DNA from: Buxus sempervirens
Lineage: Eukaryota; Streptophyta; Magnoliopsida; Buxales; Buxaceae
Assembly: GCA_947561395.2 (NCBI GenBank)
Contig: OX387194.1
Location: forward strand, 14,866,048 to 14,930,047
Length of the DNA stretch: 64,000 nucleotides
Direction of reading: 5' to 3'
The first letter of the stretch is position 1; the number at the start of each line of letters is the position of its first letter. Shown piece after piece: positions 1-64,000 of this stretch. A program made the position numbers and the translations under genes. A model generated the notes under the pieces. It searched no databases, had not been told where the DNA came from, and was given only the letters and a program-made list of their open reading frames with translations.

Positions 1-306
1 CTTGATAGGTTCCTTAAAATCAGTTTTGTGAATAAGTACTTCTTGGATTGAATAACAGTTGATTATCTGGATGATTTCAGTTTAGTTAAAATCTTAGCTT
101 TGTGTTTAGAAGTATGATTTTTTTCATGAAGAATAGTTCAAACTCTTTTTATAAATTTTTGCCTTATGAGTGTATTTCTGTTTGAGTGTGCATGTGCACC
201 TTCTACGTCGCTAGAAGCGTGCTGGTAGCCTCTCCTCTATTTCGTGCTTTGGCACCTACCGTGGTAAGCGTCGCTGGATGCACGCTGGCAACGAAATCTT
301 TTTCCC

Positions 307-314
307 TATAAAAG
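307..314 (+). promoter_or_regulatory. Internal TATA box upstream of the Copia accessory ORF
   Basis: TATAAAAG lies 300 bp before the ATG at 614 and far from the LTR. The complete Copia copy has TATATATAG at the equivalent site on the minus strand (14208-14216). In both copies a CAG/GTAAAATTTTTTT splice donor follows about 125 bp downstream (438 here; near 14085 in the other). This suggests the accessory ORF has its own promoter and a leader intron. Inferred from sequence only. Confidence 0.5.
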
Positions 315-613
315 GGGGAAATCTGTTTTTTTTTTACCTCTGTTTTTTTTTACTCTCTCTGCTTTTCACCTCGCTCCTCGCGTCGTGGTCTTACTCTGCC
401 TTCGTGCTTACCCTCCGTCACCTTGTTCACTGTTCAGGTAAAATTTTTTTACTGTCTTCATCTTGCTTCTCCATTTTCTGCTTCCTATTTCAGTGGTCTT
501 CTCTCGTTCTTCTTAGCTATGGTTTGGTAGATTATTCTGCCATTAGGGCTTTATCGTGCATTGGTTGTTTCTATCTGTTTTGTTCTCTCTCTTTCATTTT
601 TTTTATCTTCACC

Positions 614-1902
614 ATGCCTCTCAAGAGAAAATCGAGGACTGATTCTCCTTCCACATCTTCTCCTCCTGTGAGGTCTTCTCCTGTTATTTCTTCTCCTCCA
701 GTGAGACCCCCTTCCCCTTCTCATTCCTCTGAACCATTCCTTGGGAATGGTTTCTCTGATTTTAATGAGTTCTTCAAGCATCGGCCACTCCTTTTGGAAA
801 GGGCCATTAAGCTTGAGTCTTTTTCTGAATCTCCTCTCTACTCATTGTTTTCGGACAATGGTTGGAAAAAATTTGCTTTGATCAGTGGTTTTGCCTATCC
901 GGACCTGGTTCGAGAATTTTATTCAAACCTCCACCATCTTCATCTTGCCAATCAAGGCTATGTCAAAGCCTATATCAGGGGCATCTCTTTCGACTTCTCG
1001 AAAGAGCTTATCTCCTCTCTTCTCGAACTGCCCCTTGTTGATTCTCCTTCCTTTAACTTTCTTGATTCTCATACTGATCCTCCGATGGAGTCTATTATTC
1101 CTTCTCTAATTGTTCCGGGTGCTCCTACTTCCATAAAAAACAAGCCCAACTACCTTCCTCATGGCTCTCTTCAAGATCTTCTCCGGATCTTGAATCTGTT
1201 TGTGTGTGCTTCTCTTGTTCCCTCAGATCACCATTCTGAGATTTCTCACTCGAGAGCAAGACTTCTTCATGCTCTCTGGAACAGAGACAGTGTCTGTATT
1301 CCCTCCATCATCTTTCATCAGATCCTTCAGTCTCGGAATTTAAAATCCAAGACTGTTGCTCTTCCTTTTGGCATATTCATCTCTTACCTGTGCATTCATC
1401 AGGGGGTACTCCCTGATCCTGTTGAAATGATCCTTCATCCCAGACCTCCCATTGATTCCTCCACCCTGACCAGAAGTAAACGAGCAAATCCTTTTCGTTT
1501 GGTGTCTTCTGAACCCTCTTCTTCTCAGTCCTCTTTGTCCAGCTTTGATGCTGTGGCAATTATGGAAAACTGAATTCCATGCAAGCCTCCCAGGAGGCTT
1601 TCAATTCTGAAGTTAGGGCTCACATGCTCATGATGAGCATGTTCAAATCAGAGACCCAAGAGAAGCTGGAGAAACTGGCAAAGGATGTTGATTTTACCTG
1701 TGGTGAGGTACAAAGGGATGTTGCTGCTCAGCAAAGAATGCAAAATGAAGCTGATCATTTTCTGGAAAGCATTAGGAAGACTCAGCTGGAGATGGATCAC
1801 AAACTCTGTTGGCTGCACTCCAGGTCCCAAGACGCATACAAGCATTACTCCAGGACTTGGGAACCAAAACCACCTTCCAGAAAGGGGGAGTTTTTTGGAT
1901 GA
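614..1902 (+). pseudogene. Copia accessory ORF (putative plant transposon protein domain), frameshifted
   Basis: Start chosen at 614 (MPLKRKSR), the same residues as the complete copy; codons upstream are leader. After a Ser/Pro-rich N-terminus comes a globular domain with blocks such as GWKKFA, YPDLVREFY, ISFDF, LPHGSLQDLLRILNLFVCASL and LPFGIFISYLCIHQGV, which I recognise as the 'putative plant transposon protein' domain (Pfam PF20167, from memory). A helical C-terminal segment follows, probably coiled coil. One extra A in the run near 1564-1568 shifts the frame, so the reading stops at 1573 and the homologous C-terminus continues in another frame from 1579 to 1902. The ORF sits where Sireviruses carry their extra ('env-like') ORF, but I see no signal peptide or membrane anchor. 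Confidence 0.75.
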
Positions 1903-2261
1903 TGATGCTGCTGGGGATGTTGTTTCTGTTGATGGTTCTGCTGGGTTGTTGCTGCTGCTTGCTGCTTGTTATTTTTTTTCTTCTCTCTATGTGTTGTGTA
2001 TTTGTTATGTTTCTGAAAGTTGGCTTGTGGAGGAGTTTTCTGTGGGTCTGTAAGGGAAGTTTTATGTTGGTTGGTTGGATGTGTATATATCTGTGTATAT
2101 ATCTGTTGGAACAATGTATATCCTTTTTGAATGAATGAAATTCTGGATTCTCCAAAATCATTGTGTCTCTCCTTATCAATGTGATTTTAAAATTCTTAAA
2201 TGGAAATCAATATTAACTGAGTTTGATATTAAACACTGTTTTAAGGTTGTTGTCAGGCGTT
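1903..2261 (+). other. 3' untranslated stretch of the left Copia element
   Basis: No credible ORF. It runs between the accessory ORF and the polypurine tract and is matched in order by 12114-12592 of the complete copy. An extra AAAGGGGGAG purine tract lies at about 1881-1890, next to the ORF end. Confidence 0.6.
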
Positions 2262-2276
2262 TGCCAAGGGGGAGAT
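2262..2276 (+). other. Polypurine tract of the left Copia element
   Basis: CCAAGGGGGAGAT directly precedes the LTR start TGTAAGTGTG at 2277; the same purine run precedes the 3' LTR of the complete copy. It is the expected primer for plus-strand DNA synthesis. Confidence 0.85.
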
Positions 2277-2928
2277 TGTAAGTGTGAAAACACACACTCC
2301 TTTTATGGCAAATTTTTGACAAATTATGTCTTCTAATAAATCTTCAAGATGTGCAGATTAAATAATGAAAATTCAGTGAATTTAGTAAAGAAGAAGAAGA
2401 CGATGCTGCCACACAGCTACCACGCCGCTGGTAGCTCAAGGAAATGAAAGATTTTCTAAATAGAGCATTTCTTGTAAAGGCACTTGCGAAGATCAACGCC
2501 GCTGCCACTCCGCTGGCAGCGCATAAGTGAATCAGTGCTTTGAAAGTAAGGCACGTGCACTAGCGTCGTAAGGCGACGCCAACACGCCGCTGGTAGCACA
2601 GAGCGAGACTGAAGATTATATGATCAGCCGTGCACATGCCGCATTCTCTCCCGCTAGCAGCTCGTTGGCAGCGTGTCCTTAACTGATTCAACTTGTTCTG
2701 CGCGGGACTTGAGTTCGCTTCCAGCCGTCTACCCCGATCGCTTCACGACGCCACCAGCGCTCGACGCGATCTAAGTTTTCTCCTTTAAATAGACGTGCTG
2801 TAATTTTTAGAATGGACTTTTCTCTTTGGATCATTTTGATTTCGGATCTTGAGGTGTTTGAGATTCGATCAAATCTTCTTTAGAGAGTCGGCGATCGAGT
2901 GAGGGGGAGATCTGAGATAGATCGCCTG

Positions 2929-3330
2929 GAATTGAAGGTCGTGGATTCTTCTTCAATTCGGAACTTCACCTGATCGTGTGATCACCTGGATTGGTGATCG
3001 GCTTTGGTTGATGCATAGGTGGATTCCTACTGCATTGGATCGTCTCAGTGGATTCTGAGGTGATTGTTGCGATCTGGATTGATCGTGTTCTGCAGCTTGT
3101 GGATTCAAGCTGTGTTGCAGTTCGTGGATTCGAACTGTGGATCACTGGTGAGTGATTGTTTGCGATCTGGATTGATCGTGTTCTGCAGCTTGTGGATTCA
3201 AGCTGTGTTGAAGTTCGTGGATTCGAACTGTGGATCACTGGTGAGTGATTGTTTGCGATCTAGATTGATCGTGTTCTGCAACTTGTGGATTCAAGCTGTG
3301 TTGCAGTTCGTGGATTCGAACTGTGGATTG
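2929..3330 (+). repeat. Array of short hairpins with constant TGGATT loop
   Basis: Each TGGATT is flanked by complementary arms, and the arms differ between units: GATCACC/GGTGATC (2980-2999), TAGG/CCTA (3016-3029), CTCAG/CTGAG (3044-3059), CGATC/GATCG (3070-3085), CAGCTTG/CAAGCTG (3093-3112) and CAGTTCG/CGAACTG (3118-3137), the last three repeated with the 93-bp unit. GAATTGAAG/CTTCAATTC (2929-2959) encloses another TGGATT. The array lies downstream of the TATA-like box, so in the LTR transcript. Confidence 0.85.
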
Positions 3331-3347
3331 CTGTTGAGTGAGTTCAA
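3069..3347 (+). repeat. 93-bp tandem repeat, three copies, in the Copia LTR
   Basis: GCGATCTGG/GCGATCTAG starts recur at 3069, 3162 and 3255, an exact 93-bp period. Each unit contains the CGATC, CAGCTTG and CAGTTCG hairpins. The other two Copia LTRs in the window have two units. Confidence 0.9.
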
Positions 3348-3556
3348 TTGTAAAGGTTAAGTGTGTGCTCCTTTGTAATTGTCTTTTCATTCAATAGTGG
3401 AATTTCGAAGGGTTAGTCGCCTCATATAGACTCGAGGTTTTTTCCTGGATCTGGATTCAGGTTTCCTCGTATAATTCTCTGTGTGTTTGTTTCCGCATTG
3501 TTAAATTCTTAATTGTTGTAGATCGTGGACCTATAGAGTAGTCCTCTATTCTTTCA

Positions 3557-4989
3557 TCTAGGTTGCATATAATCGCGACCGCGACCGCGACTCCTCCACT
3601 TCTCTTGTGCAAACCCTTGAGAAACCAGCTCTCGCTCTCTTCTCTGGTGACCGCTTCTCCCCTTCGGTTTTCGTTCCTCTTCTTCTCCGGCGACGGCAAA
3701 CCTCCTTCTGGCGACCTTGTTTTTCCAGCCAGATCGTTCTTGCTCGAAGTTCTACAACGCTCGGCGACGGCTTTTTCCTCCCACTTCTGCCATCCTTCGA
3801 CCACTATCTGAACTCTGTGCTCACACGATAGAGGAGCTTAGACAGTGATCAAGCTACCTCGATTGAAGTCCTGGTGAGACAAAGCTTCCATCTTTCTTGC
3901 AAAACCTTGTTTTCGACCGAAAAAAGTAGGTGGCCGAAACTTGGATTTCTCTTGTAATCCTTCAATCAGATAGTTGATAAATCGATTTCAGGATTGAATG
4001 ATCTTATTTTATGCACGACTTTGATTCCGTGATAAGATGATTTTGTGCTCTTGATTATTTGCTCCTTGGTTGGACAAAACTGCCGAATTCTGCATATGCT
4101 TATTTATCAGACTTTTTTTCTTTTGGTCATTAGTGGGTTTTCTGAACTTGAGTGTTGATAGTACTGCAATTCTTGCCTCTGTCTATATTGTTATCAACTG
4201 GGTTCTCCTTGTTCCCCCTTTACCCACAAAGTGTGCATGAACTCTCTGATAGAGTGATTTCAGAATGCATATTCTGGTGCTTTGTTATGGAATGTTTGGG
4301 TGCCTTGGCCTTTTGAATGCACCTTATGATGTGGTATCTGTTGACTGCTCATTTTCCATGCTCCTCTCAAGAGTTGCTCTACTCTATGTGTTGAATAAGA
4401 CATGCTGCCAACCACTCTAGCCATCAGTTCCATAAAACATTGTTGACCATCTTTCATGTTTTGTCAAAAGGGTTTTGTACCTGAAAAAAAATAGATTGGA
4501 TATTTAGGCATCATAAAAATCGAGGATTAAGCATAAATTTCATATAACAAGACTTTAATCCCTGATACATCTCCCTCTGCAATTCTAAGAATGAAACACT
4601 CTTAGGCAACGTGAGTGCTTGTCAGAATGAAAATTCTGAAAAGCTCTCTTCAAGAATTTCTTTTCTTTTTCTTTTTTTTTCTTTTTTTGTTTTTTGCAAT
4701 ATAAGAAGGATATATAGGAATTTTGTTTCCTTTATAGAATTCTTATATATAACAGGAATATCTAAATGAAGAAAATATTAAAGGCTTTTAAAACTTTGAA
4801 GAATAAGAATGTTAAATCCTGGTTCGGTCGGACACTTTTGAAGCGTTTCCTCCGATCTCCATTTCTTTTGCAAACAAAACAAATTTGATTAAACTAAAGA
4901 AAAGCAAAATTAACGGAAACATGAAAGCAAATATAATGACTTTAAATGCAAAAAACATAATGAATTTCTCCCTGCAATTGGTCTTGTAG
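3557..4989 (+). other. Presumed 5' UTR and leader intron of antisense gene 1
   Basis: No ORF I trust. 3557-3870 is a C/T-rich leader-like stretch, similar in character to 55070-55460 before the second copy. A candidate donor (GTGAGAC, about 3872) and the acceptor TCTTGTAG directly before the ATG at 4990 suggest one intron of about 1.1 kb. The second copy has the same arrangement (TTGCTTGTAG just before its ATG at 57104). A polypyrimidine/poly-T tract sits at 4655-4700. Confidence 0.45.
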
Positions 4990-7777
4990 ATGGCTCGCAC
5001 ACTTTGCGCTTCTCGGGGTCCCGCAAATGAGCCTTCATCTTCGAGGGTTCAGAGGGACCCGAATGATGTGGCATCTTCTTCTAGAGCCGAGCAGGACCCT
5101 GATCCTTCTTCTCCCAGTAGTCTGGAGGTTTCAGATTCAGATTCTGGAGCATCTGGGGGTTCGCAGGAGCCGACCCCTGAGGTATTCTCTTTTCTTTTCA
5201 AAAAACAGGCCTTTCCCTTACAACCTTTAACCTGACCTCATCCTGTTTGCATTTCTAGCCTGCTGCCAAGGTTTGAGGTCGCAGCGGAGCTCGCCGTAGA
5301 GGTAGGGCAGAGGCTTGGGCGACTCGAGTTGCTATTCCTGCTGGGATAGCGGATCAGATCCGAGACACTCCTTTTCTTCACGATTTGAGGACGCACCCTT
5401 CGGCGGGCGTCAGGGCTGAAATTCCCCTTGTCTACCCGTCTTCTCATTATCGCGGGAGCTGGGCACTTTTTGCCGAGACAGTGGCTGGATGTTCGACTCC
5501 TTTACGTCGAGAGATGGGCCGTTTTGGGTTCGGCCCCTTCATCACCATCACCAGCGTTCGTCAGGATCGTCCTCTGATAGCAGCTATGATGGAGCGGTTT
5601 TTTCCAGAGACCCTGAGCCTCTATTTGCCTGATGTAGACATTGAGATTCGTCCCTCTGACTTTGCTCTCATTACCGGGATCAGGATGACTGGAGATGTCA
5701 TCACTGAGTTGGATAGGCCAGCCGATTTGGAGATCACCGAGCTTTTAGGATATGATGAGATGCCAGTGGAGGCGTGGGACAGGAGTAGGATCACCCGCAT
5801 TTCCCGGACTTGGTTGAGGGAGACCTTCCTGGAGAGGGGATATAGTACCATGGCAGTGGAGCATCCCAGCTTCCCAGTGGCCTTCCGCTTCCTCTTTCTC
5901 TTGATGATGGGATCGTGCTTCTGCTTGGAGGATACAACCTCAGTCAGTCCTCATTTCCTGAGTCTTCTCAGGGATTTACCTCGAGAGAGGGACTGTGCCT
6001 GGGGCCAGCTTGTCTATGGCACCCTTTTAGCGGGTCTACGGTAGGTGGTCTCTGGTCTGTCCTCTCCCAGAGGTGCTGGGGTTGGCTGCAGGTTTTTCTG
6101 GCCCTTTGTGCAAGTATGAATTCATTTCTCTTTTTCTTTTCTTCTTCTTTCTTTTTTTGTTTTTTTGTTTTTGTTTTTTGTTTTTTTGTTTTTCTTTTTT
6201 CTTATCTTCTTTTTTCTTTCTCTTTCAGTTCTTTGCTCGGGTCTATGTGGCCCACTTTCGCCCGACCTCCACACTACCTGAGGGGACATTCCCTGTGGCA
6301 TGTAGATGGAGTCAGATTCGGCGCGACTCTGAGAAGAGTCGCCCTAGGTCGGCCAGGGCTCACTTGGACAGGACCTTCAGGAGAGAGGTAAATGCTTTCA
6401 TGGATTCCTCTTATATCAATTCTTATTTTCTCTTTTCTCTCTTTTTTTCAAGACTCTGATATTCATCTTTGTTTATTTTCAGCTGTCTGTCCCCCGTCTA
6501 GATGGCCTTCATGATGAGTTGGCTTTTTAGCCAATTGTGGATGAGGCGTTCGCTCTAGATCAGCGACTTCAGAGGTACCCGTTCTTCATCGGGTAGCTGG
6601 GTAGCATTTGGTACCTCGGCGAGCTCCGGATCCCTGTGGCTCCTCCAGATACGACACCCGTCACTCTTCCTGGTCCCTTCGATCCAACCCATTTTGGCGA
6701 TTGGGAGGCTGGAGATACACTTTTAGCTGAGGGTGAATATGATGCCTAGTTCGGGCAAGTCTCAGTGGGTTGTCTTATGCAGCCCATGCCCGTTTGAGGT
6801 GGAGTTACCGAGATTGGAGGGGTGGTGATCCGCCTATACGATACCACGGTATGAATCTCGTCCTACTCTATTCTTTTTAGCTTCTTCTTTGTTTGAAATT
6901 GCTAATGTCCCTTTCTTCTCATTTCAGGAGGCACAGTTAGGGGAGATTCGAGCTCGATATGTGGATCTAGAGCGCCAGCTGGCTGAGAGAGACGCTGCTA
7001 TAGCTGAGAGTGACGTCATCATCACTTGGCAAACTGTTCTTATTGCTGATTTACGGGCTCAGCTAGCCAGGGCTCAGGACCAGGCAGGGCCTTCAGGAGC
7101 TCAGGTCATCCCTCTATCCTTTTCAGTTTCAGTTTTTAATCTTTTATATTCTCTGCTTCTGATTAGGATTTTCCTGTTTTCAGGAGGACGTGGCAACTTC
7201 ACCATCCAGCTCCCGTACCCTGTCTCTTTCTGTAGAGGCTGCAGAGATCCCGAAGAGAGATCTAGAGATAGTGGCCGATGCTACTTCTGCTGCTGTTCCT
7301 GAGCTAGCCGACCTGCCGGAGGTTACTTCTATGCATGAGAGTGCTCCTTAGCCGGAGGAGGATCCTATGATTGCCACTGAGCCAGAGGAGGGTGGTCTTG
7401 AGGTTTCTGAGGTCCCTGGGGCAGCCGAGCCTGCGATGGAGGAGGACGTGCATGATGTGCCCGAGCCTAAGGTGGTAGAGGTCCATGAGACAGCAGAGCC
7501 CATAGACGTTGATTCATCTCTTGCTGCTGAGGATTCTCGGGTTTTGGACTTGGTCCCCTTTGCAACAGATACCTCGGTTTCTCGCTTCATGGATCTTACC
7601 CATGATGGTCCGGACGATCCAGTTCCAGTCCCTTCAGTCGAGCCGGTGCCTCCAGTTGATTTGCCTCCTCCTGCTGGTCCCTCTACTCTTGCTGGCCCAT
7701 CTTCTCCTGCTAGCCCACGTTTCTCGGATCAGTTTTTTATCCGACGGCGACAGCAAGGCGGAGGTGGTGGGGATTGA
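4990..7777 (+). pseudogene. Antisense gene 1 of Tat-1: plant mobile domain (PMD)-like protein, disabled
   Basis: Six coding exons are visible from homology to the copy at 57104 and GT/AG signals: about 4990-5181, 5259-6113, 6229-6387, 6483-6848, 6928-7104 and 7184-7777. Exon 2 carries the PMD-like core, with blocks LIAAMMERFFPETLSLYLPD, IEIRPSDFALITGI and FRFLFLLMMGSC, recognisable as the aminotransferase-like plant mobile domain family (PF10536, MAIN/MAIL group). Exon 5 (EAQLGEIRARYVDLERQLAE) is coiled coil. The tail is acidic and Pro-rich. In-frame stops break it: TGA at about 5274 (CGA in the other copy), TAG at 6042-6044, several TAG in exon 4 and one near 7348. It lies antisense to gag-pol, as known for Tat extra ORFs. 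The function of these ORFs is not established. Confidence 0.7.
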
Positions 7778-8267
7778 CCTGCAGGAGATAGATTTAGATT
7801 AGGATTCTTTTCCTTCTATATCTGACATTTGTGTATAAAAAACTGATGTATCCATTTCCATATGTATATAAAAGAGAAGAATATTCATTTTTTGCTTCTT
7901 TTCTTTTATTTTTTTGCTTTTTATTTGTTTTCATCATACTATAACTGTTATACAGGTAACAGGTATGTTTGCAAAACATAACTTATTAAAAGAAAGAGGA
8001 AAAAACTGTTTTTATGCAAAAACCGCACATATAAGGCGGTCGTGCAAGAACCGCACTTGTCCCGCAGTTTTTAAACTCCGCGGAAATGTAACCGCACATT
8101 GGACGCGGTTCAGGCACAACCGTTCTTAGTATGCGGTTTTTGCCCTTTTGCGATTTTAAGCTGCGAATCGCGAGTAGAACGTCACTTTGACATATTGCTT
8201 AGGTCATAAACCTCCTATTTGGCGATTTTCTCTCTCCTAGCTACCTTTAATCTACTTTTGACCATCA
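7778..8267 (+). other. Spacer between the two antisense genes, with hairpin array A
   Basis: AT-rich after the gene 1 stop, then the dyad cluster at 8021-8138, then a short leader to the ATG at 8268. No ORF is supported. This would be the promoter/leader region of antisense gene 2. Confidence 0.5.
8021..8138 (+). repeat. Hairpin array A of Tat-1 (AACCGCA-N7-TGCGGTT type)
   Basis: Four 21-nt units keep a 7-7-7 spacing: starts at about 8021, 8049, 8090 and 8119, with spacers CATATAA, CTTGTCC, CATTGGA and CTTAGTA. Best unit: AACCGC (8090-8095) against GCGGTT (8105-8110). A CCGCGG palindrome lies at 8078-8083. Confidence 0.8.
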
Positions 8268-9922
8268 ATGGCCTCTGATCCAGCCTCTGCGCCTTCTTCA
8301 TCTTCTGTACCTGAAACATCAGCTCCCAGGCCAACCATTAGATCAAAACCTCCAAATTTGACAAGGTATACCATTGTAGATACTTGTTATGAGAGATGGG
8401 TTGACTCAATGATCCATCAAGACAAGATAGATTGGGACTTCACCAATCTAGGCCACATCCTCTCACTCCCAAAGGTTTCCCTAAAATGGGAAATCATAGA
8501 GGCATTGATTGGGCATTGGGAACCCCAATTAAACCTTTTCAGGTTCGGGGAAAAGGAGATGACCCCTACAGTCGAGGAGGTTGAAACCATCCTCAACACT
8601 AGGTTCTCCAAAAAGGTAGTCAACCCACCTCTCAAACCAAGCTTCAAAAAGGAAGCCTCCACTTTTTTAGGTATTGGCAAGAAAGAGTTAGGGGATGCTG
8701 ACGCCCTATTGACCCTATCTAAGTCATTTTTGACTGAAAAGCTATTGAATAGCTCGAACCAACCAGCCCGATTCAACGCTTTAACCTTGATAGTGGTCAA
8801 CCAACTTTTATTCCCCCGAGAAGATAGCGAGGTTGATTTATCCCTCATTTCAGTCATTTGCCAAGTTAGGGAACGGGAAAGGCTTGTCCCTATGATCCTA
8901 GCTGAAATATACTAGGCCTCGACTGACTGCTATCATCGGAAGAAGAAGAGTTTCCTCGCCTGCGCCCCTATCCTTCAGGTAAAATCTGAATCTCTTTCTT
9001 GAATTAAAATTTTCTTGTGAAATTGAAATTTTCTAAATAAATTGAAATGCTTCCCTTTTCTTCGCAGCTCTGGCTTCTGGATCATTTGACTCAGATCGAG
9101 GAGATAGACCGACACTTCACCCGAAACATAGATGTTCTCACTTTGATAAACAATTGGGGATGTCATTCTATTCCAGGAGGCAAGAGGGGGTGGTTTGTCT
9201 TCTTAGGGACACTCCAGGATGACCAGGTTAGATGGCCTGGTACTTATCAGCCTTCTGTCGAGACGGTGATCAATTTACCGGATTGGAATTTTGTTGTGCT
9301 TATGGGCTTGAGGTCTACTTTTCTCTACTTGCCTTTGAGGGTCATCCGGCAGTTCAGAGAGGAGGCCCAGGGGATCCTGGTACCTCATGGCTATGATGAG
9401 TTTATTGGCCCACTCACACCAGCCACCATGGGGCTGTGCTTTCGTTTGATGAAGGAGTGGTCCCATGCCTGCTTTTTAAGCGGTCCTGTCTTCTCCAAAT
9501 TGCATGAGAAGGACTACCTCTTCTGGATTAGGGAGCAAATGCAGAGTTGTACTTCTGTACCGGTAGATTCCCCTGCTATATCGTGTCCTACCTACGAGGA
9601 CCTTTTGGAGACTGAGAGGGCTTCTCATAGGCGGCTCCAACATATATGGGTAGAGGAGGTTCGAGCCATGAGACTGGAGAAGGAAGACTTGGAGAGACGG
9701 CTCGCAGAGCAGATACAGGCTTGTCGCTTCGAGGTTAGAGCTACATGGCATAGGCATGATGAGGCCATGGCTAGGCTCAGAGATATGAGGACCAGGCAGA
9801 CCCTCTCAGATGATGTTATTTCCTTCCTTAGCGACTCGGATGCAGAGGGGGCTGAGAGGCTTGTTGCGGTTCAGGCAGCTCGGATTAGAGAGCTCGAGGA
9901 GAGGCTGGGGGATAGAGATTAG
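8268..9922 (+). pseudogene. Antisense gene 2 of Tat-1: DUF7745/PMD-like protein with coiled-coil tail, one stop
   Basis: Two exons: 8268-8978 (237 codons) and 9068-9922 (285 codons), joined by an 89-bp intron with CAG/GTAAAA and TTCGCAG/C borders; both exons keep frame. Exon 1 has the block GHILSLPKVSLKWEIIEALI followed by an HWEP...FRFGEKEMTPTVEEVE stretch, which I recognise as the plant DUF7745 family, relatives of the mobile domain often found beside retrotransposon sequence. The C-terminal 110 residues (LETERASHRRL, MRLEKEDLERRLAEQ, ARIRELEERL) are coiled coil. One TAG at 8913-8915, codon 216, interrupts an otherwise open reading; homologues continue through this point. It is far better preserved than gag-pol of the same element, and lies between pol (ending 11008) and the missing 3' LTR. 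Confidence 0.7.
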
Positions 9923-11007
9923 CCCCTTTATTGTATTTTTTTCTTTTTTACACTTTTGTACAAAGAGAAACTCCCTTAGTGGAAAGACAAGGAATACAAA
10001 AATAGATTTTTATACTATTGGCCTGAAAACTCTCATATGCTTGTAAAAACTGACAGTTTAATGAAAAGTCATTGATTTCTCATCATCGGCCAAAATATAA
10101 TTTTCCTTTTTATGTATTTTTGTTGGAAATTGGTCCATAATGCTTTAATCCCATATAGTTTGATGAATTAAAGCAAGTTGGGCAAAAAGGGTATTTTAAA
10201 TAATAGGAAAGAATCCATTCTGTCAACCTTTGGACCTTTAGACTCATCCCCAAATTCCATTCCCATCTCTATGGATCATGCCAATACTTACTGGCTCAGT
10301 CCTGTGCTAAAAATCTGCTCAACTCAAACCTGCTACTGAAAATCGTGTATTCAGACCGGTTTAGCCGAAACTACCTTTAACATGCGGTTGTCTGATCGTT
10401 TTGCCAAAACCGTATGAACAATGCGGTTTGGACCAAACTGTACCAACAGTGCGGTTTTTGACCTTTTTTCTGTTTTTTTTTCATTTTTCTTTTGCTCTTC
10501 CTTTTCTTTTGCCTTTTTCTGGCCAATATTGCCCCTAGTGCCTGTTACGGTTTTCACTAGGGCCGGCTCATTTACTCCGTCATTGCAAATCCAAGATCGA
10601 GAGTTGAAGGAATACACCAAGATCACCGAGGGCTTGGTCAATAGGAGAAATGAAGGCTAGGTTAAGTTTATGAAAGAAAAGTTATTATAGGCTCAAAGTT
10701 TTTGGTGTTTTGAAATAGGACAACTGGGCTTACAGTTATGATGGATATAACCCCGATTCCCAAAATTTGCCCTTTTTCTTTCCTTGTATTTGGCTTTCAT
10801 TTGCCACCTTATTTTTCTTCTCCTCTTTTTCTTTATTTTCACCCCTATTGGTTTTGCCCCAGTTGCAACTATAAGTCCCAGTTTAGGTTTTTAGAAAAAT
10901 ACGAACAAGCTCAACTTGTTTAGGCTAGGGATTTTAAAATTTTTTGAGGGATAAAGAAAAATGTCCTCGGATCATTTTTCTAGTGATATTCTTTCAAGGG
11001 AAATACC
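9923..11007. other. Non-coding stretch between antisense gene 2 and the pol stop, with array B
   Basis: Lies tail-to-tail between the gene on + and the integrase end on -. It holds hairpin array B (10341-10455) and a T-rich tract near 10460-10520. I see no ORF that resembles a protein. Confidence 0.5.
10341..10455 (+). repeat. Hairpin array B of Tat-1
   Basis: Three 7-7-7 units: AATCGTG-TATTCAG-ACCGGTT (about 10341), AACCGTA-TGAACAA-TGCGGTT (about 10408) and AACTGTA-CCAACAG-TGCGGTT (about 10436). The left arms show C-to-T changes that leave G.T pairs. Same arm family as arrays A, C and D. Confidence 0.75.
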
Positions 11008-11075
11008 GTTTGACTGCGTCAGAGTTGATTGGCTCAGGAAAGTCCTTCCCATCCATTTCTGATAAGATGAGAGCG
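11008..11075 (-). pseudogene. Tat-1 integrase, C-terminal tail left of the Copia insertion
   Basis: Read on the minus strand from 11075 the reading frame of the integrase fragment at 21143-22043 continues for about 20 codons and ends with TGA at 11008-11010. The join is exact once one copy of the 5-bp GAGCG duplication is removed, showing that the Copia element at 11076-21137 landed in the integrase coding sequence. Confidence 0.85.
11071..11075. other. Target-site duplication GAGCG (left)
   Basis: GAGCG at 11071-11075 and 21138-21142 flanks the complete Copia element, as expected for a 5-bp integrase staggered cut. Confidence 0.95.
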
Positions 11076-12097
11076 TGAAAGAGTAGAGGACTACTCTTAA
11101 GGTCCACGATCTATAACGATTCAGAATTTAACAATTGCGGAAACAGTACACAAAGAATTATACGAGGAAACCTGGATCCAGATCCAGGAAAAACCTCGAG
11201 TCTATATGAGGCGACTAACCCTTCAAAATCCACTATTGAATGAGAAGACAATTACAAAGGAGAACATACTTAACCTTTACAATTTGACTCACTCAACAGC
11301 AATCCACAGTTCGAATCCACGAACTGCTACACAGCTTGAATCCACAAGCTGCAGAACACGATCAGTCCAGATCGCAAACAATCACTCTCCAGTGATCCAC
11401 AGCTCGAATCCACGAACTGCTACACAGCTTGAATCCACAAGCTGCAGGACACGATCAATCCAGATCGCAGCAATCCTCTCAGAATCCACTGAGACGATCC
11501 AATGCAATAGGAATCCACCTATGCATCAATCAAGGTCGATCACCAGTCCAGGCGATCACACGATCAGATGAAGTTCTGAATTGAAGAAGAATCCACTGTC
11601 TTCAATTCCAGGCGATCTATCTCAGATCTCCCCCTCACTCAATCGCCGACTCTCTAAAGACGATTTGATCGAATCTCAAATCTCTCAAGATCCGAATTCA
11701 AAATGATCCAAAAAAAAAGTACTGATTAAAAATTACAACTCGTCTATTTAAAGAATAAAACACAAATCGCGTCGAGCGCTGGTAGCGTCGTGAAGCGATC
11801 GAAGTAGACGGCTGGTAGCGAACTCATGTCCCGCTCAGAGTGACTTGAATCTGTTAGACGCGCGCTGCTAGCGGGAGAGTACGCGGCAGGTGCACGATCC
11901 TTGCTTTTGACACACGAAATTCCTTATGCGCTGCCAGCGGGGTGGCAGCGGCGTGGTAGCAGTGTGGTGGCACCAACTCTTCTTCTTTACTGAATTTACT
12001 GAATTTTCATTGTTTAATCTGCACATCTTGAAGCTTTATTAGAAACCTAATTTGTCAATCATTTGCCATAACAGGAGTGTGAGTTTTCACACTTACA
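11076..12097 (-). repeat. 3' LTR of the complete Copia element
   Basis: 1022 bp, TGAAAGAG...ACTTACA on the + strand (TGTAAGTG...CTTTCA in element sense). TATA-like CTTTAAATAG (minus) near 11747-11756. Two copies of the 93-bp repeat. Hairpin array at 11307-11608. Confidence 0.95.
11307..11608 (-). repeat. Hairpin array with constant loop in the 3' LTR of the complete Copia
   Basis: Written on +, the loop reads AATCCA. Units include CAGTTCG/CGAACTG (11307-11326), CAGCTTG/CAAGCTG (11332-11351), CGATC/GATCG with loop AGTCCA, TCTCAG/CTGAGA, ATAGG/CCTAT, GATCACC/GGCGATC (11538-11557) and GAATTGAAG/CTTCAATTC (11578-11608). Relative to the left Copia LTR several stems differ by changes that keep pairing or leave G.U in the transcript. 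The 5' LTR has the same array at about 20348-20649. Confidence 0.85.
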
Positions 12098-12113
12098 ATC
12101 TCCCCCTTGGCAA
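12098..12113 (-). other. Polypurine tract of the complete Copia element
   Basis: CCAAGGGGGAGAT (minus strand) directly abuts the 3' LTR. Similar purine tracts recur at about 12368-12377 and 12602-12612; repeated tracts upstream of the 3' LTR are a reported Sirevirus trait. Confidence 0.85.
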
Positions 12114-12592
12114 ATGCCTGACAACAACCTTACATCAGATTTTAAAATCAACCTTAGTTAATGATGATATCCATTCAAGAAATTTAAAACTACACTGTTA
12201 ACCAGAGACACAGTGATTTGGATTAATCCAGAGTTTCATTCATTTACAACCAGATATACAGATAACAAAATCATTTACGTTGTTCAAGAAAGACAGACAG
12301 CAAGAAAGAAGGACAGACAGACATTTAAGAAAGAAAGACAGACATTAAGAAAGAAAGACAGACATTATCTCCCCCTTACTTATCATTCCCTTATAAAAAA
12401 AATTCAGGAGACAACACCCAGAACAGACCATAAAAAAAAACAACCATCATATCCACAGCAAGAATAACAGCACCAAACAACAATCAAACAACAAGATTCG
12501 AAACATCAGCAGCAGCAAGCAGCAGACAACAACCAGCAAGCATCAGCATCAGCACCAACCCAGCCAAACCATCAGCAGAACCAGAGACTGCA
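12114..12592 (-). other. 3' non-coding stretch of the complete Copia element
   Basis: No gene. Contains AAGAAAGACAGACA microrepeats at 12290-12365 and CAGCAGCA/CAACA low-complexity sequence at 12480-12590. Confidence 0.6.
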
Positions 12593-13912
12593 TCATCCAA
12601 ATTTCTCCCCCTTTCTGGATGGTGGTTTGGGTTCCCAAGACCTTGAGTAGTGCTTGTAGGCATCTTGAGATCTGGAGTGCAGCCAACAGAGCTTGTGATC
12701 CATCTCCAGCTGAGTCTTCCGAATGCATTCCAGAAAATGACCCGCTTCATTTTGCATACGTTGCTGAGCAGCAACGTCCCTTTGAACTTCTCCACAAGTG
12801 AAATCAACATCCTTCAGCAATTGCCCCAGCTTCTCTTGGGTTTCGGATTTGAACATGCTCATCATGAGCATGTGAGACCTAACCTCTGAAAAGAAAGCCT
12901 CCTGAGAAGCTTGCATCGAATTCAGTTTCTCTATGATGGCCACAGCATCAGGGCTGGACAGAGAGGACTGAGAAGAGGAGGGATCAGAGGACATTACCCG
13001 AAAAGGACTTGCTCGTTTACTGCGGGTCAGAGTGGATGAAGCAATGGGAGGACGGGGATGCATAATCAATTCAGTAGGATCAGGGAGTACCCCCTGATGA
13101 ACACACATGTACGAGATGAAAATTCCAAAAGGAAGAGCAGCAGTCTTGGATTTTAAATTCCGAGACTGAAGAATCTGATGAAAGATAATAGAAGGAATAC
13201 AAATACTTTCTCTGTTCCAGATGGCATGAAGAAGTCTTGCCCTATGGTGAGAGATCTCGGAGTGATGATCAGAAGGAACAAGAGAAGCACAGACAAACAA
13301 GTTCAAGATCCGGAGAAGATCTTGAAGAGAGCCATGAGGCAAATAGTTGGGCTTGTTCTTAATGGAAGAAGGAGCACCCTCAACTATTAGAGACGGAATA
13401 ATGGACTCCATAGGAGGATCAAAATGAGACTCAAGAAAGTTAAAGGAGGGAGAGTCAACAAGAGGTAGTTCATGCAGAGAGGAAATAAGCTCTTTCGAGA
13501 AGTCGAAAGAAATTCCCCTGACATAGGCTTTGACAGAGCCTTGATTTGCAAGATGAAGTTGATGAAGATTAGAGTAAAATTCACGGACCAGGTTTGGATA
13601 AGCAAAACCCCCAAGCACTGCAAATTTTTTCCAACCATTGTCCGAAAACAATGAGTAGAAAGGGGATTCAGAAAAAGAGTCAAGCTTGATGGCCCTTTCC
13701 AGAAGAAGAGGCCTGTGCTTGAAGAAGGTATTAAAATCAGATAAACCATTCCCCACAAATGGTTCAGAAGAATGAGAAGGGGAAGGAGGTCTCACTGGAG
13801 GAGACGGAACAACAGGAGAAGACCTCACATGAGGAGACTTCACAGGAGGAGACCTCACAGGAGGAGACGATGTTGAAGGAGAATCCGTTCTCGACTTTCT
13901 CTTGAGAGGCAT
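12593..13912 (-). CDS. Copia accessory ORF: putative plant transposon protein domain plus coiled coil
   Basis: About 439 codons from MPLKRKSR; the frame is open 14 codons further up, to 13954, but the shorter start is the one conserved with the copy at 614. N-terminus: repeats of SPPVRS/SPPVKS and basic residues. Middle (about 60-310): the domain described for the copy at 614, intact here (YPNLVREFYSNL, SIIFHQIL, LPFGIFISYMCVHQGV). C-terminal 100 residues: helical, heptad-like (MFKSETQEKLGQLL, VAAQQRMQNEAGHFLE), predicted coiled coil. No signal peptide or membrane span, so not a classical envelope. It lies 1.2 kb downstream of gag-pol on the same strand with its own TATA-like box and donor site. 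The domain's function is unknown; capture from a DNA transposon or host gene is inferred. Confidence 0.8.
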   Translation of the reverse strand: MPLKRKSRTDSPSTSSPPVRSPPVKSPHVRSSPVVPSPPVRPPSPSHSSEPFVGNGLSDFNTFFKHRPLLLERAIKLDSFSESPFYSLFSDNGWKKFAVLGGFAYPNLVREFYSNLHQLHLANQGSVKAYVRGISFDFSKELISSLHELPLVDSPSFNFLESHFDPPMESIIPSLIVEGAPSSIKNKPNYLPHGSLQDLLRILNLFVCASLVPSDHHSEISHHRARLLHAIWNRESICIPSIIFHQILQSRNLKSKTAALPFGIFISYMCVHQGVLPDPTELIMHPRPPIASSTLTRSKRASPFRVMSSDPSSSQSSLSSPDAVAIIEKLNSMQASQEAFFSEVRSHMLMMSMFKSETQEKLGQLLKDVDFTCGEVQRDVAAQQRMQNEAGHFLECIRKTQLEMDHKLCWLHSRSQDAYKHYSRSWEPKPPSRKGEKFG

Positions 13913-13954
13913 GGTAAAAGAAATGGAAGAGAAAGAGAAAACAGACAACACCAA

Positions 13955-15091
13955 CCAACAAAACGAGAAAGCCCTAAGTGCTGAAAAAACTACTAAACCC
14001 TAGCTTCGAATAAAGAGAGAAAACTACAGAACTAGGAAGCAGAAAAATGGAGAAGCAGGACGAAGATGGTAAAAAAAATTTTACCTGAACAGTAGACAGG
14101 AAGGAAGAAGATGACAGCGACAGCAGCACCGGGACACGACGCGAGAAGCGAGGGAAAAGCGAAGAGGGTGAAAAGAACAGGGGTAAAAAGAATAGCTCAC
14201 TTTCACCTATATATAGACAAACTCAAATACACTGCCAGCGGGCAACTGGCGGCGTAGAAGGTGCACATGCACAAACAACAAAAACTACAGATTCAACGCA
14301 TAAACTTATAAAAGAGGTTTGATCAATTTTTCAAGACATCCTCCTACTTCTAAACACGAAGCTGAGATTTTAGCTTAACCCAAAAATCATCCAGATAATC
14401 AACTTATTCAATCTAAGAAGTACTTAGCACAAAACTGATTTTGAAGTACCTATCAGAGTTAATTCAGATGTGATATATTTCATATTAAAGAGCAAAATTT
14501 CATTTATGGTTTCTCATACTATAAATTTTCTTCAAGATATTAAGAACATATGCATACTAATGAGTCAATGCTTGTGAGAAATGAGCAACATTTTTGACTT
14601 TTACACTTCATACATATAGAAGACTATTTCAGTGTAAACAATCTTGAAAAGTATAGACATATCCCAACTTCATTTTGGTGGCTTTCGCACATCTGAGATA
14701 GGTAGCCTTTTCTGATCTCTTTTTCTTTTTAAAGAAGGCATTGACCCTTAAAAAACCTGAGTTTACAGTTCATTCCAAGAATATACCTTCTTTATCTTTT
14801 TCTTTTTGAGATTTACAGTGGCTTTCACTCTAATCTCTATGGCAGCCATTTCCAAAACTTTTCTTTTCACAAAGGTGATAGCCTATAGATCCCAAGCTTT
14901 ACCACACAATAAGCTTCAATACGTATAGGTGTTTCAGACAAAGTTGCTGGTTAGAAATAAGACATTTCTGTCAATATGCATACACTCAATCTTCCTGAAA
15001 CCAGATCTTAGTAATAAGAACACACAAATTCATTTTGAACAGATATGTGAGACATTTTACATCAAAATTAACTCAAAACAGAACCTGATTT
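13955..15091 (-). promoter_or_regulatory. Spacer between gag-pol and accessory ORF with internal promoter
   Basis: TATATATAG (minus, 14208-14216), then a GTAAAATTTTTTT donor near 14085, are conserved with 307 and 438 of the left copy. The remainder (14220-15091) is non-coding with no feature I recognise. Confidence 0.5.
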
Positions 15092-18000
15092 TCAGTTTTG
15101 AGAGCATACTCCTAGGGATTTCCTAAGAGTTTCAAATCTGTTTTGATCTAAAGGTTTGGTAAAAATGTCAGCCAACTGTTTTTCAGTAGATATGTAATCA
15201 ATCACAACAGTTTTGTCTTCAATCAACTCTCTTATAAAGTGATGCCTGATATCTATATGTTTGGTCCTTGAGTGTTGAACAGGATTCTTAGAGATATTTA
15301 TGGCACTTTGATTATCACAGAAGAGAATCATTTGATCTTGATCTATCCCATAATCTGATAACATTTGTTTCATCCAAATAAGTTGAGTACAACTGCTTCC
15401 TGCAGCAATAAACTCAGCTTCAGCAGTACTCAGAGAAACACAGTTTTGTTTCTTGCTTAACCAGGCAATAAGATTATTTCCCATGTAAAAGCAACCACCA
15501 GAGGTGCTTTTTCTGTCATCCATACACCCAGCCCAATCAGCATCAGTGTATCCAGTTAGATGTGGATTTGTCTCTTTGGAAAACCAGATTCCCAGATCAA
15601 TAGTCCCATTAACATATTTTATAATCCTTTTGACAGCATTCAGATGGGATTCTTTAGGATTAGCCTGATATCTAGCACATACTCCAACACTAAAGCTTAT
15701 ATCAGGTCTACTTGCTGTTAAGTATAGTAGACTCCCAATCATTCCCCTGTACAGGGTAGGGTCTACAACCTTTCCAGATTCATCTTTTCCAAGTCTTAAA
15801 CTAGTACTCATAGGAGTCCTAGCATGTTTAGCATGAGTTAAGCTGAATCTCTTAACAAGATTTCTTGAATATTTTGCTTGAGAGAAAAAAATTCCTTGTT
15901 GAGATTGATAAATCTGAAGACCTAAGAAAAAATTCAGTTCACCCATCATACTCATTTCAAATTCACTTTTCATTAAATCAGCAAAGAGGTGAGCATGATT
16001 TTCAGAAGTGGACCCAAACACAATGTCATCAACATAGATTTGAGCAATCAAAATATGTTTGGACTCTCTTTGAATAAAGAGAGTTTTATCTACATTTCCT
16101 CTCATAAAACCAGATTCAAGTAAAAAGAAAGTAAGTCTCTCATACCAAGCTCTAGGAGCTTGTTTGAGTCCATACAAAGCTTTGTTCAGTTTATAGACAT
16201 ATTTAGGATGATTTGTGTCCTCAAATCCTTTAGGTTGCTCTACATAGACCTCTTCATTCAGATATCCATTCAAAAATGCACTCTTAACATCCATTTGAAA
16301 CAGTTTAAACTTCAAGTAACATGCAATAGACAGCATTAATCTGATTGATTCTAACCTAGCTACAGGAGCAAAGGTTTCATCAAAATCTATTCCTTCTACT
16401 TGAGTATACCCCTGAGCAACAAGCCTAGCCTTATTTCTGGTTACTATCCCATTCTCATCAGATTTGTTTTTAAAAATCCACTTGGTTCCTATCACATTCA
16501 GATCAGAGGGTCTTTCAACCAATTCCCAAACATTATTTCTAGTAAATTGATTCAGTTCTTCATGCATAGCATTCAACCAAGAATCATCTAACAATGCATC
16601 TTTATAAGATTTTGGCTCAAATTGAGAGAGATAAGAGGAAAATCTTACCTCATTATGTACCTGATGTCTTGTTCTGACACCATCTGAAATATTTCCAACA
16701 ATTTGTTCAGTTGGGTGGTCTTTGAGAGTTCTAGCCAGAGGAACCACTTCAATGCTTGAGGAAGCATCTTTGATTTCATCCTCTTCATCTACAGCCTGCA
16801 TAAATTCACTGTCATTACTTTCATCATCTATTAGCACATTAATAGATTCCATTACAACTGATTTCTGCAAATTGAAAACTCTGTAAGCTCTACTAGAAGA
16901 AGAATATCCTAGAAAAATTCCTTCATCACTTCTAGAATCAAATTTTCCTAGATTTTCTCTGTCCCTTAAGATATAGCATTTACTTCCAAATACTCTGAAA
17001 TATTTCAAATTTGGCTGTTTTCCTTTCCAAAGTTCATAGGGAGTTTGTTTCCATCCAGATCTGATATAAACTCTGTTACATATGTAACAGGCAGTATTTA
17101 TAGCTTCAGCCCAGAATTTTGTTGAAATTTTCTTGGCTATCATCATGGTTCTAGCCATTTCTTGTAGAACTCTGTTCTTCCTCTCCACAACTCCATTTTG
17201 TTGTGGGGTCTTAGGAGCAGAAAATTCATGTTTGATTCCATGTTCTTCACAGAAATTGGAAAACATTTGATTCTCAAATTCTGTCCCATGGTCAGATCTG
17301 ATTCTTACAATCTTTCCTATTTGCAAGTTCTTTTCAACTTGAATTTGGCAGCACAGATGTTTAAAACAGTTGAAACATTCAGATTTTTCTCTTAGAAAGT
17401 CTATCCAAGTATATCTGCTGTAGTCATCTACTGCAACAAATATATATTTCTTTCCTCCCAGACTTTCAGTCTTTGTAGGTTCCATTAAATCCATATGAAT
17501 CAGTTCTAATGGTCTTGATGTTCCTACAATGTTGGTTTTCTTATGTGTGGCTTTGATTTGCTTTCCTTGGTTGCAAGGACCACACATTCCTTCCTTTTTA
17601 TTTTTCCCAAACTTGGGAATTCCTCTTACTAGCTCAGACTTAGAGATTTTTGACAAATCTCTATAGTTAATGTGGCCAAGTCTTCTATGCCACAAATCAA
17701 TTTCGTTGCCTATGGAGGATTTTAAAGAGCACTCACTGTTTCCAATAATCCCATAGCAATTATCACTTGTTCTTTCACCTACAAGAACAGTCCTACCAGA
17801 TTTATCCAGTATTTTGCACTCTTTTCTGGTAAAATTAACAAATAATCTGGAATCACATAATTGGCTAATACTGATAAGATTTGCCTTCAAACCAGATACA
17901 AATAGAACATTTTTTAAGCAGACTCCATTTGGACCTGTAACAGTTCCTTTACCTTTAACTTGGGAAGTGTTTCCATCACCAAATGTAACACTTCCACCAA

Positions 18001-20056
18001 AATATTCTTCAAAGGTACTGAACATAGCCTTACTACCACACATGTGTCTTGAACACCCACTGTCCAAGTACCACATGTTGACATCATGAGCTTTTAAAGC
18101 TACATGAACCACATTAGCAACCAATGAATCTTTTCTTACCCAAATCTGTTTCTCAGAAGTCTTCTGAACAGTACCTTCTTCAACTACTTGAGTTTTTGAA
18201 GGAAGCTTCTTAGAAAGATTTGAGACTTCCTGATTTAATGTTTCAGTCAATTTTAACAGAGAGTCAAATCTGTTGTATAAGTCCAGGGACTGACTTTGAT
18301 TTACCTTTCTCTTATTTTCAAAATATCCATCAGGGAAACCATACAGTTCATAACACTTTGGTCTTATATGACCTTTTTTATTGCAGTGATGGCATACAGG
18401 TATAAACCTATTTTCAGAAAAATCAACATTTCTAGACTTGCCAGCATTTCTAAACTGTACAGATTTAGATTTCTCAGAAGTTGAAGATTTACCTGTTGAT
18501 CTTACTTCTCCAGCAGAGATTTTCTGTGAAGATTCCTTGTTTTGATTACTTACTCTCATTCTTTTTCCAGCTGAATTTGAGCTTTCAGGAACTTCCTTTG
18601 AAGTTGATTCCTCAGTAATTTGAAGATTTTCTGCAGAAGAATTTGAAGCATTAGATTTACTTGAATTTGAAACTTTCTCAAATTCAATTACTTTACCTTG
18701 TAGTTCAGAAATCTGAGCTTCCTTTTCTTTTATTTTTTCAGTTTTTTCAGTTAGAGAAGTTACCAGAGAATTTTCTTTAGCATGTTTTTCAAGTAACTTC
18801 TGGTTTATTGAATCTATTTCTGCAAGAGCTTTCTTTCTCTCTGTTTCTGATTCCTTCAATTTTTTACTCAGTTTCTTGATTTTTTTCTGAGCTCTATTGA
18901 ATTCCTTATAGAGCTGATTGTATGCTTCTTGTAGTTCTTCTTCATCATCTGATAAAGTCTCTTTGTTATCTTCTGCAATTCCAGAGATTGAACTACCAGA
19001 GGAGGATGAGTAAAAAGAATTGAAAGCAGTAAAATTAGCAGACATATCCTCATCAGATTGTGAAGAATTATCAGTGTTACTGTCATCCCAAGTAACCTGA
19101 TAATTAGTCTTTTTCTTTTTATCTTTTGAGGGACAATCAGAGGCAACATGTCCAAATCCTCTACATTTGTAACATTGAACCTCATCATTCTGAGAAGATT
19201 TCTTCTCCTTTCTTGGATCAGACATTTTCTTATCAGATCTCCTATTAGATCTGTCCATGGATGATGAAGAATTGAATTGTTTCTTTTTAAACATTTTCTT
19301 AAACTTTTTGGCTAAGAGAACAAGTTCATCCATATCAACATCAGAATTATCTGATTCTTCAGTATTTACAGATTTTACAGAATTTAGAGCTATTCCTTTA
19401 TTTCTTTTTGGAATATTCAGATCTAGCTCATAAGTCTGTAAAGATCCTACCAGATCTTCAATTCTCATGTTATCTACATCTTTTGCCTCTTGTATTGCAG
19501 TTACTTTAGGTCTGAATCTTTCAGGCAAAGATCTTAAGATTTTTCTAATCACCTTTGATGTAGTAATCTTTTCTCCAAGATTAAAACTAGAATTTACAAT
19601 ATCTGAGAGTTTAGCATAAAACTCATCAAAAGACTCATCATCTTTCATATACAGAGTTTCGAAAGATGTAGTAAGTCTCTGAAGTCTGGACAACTTGACA
19701 GCTGAGGTTCCTTCATGAGTGACCTCTAGGATGTCCCAAGCTTCCTTAGCGACTTCACATGAGGAAATTCTCCTGAATTCCTCAACACTAACAGCACAAA
19801 ATAAGGCATTCATTGCCTTGTTATTCCATCCACATTGATCAGATTCAGTTTTAGTCCACTGATCATGAGGTTTGGAGATCACAACACCTACATCTGTTGT
19901 GATCACAGGTGGATGATAACCATTACAAACTGAGAGCCAGACACGCTCATCGATTGACTTCAGGTAAGCTCTCATTCTAGCTTTCCAGTAAGAATAATTG
20001 TTACCTTCAAATAAAGGAGGTCTAGAGGCAGATCCTCCTTCTTTTCCAAAATCCAT
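15092..20056 (-). CDS. Copia Gag-Pol polyprotein, intact
   Basis: 1654 residues with no internal stop. Gag: UBN2-like region 10-230, CCHC knuckle C295-C308, a long Lys/Glu coiled coil about 370-465, a second CCHC knuckle C555-C568. Protease: D665-S-G. Integrase: pre-integrase zinc region LWHRRLGH about 788 and CGPC about 825, catalytic D856, D922, E958. RT: D1256 in [12 protein letters not shown] and YVDD 1341-1344. RNase H: D1505, E1548, D1581. The order PR-IN-RT-RH defines Ty1/Copia. Two knuckles separated by a coiled coil make Gag unusually long. All catalytic residues expected for the family are present, so it may be active. Start taken as MDFGKEGG, 43 bp downstream of the PBS. Confidence 0.95.
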
Positions 20057-20099
20057 GCTATAGATCTAGATCACACTAAGTATAGCAATTCAAAGTGAA

Positions 20100-20114
20100 T
20101 TGGCTCTGATACCA
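20100..20114 (-). other. Primer binding site, initiator Met tRNA type
   Basis: TGGTATCAGAGCCAA on the minus strand, two bases after the 5' LTR end. This is the well-known plant Copia PBS complementary to the 3' end of initiator Met tRNA. Confidence 0.95.
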
Positions 20115-20116
20115 CT

Positions 20117-21137
20117 TGAAAGAGTAGAGGACTACTCTTAAGGTCCACGATCTATAACGATTCAGAATTTAACAATTGCGGAAACAGTACACAAAGAATT
20201 ATACGAGGAAACCTGGATCCAGATCCAGGAAAAACCTCGAGTCTATATGAGGCGACTAACCCTTCAAAATCCACTATTGAATGAGAAGACAATTACAAAG
20301 GAGAACATACTTAACCTTTACAATTTGACTCACTCAACAGCAATCCACAGTTCGAATCCACGAACTGCTACACAGCTTGAATCCACAAGCTGCAGAACAC
20401 GATCAGTCCAGATCGCAAACAATCACTCTCCAGTGATCCACAGCTCGAATCCACGAACTGCTACACAGCTTGAATCCACAAGCTGTAGGACACGATCAAT
20501 CCAGATCGCAGCAATCCTCTCAGAATCCACTGAGACGATCCAATGCAATAGGAATCCACCTATGCATCAATCAAGGTCGATCACCAGTCCAGGCGATCAC
20601 ACGATCAGATGAAGTTCTGAATTGAAGAAGAATCCACTGTCTTCAATTCCAGGCGATCTATCTCAGATCTCCCCCTCACTCAATCGCCGACTCTCTAAAG
20701 ACGATTTGATCGAATCTCAAATCTCTCAAGATCCGAATTCAAAATGATCCAAAAAAAATTACTGATTAAAAATTACAACTCGTCTATTTAAAGAATAAAA
20801 CACAAATCGCGTCGAGCGCTGGTAGCGTCGTGAAGCGATCGAAGTAGACGGCTGGTAGCGAACTCATGTCCCGCTCAGAGTGAGTTGAATCTGTTAGACG
20901 CGCGCTGCTAGCGGGAGAGTACGCGGCAGGTGCACGATCCTTGCTTTTGACACACGAAATTCCTTATGCGCTGCCAGCGGGGTGGCAGCGGCGTGGTAGC
21001 AGTGTGGTGGCACCAACTCTTCTTCTTTACTGAATTTACTGAATTTTCATTGTTTAATCTGCACATCTTGAAGCTTTATTAGAAACCTAATTTGTCAATC
21101 ATTTGCCATAACAGGAGTGTGAGTTTTCACACTTACA
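20117..21137 (-). repeat. 5' LTR of the complete Copia element
   Basis: 1021 bp; nearly identical to 11076-12097. Differences seen by eye: one A fewer and G/T versus C/T in the A-run region near 20750, C/T near 20486, and G/C near 20884. Followed by GAGCG (21138-21142). Confidence 0.95.
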
Positions 21138-22043
21138 GAGCGCCTCCTAATAGGACCTTCTTCACCATATAAGGTCCTTCCCAATTTGGCTTAAACTTTC
21201 CACGAGGGTCCTCCAGAAATGGTAATATTTTCTTTAAAACCAAATTACCCACTTGGAAAACTCTGGGCTTCACCTTCTTATTATAGGCCCTGGCCATTCT
21301 CTTCTGATACAATTGGTCGTGACAAAGCGCATTCAGACGCTTTTCCTTTATTAGGTTGAGTTGATCATATCTAGACTGAACCCATTCAGCTTCTTCGAGT
21401 TCTATTTCCATAAGCACTCTCAGTGACGGTATTTCCACTTCAACAGGTAAGACTGCCTCCATTCCATAAACCAAGGAATACGGCGTTGCCCCAGTAGAAG
21501 TTCGGATTGAGGTTCTGTAAGCATGTAGAGCAAATGATAGCATTTCATGCCAATCTATATAACTCACTACCATTTTCTGAATTATCTTCTCTATGTTCTT
21601 ATTTGCCGCCTCTACTGCCCCATTCATCTTTGGCCTGTATGGAGCGAACTTGTGATGAGTTATCTGAAACTGCTCACACATCTTCTTCATATCCTTGTTC
21701 TTAATATTTGAAGCATGGTCTGATACTATGGCATTTGGCAATCCATAGAGACAAATTATGTTGTGCTTCAAAAACTTAAGAACATGGTTTCCTGTGATAT
21801 TTGCATATGAAGCGACTTCAACCCACTTCGTGAAATAATTGATCACCACGAAGATGAACCGGTGTCCATTTAATGCTTTTGGAGAAATCATCCCAATGAC
21901 ATCAATACCCCACGTAAAAAATGGCTATGGCAAGGTCATGCTATGTAGCTCACTAGGTGGTGCATGTTTATTATCAACATATATTTGGCACAAATGGCAC
22001 CTCTTGACATGCACGCAACAATCATGCTCCATTGTAGACCAAT
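21138..22043 (-). pseudogene. Tat-1 integrase core and C-terminal region
   Basis: Minus-strand fragment between two insertions. It starts within the zinc-binding region (EHDCCVHVKRCHLC), then the core GIDVIGMI (first Asp; the ATG of the longest open piece is at 21891), VSDHAS (second Asp) and MNGAVEAANKN (catalytic Glu), then GATPYSLVYGMEAVLPVEVE and the C-terminal GKFKPNWEGPYMV block typical of Gypsy integrases. The catalytic triad is intact. Reading continues at 11075 once the Copia element is removed. Confidence 0.85.
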
Positions 22044-22568
22044 TGTAAACACCTCATTTTTGCGCTCCCGGAAAAACCGGAAATGCAAAACTCGGCTAAA
22101 AAGTCAAACCCTAAGGGGTGAAAAATTGACTTTTTGATCCAGTGATAATTGGTCACCTTGCTTTATCTCAATGGATAGATAATTCCGACACGAGTCCAAC
22201 GCAACTGAGTTTGCTGGAATCGGAGTCCGGATGAAGGTTTTGCAGGCCGGTCAAACTTGAGGGAGAGCCGAAAGTTGACTTTTCCTCGAACCCCGTGCCA
22301 ACGCAACTGAGTTTGCTCAAATCGGAGTTCGGATGAAGGAGATATGAGCTGTCGAAGTTTCCGAGCAGCAAAACCGGAAACTGCACACGTGGCGTAGGAA
22401 CTGCACACGTGGCAGCCAACGCAGCAAAATATCTCAGAGACTAAATCTTAAATATCTAAAAATCTCAGGGATTAAACCAAAATTCGCAGGGACCAATCCG
22501 TAATTGCTCAAAAGTGTCGAATCGGTCGAATCGGTCAAGTCGAGGGGCAAATCCGTAATTTTTTGATT

Positions 22569-22841
22569 TGTATCCGGTCAAATATATCGGATACACATAG
22601 GTTTGTGTATAAACGACATCAAATGCCGGATACAAAGAGATATTTCAGCGAGATTCGCGCCGGACGCCCGACAAATTCGCGGCGGCATTTAATTTTCGGA
22701 TGATTATGTTTTGTATCCGGCATTGAATGCCGAATACAAAGAGGTACTTGTGTAACCGGCCATGGTGGTCGGCTATGAAGAGAGCCTAGTGTATCCGGCC
22801 TGAGTTGCCGGATACATTAAGTTGGCCTATAAAAGGCCAAC
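22569..22841 (+). repeat. Hairpin array E of LTR A1 (GTATCCGGC arms) ending on the TATA box
   Basis: TGTATCCGGT/ATCGGATACA (22569-22595), TTTGTATCCGGC/GCCGAATACAAA (22710-22740, one mismatch) and TGTATCCGGC/GCCGGATACA (22790-22816, perfect) all have 7-nt loops. The last hairpin, GTTGGCC-TATAAAA-GGCCAAC (22821-22841), is 7-7-7 with the TATA box as loop. Another perfect copy, GTGTATCCGGC/GCCGGATACAC, lies at 24452-24480. Confidence 0.85.
22828..22834 (+). promoter_or_regulatory. TATA box of LTR A1, inside a hairpin loop
   Basis: TATAAAA flanked by the perfect 7-bp inverted repeat GTTGGCC/GGCCAAC. Confidence 0.7.
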
Positions 22842-25530
22842 AGCAACCCATTTCCGGGGGTTGGCTTTCTTTTGCTGTTTTTTAACTATCTTCCCCCACT
22901 CTTTCTCACCCGAATCCCTCCCTCTTAAAGCCCTTCTTGCCTCCATAACCTCCTCACTTGATCCCAAGACTACCCAACCCTTGCCTTCTTCTTCTTCTTC
23001 ACTTTCTTAACAAGGAGGGGCTGGTTGCTGCTGAGGTTAAGCTTGAACACCAAGGGGCTCTCCAGCTGCTGTCAAGCAAAAGAAGGAGCCTCCACCTTGC
23101 ACAAGGGCATAGGAACCCTCAGGTATTGCTTCTCACTAACTTTTACTTTAAATACATGAAAATGGAGGTTTTCTAAGTAAGTTGATGAGCATGTTTTCTT
23201 CCTTGTTGCAAATCTGTTAAAGATGCTTGCACGGCATGAGTTTACCCTTCATTTCATCACATGGGAGCCTCTAAAGGTAAGAGAGTCCCCATGTTTAGTT
23301 CTATAAGAGAGCGGGAGGAAGTCCACCCCATTTGGAGTCTCTTTGACCCACTGTTTTTTTTCTTTTCTTTTGCTTTCTTTTTGGTGGTTTCTAGCAGTAT
23401 TTTTTGTCTATTAAAAGAGAGCATGTTCTCCCTAAATCTCCCTCCAATGTACCCCAAAGTAACCCCCCATTTCCCTTCTTAATCCTTCTTCTTTCTTCTC
23501 ATTTCGTGGGTATCATTTTACTGCTGGCCGTACCCCCTTGGGTTGCTGTTCTGGACCATGGTTGCAGCATGCGTGCCTCTTACATGCCTCTGTTTTGGTG
23601 TGAACATGTGTGTTAATTTGTAGTTATGTTCAGATGTGAGCTAGGGTCTCTATTCATGCATGCCATTACTGTCACCTAGTGTCTTTTCTTCCTTAGGATG
23701 CTGTTTCTAGGAGCCAATGCATGCTCTCCTTTTATCACCAGCTGTTTGTATATGCTCATGCAAGACCTTTATTCCCTGGGATTATTGTAATGCTATGATT
23801 AAGTGACAAACATGACCCCCCACCCCTCTCTCCACTTGCTGTTTTGCATGTTGAAAGCATGAATCTCTTCCCTTTTTTTTGTTGAGTGACAATTTGCTGA
23901 TTGCTGTATTTTTAGTATATGGTTAGCCATTGTCATGCTCTCCCCATTATGACGCAAGTGAGTTGCTGCCGGGGACAGCAGCAAACCTCCACTAAGTTGC
24001 TGCTGTCCCAGCAGTCTTAAGCTTAAGACTGGGCCCAACTCTTCAACCCTTGCGTGCACGTTGCCCTAGCTCCAATATCCATGTGCTGATCAACCCTTTT
24101 GCATGCCCAAAGCCCATCCGAAATCCCATTGTTAGCTGCTGTTTCTCTTTCCACAGCCGGTTAGTTGGCTTCGATTTGTTTAAGCACGGAATGCATGAGT
24201 GTTTGGCTTTGATTGTTGGTTGACCTATGACATGAAATCACGAAAATTGGGGTGTCAAGCCCCCACCTTGTTGCTGTAATTGTCCGAAAAGAAGTAAGAG
24301 GGGCAGCAAGCCCCGTGCCTTCTCCTCTCGCCTTGTTGGAAAATCCAAAAGAGAAGCCAAATGAATCTTCTCCCCTGAACCTGAACCAGTGTGGGCCCAC
24401 ACAGGTAGTAGAAGGCCCTAGGAAGCCCCTGGAAACCACCCCAATGGCTATGTGTATCCGGCAACTAAGGCCGGATACACGACAAAAATGCAGTTTCTAT
24501 GTTTTTTGCTGATCCTTGTTGAATTTTGGGATGATTCTAACCAAATCAGGTGATCCAGTAGGGTTTCCGGGCCACCTGGAAACCCAACTTGGGACATGGA
24601 CCGCAGGTCCAACTCGGAATACCCATGGGCCTTCCAACGGGGCCCACCAAGCCCGATAAATTCCAAAGCATGCAAATAAGTAAGATTAAACAAAGTGAAC
24701 TAATTGAACCGGGTGGGCCAAACCCAATGCGGCCCATCCGAACCTTGATGTATGGAATTGGTGTGTTTAAATGCCTGGTTTGGCCGAGACCTAGGGAAGG
24801 GGCCTATCGGGCCCGCCAAAGCCCATTAACCGAACCAAGTGAAGGGCTCAAGCCTTAACTTCATGGAATTTGGGCTTTCAAGCCCAAAACTGGACTACGG
24901 GCCCCAAGCCCAATGTCCAAAAGACTTTGGCAAATATAAATAAGATAAATTGAAAATACTTTGGCATCCACTATGGGGGCCCACTCAGGGGCCCGCAAAT
25001 GAATGCAGACCCACTTATTGCATGAAAATCACATAAGTCTCCAACCTAAACTAACTAAGTAAAATCAATTCACTCCCACCTAAGTCCATAGGGCCTCCTA
25101 GGTTAGACAGAGGCCCACCAGGGGCACATGGGCTTACCCAAGCCTGCCAAGGACAACGTGGACCTTCCAACGGGGCCCACCCAATCAGACTCAGACAACT
25201 TAAGTAAAACAAGATAAAATCAATTAAAGGGACCCACACCACTCAGGTGGTCCCGCCAGACTTAACCAAGTTGCATATCGGATTAGGAATCAGGTGAGAA
25301 CCAAAGCAAGCTGACTCAAACCAGGGAACCCACGGGACCCGTCATCCGACGGGGTGGACTGGGGTGTCTACGGACTTCCCCAGGCCGCAACCGAGACCTG
25401 TCTCAGAATCTCAAGCCGCAGACCAAAGCCCAATAGACAAGATTAGGCACCCAAGTGTCCGCCTGCACCCCATCAGGCGGTGGCGACTCTGAACTTTCCC
25501 GTGCCGCGTTTCCGACGCGCACACACCAAT

Positions 25531-25678
25531 AATATCCCAGTCGCAGTATTTTCCTTGCGAGCATGTGTCCATTCATATGTGGCTCACAAACTCCTCCATG
25601 CACTGTTTCTATCAATCTTTCTGCTTCAACCTTGGTGACACATCTAAGTAGAACATCATTGTAGGATCTCTTGTATAA
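25531..25678 (-). pseudogene. Tat-1 integrase, N-terminal zinc-binding part
   Basis: The minus-strand reading includes the blocks HGGVCEPHMNGHMLARKILRL and GYYW, the HHCC-type N-terminus that precedes Gypsy integrase cores. It is cut after GYYW by LTR A1 and resumes at 22043. Confidence 0.8.
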
Positions 25679-26926
25679 CTACCCACTGCTTAGAAGGAAC
25701 TGCCCTGCTAGCCTCTGTATCGTTCTTTTTTCAGTAGAAGTAGCACCTTCTGGGAAACCCCGATTATTCATGAAATTCCTGATATCTTGAAACCACGGTA
25801 TTTCTACTTCTTGCGCTCCTTCTAGAACAAGACAGTAAGCTGGCTCATCTCTGACTTCAATTTCGAGTGGTTGGATGTCTACCCCTTCTGGAATGCTAAC
25901 CATTGAAGCCAATGTCGCCAAGGCATCGGCAAATTGATTCTTAGATCTTGGCATATAGCTAAAAGAAATTTGAGTAAATTTGGTACTTATTTCTTCCAAA
26001 TACTGGTGATACGAGATCAACTTGTGATCTTGGGTTTTCCATTCACCAGTTGTTTGGAAGATGATAAGACTCGAATCCCCGTATACGTCAAGTTCTTGAA
26101 CATCATGATCTATAGCAGCTTGTAATCCAATTATACACGCTTCATACTCTGCGATGTTGTTTGTGCACTGAAACCTCAACTTTACTGCGATCGGGGTATG
26201 CGAACCATCCGGCTTCACTAAAACTGCGCCGATTCCATTTCCATTCATATTTCCAGCCCCATCAAAGAACATCTGCCAGGAGTCTTCACTTTCTTCTTCT
26301 TCAGCAAATAAGATAGCCTCATCAGGGAAATTTGTCTTAAAAGGCTGATAATCTGGTAACGGATGCTCAGCTAGGTGGTTAGCGATTGCCTGACCTTTGA
26401 TTGCTTTTTGAGTGACATAGGTTAGGTCGAATTCTGAAAGCAAAAGCTGCCATCTCGCCATTCTACCAGTTAAGGCTAGCTTCTCAAACAAGTACTTCAG
26501 TGGATCCATCTTTGAAATCAACAATGTCGAATAACTTAGAAAATAGTGTCTAAGCCTCTACGTTGCCCAGACCAAAGCACAACAAGTTTTTTCAAAGGCG
26601 AATATCTTGTCTCATAATCTGTGAACTTCTTGCTCAAATAGTAGATAGCCTTTTCTTTTCTGCCTGTTTCATCATGCTGCCCCAATACACATCCCATTGA
26701 CGTTTCTAAAACTGATAGATACAGAATCAATGGTTTTCCTGGAGTTGGTGGTACTAGAACAGGTGGATTTAACAGATAATCCTTTATCTTGTCGAATGCT
26801 TGCTGACAATCCTCATTCCATATAGTTGGGTTGTTATTCCTTAGAAGCTTAAAGATCGGTTCGCAAATTGCAGTGAGCTGCGCTATGAACTGGCTAATGT
26901 ACTGAATTCTTCCAAGAAAACCCCTA
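25679..26926 (-). pseudogene. Tat-1 RNase H and second (archaeal-type) RNase H
   Basis: 26730-26536 reads as the ordinary Gypsy RNase H/connection (GRKEKAIYYLSKKFTDYETRYS). From 26524 the second domain follows: FFDGAGNMNGNGIGAVLV (Asp), CTNNIAEYEACIIGLQAA (Glu), YGDSSLII (Asp) and NQFADALATLASM (Asp), all four catalytic acidic residues visible. Tandem RNase H domains, the second of archaeal type, are a hallmark of the plant Tat lineage. Stops separate this part from RT (near 26926) and divide the first RNase H (near 26536), so the polyprotein cannot be made from this copy. Confidence 0.85.
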
Positions 26927-26928
26927 AC

Positions 26929-28173
26929 TTATTTTTCTGTTTTAGGAGGTGGCATGTCAATGATTGCCTTTGCTTTAGACGGGTCTATCTCAATCCCTCT
27001 TTTGCTTACAATGAATCCCAATAATTTCCCTGATGTGTCTCCAAAAACACATTTTGCTGGGTTAAGCCTTAAACTGTATTTCCTTAAACGGTCAAATAAC
27101 TTCTTTAGATTGATCAAGTGGTCATCTTCTTCACAAGACTTGACGATCATGTCATCCACAGAAACCTCCATCTCTTTGTCGATCATGTCGTGAAAAACGT
27201 CCGTCATGGCTCGCTGATATGTTGCCCCGGCATTCTTCAGTCCAAATGGCATGACTGTGTAGTGAAAGGTTCCCCAAGGCGTGATAAAAGCAATTTTCTC
27301 TTGATCTTCCTTTGCCATCTTGATTTGGTTATACCCGGAAAAGCCGTCCATAAATGAGAACAAGCTGTGCACTGCAGTATTATCAACCAAGATATCGATA
27401 TGTGGCAAGGGAAAGTCGTCTTTCGGGCTCGCTTTGTTCAAGTCTCTGTAATCTACACGCATCCTGACTTTTCCATCCTTCTTTTGAACTGGCACTATAT
27501 TAGCTAACCAATCAGGGTATGTGGAAACCGCCAAAAATCCAGTTTGAAACTGTTTAACCACTTCATCCTTGACTTTCAAAGTCCATTCAGGCTTCAACCT
27601 TCTCAAATTCTGCTTAATAGGCTTTACTCCTGGCTGGATTGGCAGCCTGTGTACAACCATGTCTGTATCCAACCCTAGCATATCTCGATAAGACCATGCG
27701 AACACGTCCTTGTAATCGGCCAAGAATTGGGACATTTCCTTCTGCTGCATATCAGACAAGCATGCACCAATCTTTACAATTTTTGGGTCCTCTTCTATCC
27801 CAAGGTTTATGGAAATGGTTTTTTCAATATTAGGTTGAATACCCTTTTCGTGACGTTCCAATTGATATGATATTTCTCTTGGAAGGTCATCTTCTTCAGC
27901 CTCGGTCTCCTCTTCGATCCCCATTAGGTCGAAGTCGAGCTCGAGGTCGAAGTCGTATTCAACTTGCTCTAATTCAGTTTGCATATATGATTCATAAGCA
28001 GATTGGACCATTTTGAAAGATTTAGGTTTTCTAGAAAAAGTTGAAAAATCTTTTTGGGTTTTTTGAGAACCTTCCAAAGAAGCTTTTCCTGAAGATGAAG
28101 GTTCATTAAAACCTTCAAGAAAAGGGCAATCTACTAATGGAGTTTTTTTTTGGAGGCCGCAGCTGATTGCCAA
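26929..28173 (-). pseudogene. Tat-1 reverse transcriptase
   Basis: Blocks in order: WSYRDMLGLDTDMVVHRLPI, IVPVQKKDGKVRMRVDYRDL, FPLPHIDILVD, FSFMDGFSGYNQIKM (catalytic Asp), MPFGLKNAGATYQRAM, EVSVDDMIVKS and LRLNPAKCVFG. The YxDD box reads SVDD, with Ser in place of the usual Tyr. The reading stops at 26929 just after PPPKTEK where RT homologues continue. The N-terminal 130 residues are an acidic linker. Confidence 0.9.
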
Positions 28174-28702
28174 CCATATGCGGCCTCAAATGTCAAAGGG
28201 ATTTCTTCCCAATTTTTTAAAACAAAGCCTTCTGGAGCAGGTGATATAGTGCAAGCCTGCTCCTCCTCAAGCTCCGGATCCGATACCATCATTACCGGAT
28301 TGGAAAAACTGCCCTTTTCTGCTTCAGGGCTGATTTCAGACGTGACTCCATCTGGGATCTTGATTGATGCCCAATCAATAAAAGGCAACTTGTTTTCTGC
28401 TTCTTCTTTTTCTTCATCCCCTACCACTGCAAAGAATGCCCCAACCTCTTCTGTGAAGTCCTGCTGCTCTCGTGGCAGTGGCTCAGGTTCACCCGTGGCT
28501 TTAGGTGCAAAAGCTGGTAAAAGTGGGATGAAAGGTTGAAGGGTTGAGGTAAGAGGCTTCCTAAAGGATTATCATTAATGTACGGAAGTTTGGATTGGTC
28601 TGCGGGGGAAGAGGATTGAATGGTATGAGAGGGTTTTGGAAAAGTTTCCCTTAGATGACGGAATTTTTCTTGGTTCTTTTCCTTTTCATTGCCATCATCT
28701 TT
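28174..28702 (-). pseudogene. Tat-1 linker between protease and RT
   Basis: 28427-28134 and the following minus-strand frames give an acidic, low-complexity reading (LPFIDWASIKIPDGVTSEIS) broken by frame changes, including a T run at 28144-28152. Such a linker precedes RT in Tat elements. No separate function is assigned. Confidence 0.55.
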
Positions 28703-29524
28703 CTACAGTCCCCTTTTCCACTTCCTTACCTTCATTCCTAGTCCTGCTCGTGGGACCAATTTTTGTGCCTTTATAGGCTCCACTCTTCCTTGCAGATTGA
28801 TTCCCAACCCCTTTCCTGGATGGAAGTCCCAATCTTTTAAAACCTTTTCCACCATTTTCTCGGTGCATGTCAACTTCTCTTTCTTTTTCAAACACCCCCC
28901 AGGTATGAAGTTGACTGTTTCAAACTGAAAAGAATGAAACACAATTTTGTCAACCGTTAATTCTACATTAATAAACGGCACATCAGGTGGCACGACTGGA
29001 GGGACTAGATTCTCGGCTAGGACTATTACCACCCTTTGACCCCTTATATATTTTACTCTTTGGTGAATGGTGGAGGGTATTGCCTTAGCTGAGTGAATCC
29101 ACGGCCTTCCTAGGAGTCGATTGAAAGCAGCAGGAATATCTATTACTTCATATGTGATATTGAAGATATTCGGTCCGATGGTAATCGGCAATTCAATCTC
29201 CCCTAGGGATTGTGTTTTGGAGCTATCAAAAGTTCTCACTATCCTTCCATTCTGTTTGATTCTGGATTGATCCAGACCGAGCTTGACAAATGTGACCAAG
29301 GGGCAGACATTTAGGGCTGACCCATTGTCTATTAAGACCCGTGCTATCATGCTACCCTTACAGAGCATTGTGATATGCAAAGGGTCTACATGATAACATC
29401 CGCCAGGACTTATCTCACTTTCAGAAAAGCTTATTACATTATGAGATAAGATCTGGCCAATCATCATTCCAAGCTGGTCTGGATCAATTGTCTTTGGCAC
29501 ATCCGCACTCTGAAGTACCTTCAT
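28703..29524 (-). pseudogene. Tat-1 aspartic protease with G-patch
   Basis: 273 open residues, part of the broken polyprotein. Retropepsin-like core: ARVLIDNGSALNVCP (catalytic Asp; DNGS rather than DTGS/DSGS) and the flap/second half FNRLLGRPWIHSAKAIPSTIHQ. The C-terminus (DWDFHPGKGLGINLQGR, then PRAGLGM) resembles a G-patch, a domain known to follow protease in some plant Gypsy elements and betaretroviruses. The ATG at 29524 is unlikely to be the natural start because the domain is cut from Gag-Pol. Confidence 0.8.
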
Positions 29525-31190
29525 TAACGAGTCCCTATGCTTTTATGAATTAAGCAATAGTCCCAGTATTGATATCTGGGCAGGGACTTTAATTAGTTAG
29601 TTGATATTATTGACTTCACTCTTCTTCAATATTCTTAAGAGGTCTGCTGCCTCATCAGTGATGACCTGGGGGGTGTCTTCCCCTATCTTGGCTTTCCCTT
29701 TCTGATTCCTCTCTACTTCTTTCCTTTCCTTTTCTGATTCTTGCTCTTTTCCTTCAACACACCTTCCTGATCTCGTCATGAGATTTACCTCTTCTTGGCT
29801 CTGCTCTCTGGCCACTGGAATAGTGGTTGTAAAACCCTCGCTGTAGTTCCAAGGTACAACGGTTTCTGAGTAAAAGGGTTTGGGAACATGGATCACCAAA
29901 GGCTGAAGATGAGATCTTGGTGCAGGAGTTGATGTAGGAGTAGGGTTGGAAGGAGGCACCTCGATAACGAGAGGCGGGAGTTGCCTTGATTCCTTTATCT
30001 AAGAGGATTTTAAGGTCGATGGAGAAAAAGAGGTAATTGATGCTGTGGTGGGGTCATAATTAATGACCAAAGGTGGTTTAGATGATGGCATGGGTGAAGA
30101 AGCAATGGGTTGATTGCAGTTGATGATCAGAGGGGGTTTGGAAACATTGAGTTGGGCCATGAGAGAAGCGGCCCGGTTCAAAGAGGCATTAATGTCCTTA
30201 GCAGTCTTGCCATTTCCTTATTTCCTAAAATGACATTAATCTGTTCATCTACCTCTTCCTTGTCAAAATAGACCTCAACGGACGTCCCTATAGGTGCAAT
30301 CAGCTGCGAGGGATCAAATGTCTTAGGTCTTGAAGAGACGGCCCCCACAAAATTGGATGGGCCTACCCCATTATGCTGCGGCAGAGGATTTTGACCAATG
30401 TCAGTCCAGGCGAGAGAGGGAGCAGCCGTGTTAAACATCAGGGTCTTCTGATCGATCAAATCCTAAATGGCATGCTTTAATGGCCAGCACCTGTCTGTAG
30501 GGTGTCCTGGCGCACCCATATGGTATTCACAGGTGGTGGAGGGGTCAAAATTCTTTCCCTTTGAAGCATTCGGATTTGGCTCTTTCAGAGTCACATACTC
30601 TGCGTTTAGCAAGGTTGGCAAAAGCTGGGATGGAGTTATGGGAAGAGGGGAAAAGACCCTGTTCCTCCTAGACGCCATCCAAGCGTCCCTCTCCTCTTTG
30701 GAGAATACCCTTTTCTGGTTTGGCATTGCTGTTTAAGGAACATTAATGTTGAGAGGGTTTTGATAGGTTGATTGTGGTTGCACTGGCATGGATGGGGGTG
30801 CAGAAATATGAATTTTGAGGGGTTTCTTGGAAGGTTGGGGTTGTACCATATTTACTTCCCCTTCTTTCTTCCCTCCATTCCTTCTTGCTCCATTTCTCTT
30901 TTTCTGAGCAGAAGAATCAAAGGTGGGCTCCTGCTGACGAGCCGTGGCAGAGTAGTCATAGATTCTTCCGGATCTTATTCCATCTTTGATCCGATCTGCA
31001 CTTGCACTAAGGCAGCGAAACTGGTGGTAGTCTGATCCACCAGATGGTTGTAAAATGGCTGCCCCAGTGTGCCAATAAAGGTGGTGACCATCTTGGGCTC
31101 CATCATGGGCGGCTTGACTTGGGAGGCAGCCTCTCTCCACCTTTCGGCATACTGCCTCACTGTCTCTTCTTTTCCCTTGCTCATTTTCAT
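29525..31190 (-). pseudogene. Tat-1 gag, C-terminal half, frame-broken
   Basis: Downstream of the solo LTR at 31196 the minus strand reads the gag domain (KMSKGKEETVRQYAERWREA, FIGTLGQPFYNHLVDQ), then, after a frameshift near 30980, a basic Gln/Pro-rich stretch, and at 30726-30463 a CEYHMGAPGHPTDRCW zinc-knuckle-like block. Stops near 30463, 30000 and 29597 divide the rest, which is a Pro/Ser-rich linker. Typical of Tat/Ogre gag. Confidence 0.8.
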
Positions 31191-31296
31191 CATATTGTAA
31201 ACACCCCAAATTTCACAGTAAAAGTGATGAATAATTGGCAAAAATCATTATCTCCTTTGAAACCAGCACAAAATTCGAGAAAATAGGCATTTTTCC

Positions 31297-31441
31297 TTGT
31301 ATCCGACAACTCAGGTCGGATACAAGCGTATCACTTTATATCCAACATAAGTTGTCGGATACAAACAGGCCTTAATGTATCCGACATCATATGCCAGATA
31401 CGTATAAGTGCTTGTGTATCCGACCTGCTATGTCGGACACA
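31297..31441 (+). repeat. Hairpin array F of LTR B3 (GTATCCGAC arms)
   Basis: TTGTATCCGAC-AACTCAG-GTCGGATACAA (31297-31325) is a perfect 11-bp stem with 7-nt loop. Three more units near 31336-31364, 31376-31402 and 31415-31441 keep the 7-nt loop with one to three mismatches. Confidence 0.85.
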
Positions 31442-31575
31442 TGATTTTTGCTCAAAATTAGGGTTTTCCGAGGGTTTTCACCTTTTACCATCATATCCTT
31501 TATTAAAGGAGTGGAAATCTCGGAAATAGCCTTAGGGTTAAGGTTGGTGGGCTCTAGACATTAGTTTGTGTCTAC

Positions 31576-32999
31576 TGTTGTGAAAATTCGCAAGTGCACG
31601 AAATCGTAACAAGTAATATAGTGATGAAAAGAATGTCGAACCCACAAGGACTATTTACCTATTAGCTATCGAAATTGTTCTAATTCTAAATTATTTGAAA
31701 ATCAAGAAAAGTGGGATGTTTTGAATTTGAAAAATTGAAAACAATAAAAATTAAATCGAAAAATAAGGACTTGACCAAACACTTAAAAAGAAGGATATTT
31801 CACCCAAGAAGAAAACACTAAGGCATCCGATTCATCAAACCAATCCAATTCCAAATCCTAACCGAGCAATTAATCAATTATTATCCTATTTGACGGCGAA
31901 ATATTTTAAATATATCAAAAACCCTCTCTCGAGTAGAATTAGAATTACCCAACATGCGATAACCCGCGATATGCTTATGCGAATTTAAAAGCAATTAAGT
32001 ACATTAAGATTAATAATGTCCCACAAAAACAAACCGCACGAATCACGTTGGCACATTTCTGTCTTTCGTTCAATTCATGGCATATATCAAACGAAGCTAA
32101 ACTACATGCATCATCTCTCAAATTAACATGCACAACAAATCATTCAACTATTGGCCAAATAATTGAAAGCATTAAACTTAACGATGTATACTCAAAAAGA
32201 ATAATAAAATCATGAGTACATAGAAGTAGGATTCAGAATTGTCATGGAGAGATTACATCGGAGCCTTAGAAATAGAAATTAGCTCATAATTGAATCCAAA
32301 CAAACTATAAAATCTCTGAAATTCATAATGAAAATTGGACAAAGAGAAGATGAGAAAGTTAAGAGGGAAACTATATGTAGATCGAGAATTGTAGTTCTCG
32401 ACAAACTCCAATTCGGCCTCTGTTTTCTTCTTCTTCCTCCAAGCTTCCAATCCTCTCCAATGGTGAAAAACTCCTCTCTTCTAAGCTCTGGTCGTCCTCC
32501 TCTCTTGTGTCTCTCTTATATAAAATTTCCTCTCTTATGTCTCCCTTTTACTTCTTTTCCAAAACTGAATTTTGAAGATAGCTGTTTTCCGTTTTTGATA
32601 TTAATGCTCAATGTTCTCCATCAAGATGACTGTTTTTGGGAAAGTCTTCAACATTAAATTTGTAGGGCCTTCTCTTAGCTTTCCATAGACACCAAGATTA
32701 CCCTTATTGGAGCTCTTTAGCTCAAGTTATGCTCAAAACACTGAAGGATGTTTCTGGAACTCGGGAAATTAAAGTTTCCTATTCTCTTGATGAAGAGAAT
32801 TTTTGCTCATTCGAAAATTCTGAGAATATCTTGTAGATCCCCTCCTCAATCTCTTGACTCTTTCAATTTATTTATTCCTAACTAAACAACAATAAACAAA
32901 AATACATAAAAACTCTAATAAATAGGCAAATTAAACACCAACTAGCATAAAATTAAGGGTAAACATATGACAAAACATGTATAAAATTTAGGCACATCA
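31576..32999 (-). mobile_element. Nested 1.4-kb solo LTR
   Basis: TGTTGTGAAAATTCGC...GGCACATCA on + with TCTAC duplicated at 31571-31575 and 33000-33004. A TATA-like TATATAAGAG on the minus strand near 32516-32525, followed by a purine-rich leader, favours minus orientation. No retroelement coding sequence inside; family not assigned. Confidence 0.8.
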
Positions 33000-33035
33000 T
33001 CTACCATCCTACCAACCCTAACCCTAGCCTTTGCC

Positions 33036-33044
33036 TATAAATAG
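33036..33044 (+). promoter_or_regulatory. TATA box of LTR B3
   Basis: TATAAATAG, followed by a leader and a CAG/GTAAGC donor at 33164/33165. Confidence 0.6.
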
Positions 33045-35141
33045 GAGACGCCTCCTTAAGCAAATGGCCATTAACTCTTGTCAAGAACTTTTGCCAAGAA
33101 GTTGGAGATCAAAGAGCTCCGAGTGAAGAGGGAAACCGCTTCAGTCTTGCTTCCAGAAGCCCAGGTAAGCCTCAAACCTCTCTTTATTTTTTTGTTTTTA
33201 CATTCTAGATCTAGATCTCTTCTTCTACCTTTCTGTAGAATAAGGCCTCTTCTATGTGTGTGAAAACCCTTCGCCTACTCAAAGTACCTCGAGACTCCCC
33301 CTAGCCGTAAAACATGAAGGCGGGATCTAGGGGAAACGAGACTGGGGATTGATCCTAGTATTATAACCTATTTGAATAAGCCTTGTGATTCTATGAAAAC
33401 AGTTCCATATTCAAAGTACCTCAAGATTATCTTGAAGAACCGTGTTTAACGGGGAGAGAGAACTAAGGGAAACGATAATGGAACGGAACCCTAGGTTGTT
33501 TTAGAACCCCATTGGATTGATTTAAATGCATGCTATATGTTATTATATTGTTCTTGAATGGATTTTTATACATATACACACATAGCACCTTTTTTTTGTT
33601 GGATTTGGCTCATATTTCGGATTCATTGCATTCATTGTGATAAATCTGGAATAAATAGCCCTAAATAATTCTGGAATATTTATGGTTGGTTTTCAATGTG
33701 ATTTCAAGCAAGTTTTGAGTATTGAAGGCCTCTATGCTCAACCTATCGGTTTTTGGCATTTTTGCACTTTTTGGGGTTTTTGGCATATCCTTTCCAATCG
33801 GAGAGGATGGTGAGCCAAACCCATGCCCCATTTCTTTCTAGAGGCTCTTCAACTTCTTTTTAAAATGGTTTTGATCTATCTTGCACGGATCACACACCTC
33901 TTATCACTGTTTTAAATTGATTTTACTCAAAAAAAGGCTTAATTTGACAGCAACTGTACCCCAACTTCGGACACTCGTAACTTCATCGTCCGGATGAATT
34001 TTGGAGTGATTCCAGAGCCATGGGAAAGGTGAGGCTGTCTAGTTTATGCCTGTAAAATTTCATTAATTTCTATCAAGCGGATTGTTGACACCTCTCTGTC
34101 GAAGTTGATAGGTCAGTTCGGGTCTGAATACGGAACCTGTCACTTCGATTGAGCGCCATGTGTTAGTTTTAAGTCTGATTCAAATGATTCTTATTTCTGT
34201 GTTTTCTTTTGGAAGTCTAGTTTCAAATCCAGTTGGTTTCATAATTTTTTGACTCAATTTGTGTTGTTGGTAACAGATTTACTCAGAGCTGTTCAACAGC
34301 ACTTTTTTGGGTAAATCTGTGATCTTCGGGGCCTGTTCGGGAGGTCACCCAAGACACATCCGAATGAATTTTTGTATGAGGATAGTTTAATCTGAAAGAT
34401 GGCCATACATACCTCATCCACACCAAATTTCATGGATTTATATGCAGCCGATTTTTCTAAATGATTTTCCAAAGTTGCCCACTTATCACTTTTAATCATC
34501 TCCAGCAGCAGATTTCAAAGGAGAATAACTCCTAGGATTTCAACCGGATTTAATTGAAATTTTGCATGAGTCTCTTATTTACCATAATCTTTCAAATGGA
34601 TTTGGTTTGAGTCAATTTAAAATTGGATTTGAATGATGTCAAGACAAATGGTTCTTGCTTTTACCAAATTTCCCGGATTTAACTCAACTTGGTTTTGTAC
34701 AACTTTTGCTTTGATTTCCATCCTTTGGTGATATTCCAGAAGTGATATTGACATAGAAGAAGATCTGGAATTCATTTGGATTTTCATGTGAAGATATCAT
34801 ACATTGGTCCTTTTTCAAGGTTTTTAATGATTTTTAGCAAGCTTTCTTATTTTTTAGCATGAACAACACTTGGCAACCACCTTGTATGGGTGAATGGGGG
34901 TGCCTAACACCTTCCCCCGTTCATAATCTAATCCCCTTACCCATCTCTGGATTTGATTTTCAAGTAGAGTTATTTTTACTCTAGAATTTGCCTTTTAGTT
35001 CTTTTTAATTATTTTTGAATCTTTTGGTGCCCATTCACACCCGAAAATCTGAATGGTGGCGACTCTCCCACTTTACGTTGAGCCCCGTGTGTTGACGGAG
35101 GGGAAATCATCCCGGTGATTTTTCCCATGTCTCAGACATAT

Positions 35142-35861
35142 CATACCTATCTGGCACGATGTCGGAATTGAATCGATACTGAGCTAGGAAAGCATCAGCC
35201 AGATCTTTCCACCTCCTGATTCTGCCATAGTCCACAATTGTGAACCACCTCAAGCTGCCCCAGCCAGGGTTCTTTGGAACAATTAGATCAAAATGCCGTC
35301 ATCCCAACAAAATTGGCATAATGCCCCACAGTAGAGCTTTAGATTGCTCATTGGGCATCCTGTGCCGTCGTATTTCTCGAAGTCCGGGCACTTAAACTTG
35401 GCCGGTAGGCATACGTCGTGGTACATACACAGATCGTTGAAATTGGTACCGCCGAATGTGTTGACCCCCTTAACTTCTTTCAGTTCTTCTTGGATCGATT
35501 CCAGCCTGTCCAAGAACTTCTTCTCCATCCCTATCCTCAGTATTTCATTATCATTCTCCCTTTCATATTCAGATTCTTCCTCCTGGATCAAGATAGGTTC
35601 GAGGGTTGGTTGATGAAATTTAGGTTGAGGTGGGATAGGTTGGACTGGTGGTGGAAGGTCAGCCTGGGGTTGAGCTGGTGGTGCATTATGGGAGGATGAA
35701 GCCTGGTGAACCTGAGCCTGCGCCTGTTGCGCCTGCATCTGGGCTTGGGCTGCTTGATTAGTCAGCAGATTTTCCAACAGTTTTGTCATCCCTGCCACTT
35801 GCTCTTGCAACTGAGCAACGGCTTCAGCAGAAACAGTTGACTGTTCTTCAATGGGGTTCAT
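35142..35861 (-). pseudogene. Tat-1 gag, N-terminal half
   Basis: Starts MNPIEEQSTVSAEAVAQLQE, then a Gln/Ala/Pro-rich stretch, then PAKFKCPDFEKYDGTGCPMS, the usual entry to Ogre/Tat gag core. A stop at 35283 and the solo LTR at 35136 break it; the frame resumes at 31190. The stretch 35142-35282 still reads as gag in another frame (RWKDLADAFLAQY). Confidence 0.85.
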
Positions 35862-36128
35862 GGTTGCAAATCTGAGTCATTGAGAACATCGAGGAGCAAT
35901 GGTTGCAGTAGGAACCGAGGACCTTTGGTATAAGAAAAAGACAAAAAAAAAACAATTAGTATCCCATTAAATCATGTTTACACACCTATGAATGCATGCA
36001 TGCAGGCTTGGTGAACATGAGTTTGGAACTTTCCTTGTGTTCATATTTTTTGCTTTTTGGACTTATGGTTAAAATAACCTTATTAAAAGGAGGTGATTGA
36101 TACGGAAAAGATTAATCAACAGAAATTG

Positions 36129-36410
36129 TTGGAGTATTCTAGGGCCTCCAACACGTCCCACAAAAAGGTGATGTGCCTATAATAAAAGCCTATAGTCAAA
36201 TCAAGACTTGGAATTACACAAGCTTCCAAGGGCTTATGCTTCGGTTGGTACGAAAAAGACCCACCAATGTTGGAATATTCTAGGGCTTCCAACGTGTCCC
36301 CCAAAAAGGATGAGATGCCTAAAATAAAGCTTTTAAGCAAATCAAGGCTTGGAATCACGCAAGCTTCCAAGGGCTTATGCTTTGGAATTAAGGCTTTCAC
36401 AGCCTCTTAA
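36129..36410 (-). repeat. Imperfect 141-bp tandem duplication in the Tat-1 leader
   Basis: TTGGAGTATTCTAGGGC at 36129 recurs as TTGGAATATTCTAGGGC at 36270, followed in both by the same CCAACACGTCCC, AATCAAG and AAGCTTCCAAGGGCTTATGC landmarks. Confidence 0.8.
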
Positions 36411-36412
36411 AA

Positions 36413-36765
36413 TTACGCAGGCTTTCAAGGGCCTATGAATTTCTAAATTAAGGCTTTAGAAGGCCTATGAAATTTTTGAAAAAAATCTGGAATTTCAGGC
36501 TTCCAGGGTCCTATGAGTGTCTAAATCAAGGCTTTAGAAGGCCTATGAAATTTTTGAGAAAAATCTGGAATTTCAGGCTTCCAGGGTCCTATGAATGTCT
36601 AAATTAAGGCTTTAGAAGGCCTATGAAATTTTTGAGAAAAATCTAGAATTTCAGGCTTCCAAGGTCCTATGAGTGTCTAAATTAAGGCTTTAGAAGGCCT
36701 ATGGAATTTTTGAGAAAAATCTGGAATTTCAAGCTTCCAAGGTCCTATGAGTGGATTTTCTGAAA
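36413..36765 (-). repeat. 78-bp tandem repeat, about 4.5 copies
   Basis: AATTTCAGGCTTCCAGGG begins at 36491, 36569, 36647 and (as AATTTCAAGC) 36725, exactly 78 bp apart, with a partial unit before. Each contains AAGGCTTTAGAAGGCCTATG. Confidence 0.9.
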
Positions 36766-37495
36766 TTCCAAGGCTTTCAGATGCCTAAAATATTTTTGAT
36801 TTCCCCCTTTAGGTGTTTTGAATTAGAAAGAAATTCAATTTACTTTCAAGGAGATGATTTCAAGATTTTCTTTCATTCCAATTTTTTTTTTTTTTGTTTT
36901 GAATGATTATTTGCTTGGAATTCAAAGGTTTCCAAGTGACCTATCAAACAAATTACTCTTTGGGGAGAAATCTTAAAAGTTTGCACACTTTATTATGAAA
37001 GATTTCTCATTTGGAATTTCATTCATTTTAGAAATGGGCTGAGTTTTTTCCTTATTCTTGCATTGGATTGCATTTTAAGCTTAAAATATGTTTTGAAAGC
37101 TTATGGCTATTTCCAAATTCAATTCTTAAGGTTGAAGTATGATTGGGTTGGTTATTTGGACCAATTCTCTTTTAATCACTTACTTCAACTAAGATGGGTT
37201 AAGTGTTCAAACTAGGTGAAAAGAGCCCAATACGGGCTTGACCTCCGAATCGAGGTGCTTGACCTAATTTTTTATTTGAACAAGCTTTTACTTTGTCATT
37301 TTCACCTTTGAGTTGAGCCAATTTATTCAATTTAGGTGAACATTGCATAAACTGATCTTAATCCTTTGGTTTGGGTATGGTTTGGAATGGTTTAAATGCC
37401 ATTTATCCTATTTGGAACCCCTGACCATTTGCTTATATCATTTAGGGATGAAAGGACCCAGGACTATTTGTTAAGGATGGCCGGAAGAGAATTTC

Positions 37496-37596
37496 GGCTT
37501 AAAACCGCGCACTCAGAATGGTTTGGCTCAAACCGTACCTATCCTGCAGTTGCAGCCAAAATTCAGGAAACCGCATACTCAGAGCGGTTTTAAGCC
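37496..37596 (-). repeat. Hairpin array C of Tat-1
   Basis: Three 7-7-7 units (spacers CACTCAG, CCTATCC, TACTCAG) of the AACCGCA/TGCGGTT family, bounded by a 13-bp inverted repeat GGCTTAAAACCGC (37496-37508) / GCGGTTTTAAGCC (37584-37596), so the cluster can also close as one larger hairpin. Confidence 0.8.
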
Positions 37597-39180
37597 AGAA
37601 ACAGATTTTCGAATTGTTTCCTTTCCCAATTGATTTTATTAGTTTGATTACTCGCCCAAACTCACTGTTCACCATTGGGTGGATTCTGGACTGCCCCAAA
37701 TTAGGCATTTGACACATCAAATGGTATTAAAAACCCATGTATACCATGAACTTTATGAGATTGCATAAGGGCTTTACAAATATGTACAAAAAAATTCCTT
37801 ACAATAAAGGAAATGAACTACAATACAAATTTGCCTTCAAGGGCATGAATCAAATAAAAAAAATACAATTTGGCCTCCTTGGGCTTGAGAAGGAAAGAAA
37901 ATTCCTAAACTAAAAAATGAAGGGCCTTCTGTACCAGCAGCTTCTGGGTGGCATTCACACACAACTTTCCTGCAAAAAAGAGGATTAGCAATATTTAAAC
38001 AGAGGAGGGCCTAAGCTCCCGTCAAAATGGACACCCAATGCATGGATTTTGGACTTTTGGGTTGCCTCCTAAAGGTATTTGGGTAGAATGACACCTAAGA
38101 AGAGTAAAGACTCTCTCTAAGGGCTACACCATTCCTAGGATACAGCAAGTTTTCGGGAAAGACAAAGCCCCAACAAAATGGACACCATGAGCTTGATTTT
38201 ACAAAGTATAGAGGTCATCATAAGAAATAGACTGAAAATACCTTGTTACCTCTTGTTTACCTTCAAGATGGTGTCTATATTATACCTTGGGTCACCTGAG
38301 CCATGCAAGACGGCATTACCTCATTACAAACCCTTTTCCCATCGCATTTGGTTTACTTTGGCCAAAAATGTGTTTCTCCACCTTCAAGCGTAGGGGTTTT
38401 GGGATTTGGCTTATTGGCAACTTAGAACTCAAGCCTAGTGTATGACCAGAATTCTAGATCCACCATGTGATCACATCATTGGCTCAAAGTTTCTAAGGTG
38501 AATGTTTTCACTTTCGCTTTCCGAAGTAACGACCTCGGTGCGCCAAGCTACACACACTCTTGTTCAACTTCCTATAGGTGATAGGTAGGCTGTGTAAAAA
38601 AATAAAAAAGGTGCACAAGTGCATTTGAAAAAGTGGGTCACATTCATCACAACGTCCCACCCTTGCCACTCTTTTTTCGTAGCCATGCAAGCACAACCAA
38701 AATCACCAAGGCATGATATAGAGATAATTTGTGATAAATAAACATGAGAACATCCAGGTAATGAAATAAAACACCTAGCATGCTCAATCTAAACATGTAT
38801 TCACACAATCATCAAACATGTAAGCATGTTATCAAGTTATACAAAAATAGCATTCAATCATGGTGAGCATGCTTTTGCATTATTCATGACATCTCTCAAA
38901 ATCAGATCACATGCTCATGACACTAAAATCCTAATCAAAACATGCTTGTCATAGAAACATTGCAACCTAGCATGGTTAGACTAACTAGGTCTCCAAACAT
39001 GGTTTTGAGCATAACCAAAGCATGGACATCACATACCCTATTTTCATGGGTCTCATATTTTCTAAAAACAGAAACACTCAGATCAAACATGCTTATCACA
39101 AATTGACAAAACAGCAAACAATTCATAAAAGTCATTCAAACATGCACAAGCAAACAATCATGGCTCAATTCCACTAGAAG

Positions 39181-39198
39181 TCCCCAGCAGAGTCGCCA
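39181..39198 (-). other. Primer binding site of Tat-1
   Basis: TGGCGACTCTGCTGGGGA on the minus strand, two bases after the LTR end (CTCACA). It matches the Arg-tRNA-type PBS I recall for Ogre/Tat elements. Confidence 0.8.
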
Positions 39199-40917
39199 GT
39201 TGTGAGACATGGAAATGTCACCTAAGATGACTTCCGATATCGTCACGCGGGGATCGATAAAAATAAAGAGTCACCACCATCCAAGTTAAGGTGTGAATGG
39301 ACACCAACAGGATCATAAATGCCAAATAGAGCAAAAGTAGTTCTAGTATAAGGAAAAATCCAGAGATCAAGTAAGGGGAATTATTTATGAGCAGGGTAAG
39401 GTGTTAAGCACCCCTACTCATCCGTCTAAGACGGTTGCCACATGCTTGCTCATACTAAAGATTGCTTGCTAATCAAAAATAGACAAAGGATGCTTAAAAA
39501 TAAGGAAAATGTATATGATTATTCCATATGAGTAGTCCAATGAATTTGGACTCTCCTCATGGATATATCACTTTTATAACTTCGTGAGTGAACTAAAATC
39601 AAGGTAAAAATGAAGAAAAATCAAGCTAAGGCAAATCTGGAAAAATCAAGCCATTAGAGCTTGAAGATTTTAAACACTAATAAATCCTTCGATCCAAACC
39701 CAAATCAAACGAAACCAAAGCCATTAGAAAGCTGGTACAGAATAGAATATTAAAAAATTTAGCTCAATCCAATTTAAAACAAAAGAGAAATATACTATTG
39801 AAATCTGCTGCTATAAATCAGAAAAAAGCGGTGAGTAGGCATTTTTGAAGTTCTATTCGTGGAGTTTGACTCCATATAAATGAGTAAAAACTTGCATGGA
39901 TGAATCATATGGTGTCATCTTTCAAATGAAATAGGTTTTATACCAAACTCCATCCATTTGTGACTTGTGTGTCCTCTTGAACATGCCTAGAGGATCACAG
40001 ATTAACCCAGAACCCTGTTACAGAGCCACTCGGAGTCGATCAAGTACACAAGCCACAAATCAAATCAAAATCTGTTGAAACCAGTTGGAATGGAAAATAG
40101 ACTCCTCAAAGAAAACACAGAGACCAAAATCCTTCAAAACGGATTAAAATTGAGCAAACGGTGCACAATCAAAGCGGCAAGTTCAGCAATTTGGACTGAA
40201 CTGACTTGCCGACTTTGAACAGATGGTGTCAAAAATTGGCTTCATAAGAACGAATGAAAATTTCCAGATACAAAGTAGGCTATCCCATCTATCACATGTC
40301 CTTGGAATCACTCAAAAATTCATCCGGAGGATGAAGTTATAAGCATTCCAAGACAGGCCACAGATACTGTCCTGTTTTGAAGATTTTTGAATAAAAGACC
40401 AAAACCAGTGCAAGTGGATTCGATCAAAACACTTGGAAACCATGAAAAACAGCCTCATGAAGTTCTAAAATTCATTCTAAAGCCAATGATCTCAGATTTT
40501 CCATATTAAACATGGAAATCCAAGATCTAGCTTATCCTTGCAAAAAACAATGAAAAGTGTGTTTGGTTGTGATGGAAATCAGATTTTTAGGAGAAGGTTG
40601 GAATCCATTGCTATTGAGAGCATGGATTCGTACATCTTCTCCAGAGACAAATACAAAATATCATAGAAAGCAACCATAGGCTCAAAATAACCAAACCAAA
40701 TGCTCTTCATCATTTGTAGGTTCTAAGCCTAGAGGATCCATTCCACCTTCTTTTTCCCAAGGGTCTCTCTTCACGTTTTACGGCTATAGAGAATTCCCAG
40801 GTACTTTGAAAGAGGTTTGGGGCTTCAAAAAAAACACCCAGGGCCTTACACTACAAAAAGGTTGAAGATTGGAGTTGGAAATGTAAAGAAGAAGCAAGAA
40901 ATGAAATGGAGCTTTAC

Positions 40918-41003
40918 CTTTGGTAGCTTGAACACTTGAGGCAGCAATCCAGCAGAGTTTTTCCTCTTCTTGCAGAGCTTCCAAGCTTCAAATTCTCAGC
41001 CAT
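40918..41003 (-). other. Leader mini-exon of the Tat LTR (MAEN... then splice donor)
   Basis: 28 bp beyond the TATA box an ATG opens MAENLKL; after 86 nt an AAAG/GTAAAG donor follows. Tat-2 has the equivalent MAENFEVEELFKKKG (54035-53958, 26 in-frame codons, AAG/GTAAGC) and LTR B3 an ATG at 33065 with CAG/GTAAGC at 33164. A spliced leader with a short 5' ORF is inferred. Confidence 0.45.
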
Positions 41004-41022
41004 TTGCAAGAGGAGGACCCCT

Positions 41023-41031
41023 CTATTTATA
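41023..41031 (-). promoter_or_regulatory. TATA box of the Tat-1 5' LTR
   Basis: TATAAATAG on the minus strand, in the same context (GAGGG downstream, ATGGCTGAGAA 20-30 bp later) as in Tat-2 (54055-54063). Confidence 0.65.
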
Positions 41032-41229
41032 TGCACAGCCAAGGGCAATAAAGCCCCAAGGGTATGCCCAAAATCTCTCTAGATTGTTCCAATTCAAGTT
41101 AAAGCCTTGAATTGTTGTAAATATAGCAATTTCGGAGGGTGAAATAGGGAGTTCAAGTCCCTGAAAGAGAGGTAATATGTGTAAATAAGGCTCAGAGATT
41201 GAGCCTTTTCGCAAATGCACAAAACAAGC

Positions 41230-41470
41230 AAAACCGCATACACAGTGCAGTTTTCTGGCAAATTCACCTTAACCGCACATACAGGGCGGTTCCAATTCAG
41301 TTACGCTCCTCATGATTGCTGTCGACGTGGCCCAACGGCCAAAGCTTCTAGAAGCCACATGGCAGCTCACGCAAGAAGCATGAACCTCAACCGTGTTGTG
41401 TGTGCGGTCGCCACCGCATACACAGGGCGGTTGAGACCAAATTCTCAAAAACCGCATATTTAGTGCGGTT
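41230..41470 (-). repeat. Hairpin array D of the Tat-1 LTR
   Basis: Five 7-7-7 units: AACCGCA-TACACAG-TGCAGTT (in 41230-41254, where flanking A/T bases extend the stem to 9), AACCGCA-CATACAG-GGCGGTT (41271-41291), AACCGTG-TTGTGTG-TGCGGTC (about 41389), CACCGCA-TACACAG-GGCGGTT (about 41412) and AACCGCA-TATTTAG-TGCGGTT (41450-41470, perfect). They lie 200-440 bp upstream of the TATA box in element sense. Confidence 0.85.
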
Positions 41471-41583
41471 AGCACCCCTTTTGAGTATTTCTGAATTTTT
41501 GACATATGTCAAAGTTCAAATAAAACATTTAAAATTCATTTTGATTGTTCTCTCATATTGAAGTGCAATTTGGGGTGTCTACA

Positions 41584-42602
41584 AGCTCGAGATCAGTGTA
41601 CCGGTCAAAGGCATTTCCCTTCAACAATCTTATAAACTGCTTCACCAAAAGTTCACCATCAGTTCCAACATCATTGCAAGTTTCGACAAAATGGCTATGT
41701 GCTACTTTGGATTGCCCTTTCCATCAAATTGTTGAAATTTTGGAGGTTGATAACTGGCTGGGATCTTCATCTCACTAATTCTTTGGTTGCAAGGCTTTGA
41801 ATATGAGACTAAAGAGTGAGACCCACCTTCAAACTTACCTCAAATGGTGCTCATGATAAATTCCTTAAGCTGGCTAGCAAGAATAGAAGCATCAGAAGAA
41901 AGTGGGATTTCATCAACATGGTCTTTTCCTTTATTTGAAGATTCAGGCGTATCACGAGACGCTTGTTAAGGTGTGAACATAGGAGGACTGATTGGCCCAT
42001 GGGTTGAATCTCCAATAGCTTCAATTTTACTCATCACCATTGCAACTTGAGCATCCTTTTCCTGAATAGACTTAACAAGTCCTTCAATGGCTTTAGCCAT
42101 TTCTGTGACTTGTTTTTCAAGGGAGACACCTTGAATCATCATCACCGGCATGGCGATTAAGAATTATGAGTTAGCACAATCCAAGGGTCTTGGAGACGTA
42201 GATCTCGGCGTTCCGCTAGGTGATACAAGTGTAGAACCCGTGTTTGAACTATAATCTTCTAGTATATATGGCAGCTCTATTCTTGGTGTTTGGATCTTGA
42301 GAGAATATTTGGTGAGCTAATATATTTTTTGTAGATTTTGGATGCAGATTCATTTTCCCCCAGCATGGCCAGAGTAAGAACAGGTTGTGCAGATTGAGAT
42401 GTATCAAAAACTAGAGTTGGTTTTCGCAAACAAGTTACTATTTGCAAAGTTAAGGCTTTTTGCCTTGCTTCTGGTAATCACGCCAGTTGCCCGAGTATTG
42501 AGACTTGATCTGGGATAGATTGAAGCCGCAAGGATCAGATCCAGTTGGTTTTTCAACAACATTCTTTTGAGTAATCTTGGATGGCGTTGACTTTGGAGCC
42601 AT
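41584..42602 (-). pseudogene. Relic gag of an older Ty3/Gypsy element, cut by Tat-1
   Basis: Minus-strand readings in changing frames: an N-terminal block starting MAPKSTPSKITQKN near 42602; a helical MIQGVSLEKQVTEMAKAIEG block at 42151-41966; and the gag core YQPPKFQQFDGKGNPK near 41740. Several stops and frameshifts. The Tat-1 LTR interrupts it after a WYTDLE-like block at 41584. The rest of that element is not in the window to the left, so its other half probably lies beyond the missing Tat-1 3' LTR. Confidence 0.7.
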
Positions 42603-42688
42603 GGATCTTTATTTTGAAATGGTAGAAATTCTTTTAATGAAGAAAAGAGATGAGAGCCAAAATGTCCCACTGAGCGTTCCAAAAATTT

Positions 42689-43690
42689 GTTTACACAAAT
42701 TTCTCATTTTGAATCAACGAATCAGATGTGCAATTACAAATAAAATTGTATTTTTATTTATAAAAGAAATGTGGGGTACAAATCTCTGTAATTCCTTTGA
42801 TTCTTTTCTTCAAAATCTTCGATTTGGGGGTTGAAATAGCTTATTCTCAAATCGGTCTTCGGTCTTTTGACAAACTTGATGAAAAACGAAGTAGATGGCA
42901 GATTTGACAAATTTTACGTACAGATCTATGTTGGATTTGGTGAGAAATGCTCTTCTTGATCTTTGACTTGTAGGCTTGTTGAAGTCCTCTTCTTAATGTA
43001 GTATTAGGTCTTCAAGTCTTCAATTCTTCAAGGCTTGTTGGATCTTCAGAACAACAGCACTTCAATTCTCCAAAGATTTAGGTCTTCAGAATAGCAAGTC
43101 TTCAGTTCTTCTGGGCTTGAGGCTTTAGAGTAGCAGGGCTTTGCTTCTTCTTCTTTAGACTTCCTGTGTCTAGAATGGAGAGAGGACTACCCTATTTATA
43201 GATATAGGGGGATAGAGTTCTCCAGATTTAAAACTCTTTTAGAGAATTACCATTTAAATTTGGAGAGATAATTCTCTCTTTTTAAAGAATTACCAAGAAT
43301 TATGATAATTCTTATATTTTAAAAATTATCAAAATAGATAATTTTTAGTGGGACCCATGAGCAGCTTACATGGCTTCTTTTTTTTCTTTTGTAGAGGGAA
43401 AATTCTATTTTATTTTGAAGAATTTAATCTCTTAGTGTGGTCCACCTCTTTTATAAGATTTTACCATGTGGCATTTTCTTAAATCTAAAAAATTTCCCTT
43501 CCTAAAACATGTATTGAAGAAAAAATTCTTGTCAAATATGTGTTGAATGTGCATCAAAATTTTTGCGCTTCAGAGCGTTAAATTGGACATTTTGTTAGTG
43601 AACATGTGGCTTCATTGTCTTCTTTTGGGATTCAATTGACACTTCAAATTGCCCTGTCTTTGGTTTCATGATTGAAAAAACAAATTTAGT
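42689..43690 (-). repeat. Probable degenerate LTR of the relic Gypsy element
   Basis: Upstream of the relic gag, TGGAACGCTCAGTGGGAC (minus, about 42664-42681) looks like a PBS. Beyond it an AT-rich block of about 1 kb contains TATAAATAG (minus, 43192-43200). Exact borders are uncertain; TGTTTACAC at 42689 is the best left end. Confidence 0.45.
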
Positions 43691-45008
43691 TGTCTGTAAA
43701 AAAATAAAATAAAAAAATTGCTCCCAATAGGACCGGGCTTGGACTACTCAACTTTTGTTAGAGCCAAGCTTAGCATGATTTCCAAGCCCGAAAACAAGGC
43801 CGAGCAAGGCTTAGGATGGCCTAAAATGCTTATGTGTTCTATTAATCTCGGGCTGAGTCTGATGCAACTCACCAAATTGCCACCCCTAATTTCATACTTC
43901 CTTTCAAGCAAAAAGTTGAAGAACCATGTGTACATGTGTGGTTTGGAAAAGAAGGACCACCTCTGAATGGGAGGACTAAGAAAATGGATTAAATGTGTCA
44001 CCCGCAAAGACCGATGTAAAACCTAACCAAATATCAAGAACAAATGTGAATTCCTCAATTGAAACCCCAAATCATCAAAGACGTGCAGGTCAATTCATGT
44101 TGTCAAGGTCAAATAATGACTCCAAAGGCTTCCAATATATTATTGGTTGTGCCTTCCAATATAAAAAGAAAGCATAAGATTGTTTTGAATTTTACCCCAA
44201 CCCCAAATATTTTCCCCTTTCTTTATATATTGTTGCTTGTGCCTTCATGCAATCTGAAATTGCTCCCTTTATATATTTTTTATTTTAATTTAAAAAATGC
44301 AAAATGAATGGCAGAGATCTAAAGGATACTGGGAAAATGAAAAATTTTAGGAGGGGCAAAACTGTGTATAGAATATTTGATAGTAATTTTTTTTTTTTGG
44401 TAATTGTAAGGACCTCCATGTAGCCCCGCCCTATCTTTATCTCACCCAAAAAATTTGCAATGATTTGCACAATTGTTTAAAAAAATTTGCATTTAAGGTA
44501 CCTTTACAAATTTGTAATAATCTACACATGCTTAAACTAAACTAGACGTTGGTTAGCTTAGCAAGCTTATTACTGTGTTCTTGCTGTGCTCGCACGACAT
44601 AGTCCTAATCACATTTTAGGCTACGTTTGGTATTGCTTCTAAAAAATTTCATCAAAAAGTAAGAAAAGCAATTAAATTGTTTTAGCTTATATGAAGATCT
44701 TTTCATGAAGCAAAACTATTTGGTTCACATTTTTTTTTTTTTGCTTCCGAAAAGCAAAAAGCATGTTTGGAAACATCAAAAAATAAAAATTTTTTCTTTA
44801 CTGATATTATCACTATTATGGTAGGTGTGGGTGATGGTGCTAGATGGGTGATCTTAATGACATGCCTATAGTGGGAATTGAGGTTGGATGGTGATTGTAG
44901 GTGGAGGTTGCATAGTGGTGATGGTGGGTGGGGGTGTCATGGTAGGTGGATTAATTGGTGGTGTTAATGGCAATGCCCAAGGTGGGAAGTGAGGGTGGAT
45001 CGTGGTAG
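43691..45008. other. Unassigned AT-rich stretch with G-rich repeats at its right end
   Basis: 43691-44815 shows no ORF or element I recognise. 44816-45003 is strongly strand-biased GGTGG/GATGG sequence containing two diverged copies of a roughly 118-bp unit (TTAATGACATGCC... and TTAATGGCAATGCC...). Confidence 0.5.
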
Positions 45009-47171
45009 TGTGAGACATGGAAAAATCACCTACATGACTTCCTAATCATCACACGGGATTCACAAAAATATTGGAGTCGTCATCATTCAAGTTAAGGTGT
45101 GAATGGACACCAAAGTGTGTATAAAAAGTGGAAATAGAGTTAAAAGTAGCTCTACTTCATGGTTTAATTCAGAGATCAGGTAATGGGGTTAAGTTATGAG
45201 TAGGGGAAGGTGTTAGGCATCCCTACTCATCCATACAAGATGGTTGCTATATGCTATTCATGCTTGAAAATTACTTGTATAAAAAGAATCACTTAAAAAG
45301 TAAGTAAAGTAAACAAATAAATGTGTGATTCTTCCATACAAGTAATCCAATAGATTCTGGACTCCCTCCATGGATATATCAGCTCTAGGACTTCATGATC
45401 AAGTAAAAATCAAAGTACAACTTGAAGAAAAGCGAACCAAAACAAATATGGAAAAATCAACTCAAGATTAAGTTATTTAAATATGGAAAAATCAACCAAC
45501 CATAAGCCATTAAAATCAAACTTAAATCTAGTGAAACCAAAGCCATTTCAGAGCTTATATGAAGTAGAAGACTCAGTGAAAATTTCAATTAAATCCAATT
45601 GAAATCAAAGAAAATACGCTTGTTTAAAGTTGCTGTTGTGAAACAGTAAAAGTGGTGAGTGGCCAACTTTAAAAGCCTATTCATTGAGAATGGCTCCCTA
45701 TAAATCCTTGAAAATTGGTGTGAATGAAGTATGAGGTGCCATCTTTCAAATGAAATAGGCCTCACTCAAAACTTCATCCATTTGTAACTTGTGTGCCCTC
45801 TCAAACATGCCTAGAGGATCACAGATTGACTCTGTAATCTGCTACTGAGCAGTACAGGGTCAATCAAACACACAGAACTCAAATTAAAGTGAAAAGTCTT
45901 GAAACTAATGGGATTTGAAAGTAGACTCATAAATAAAGACTCAGAAATTGAAATCACTGAAATCGGAGATGAAATGAGCCTTTGGTGCTCAATCGAAGTG
46001 ACAATTAAGTTCAGCAATATGATCTGACTTATCGACTTCAATCAGATGGTTTGAAAAATCGGCTCCATATAAATTGCTGAAATTTTACAAGAATAAACTA
46101 AACATCTTTACCTTTCACATGCCTCTAGAATTACTCAAAAATTCATCCATATGATGAAGTTATGAATGATCTAAGACAGGGTATAGGTTCTGTCCAGATC
46201 TGTAAAATTGAGTAAAAATATAGCCAAAACAGTGTGTGTGTGTGTGTGTATGATCCAAATGATCTCATTGGAAATTGCTTGAAATGAGTTGAAAAACATC
46301 AAAAAACATTTGGGGCATGGATTTGGCTTAGATCTCTCATTATTTGGAGAGGGATAGTCAAATCTACATACATTTAATGAAATTTACTCAAATAAGAGAT
46401 ATTAGACCATGAGGTCTTCTCTAGAACATTAAAACTGATTAAAATTAACTCAAAAAGTCTTGAGAGATTGCTCTAAAGCCTCTGATATCAGATCTACTAT
46501 ATTGAGCATAAAAGATCTAAGATCTATGCCTATTTTGACAAAAATCAAGTGATGTGTGTATGGAATTGTAGGAAATGAGATTTTTAAGAGAGAATTGAGA
46601 TCTAATGCTATAGAGAGTGTGCGCACTTGACTTCGGTGGTCGCACTGGGTAAAAATGGGAATTTGGAGTCGCCACCGCCTGATGGGGTGCAGGCGGACAC
46701 CTGGGTTCCTAGATTTTCTATTAGACTGGTCCACAGCTTAGAGATTCTAAGTAAGTTCTCGGTTGCGGTCTAGGGAAGTCCATAGACACCCCAGTCCACC
46801 CCGTCAAATGACGGGTCCCATAGGTTTCCCTAGTTAGAGTCAACTTTGGTCTCTCACTCACCCGATTCCTATTCCAGCATGCACACTTGTTTAAGTCTGG
46901 CGGGACCGCCAAAGTGGTGTGGGTCCCTTTACTTGGTTTTATCTTCTTTAGTTAGAATGATCTGAGTCTGGTAGGGTGGGCCCCGTTGGAAGGCCCACGG
47001 TATCCCTTAGTGGGCCAAGTGTGGCGCATATGTTCCTTGATGGGCCAATTGTGGCCCTTTGGACTTTGGTTCAATTTGAATTGATTTTATTTTGAAGTTC
47101 AAGTTGGGTTATTAAGTTATTTCCATGCAAGATGGGTCGGATTGCTTTGCGGGCCCGTGAGTGGGCCACAC

Positions 47172-50100
47172 TGTAACACCCCGAATCCAAGTTACGTAGG
47201 TAAAACCGTAACTTATCTCCGAAGGTTATTATATAACCCAGGATAGCAAATCAGAGTGAAGGAAAAACATGAATCAATCAATAACTGGATAATCATAGTG
47301 CACTATAACCCAAGCTTAACAATAAAATACCATAACCAATACTAACTCACATGAACTAAGCATATACCCGCGGGTGCCGTCCTTACCAGAAACTGAAAAC
47401 AAAACAAAACAGAACGTAATGAGATACGGATATCCCAGTAAGCAGCACATGCATGCTAAAATACAGTTTATCAGTTCTAAAATATGCAACAGTTGTAAAT
47501 CATGCAACAGTAGCCATAACACGTCTTTTCTGAATAATCCGAATAATCCAACAGTAATTCATCGATCAGTATAAGATACAAGAATAATCAAGTTTTAACA
47601 ATCGCATATGTAACATCAAAACAGCAGTTAATAAGTCTCTGCGGGACTCATGAAATAAGACTGCCTTTAACTAGTATAAGACCATGCTCACTATGCCACC
47701 TTCCGGCTTATGAGCGAAGCCGAGCTACACGGTCATCGACTTATTGCGGAAGAACCCATCCAGATACAGTAATGGGTTGGCATGTACTATCCTATCATAG
47801 CCGCAACCAACCAAATACAGAGAAGGCCTCATCGAGATACACGATGGAAACGCGTGCGTGAACAAAGTGTTAGGACTAGCAAAGAACAATCCTTCCCACT
47901 ATCTAGCTCCTAACATGGATCCATATCGAGCTATGCCCACTAGACTCTAAAACCAAAACCAACAAAGAAATCCAGAAAGCACAACCCATCTCAATCTCAA
48001 TCATATCATCCCGAGCTACACGGGGCATCCCCGAGATACACGGAGGTAACAACATCCCGAGATACACGGGGCATCACAATCCGTCTCTCTAGTACATGGA
48101 GGAAAAACCAATTCCAAACCAGAAAAACCAAACATCCATATTGAATTTAAAATCCTCTTTCCGTATAATCCGCATAAAACCAATTCGATGTAAAATTTTC
48201 ATAATCGTGGCAATCCCATTTAATCCAAGATGAATTCCAATGATAATAATCAAGATTCAACTGTACTCAAAAGATCCCAAATTTGTAGACACACTTTAGT
48301 CTAAACAATAAGTTTTATAATTATTTCTTTAGTCTTTCCAATTCCAAAATACATATCCTAACCTTCTTTTTTTATTCCGGTATTTTTCTCAACTTAGATT
48401 AACGGTTAAATTTTATAAAAGGTTTCTCTGTAATTTCGTCATTGTATTTCACTCCATTCCTTCGCATTCCATTTTGATTTGGTTTGTTAAAAAAAACCTT
48501 CTCTTGCCCCCACACAATAGTATTACTATCTGCAACTTTCTAGAAGCTTGGCACACGCTCCGATACCAAAATTATCATTTATTTTTAATACAAGCTCTTT
48601 TCTAGTGTCATCCATAAACCCCTTTAAAAATCAGTTTATGTTAAAGTATTGTTCTAAGTTAAACCGACAATTTTCGGATGGCAAAAACAGAGTTTAAAAT
48701 TCTGATATTAAGTTGAGACTTAAATTATTACTTTTTATGCTCCACCAGTGGCTTGACCTATGGTAATATCCTTACATCACTCAAATTCTTAACGTGACCC
48801 TAATGTCTTTCTTCTAACTTCTAATTTACTTAAATGAATTCCCTATCATGCTACTTTTCAGTTTTCTGCAATTGTCACTTTAAATACTTCTATTTAGTTT
48901 CAGCCCTATATTACACATATTAAATTTCCATGATTCACTCCCCAACCTTTGTGTTTAGAACTGATCTCTTACACTCTACCATTTTCTTAATTTAGATACC
49001 CTCTTGTTATAGACCTAATTCCAGAATTTGATTACTTTCCCATCCTCCTTAATCATTTCCAATTTACTCCTTTAAGTCATTTTCCCCAATTGAGTTTTAC
49101 AATTTAAAATTTGAATGTGCTGGAAAAGTTTCAGCACTTTAAAGGTACACCAACCTTAACTAATACATACTTCTGATTTCATTACCAATACCTTAAATAT
49201 AATTCCATTCTCAGCACCTTCTACTAATACAAAATATTTCAGTTTACCTCTAATTGAGTTCCCTAAGAAAAGATTTCTTAATTTCAATTAATAACAACCT
49301 AAAAAAACTAAAATAGGAGAGCTGCCCATGCTAGTTCTCACAAGATTTCAGCAACTTTGGTCTTAAACTCCCTTCAGCAACCTAAATTTTTGAGTTTCTT
49401 TTCAGCACCTTTTTGTTTATCCAAGGTAGTTACATTTACTGCTAATTAAGTTCCATAATTGACCCCTAAAGTATTTCCAAAAGTAAGACTCAACAGCAAC
49501 TTTAAAGAGGCTAAAATTTGAGTTGGCTGCCAACCTCCAGTAGCCCTTGCTCATGAATCCTAATTCACTTTCTTCTCTTTTTTATTTCATCAAAGGCCTT
49601 TAATAACAGTAGATATGATTCTTAAAACAAGCCTAAAACAGTTCCAAAATATACTTAAACAGAACTTTAATATGAGATAAAAAAAACACTGCTGTGGAGC
49701 TGGTGCTGACCTCTAATGAGGTTGGCGCCAACCCACATTGCTGGGCGCCAGATCACCACACTCAGCACCATACCATTCTGAGTGTTAAAATAACTCACAA
49801 ACCACAGAACTGAACTGGTACCTTGCCTTAGAGTCACTTCTAGTATAATATTAACCCTCTAATCCTATCTTTAAACACTCATTAGAATTTATTAATCAAT
49901 AGATTATGCTAAGCAAAACTAGACGTCAATGCCATTCCAAAACAGAGGATTAAGGTTCAAACCATTCATAGACTTTCATGCTTCCATTTAAATAATCTAA
50001 AACCAGAAAAATGCTACTTACCTGATTGAAGGTAATTCCCAGCTCAACCTCTCTCAATTTGTCAATCACACCTTCAGCAACCAAAACCAATATAGCCGCC

Positions 50101-50939
50101 AACCTTTATTTTCTGAAATTGACCTCAATCCAAACAACTCAACTCAGATCTGAGATCTGATCTCTATTAGCACTAGAATTAAATAAGAACCTTAGATTTG
50201 ATGCTAACTTACCCAAGTGATCTGAATTCACAAGGTTAATTTGCTCCAACAGGAATGAAGTTGCTGCTATAGGGAAAATCGGTTCCAGCTCAAACCAAAC
50301 GATTGAACACTTCTATAGAAATTAATAAATTGATCAGATCTCTACAGATCTGAGATTCTCTGATAACTCTCAATGAAATCTAACCTAACTATAGTAATCT
50401 TACTTGAATTTTGATTTATCTTGCTGAGATTTCTGCTCCTGGATGAATTGAAGTTGCTGCTGCAAATGTATTTAAGCTCCACATCAAACGGAGAAGAGGT
50501 TCAGATCAGATCTCTTCCTGATCTCACTTACTTCCCAGATCTAACCTCTCAATCCCAGCTTTCCTTCTTCTTCTCTCTGAAATCTCACATACGGCTGTAC
50601 CACAAACCAACAAAACTTCCAATCTGTAACTAGACTCTTTTTATAGATGCCGCCAAGGAGCTGATTAAAACTTGATCCCATGGTTGCCACTCCAGCATCT
50701 TCATATACTAACACAATTTGGATACCTTGATTCTACTCATTCCATCCACTGAATCAACATAAAATCGACCAATAATAATTCTTAGCCAAGCCCTCGTCCA
50801 TTTTAATAAAATTAACCAACCCGTTCACCCAACTCAAGTCAACCCTTTCCACTCTCCAAATCTGTAAAATTTTGCCACTTGCATTACTTAATTACTAAAA
50901 TCATAAATTTTAATTTCATTAAAATTTTGGGATTTTACA
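47172..50939 (-). mobile_element. LTR C1 (3.8 kb) nested in LTR A2
   Basis: TGTAACACCCCGAATCC...GATTTTACA; interrupts the alignment of LTR A2 to A1 just after GAGTGGGCC. I do not find a matching 5-bp duplication (CACAC versus TCAAT), so the borders or later changes need checking. TATAAAAAG on the minus strand (50637-50645) supports minus orientation. Related to 60179-62955. 48080-50630 has no gene. Confidence 0.7.
47720..48070 (-). repeat. Hairpin set in LTR C1 with constant AGATACA/AGCTACA loop
   Basis: CCG-AGCTACA-CGG (47720-47732), CATCG-AGATACA-CGATG (47830-47846), CCCG-AGCTACA-CGGG (48010-48024), CCG-AGATACA-CGG (48031-48043) and CCCG-AGATACA-CGGG (48056-48070). A further stem, AACCCAT/ATGGGTT (47753-47778), encloses CCAGATACAGTA. 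Confidence 0.75.
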
Positions 50940-51575
50940 TCAATGGTAGCCAAGTGATTCATTGAGTTTATCTTGCTTAGGTTTCCAAAATGGGTCAGGC
51001 CTTGGGCTTGGGGCCCTTTACCTGGGCTTGGACTTGAAAGCCTAAGACTTCCTCGGTTAGGGTTTTAAAACCCTATCCTGGTCTGGTTCAATGGGCTTGG
51101 TGGGCCCGACAGGCCCTGCCCGTGGTCTCGGCCAAACCACAACCTAATTTTAGCATGCATGCCCCACCTAGGGCTTGGGTGGGCCTCAAGTGGTCCGGAC
51201 TACTCAAATCTTTTAATTATCTTAGTTAATCAAAATTGAATGGTTCGGGCTGAGTGGGCCCCGTTGGAAGGCCCACTGGAAATCAAGTCAGACCGGGTGG
51301 TCTGGGTCCCATGTTGGGTTTCCGGGTCCTGTTGGCACACTTGGTTCAGTTTGAGAATGTTACTCACAGTCAGCAAAGATTACAGAATATGCAGAAGTCA
51401 TGAAATACCCAAAATATACGAAAATCACATACATTGGGTCCAAGGGGTAGTTTCAGAATTTTAAAAATATAGGCAATCCGGCCTTAAAAGGGTATGCGCC
51501 GACCTCCGGGCGCTAGGCGCGAGGTCAACGCAAAGTGGGCGGACCGAAAACGGCGAAAAAGCACCCGCGGGCAAG

Positions 51576-51862
51576 GTGGGCGCGAAGTGAGCGCACCCAA
51601 AAGGAAGTGGGCACGAGGTGAGCGCACCCAAAAAAAAAGAAGTAGGCGCGAGGTGAGCGCACCCAAAAATGAAGTGGGTGCGAGCTGAGCGCACCCAAAA
51701 ATGAAGTGGGTGCGAGCTGAGTGCATCCAAAATTAAGTGAGCGCGAGCTAAGCGCATCCAAAATTAAGTGAGCGCAAGCTGAGCGCATCCAAAATTAAGT
51801 GAGCGCGAGCTGAGCGCATCCAAAAAGGGAAGTGGGCGCAAGCTTGGCGGATGCCCAGAAAA
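51576..51862 (-). repeat. ~31-bp dyad tandem array in LTR A2
   Basis: About nine units; the best is TGGGTGCG-AGCTGAG-CGCACCCA (51675-51697), a perfect 8-bp stem with 7-nt loop. The others keep the 7-nt loop (AAGTGAG, AGGTGAG, AGCTAAG) with mismatched arms. Confidence 0.85.
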
Positions 51863-52657
51863 ACGATCCGCTCACCCTTTTTGGGTACGCTGAGCTCGCA
51901 GAGCTCGGCACATACCCCTACGAAACCCGATATTCTGGTTTTTTTTTTTGCCCGAACTACATTTTTAATGGTTTAAGCTCTGTAATCACTCTCTGGGGAT
52001 CCTTAGAACCCCAGAAGACCTCTAAACACAATTGGAAATTAATCTAACCTAAGATATCCTCACCACTCATCACTTAAATCTCTCTGCAAACCTACAAAAC
52101 TGAAAGCAAAACCGTAACAGAACATGAATAAATGAAGAAGGGAACAGGGGGGCTTTATCGGGATACAAGGGATGGAGAAATCATGGGGAACATGCTCCCC
52201 CTTTGAATCAAACAGGTAATATCAGTGAAGAACAAAATGCTATTAAAATATCGCAATGAACTTATTTATTTTGGACAAGATGTCGTCGGGAACATTACCT
52301 GGGTTTCAATCTTTTGCAGGGTGTGCGTGAGGCTTCCAGGGAGCGCACGAGCAGCTGCCGGAGCCTCCTTCTTCTCGCACCAACAGCAAGATCTCCTTCG
52401 GGTTTAACAAGGAAGGAGAGGAAGGGAGAGGCCGAGTGTGTCTGTTTTTTTTCTTTGGGGAAGATGGTGGTCAAGACCACCTGTGCCCGACGAAGAAGAA
52501 GCTTAAAATGACCAACCGAAAGCTTCCAACCTTCAAATGCCCAACCCCAGAAAATGCCCAACCCAAGAAGATTGCTGACCTTAAAAAAATCCGAACCACA
52601 AAAAAATCTCCAACCCCAAAAAAATGTCGAACCCTTTGCAATGAATCCTCGCGCTGA

Positions 52658-52722
52658 TTTTATAGAAGAGAAAAAAAAGGGTATCCGCTCAGCTTGCACT
52701 GAGCGCAAGCTGAGCGGATACC
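52658..52722 (-). promoter_or_regulatory. LTR A2 TATA box with an 18-bp-stem hairpin directly upstream
   Basis: TATAAAA (minus, 52658-52664). Starting 15 bp upstream is a perfect inverted repeat: GGTATCCGCTCAGCTTGC (52680-52697), 7-nt loop ACTGAGC, GCAAGCTGAGCGGATACC (52705-52722). It carries the GTATCCG arm seen in LTR A1. Confidence 0.8.
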
Positions 52723-53029
52723 GCTTGCCACGTTCGCGCGAGCGACCAAATGATTAAAAAACATTTAATGCGGCCGCTCGTTTGTTTAAAAAATCCGAAA
52801 ATTAAGATATAGTCCCTGGGATATTTTGGTTTAATATTATTTTATTCAGATATTTTCAAATATTTTCAAATTGGTCCCTGGGATATTTTGAATGTTTGGA
52901 TATTTACGGATTTGATCCTCGAGATATTTTCCTGCGCAACTTGCCACGTGTGCAGCTTTTTGCCACGTGCACAGTTTGCCGGTTTTGCTGCTCGGGAATT
53001 TTTTCAGCTCATATTTTCTTCATCCGGTC

Positions 53030-53570
53030 TCCGATCTGGGCAAACTCAGTTGCGTTAGAATCATATCGGAGCCCTCTATCCCATGACCTAGGGGTAGGCC
53101 TCTGGATCGGATTTTAGCAGAAAGTCAACTTTTGGCTCCGCTCAAGTTTGACCGCCCGCAGAACCCTCATCCGGACTCCGATTCCTGCAAACTCAGTTGC
53201 GTTGGAACCGTGTCAGGATTCTCTATCCAATGATATAGAGGTAAGCACCTGAATCGGATTTTAGCAGAAAGTCAACTTTTGCCTCCGCTCAAGTTTGACC
53301 GCCCGCAGAACCCTCATCTGGACTTCGATTCCTGCAAACTCAGTTGCGTTGGAATCGTGTCGAGATTCTCTATCCAGTGACATAGAGCAAGGTATCTGGA
53401 TCGGATTTTAGCAGAAAGTCAACTTTTGGCTCCGCCCAAGTTTGACCGCCCGCAGAACCCTCATCCGGACTCCGATTCCTGCAAACTCAGTTGCGTTGGA
53501 ACCGTGTCGGGATTCTCTATCCAATGATATAAAGCAAGGTGGACAAATTTCTCTTGATCAAAAAGTCAAC
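53030..53570 (-). repeat. 147-bp tandem repeats near the start of LTR A2
   Basis: CGGATTTTAGCAGAAAGTC recurs at 53108, 53255 and 53402, exactly 147 bp apart, with partial units on both sides; each contains CAAACTCAGTTGCGTT. LTR A1 has a shorter version, two units about 102 bp apart (22201 and 22303). Confidence 0.85.
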
Positions 53571-54265
53571 TTTTTGTCCCCTCGGGGTTTGACTTTCTGC
53601 CAGGGTTTTCATTTTCAGCAATTCCAGGGGTGCAAAAATAAGGTGTTTACAGAGAGTATAGAGCTATGTAATTTCTCCAGATTTAAAACAAAATCACATA
53701 CAAACCGTAACCACCACAAATCAACATGAATCATGCAATTATCTTATCACAAATGGTTTTAAACCTAAGGATCCATTCCAACACTTGTTTCCCCTAGCTC
53801 TCTCTTCACGTTTTATAACTGGAGAGGGTGATTAAGGTACTTAAAGCATGGTTTGGGGTTACAAAACACACAAAGGGCTTTATCTACAGAAAGGTAGAAG
53901 AAGAGAGTGTACTTGAATTGAAATAAAAGAAGAGAGAAAGAAAGCTTCTAAGCTTACCTTGGTTGCTTGAGTGGAGAGTTGGGCAGAGATTCCCTTCTTC
54001 TTGAAGAGCTCTTCAACTTCAAAATTCTCAGCCATTTGCAAGAGGAGAGGCCCTCTATTTATAGGTAAGAGCAAGAGTAGAAAAGACCCAAGGGTTGACA
54101 CAAAAGTGTGTCTAGAACCTTCCAACTCAAGTCTAAAGCATGAATTGGGTAATTTGCCCAATTTCGGAGGCCAATTTGGGGAATTCAACTATCCCAGATT
54201 GAGGTATAGACGTAAATAATTGAAGGCTCATGAGCTTTTTCAAATTGAAACAAGTTGCCCATGAT

Positions 54266-55026
54266 CGAAAATACAATTCGGTTATACACAAACTATTTAT
54301 AACCATATATTTTGGTTATAAGTAAATTATGTTTAACCGAAATATAATTTCGGTTCAAATTCTGTTATGGCCATGTGCAAATGATGATGTGGCCTAACAA
54401 ACAAAGATTCTCCAGATCTTTTAGAATGAATCGAAATATTATTTCGGTTAAAGACATTTCACTCATGCCCGAAATATGTCGGTTTTTCATATAAAATATT
54501 TGCCCGAAATAAGATTTCGGTTACATATATTTGTCCTTTAGCCGAAATTTAATTTTGGTCAAAATGTGGAAAAATCTTTTGCACTTTCAAATTCCAAACT
54601 TGTGTAATTTGAGGTGTCTACAATTGCCCCTCTTTATCAGAATTGTAACACAATGAATGGCAAAGAATAGACAGACCTTAAATTGCATTCTTGCGGCTCA
54701 TCAACTCAAACATGACTTGCTTGTTGAATAAAATTTTGTGAAGATTTACATAAAAGCCCTAACTTTAAAGGGGTATTTCTTCAATTGTCTTGAATTTCAG
54801 GGAGCTCTCATGGCTATGAGGTGAAATTCACGACCAAAATACAAAATTAATGAGAAAATTTCGATCTTAGCAAATCATGCATTAAATTGATTTACCAAAG
54901 TGAAATCTTAAATGCAAATGAAATTTAACCGAAATATTATTTCGGTTATAAAGTTCTATTAAGTGACCGAGAATAGTTTTCGGACATGAATGTCTTGTTT
55001 TTAACCGAAATTTTATTTCGGATTCC
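54266..55026 (-). repeat. Hairpin arrays G of Tat-2 (AACCGAA-N7-TTCGGTT)
   Basis: In the LTR: CGAA-AATACAA-TTCG (54266-54280), TATAACCA-TATATTT-TGGTTATA (54298-54320), AACCGAA-ATATAAT-TTCGGTT (54335-54355), and further units near 54430, 54503 and 54542. Inside the element, past the purine tract: AACCGAA-ATATTAT-TTCGGTT near 54927, CCGAG-AATAGTT-TTCGG near 54967 and AACCGAA-ATTTTAT-TTCGGAT near 55003. All loops are 7 nt. Confidence 0.85.
54623..54641 (-). other. Polypurine tract of Tat-2
   Basis: CTGATAAAGAGGGGCAAT on the minus strand, directly before the LTR start TGTAGACACC. Confidence 0.75.
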
Positions 55027-57103
55027 TCCTACTCGATAATACCAGAGCGCGCAAGAGACGTTAGGTTACTGTACGCTCATTCTCTTCTCCGACAGCGACA
55101 TCCTCTTTGAAATTTCATCTTCTCCGGTGACGTCCTGCAATTTCCGATGACTTCCTGCAACTTCCGGCAACATCCTACCATTTCCGACGATTGTGCAAGC
55201 TTGGGTTTGTTCTTCAACGCTTTTCCCCTTTTCTGATTTCTCAATTCGAACGCCAACAATTTTTTCCTCCGGCCATCTTCATCTGTTTCCGACTACCTTG
55301 GCATCTTCTGGCGACTACGTTCCGGGTTTCGGCGGCCAATCCTTCTTCTCAGCAAGACTCGAGTTCATAACCGAGATTTTTTTCACCATTCTTGCCGCAA
55401 CCAACAGCGGGTGGTTTATTTGTTTTCAACAACAACCCACTTGCAATCTCTTCTAATTTCAAGTAAGTCTTCTTCCTTTCATTTCTAAACCTCTACAAGA
55501 CCCAAGCTTTAGTATTTCATGAGCCACAATTTTTGTTTACCCTTTTCTGTGTGCCTTCAACCTCTTCACGGATGACCTCATTTTTTTTGTTGATGCTATC
55601 TGATTTCTGAGGGTTTTGATTTCTGCTTCATTTCCAAATATTACCAGCATCTCAATTCTTTTGTTTCTCTTTTATTTTGGTCGGCAGTGTAAAAGATTTT
55701 CTTTTTTCTATCACAGTCACCATTTGTTGCCAACCATCTGTATCTTCCAGCAACCCTTGTTAAATCCCAGTTTAACTACAAAAACTAGGGTTTTCATTCA
55801 CTCACAGTAAGAAAAGTATGCTCTGAATTTTACTTGAACAAAAACATGCTATTTAAACACCCTTGTCGACACACATTTCTCTGTTACTGTGGTTCAGCAA
55901 TGCTGTTAGTATTTCCTGTTCGCTATTCTAGCAACTTTTCAAAATTTATCCTTTTATTTATGCATAGAATTTGTTGCAATGTAAACCAATATTTGCTATC
56001 ATGAATCCCTCTTGCTTTTGTATATACATGTGCTGTATATTTTTTTCCTGCTATCCTGAGTGCTTCTTGTATATCTTTTCCAACTTATTCTTTTTCATGT
56101 ACTTTTGCACCTGGTCGTCTTGAAACTAAAACAAGTTAGGAGATATTAGACCTTGTATAGATTTTAAGATTGGAAAAATATTTGAAGTGAGAACACTTGC
56201 GGGATATTCAATTTCTCTTGATTTCTTTTTTTTATATTTCTGCAACAAACAGTTCAAGTAGTGATCTGAAACACTTAATGTATATTTCCCTTATTTTTTT
56301 TTATGTATATATTATTTATTTATTTATTTATTATTATTATTTTGTAACAAAAACGAAAGCTTCATATTTGAATACTTCTATATATATATATATATTGTTT
56401 TTAATGAAAATTGAAAATACCCTAGATATATAATTTTTCATTATAGGAAGTGATATGTGTAGAAACTTTCCTGCACATATCTAAGTCCTATAAAATTTTG
56501 ATAAAGGGATTGAGGTGAATTGAAACTCCCTTGTATCCTGATGCGATCTGCTTTTGTGATTCTGATGGCAAATGTATCTCCATCAATTCTTGTGTTTGAC
56601 CTGCAGATCAATTCAAAATTAAACTTCAGTATTTTCAAACTTCAAAAGCATATTATATTTTTTTTATTACTACTTTAAGCAATTACATTTTGTGAGAAAG
56701 AGGTATTTTGAGTATGTTTGGAAATTTTCTAACATATTAAAGTTCTAAATATTCTTCCTCTTTCTTCTTCTTCTTCTTTTTTCTTTTTTTTTATCCTAAA
56801 ATAAAACTGAAAACCTTGCATATGTATATATATTATTATTTTTATTATAGGAAAAGATATATATTGAAGAAATCCTTCCAAGTATATCTAAAGCCTATAA
56901 TTTCTGAAAGAAATTGAAATGGATTTTAGTACAACTTCATTTAATCTTCATTTCGGACCTGAAAGAAATCAAAAGTAAAGTTAGAACTAAAATTCCTGAA
57001 AATCAATTAAGTTCTAAATTAAAACTAAAACAATAGTAATAGTAATAAAAAATAAAAAAAAAACTTAACCAAAACACTTCCCTAATTCCTTTATTGCTTG
57101 TAG
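54642..57103 (+). other. Tat-2 3' region and leader of antisense gene 3
   Basis: 54642-54920 is non-coding. Dyads follow at 54920-55026, then a C/T-rich leader-like stretch to about 55460 with a CAA/GTAAGTC donor. An AT-rich intron of about 1.6 kb ends in TTGCTTGTAG right before the ATG at 57104. No protein-like ORF; poly-T and (TA)n/(TTA)n tracts at 56290-56400. Confidence 0.45.
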
Positions 57104-60100
57104 ATGGCGAGAGGTCGTTCTCGTGTCCAAGAGAAAGTTGACCTTGCTGATCAGCCTTCTACTTCACAGGCCCGGATTGAGATGAGTTCCAGTGCCACCT
57201 TGTCAAAGTCTTCTGACGACTCTAGGGGTAGCTCTGGGGAGAGCTCTTCTGAGGTAGGATACTCAAATTCTTCTTCTTTTTCCATTTTCTTTAAAACCAC
57301 TTTCACTCATTCATTTCTTCTTTTAGCCTATTGCTGCCCGAGGCCGAGGTCGAGGCAGAGGGAGAGGCCATGGTAGAGGTAGGGGGCAAGGCCAAGGTCG
57401 AGGCAAAGATGGAGATCAGGAGGAGGAGGATGCCAGAGATTTCCGTATAGTCCTACCTGATGGTTTTAGAGTGGAGGTTCATGATACACCTCTCATTCAG
57501 GGATTAGCACGGCATCCATCCATGTGCATCAGTGCTGATATTCCTCTTCCCTACCCTTATTCTCATTTCCATGGCAGCTGGGGCCGATTCCATGCCGTAG
57601 TCCTTACGCTTTCCCCTGAACTTAGGCGTGAGTTCCAACGATGCGGTTTTGATCATTTCTTGCTCATCCCATCGTTTCATGCTAATCATCCCCTCATCTA
57701 TGCTATGGTGGAGCAATACTTTCCTGATACACAGTCATTCCATCTGCCGAACGTGGAGATCGAGTTTCGTCCTTCCGATTTTGTGATGTTCACTGGTATA
57801 TCTATGATTGGAACGACCATTCAGATGACCCGTCCTTCAGATGCAGAGATAGACCAGCTCCTTGGGTATGAGGTTCTTCCGGATGATGCCTGAGATAGGA
57901 GGACTGGCTATATTTCTATTAGCTAGCTCCAGCATAGTTTGACCGTGCACTTTGGAAGGATGTATACCATAGTGACAGAGGAGCACGCTGACTTTGCCTC
58001 CATCTTTAGGCATGTCTTCCTATTGATGCTCAGGAGTTGCTTCTTTATGGAGGATACGACCTCAATGAGCCCACTCTGTGGATACCTTGCGAGACTTCTA
58101 TTAGACGAGGCAGCTGGCATGGGGTAGGCTCATTTTTGGTACGATCTTAGCAGGATTGAGCAGAGCTATCAAGGGATTGGGTACCTTTAGAGGAGATGGA
58201 GTCAGCTGTAGATTTTTCTGGTAGGTTTTACAGGTAAAGACTGCCTTAATCTCAATTCCTTTCTGATCCTCAGTTTCTTATCTGACCACCTTTCTTTCCT
58301 TTCTAGATTTTCACCTATATGTACATGACATTCTTTCGACCATCTCTTGTGCCGGATGTTGCCGAGTTCCTCGTGGCCATGCGATGGCCTATTGTTGAGA
58401 GGGACGCAGAGAGGAGTCACTATAGATCTGCTCGGGCCCACTTAGATCGATTCCAATGCTCCAATGTATAATTCTTTACCTTGCAATTTCTTCTTTCGTC
58501 TTTATACCTCAATATTTTTGGCATCTTTCTTCATTTTTAGCTCTTTTTGGCCCGCTTAGAGGATTTAGACAATACTGTAGCTCATGAGATGATGGTATGA
58601 GACGCTTTCGAGCACGATCGCTGACGCCAACTCTACCAGTGCTTCTTTGGGAGGATTGGTAAGGTCATGTACTTAGGGGAGCATTTGTACTATCAGCACT
58701 CCTGAGTTGTACGCATTCTAGTCCATCCTCCACCCGTGGATGTTGTCACCCTCCTGTATGATTTTGCCATTGATCAGTTTGATCATTGGATTGATGATGA
58801 GGAGTTGCCAGTGGAGGGTGATTAAGACAAGTGGTTCCGGACGATGTCTATTGGACGTTTGATGGACAGGCCTATTTGTGCTGGGGTCACTAAGATCGGA
58901 GGGATCTATACATAGGCCTGTGGGGATACTGTAAGTCTATTCTTTGCTCCTTTTTATTTCAATTTCATCCTTTTATAGCACAATGATAGCCACTGACTTC
59001 ATTTTTCTCTTTTTCAGGTTGCTGAGCTTTCTTCTTTGAGAGAGCTCTTTGATGCTCAGCAGGCAGCTATCTAGGATATGATCGCTGAGCATGACCTTGT
59101 TGTGGCTCAGAGGGACACCTGGATCAGGGAGCTGGAGGCTATGGTAGTTGAGAGAAATAGCCGGATTGCAAAGTTGGAGTATGGATGGGTATATTTCTTC
59201 TATTTTCTCTTGTTTTCTTTTCACTCTTATGCTTATCTAACACCAATTTCTGTGATTCTAGGCTTATCCTCAGAGTCAGGGTAGTGTTCATGATCAGGTA
59301 TGCTTCTTTATCATTTATTATCTCTCTTTTTTGAAAATTGAGACTGATCTTAATTATCTGTAATTTTCAGGAGTTTGACTTCCCTAGCCCTTCCACCTCT
59401 GCGGTTCTTGCCTTTTATTCAGCTGAGATTTCTGACATCATGGCATCTGCTGATGGGAGAGCTTCGGAGGATTCCACGGACGATGCTCTTGTTGAGCCCG
59501 ACTCCACATTCTCAAATGCTGCCCCTACTTCTCCTCCAGCTAGTGCTTCAGTTCCTGCTGATATCCCTATTGAGTCGGGCGCTACACTTCCAAGTTCTCC
59601 AGCTAGTGCTGCCCCAGTTCCTGCTGATATTCATGTGGAGCCAGCGGAGCCAGGTGCCAGTGCTTCTGTTCCTAATCGTACTGAGGTCTCTGCTACTGAT
59701 CTTGACTCTACAGTTCCTTCTGCTGATATCCCGGGTAAGCTTATTTCAATTTCATTTCGTTAGCTGATCCTGTTATTCCAAATCCTAATTACATTTCTGT
59801 TATGCCAGAAGCCTCTATTCCTGACTCTATTCCTACTATTGCTGAGGCATCCGGAGCTGTAGAGGTTGAGAATGTTCCCATTCCTGGAGTTGCTTAGGAT
59901 CCTGTAGATGAGCCGACTACTCCAGTTGAGGATCTGATAGACGTTGATTCTTCTTCTGCTGCAGATTCTTCCAAGGTTCTGGACGTCCTACGTTGGCTAT
60001 GGATGACTCGCATATTTTGGATCTTACACAAGATGATTCAGATGATGATCTTGGATATGCCAGTCCCGTAGATCCCTCTACTACCATTGTACCCGTGGAC

Positions 60101-60130
60101 ATCTCGTCTCTGGCTTGGTCAACATTGGGT
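57104..60130 (+). pseudogene. Antisense gene 3 (Tat-2): PMD-like protein, disabled
   Basis: Homologue of the gene at 4990 with the same exon plan: about 57104-57253, 57327-58233, 58307-58465, 58541-58930, 59018-59188, 59262-59297 and 59369 onward. Exon 1 is Ser-rich; exon 2 opens with an Arg-Gly repeat (RGRGRGRGRGHGRGRG), where copy 1 has diverged, then the PMD-like core LIYAMVEQYFPDTQSFHLPN, VEIEFRPSDFVMFTGI and FRHVFLLMLRSC. Exon 5 (VAELSSLRELFDAQQAAI) is coiled coil; the tail is Pro/Ala/Ser-rich and acidic. Stops: TGA at 57891-57893 and TAG at about 57924 (both Trp in copy 1), and others. Lies antisense in Tat-2, head toward the 3' LTR. The end is uncertain because an LTR begins at 60179. 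Confidence 0.7.
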
Positions 60131-60782
60131 CCCATGCCAAGCCAGATAGCTTGGCGTCTACTTACACATGTCTTCGGGTGTAACGCCCCGAATCCGAGTT
60201 ACGTAGAAAACCCATAACTCGTCTCCAGAGGTTATTATGAAACGCAGGACCACACTATCAAAGTGAAGGGAAAACATGAATATAACAATAACTATAAAAC
60301 AGAGTGCGCTAAAATAATCCCAAATAAATAAACTCACATGCCAAGTAACTACCCGCAAGTATCGCTTTCCAAGAGTATCTGAAAACAAAATAAAAGCAAA
60401 GGAATGAGATACGAATATCTAGGCGAGCAGCATATGCATGCACAAATACATTTTCTTAGTTGTAAAATATGGCTCGAATAACACACAAGTAACGATAGCA
60501 ATAACACGATTAATCCGACTAAACTCACAGTAATTAATCAGGCAAAAGATATAATGCAAAACAAATATGTAATTCGATCTCAATACTGTTGTCAACTAAT
60601 CCGAACAATTACGAAATCCAATATCATCATAAAACATCGTCTTGAGAAAACCAAATTTCTACAACACTCCAATAATATTTCTCATGCTAAATAAAACAAA
60701 ACCCAACATTTGGTCAATGATGTAGTGGTTTAGATTGGTTAATCAACACGCCAGAGCGACATCCACACTTCCATGTACACAG

Positions 60783-60885
60783 TTCTGGCCTACTCAGGGT
60801 TTCGGATACTCTGAAATGACGGCCTATTCAGGGTTTCATCATCCAATGCTGGCCTACTCAAGGTTTCGGCATTGACAACTAGGCC
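60783..60885 (-). repeat. Decayed hairpin set in the first copy of the LTR C2 start
   Basis: Same four units as 61257-61374: TCTG/CGGA, ATGACG/CATCAT, ATGCTG/CGGCAT, and the fourth cut after GCCT. Changes are C-to-T or G-to-A, consistent with decay of methylated sites. The duplication junction at 60885/60886 falls in the loop of the fourth unit. Confidence 0.75.
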
Positions 60886-61256
60886 TCTAATGCCCCAGAT
60901 CCGAGTCACGTAGAAAAACCCGTAACTCATCTCCAGAGGTTATTATGTAAAGCAGGATCACACTATCAGAGTGAAGGAAATAACATGAATTTAATAAAAA
61001 CTTTGAAACAGAGTGCGCTAAAATAACCCCAAAGTAAACACTCACATGACCAAATAAACTATCCGAAAGTATCGGCTCTCCATTCGTATCTGAAAAAGAA
61101 AACAAAAACAAAAGAATGAGATACAAATATCTCAGCGAGCAACACATGCATGCACAAATACAATTTACTAGTTGTAAAAATATGTCAATGTCATGTAATT
61201 ATTTTGATTGGTTAATCAACATGCTAGAGCGACCTCCACACCTCCATGTACATAGT

Positions 61257-61374
61257 TCCGGCCTACTCAGGGTTTCGGATACTCTGAAATGACGGCCTAC
61301 TCAGGGTTTCGTCATCCAATGCCGGCCTACTCAGGGTTTCGGCATTGACAACCAGGCCTACTCAGGGTTTCTGG
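61257..61374 (-). repeat. Four hairpins with invariant 15-nt loop and four different stems
   Basis: GCCTACTCAGGGTTT is identical in all four units and flanked by TCCG/CGGA (61257-61279), ATGACG/CGTCAT (61289-61315), ATGCCG/CGGCAT (61319-61345) and CCAG/CTGG (61352-61374). Spacers between units are 9, 3 and 6 nt. Confidence 0.9.
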
Positions 61375-62994
61375 CTGCTCTACACCGGTCGTGGCAACAC
61401 TCCGTGGCCATGCCATTACTCCAATAAAACAAAAGCATCACATTACTAAGCTTAGACTCTGGATCCAAAACAAGCTAAACCAAAACAGAAAACCAACGTA
61501 TAATCTCAACTTTGACATCACAATAATTCAATTTGTTCAACATCATATATAACACAACCACAACTCACCATATGTCCCTCTCGACCAGAACAGTATCTCA
61601 TGTACTTTCAATAGTTACTCAAATCTCATAACACATGACCATTGGTAATAAAACCCATTTACTCACACCAAGAGAAATCTTTACAATACATTTCAGAACT
61701 TGCAATCAAGTAAAACCATGTTAAATAAGTTCTCAAACAAGTACAGTGTATAAACAAAGAGAAAACTAAATCGTGAACTCATAGTGTTAGGAACAGTAAC
61801 ATCAACTACCGATAGCCCTAAAATTCACCTTGGAAGCTCCTAAGAATTTCCAGAAAATCCACTTAATATTCTCAGAGTGTTTGAACAGGTAATAGTATTT
61901 CTAAAGTCCTAAACAAGTCATTGGCTAAGTGATTGAACCCTCAAATCATCAAAATCTAGCTTGGTTTTGTCAAAACTCCATTTTGGCAAAGGATTAGGGT
62001 TTGCGCTTACCTCTGGCGCTAGGCGCGAGGTCGGCGGCAACTCATCTATACTAAATACACTTCCCGCTTAGTCCAATTACACTAGGCGAGAGCTTGGCGC
62101 GAGATAGCGCAAGATAGGCGATAAGGATTTTTGGTCTCGCGCTTAAGTTAAGCGCTCTGCGCGAGCTTGGCGGTAAGGAGAATCGGTCCCGTGCCGACTG
62201 GAAACAGTTGGCTCTAAGTAGGCGCTAACTCGGTGGATACTACCTTCGATTTTCAAGTCTCTGTTAATGCCAAATCTCTATGACTGACTGAAATTTTTAT
62301 GTCTGTAACAATTTCCCTAGCCTCCTACTATCCCCAGAAGACATTTAAACCAGTTTCGAAATTATTCTAAACACATTAATATTTATCTCTAACAATCCTA
62401 AAAAAACTCATGCTCGAACTGTATTTTCCAGAATCATATGCAACACTACCAAACTCACGGATCAAATCCAAAACCCAATTTTAAAACGATTCTACTCACC
62501 TGTATTGCGGATTTTCTTCTAGCTTCCAACCCTTTTGATAGACTCTTTCGGAGATCAAAGCTGGTCGGCCAACGCCATAGGTACCAGGCAGCGGCCAATC
62601 TAAACACCTCTGAGTTCGGCCTTTGGTTTTCCTTTTTCCTTTTCCCCGAAACTTAACATAATGATCTATTTATAGTCCTCGAAAACCCTCTTCCCTTAAC
62701 CTAATAGATTTATTACTCGCCCTAATCTTAACCATCGAAATCTCATATTTACCCCTCGCTAAAGTTGAGGCTACCCGAAATATTTATTTGCTAAGTTCCT
62801 AATCACTACGAATTTTAATTTCGTACTTAATTACTTAATAAATTCTACTTATTTCTTTGCCACCTAAGGACCCCAAATCTCCAGATTTAATTAATTTGAT
62901 TAAATCTACTAATTAATCCTTTAATTTAATTCCTACAAAAAACTAGGGTTTTATATTCTCTCCTCCTACAAAAATTTCGTCCTCGAAATTTAAC

Positions 62995-64000
62995 ATACTA
63001 CATCCATGCTATCTTTCACAATCAAATTTGCAATTCATGTTTGGTTTCAAAACCGGTTCTCAAAATATTTCTTAACTTAAAAATACTATAGAAGAAATCC
63101 GCAAGCCTTCTATCCTCAATCTTTACATATAAACGTGACCGCTTATACGCAAGTTTTGAGCAGAAAATTGCAAATTCCTACTAGCTTTTAACTTGAATAT
63201 ATATATAACCATATCTACCATATATATTTATACATTTCCTATTTATACTAGTACATATCCCAATTTGCACAGGTTTCGCACTCAGTGTAGTTCCACATGG
63301 TACCCTGCTTCACCACACCTTGACACGTTGCCCACGCAATTGGCTCAACAGCCACCAAATAATGTCCAACAATAGTAATTTAGATATGCATTCATCCTTA
63401 ATTATTATTATACAATCATATATTCCAGCTCACTAATTCTACCAATACACCTGCAACCATTTACATTTATCAAAAGTCACCCTAAAATTTCCAAAATTCC
63501 TACTTAAGTTTTCATGTAGTCCTGATTATTATTTCGGATAACATTTAAAATCTTCTTCGACATTTTCAGTAAAATTTGGTCCAAGTAAATCCAGGTGCAT
63601 TCACCCTATCTGGTTATTATTTATTTCTATCTATCCATTGTTATTCCTAAGTTAGAAAATATTGTATTTGAAAAAAAACTGAGCGCTCAACTCAGAAGCT
63701 TCCGTCGAGCAACTTGGGTTTAAAACCCAACCTTTGCTAATTCACTCGACCGACCCAACTGACCTGCCGGTTCTCAAGAGAATAAAATCCCTCAACCAGA
63801 GAAGCCCTATTTCACGCTTAGTCTGGTCTCTCCGCAAAACTCCCTTTTTCTTTTTCTTCCCCTCGGCGCATACCCTCGCTCGGCCATTTCCACTGCCGCT
63901 AAGCTTCCTTCACTCGGTGAGAGCTCTTCCCCCTCGGCGCTAGCTCCTTCCAACACCAATCGATCGATCGACTCAACTTTTGGTTGCTACTTCAAGGTAC
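62995..64000. other. Right edge, no gene recognised
   Basis: AT-rich to 63660, then C/T-rich. A near-palindrome TTGGGTTT-A-AAACCCAA lies at 63714-63730. Short open frames (for example 63734-63943) are low-complexity and do not resemble a protein I know. It may be the body of the element owning LTR C2, but no pol motif is visible. Confidence 0.4.

Follow-up and report, generated by a model that had tools for sequence, protein, structure and literature searches.

Sirevirus copies and the hairpin array at the locus

The window, by which we mean the whole analysed stretch of 64,000 nucleotides of Buxus sempervirens contig OX387194.1, contains the 3' LTR of one Sirevirus copy (LTR A) and a full, younger copy with LTRs B and C (Table 1). 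LTR A has TG...CA ends and is immediately preceded by the PPT AGGGGGAGAT. The LTRs of the full copy are 99.6% identical, so its insertion is young, and it is flanked by the 5-bp target duplication GAGCG (11071-11075 and 21138-21142). The published definition of the Sirevirus junction between 5' LTR and PBS is CA followed by A(T/G)TGG and TATCAGAGC, and the full element reads TCAAGTGGTATCAGAGC at 20114 on the minus strand. Inspection by eye found AAGGGGGAGAT, which we take to be the Sirevirus PPT octamer, beside the TG of the 3' LTR at the AT-TG attachment site, one more AAGGGGGAGAT upstream, and an inverted repeat around the terminal PPT, with TTGTCAGGCATTTGCCA before the PPT and TGGCAAATGATTGACAA within the LTR. 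The frame at the position of the optional envelope-like gene matches Pfam PF20167, which is presumably the Sirevirus envelope-like family; the Pfam name of this entry, Transposase_32, is at odds with the place of the frame in a Sirevirus. In these three respects, the last two judged by eye, the elements of the window fit the Sirevirus description in the literature. Separate pol frames which look by eye to be of Gypsy type adjoin the insertion (21133-29542, minus strand), and other tandem-repeat arrays lie at 36418-36753, 51576-51844 and 53020-53540, with shifts of about 78, 31 and 147 bp, respectively.

Table 1. Coordinates of the Sirevirus features and of the hairpins of LTR A in the window
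Feature	Position	Strand	Remarks
3' LTR (LTR A)	2277-3556	+	Sirevirus copy extending beyond the left end of the window; LTRs B and C match it
TATA-like box TTTAAATAGA in LTR A	2784-2793	+	from sequence
First hairpin	2929-2959	+	10-pair stem, 11-nt loop including TGGATT; from fold and sequence
H1 GATCACC[TGGATT]GGTGATC	2980-2999	+	
H2 TAGG[TGGATT]CCTA	3016-3029	+	next pair G-C, A-T or A.C depending on the copy
H3 CTCAG[TGGATT]CTGAG	3038-3065	+	core 3044-3059; G.U pairs lengthen the stem to 11 pairs
H4 CGATC[TGGATT]GATCG	3070-3085	+	copies 3163-3178 and 3256-3271 (loop TAGATT, 3261-3266)
H5 CAGCTTG[TGGATT]CAAGCTG	3093-3112	+	copies 3186-3205 and 3279-3298 (one mismatch)
H6 CAGTTCG[TGGATT]CGAACTG	3118-3137	+	copies 3212-3229 and 3304-3323
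GATCACT[GGTG]AGTGATT hairpin	3140-3157	+	loop other than TGGATT; copy 3233-3250
Full Sirevirus, younger copy	11076-21137	-	both LTRs carry the hairpin array
3' LTR (B)	11076-12097	-	array at about 11298-11609
Envelope-position frame	12593-13999	-	Pfam PF20167, E 1.1e-26
gag-pol frame	15092-20065	-	two CCHC zinc knuckles
PBS TGGTATCAGAGC	starts 20114	-	
5' LTR (C)	20117-21137	-	array at about 20339-20650

The array of LTR A (2929-3323) starts about 135 nt past the TATA-like box, downstream of it as an earlier note on this DNA had said. The six stems which that note had named (GATCACC, TAGG, CTCAG, CGATC, CAGCTTG and CAGTTCG) were all located in the sequence; these unrelated stems and their tandem copies make up 11 hairpins with 4 to 7 exact Watson-Crick pairs around the loop TGGATT, which sit about 190 to 530 nt downstream of the box and in which G.U pairing on the sense strand often lengthens the stem. 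A 93-bp unit is present three times, the last ending at 3323. Among hexaloops closed by at least four exact pairs, TGGATT is the commonest in the window, with 24 cases on both strands in comparison to 7 for the runner-up, and 23 of these cases fall within the three LTRs of one family, the remaining one being at 12219. The plus-oriented copies of this family that were compared have a TATA-like box at the corresponding place, L028 excepted. Directly before the array, at 2902-2909 inside LTR A, lies the PPT-like octamer AGGGGGAG, the same word as the terminal PPT of the elements.

Loop words in three LTR families

All comparisons were made within one genome. The pattern of three TGGATT words spaced 15 to 35 nt apart gave 6395 matches in the 677-Mb genome in comparison to 1385 for the reversed control. 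A sampling that was blind to the hairpins used the Sirevirus junction TTTCANNTGGTATCAGAGC, which had 502 matches and none in the control; 100 matches were listed, and 60 of these were hand-picked and read. They comprised 36 LTRs of the TGGATT family (family 0), 22 of a second family (family 1) and two single loci, L076 and L096. A second junction pattern, VCAAKTGGTATCAGAGC, gave 135 matches, from which 20 extra loci were taken. The last 750 nt before the PBS were then scanned for any word that formed the loop on three or more different stems, and the scores were compared with 40 dinucleotide shuffles per locus, which amounted to 3200 pooled shuffles for the 80 loci, with a maximum of 4.8.

The results showed that all 36 family 0 LTRs scored between 3.5 and 13.8, with TGGATT or GTGGATTC as the word, and that each exceeded its own 40 shuffles, while 33 also exceeded all 3200 pooled shuffles. 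The frequency of hairpins sharing a loop was not matched by shuffled LTRs, an outcome which the earlier note had said would refute its reading. From 750 to 1500 nt before the PBS no score was above 3 in any of the 80 loci, and L076 and L096 gave no score in the scan.

Family 1 is without TGGATT arrays and has the same layout with the loop GAGTTC, in hairpins such as CGTGG[GAGTTC]CTACG, CTTCA[GAGTTC]TGAAG, ATCTGAG[GAGTTC]CTCAGAT and CAGGC[GAGTTC]GTTTG, among others. In the loop scan 18 of its 22 loci scored, the top word being AGTT in 17 and GAGTTC in one, and 17 of the 22 were above all 3200 shuffles; the other four loci gave no score. The alignment of this family included 20 of the 22 loci, L064 and L116 being left out as a divergent branch, and 118 of 120 loops in the aligned loci were exactly GAGTTC.

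A third family was recognised from L122, one of the loci of the second junction pattern, whose score of 5.2 was greater than all 3200 shuffles. Its hairpins are ATTCTTC[GGGA]GAAGAAT, GTCTTC[GGGA]GAAGAC, TTGAA[GGGAG]TTCAA, CGAGG[GGGAG]CCTTG and TAGATTGAA[GGAG]TTCAATCTA, and two more copies of the family have ATTGAA[GGGAG]TTCAAT and TAGATTGAA[GGGAG]TTCAATCTA. The family was matched at 85-100% identity in 40 scored places (161 candidates), and four copies were read, among them L127, a sister of L122 in which the hairpins are only partly kept and which gave no score in the loop scan. The L122 RT is 72.6% identical to that of the window over 292 aa. The word GGGAG resembles the purine-rich PPT word of the elements, so a link to the PPT is possible for this family. 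In the other 18 loci of the second pattern, some of which may not be Sireviruses, weak scores were obtained for L123 (CATG, 3.3) and L138 (TTAG, 2.9), which exceeded their own 40 shuffles and stayed below the pooled maximum, and the remaining 16 gave no score at all. A search of IMG/VR for relatives by a piece of the RT and by the hairpin pattern found none.

In three Sirevirus-type families, rows of hairpins follow a TATA-like box, their stems differing from hairpin to hairpin while the loop word is near-constant within a family and different between families. As a separate observation made by eye, an outer stem in U5, CGAGG...CCTCG or CGGAGGG...CCCTTCG, is present at 3433-3469 of the window and in the last 250 nt of L059 and L116, and it encloses an extra hairpin which holds the loop word of the respective family.

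Variation of the stems and predicted folding

To describe variation in family 0, 87 arrays with both flanks were compared, of which 77 were distinct; the loci came from DNA match, pattern and PBS junction, and some of the 87 are the two LTRs of one element. Array length varies among the copies. H1 was found in 76, H2 in all 77 and H3 in 67 of the 77 arrays, and H4, H5 and H6 were found 180, 196 and 195 times, respectively, hairpins within one LTR being non-independent because of tandem duplication. Several pairs differ among copies. Pair 5 of H2 is G-C in 34, A-T in 28 and A.C in 15 arrays; pair 5 of H5 is G-C in 136, G.T in 43, A-T in 8, A.C in 6 and others in 3 copies; and pair 4 of H6 is T-A in 123 and T.G in 72. 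The outer pairs of H5 (8 and 9) and H6 (8 to 10) are G.U or U.G in 153 to 192 of about 196 copies. H4 as read in eight LTRs includes TCACGATC/GATCGTGA in two, TTACGATC/GATCGTGA with T.G in three and TTACGATC/GATCGTAA in one, which is a stepwise series of C-G, T.G and T-A.

In family 1, for which the structure of a single member, L107, served as reference, the aligned pairs were Watson-Crick in 460 cases, G.U in 141, A.C in 3 and other in 36, and shifting the structure by 1 to 3 columns lowered the Watson-Crick count to 94-169. Compensatory types were observed at three stem pairs, for example at the end of CTTCA/TGAAG, with C-G in 5 and A-T in 15 copies, two of the three sharing one 5:15 split. 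The covariation check which the earlier note had called for was run in part, and it detected compensatory pairs in two families rather than none.

The direction of change on the two kinds of branches was further counted by Fitch parsimony on trees from the short array flanks, a rough instrument. For a palindrome read as DNA, G.T and A.C changes are equal mismatches, and mutations after insertion should be symmetric as well; internal branches represent sequence that was still replicating and terminal branches represent mutations after insertion, so symmetry is expected on the latter. For family 0 (first copies, all pairs), Watson-Crick pairs changed to G.U 27 times and to A.C 25 times on terminal branches, in comparison to 10 and 0 times on internal branches (p=0.004). 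The internal ratio was 9:0 under the alternative tie rule (p=0.0078). For the last copies it was 9:0 (p=0.0096) or, with other tie-breaking, 8:1 (p=0.076), and for inner pairs only it was 6:0 in first copies (p=0.028) and 3:0 in last copies (p=0.25). Family 1 gave 4:0 on internal and 9:3 on terminal branches. When first copies of family 0 were pooled with family 1, the ratio was 14:0 internal in comparison to 36:28 terminal (p=0.0014), and for inner pairs 10:0 in comparison to 34:28 (p=0.005). The direction was identical in all versions of the count, and internal changes from Watson-Crick to A.C were absent in all but one. An earlier count of 17:0 internal and 40:39 terminal had mixed first and last copies and so doubled related hairpins, and the smaller counts are preferred. 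Some internal changes did break a pair: in family 0, with first and last copies taken together, 8 changes turned G.U pairs and 1 a Watson-Crick pair into non-pairs, and in family 1 a single change did so to a Watson-Crick pair. Stem changes common to several copies thus mostly preserve pairing.

Constancy was also compared by column. In family 0 a shared variant was present in 5 of 24 loop columns, 8 of 56 stem columns and 29 of 99 other columns, so that loop columns were not clearly more constant than stem columns, the loop variants being chiefly T/C at position 5 and A/G at position 4 of H3. In family 1 the corresponding values were 0 of 36, 16 of 64 and 36 of 123, the stem columns being about as variable as the other columns.

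The predicted sense fold of the array was 5.65 s.d. below shuffles for LTR A, with -0.4 and -2.1 for the upstream and downstream flanks, and 6.35 s.d. below for LTR B, with -0.5 and -4.3. The antisense array gave z-scores of -14.3 for LTR A and -7.4 for LTR B, equal to or stronger than the sense strand; the RNAfold z-score was accordingly rejected as evidence on the strand, since low folds on both strands show the palindromes and do not choose between strands. In the predicted folds 11 of 13 TGGATT words in LTR A and 8 of 9 in LTR B are at least 85% unpaired. Rfam covariance models gave no match over 2200-3700, the best being SNORD112, whose 22.6 bits fall short of the gathering score of 58. 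Kissing of the loops with the remainder of the element was also considered and found unsupported, as the 8-kb interior contains 3 AATCCA words in comparison to 2.2 expected.

Known systems and the proposed function of the array

The closest described features are the repeated motif (RM) boxes of Sireviruses, which are arrays of palindromes with at least 8 copies per element upstream of the TATA box (Bousios et al. 2010, PMC2829016). Each element repeats one palindrome, whose core is CGG-CCG except in Tnd-1. The present arrays resemble them as short-palindrome arrays inside Sirevirus LTRs, and differ in having variable stems around a constant 6-nt centre downstream of a TATA-like box; the six stems are different, and CGG-CCG is in none of them. 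The palindromes CACCGGACNNNGTCCGGTG of maize Sirevirus LTRs are described in PMC10760457, which cites Bousios et al. 2016, as predicted hairpins tied to small RNAs and cis-regulation; unlike the present array, they repeat one stem and lie upstream of the TATA box. By eye, repeated CCGCTGGCAGCG-like palindromes are seen upstream of the TATA-like box in the U3 of LTR A (2401-2670), which are perhaps the RM boxes of family 0, and CGTTCGAACG-like palindromes are seen in the U3 of family 1. With RM-type palindromes in U3 here too, one LTR can hold both features. PMC3601003, on LTR structure, mentions PPT and U5 stem-loops. The statement of the earlier note that no such Sirevirus feature had been described needs to be narrowed, in that palindrome arrays in Sirevirus LTRs are known (PMC2829016). 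A literature search whose coverage took in few subscription journals and some sources only in part returned no account of a Sirevirus leader in which hairpins keep one loop on varying stems.

The data point to a selected RNA of the sense strand rather than to DNA half-sites, given that the array lies past the TATA-like box, that internal changes from Watson-Crick go to G.U and that compensatory pairs are present in two families. The earlier note had left folded RNA and paired half-sites as alternatives, and asymmetric constant loops on variable stems are the opposite of a half-site. A constant loop, stems that are free to vary as long as they pair, many copies and a position after the promoter are what is expected of an RNA read through its loops.

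We therefore tentatively propose, at slightly under an even balance of belief, that the array is a sense-strand leader element in R/U5 which serves as a multivalent packaging signal read by the element's own Gag. The genomic RNA would start with a leader in which some six to twelve short hairpins show one G-bearing hexaloop (UGGAYU in family 0), the stem of each being free to vary while paired, and many copies of the loop would be read in parallel by a trans factor. This factor would most likely be Gag, acting through its two CCHC zinc knuckles, and the array might act in dimerisation too. When a lineage changes its recognition, the loop word would switch together across all hairpins. An exposed, conserved loop on pairing stems, as looked for in a packaging signal, was found, more weakly in family 0, and both Gags inspected, one from the window element and one from an element of family 1, have two CCHC knuckles. 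Nucleocapsid proteins of retroviruses bind exposed guanines; zinc knuckles are common to many Gags and are no proof of specificity. Since the loop word is shared throughout a family and changes from one family to another, its partner may well evolve together with the element, and Gag is the natural candidate for such a partner.

Several viral signals offer parallels. HIV-1 SL3 is a packaging stem-loop with a GGAG loop in the 5' leader. Like signals of this type, the arrays would present exposed G-bearing loops in a putative leader, and the third family even has GGGAG and GGAG; unlike retroviral signals, which consist of a few different hairpins, one loop is repeated many times here. Coronavirus SL5 carries the hexaloop UUYCGU on two or three hairpins of the 5' leader and is discussed as a packaging signal. 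It shares with the present arrays the same hexaloop on different stems, but it belongs to an RNA virus, has few hairpins and is unrelated in sequence. The packaging stem-loops of satellite tobacco necrosis virus share a loop motif and lie at several places of the genome, and the comparison is with a small RNA virus whose signals are spread over its genome. Short degenerate stem-loops of this virus are proposed as packaging signals in PMC6475782. Among plant copia elements, BARE has proposed dimerisation and packaging signals, and the part of the text on them that was available gives no account of a constant-loop array (PMC3735527).

It is possible, though we think it rather unlikely, that the reader of the selected leader structure is instead the ribosome or some protein of the host, with a role in translation start, stability, nuclear export or the choice between being translated and being packaged. 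All of the structural evidence is equally compatible with such a reader, and BARE is reported to have separate RNA pools for translation and packaging (PMC3735527); a loop word specific to a lineage would nevertheless be easier to obtain with a partner that coevolves with the element than with a conserved host protein. We find it improbable that the palindromes act as DNA, as cis-regulatory sites for transcription factors similar to what was proposed for Sirevirus repeated motifs. Folding on both strands agrees with this, as does the published view that the palindromic repeats of Sirevirus LTRs are probably regulatory boxes (PMC2829016), but the centre is constant and asymmetric while the stems vary, the array lies past the TATA-like box, and the shared changes from Watson-Crick are to G.U and not A.C, a difference to which DNA is blind. 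Neutral growth of a minisatellite, in which slippage duplicates a hairpin that has no function, would account for the three 93-bp units of LTR A and the varying array lengths and is very improbable, since duplication copies stems and does not yield six different self-complementary stems or changes that preserve pairs, and it leaves the second and third families with their other loops unexplained. Stems of 4 to 11 pairs are short for Dicer. We give just as little credence to a role of the hairpins as template or decoy for small RNAs of the host, even with maize Sirevirus LTR palindromes described as small-RNA hotspots (Bousios et al. 2016, as reported in PMC10760457 and PMC5311732), for a constant loop would be unnecessary and pairing kept by selection would be odd for a liability.

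Returning to packaging by Gag, a more speculative extension, which we consider unlikely on present grounds although worth stating, is that Sireviruses have a lineage-specific loop code (UGGAYU, GAGUUC or GGGAG), in which all hairpins of a lineage carry the same word and change it together. By this code Gag would select its own genome for packing and reject the genomes of rival Sireviruses present in the cell. Little is known of the way in which plant LTR retrotransposons select their own RNA for packaging, a remark that PMC3735527 makes about those other than BARE, and about 21% of the maize genome consists of Sireviruses (PMC3599292). The constant-loop array would offer a concrete candidate packaging signal and allow one to ask whether co-resident lineages keep from packing one another. 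Were the reader something other than Gag, the array would still be a leader RNA structure, undescribed in the literature found, in very abundant plant mobile elements.
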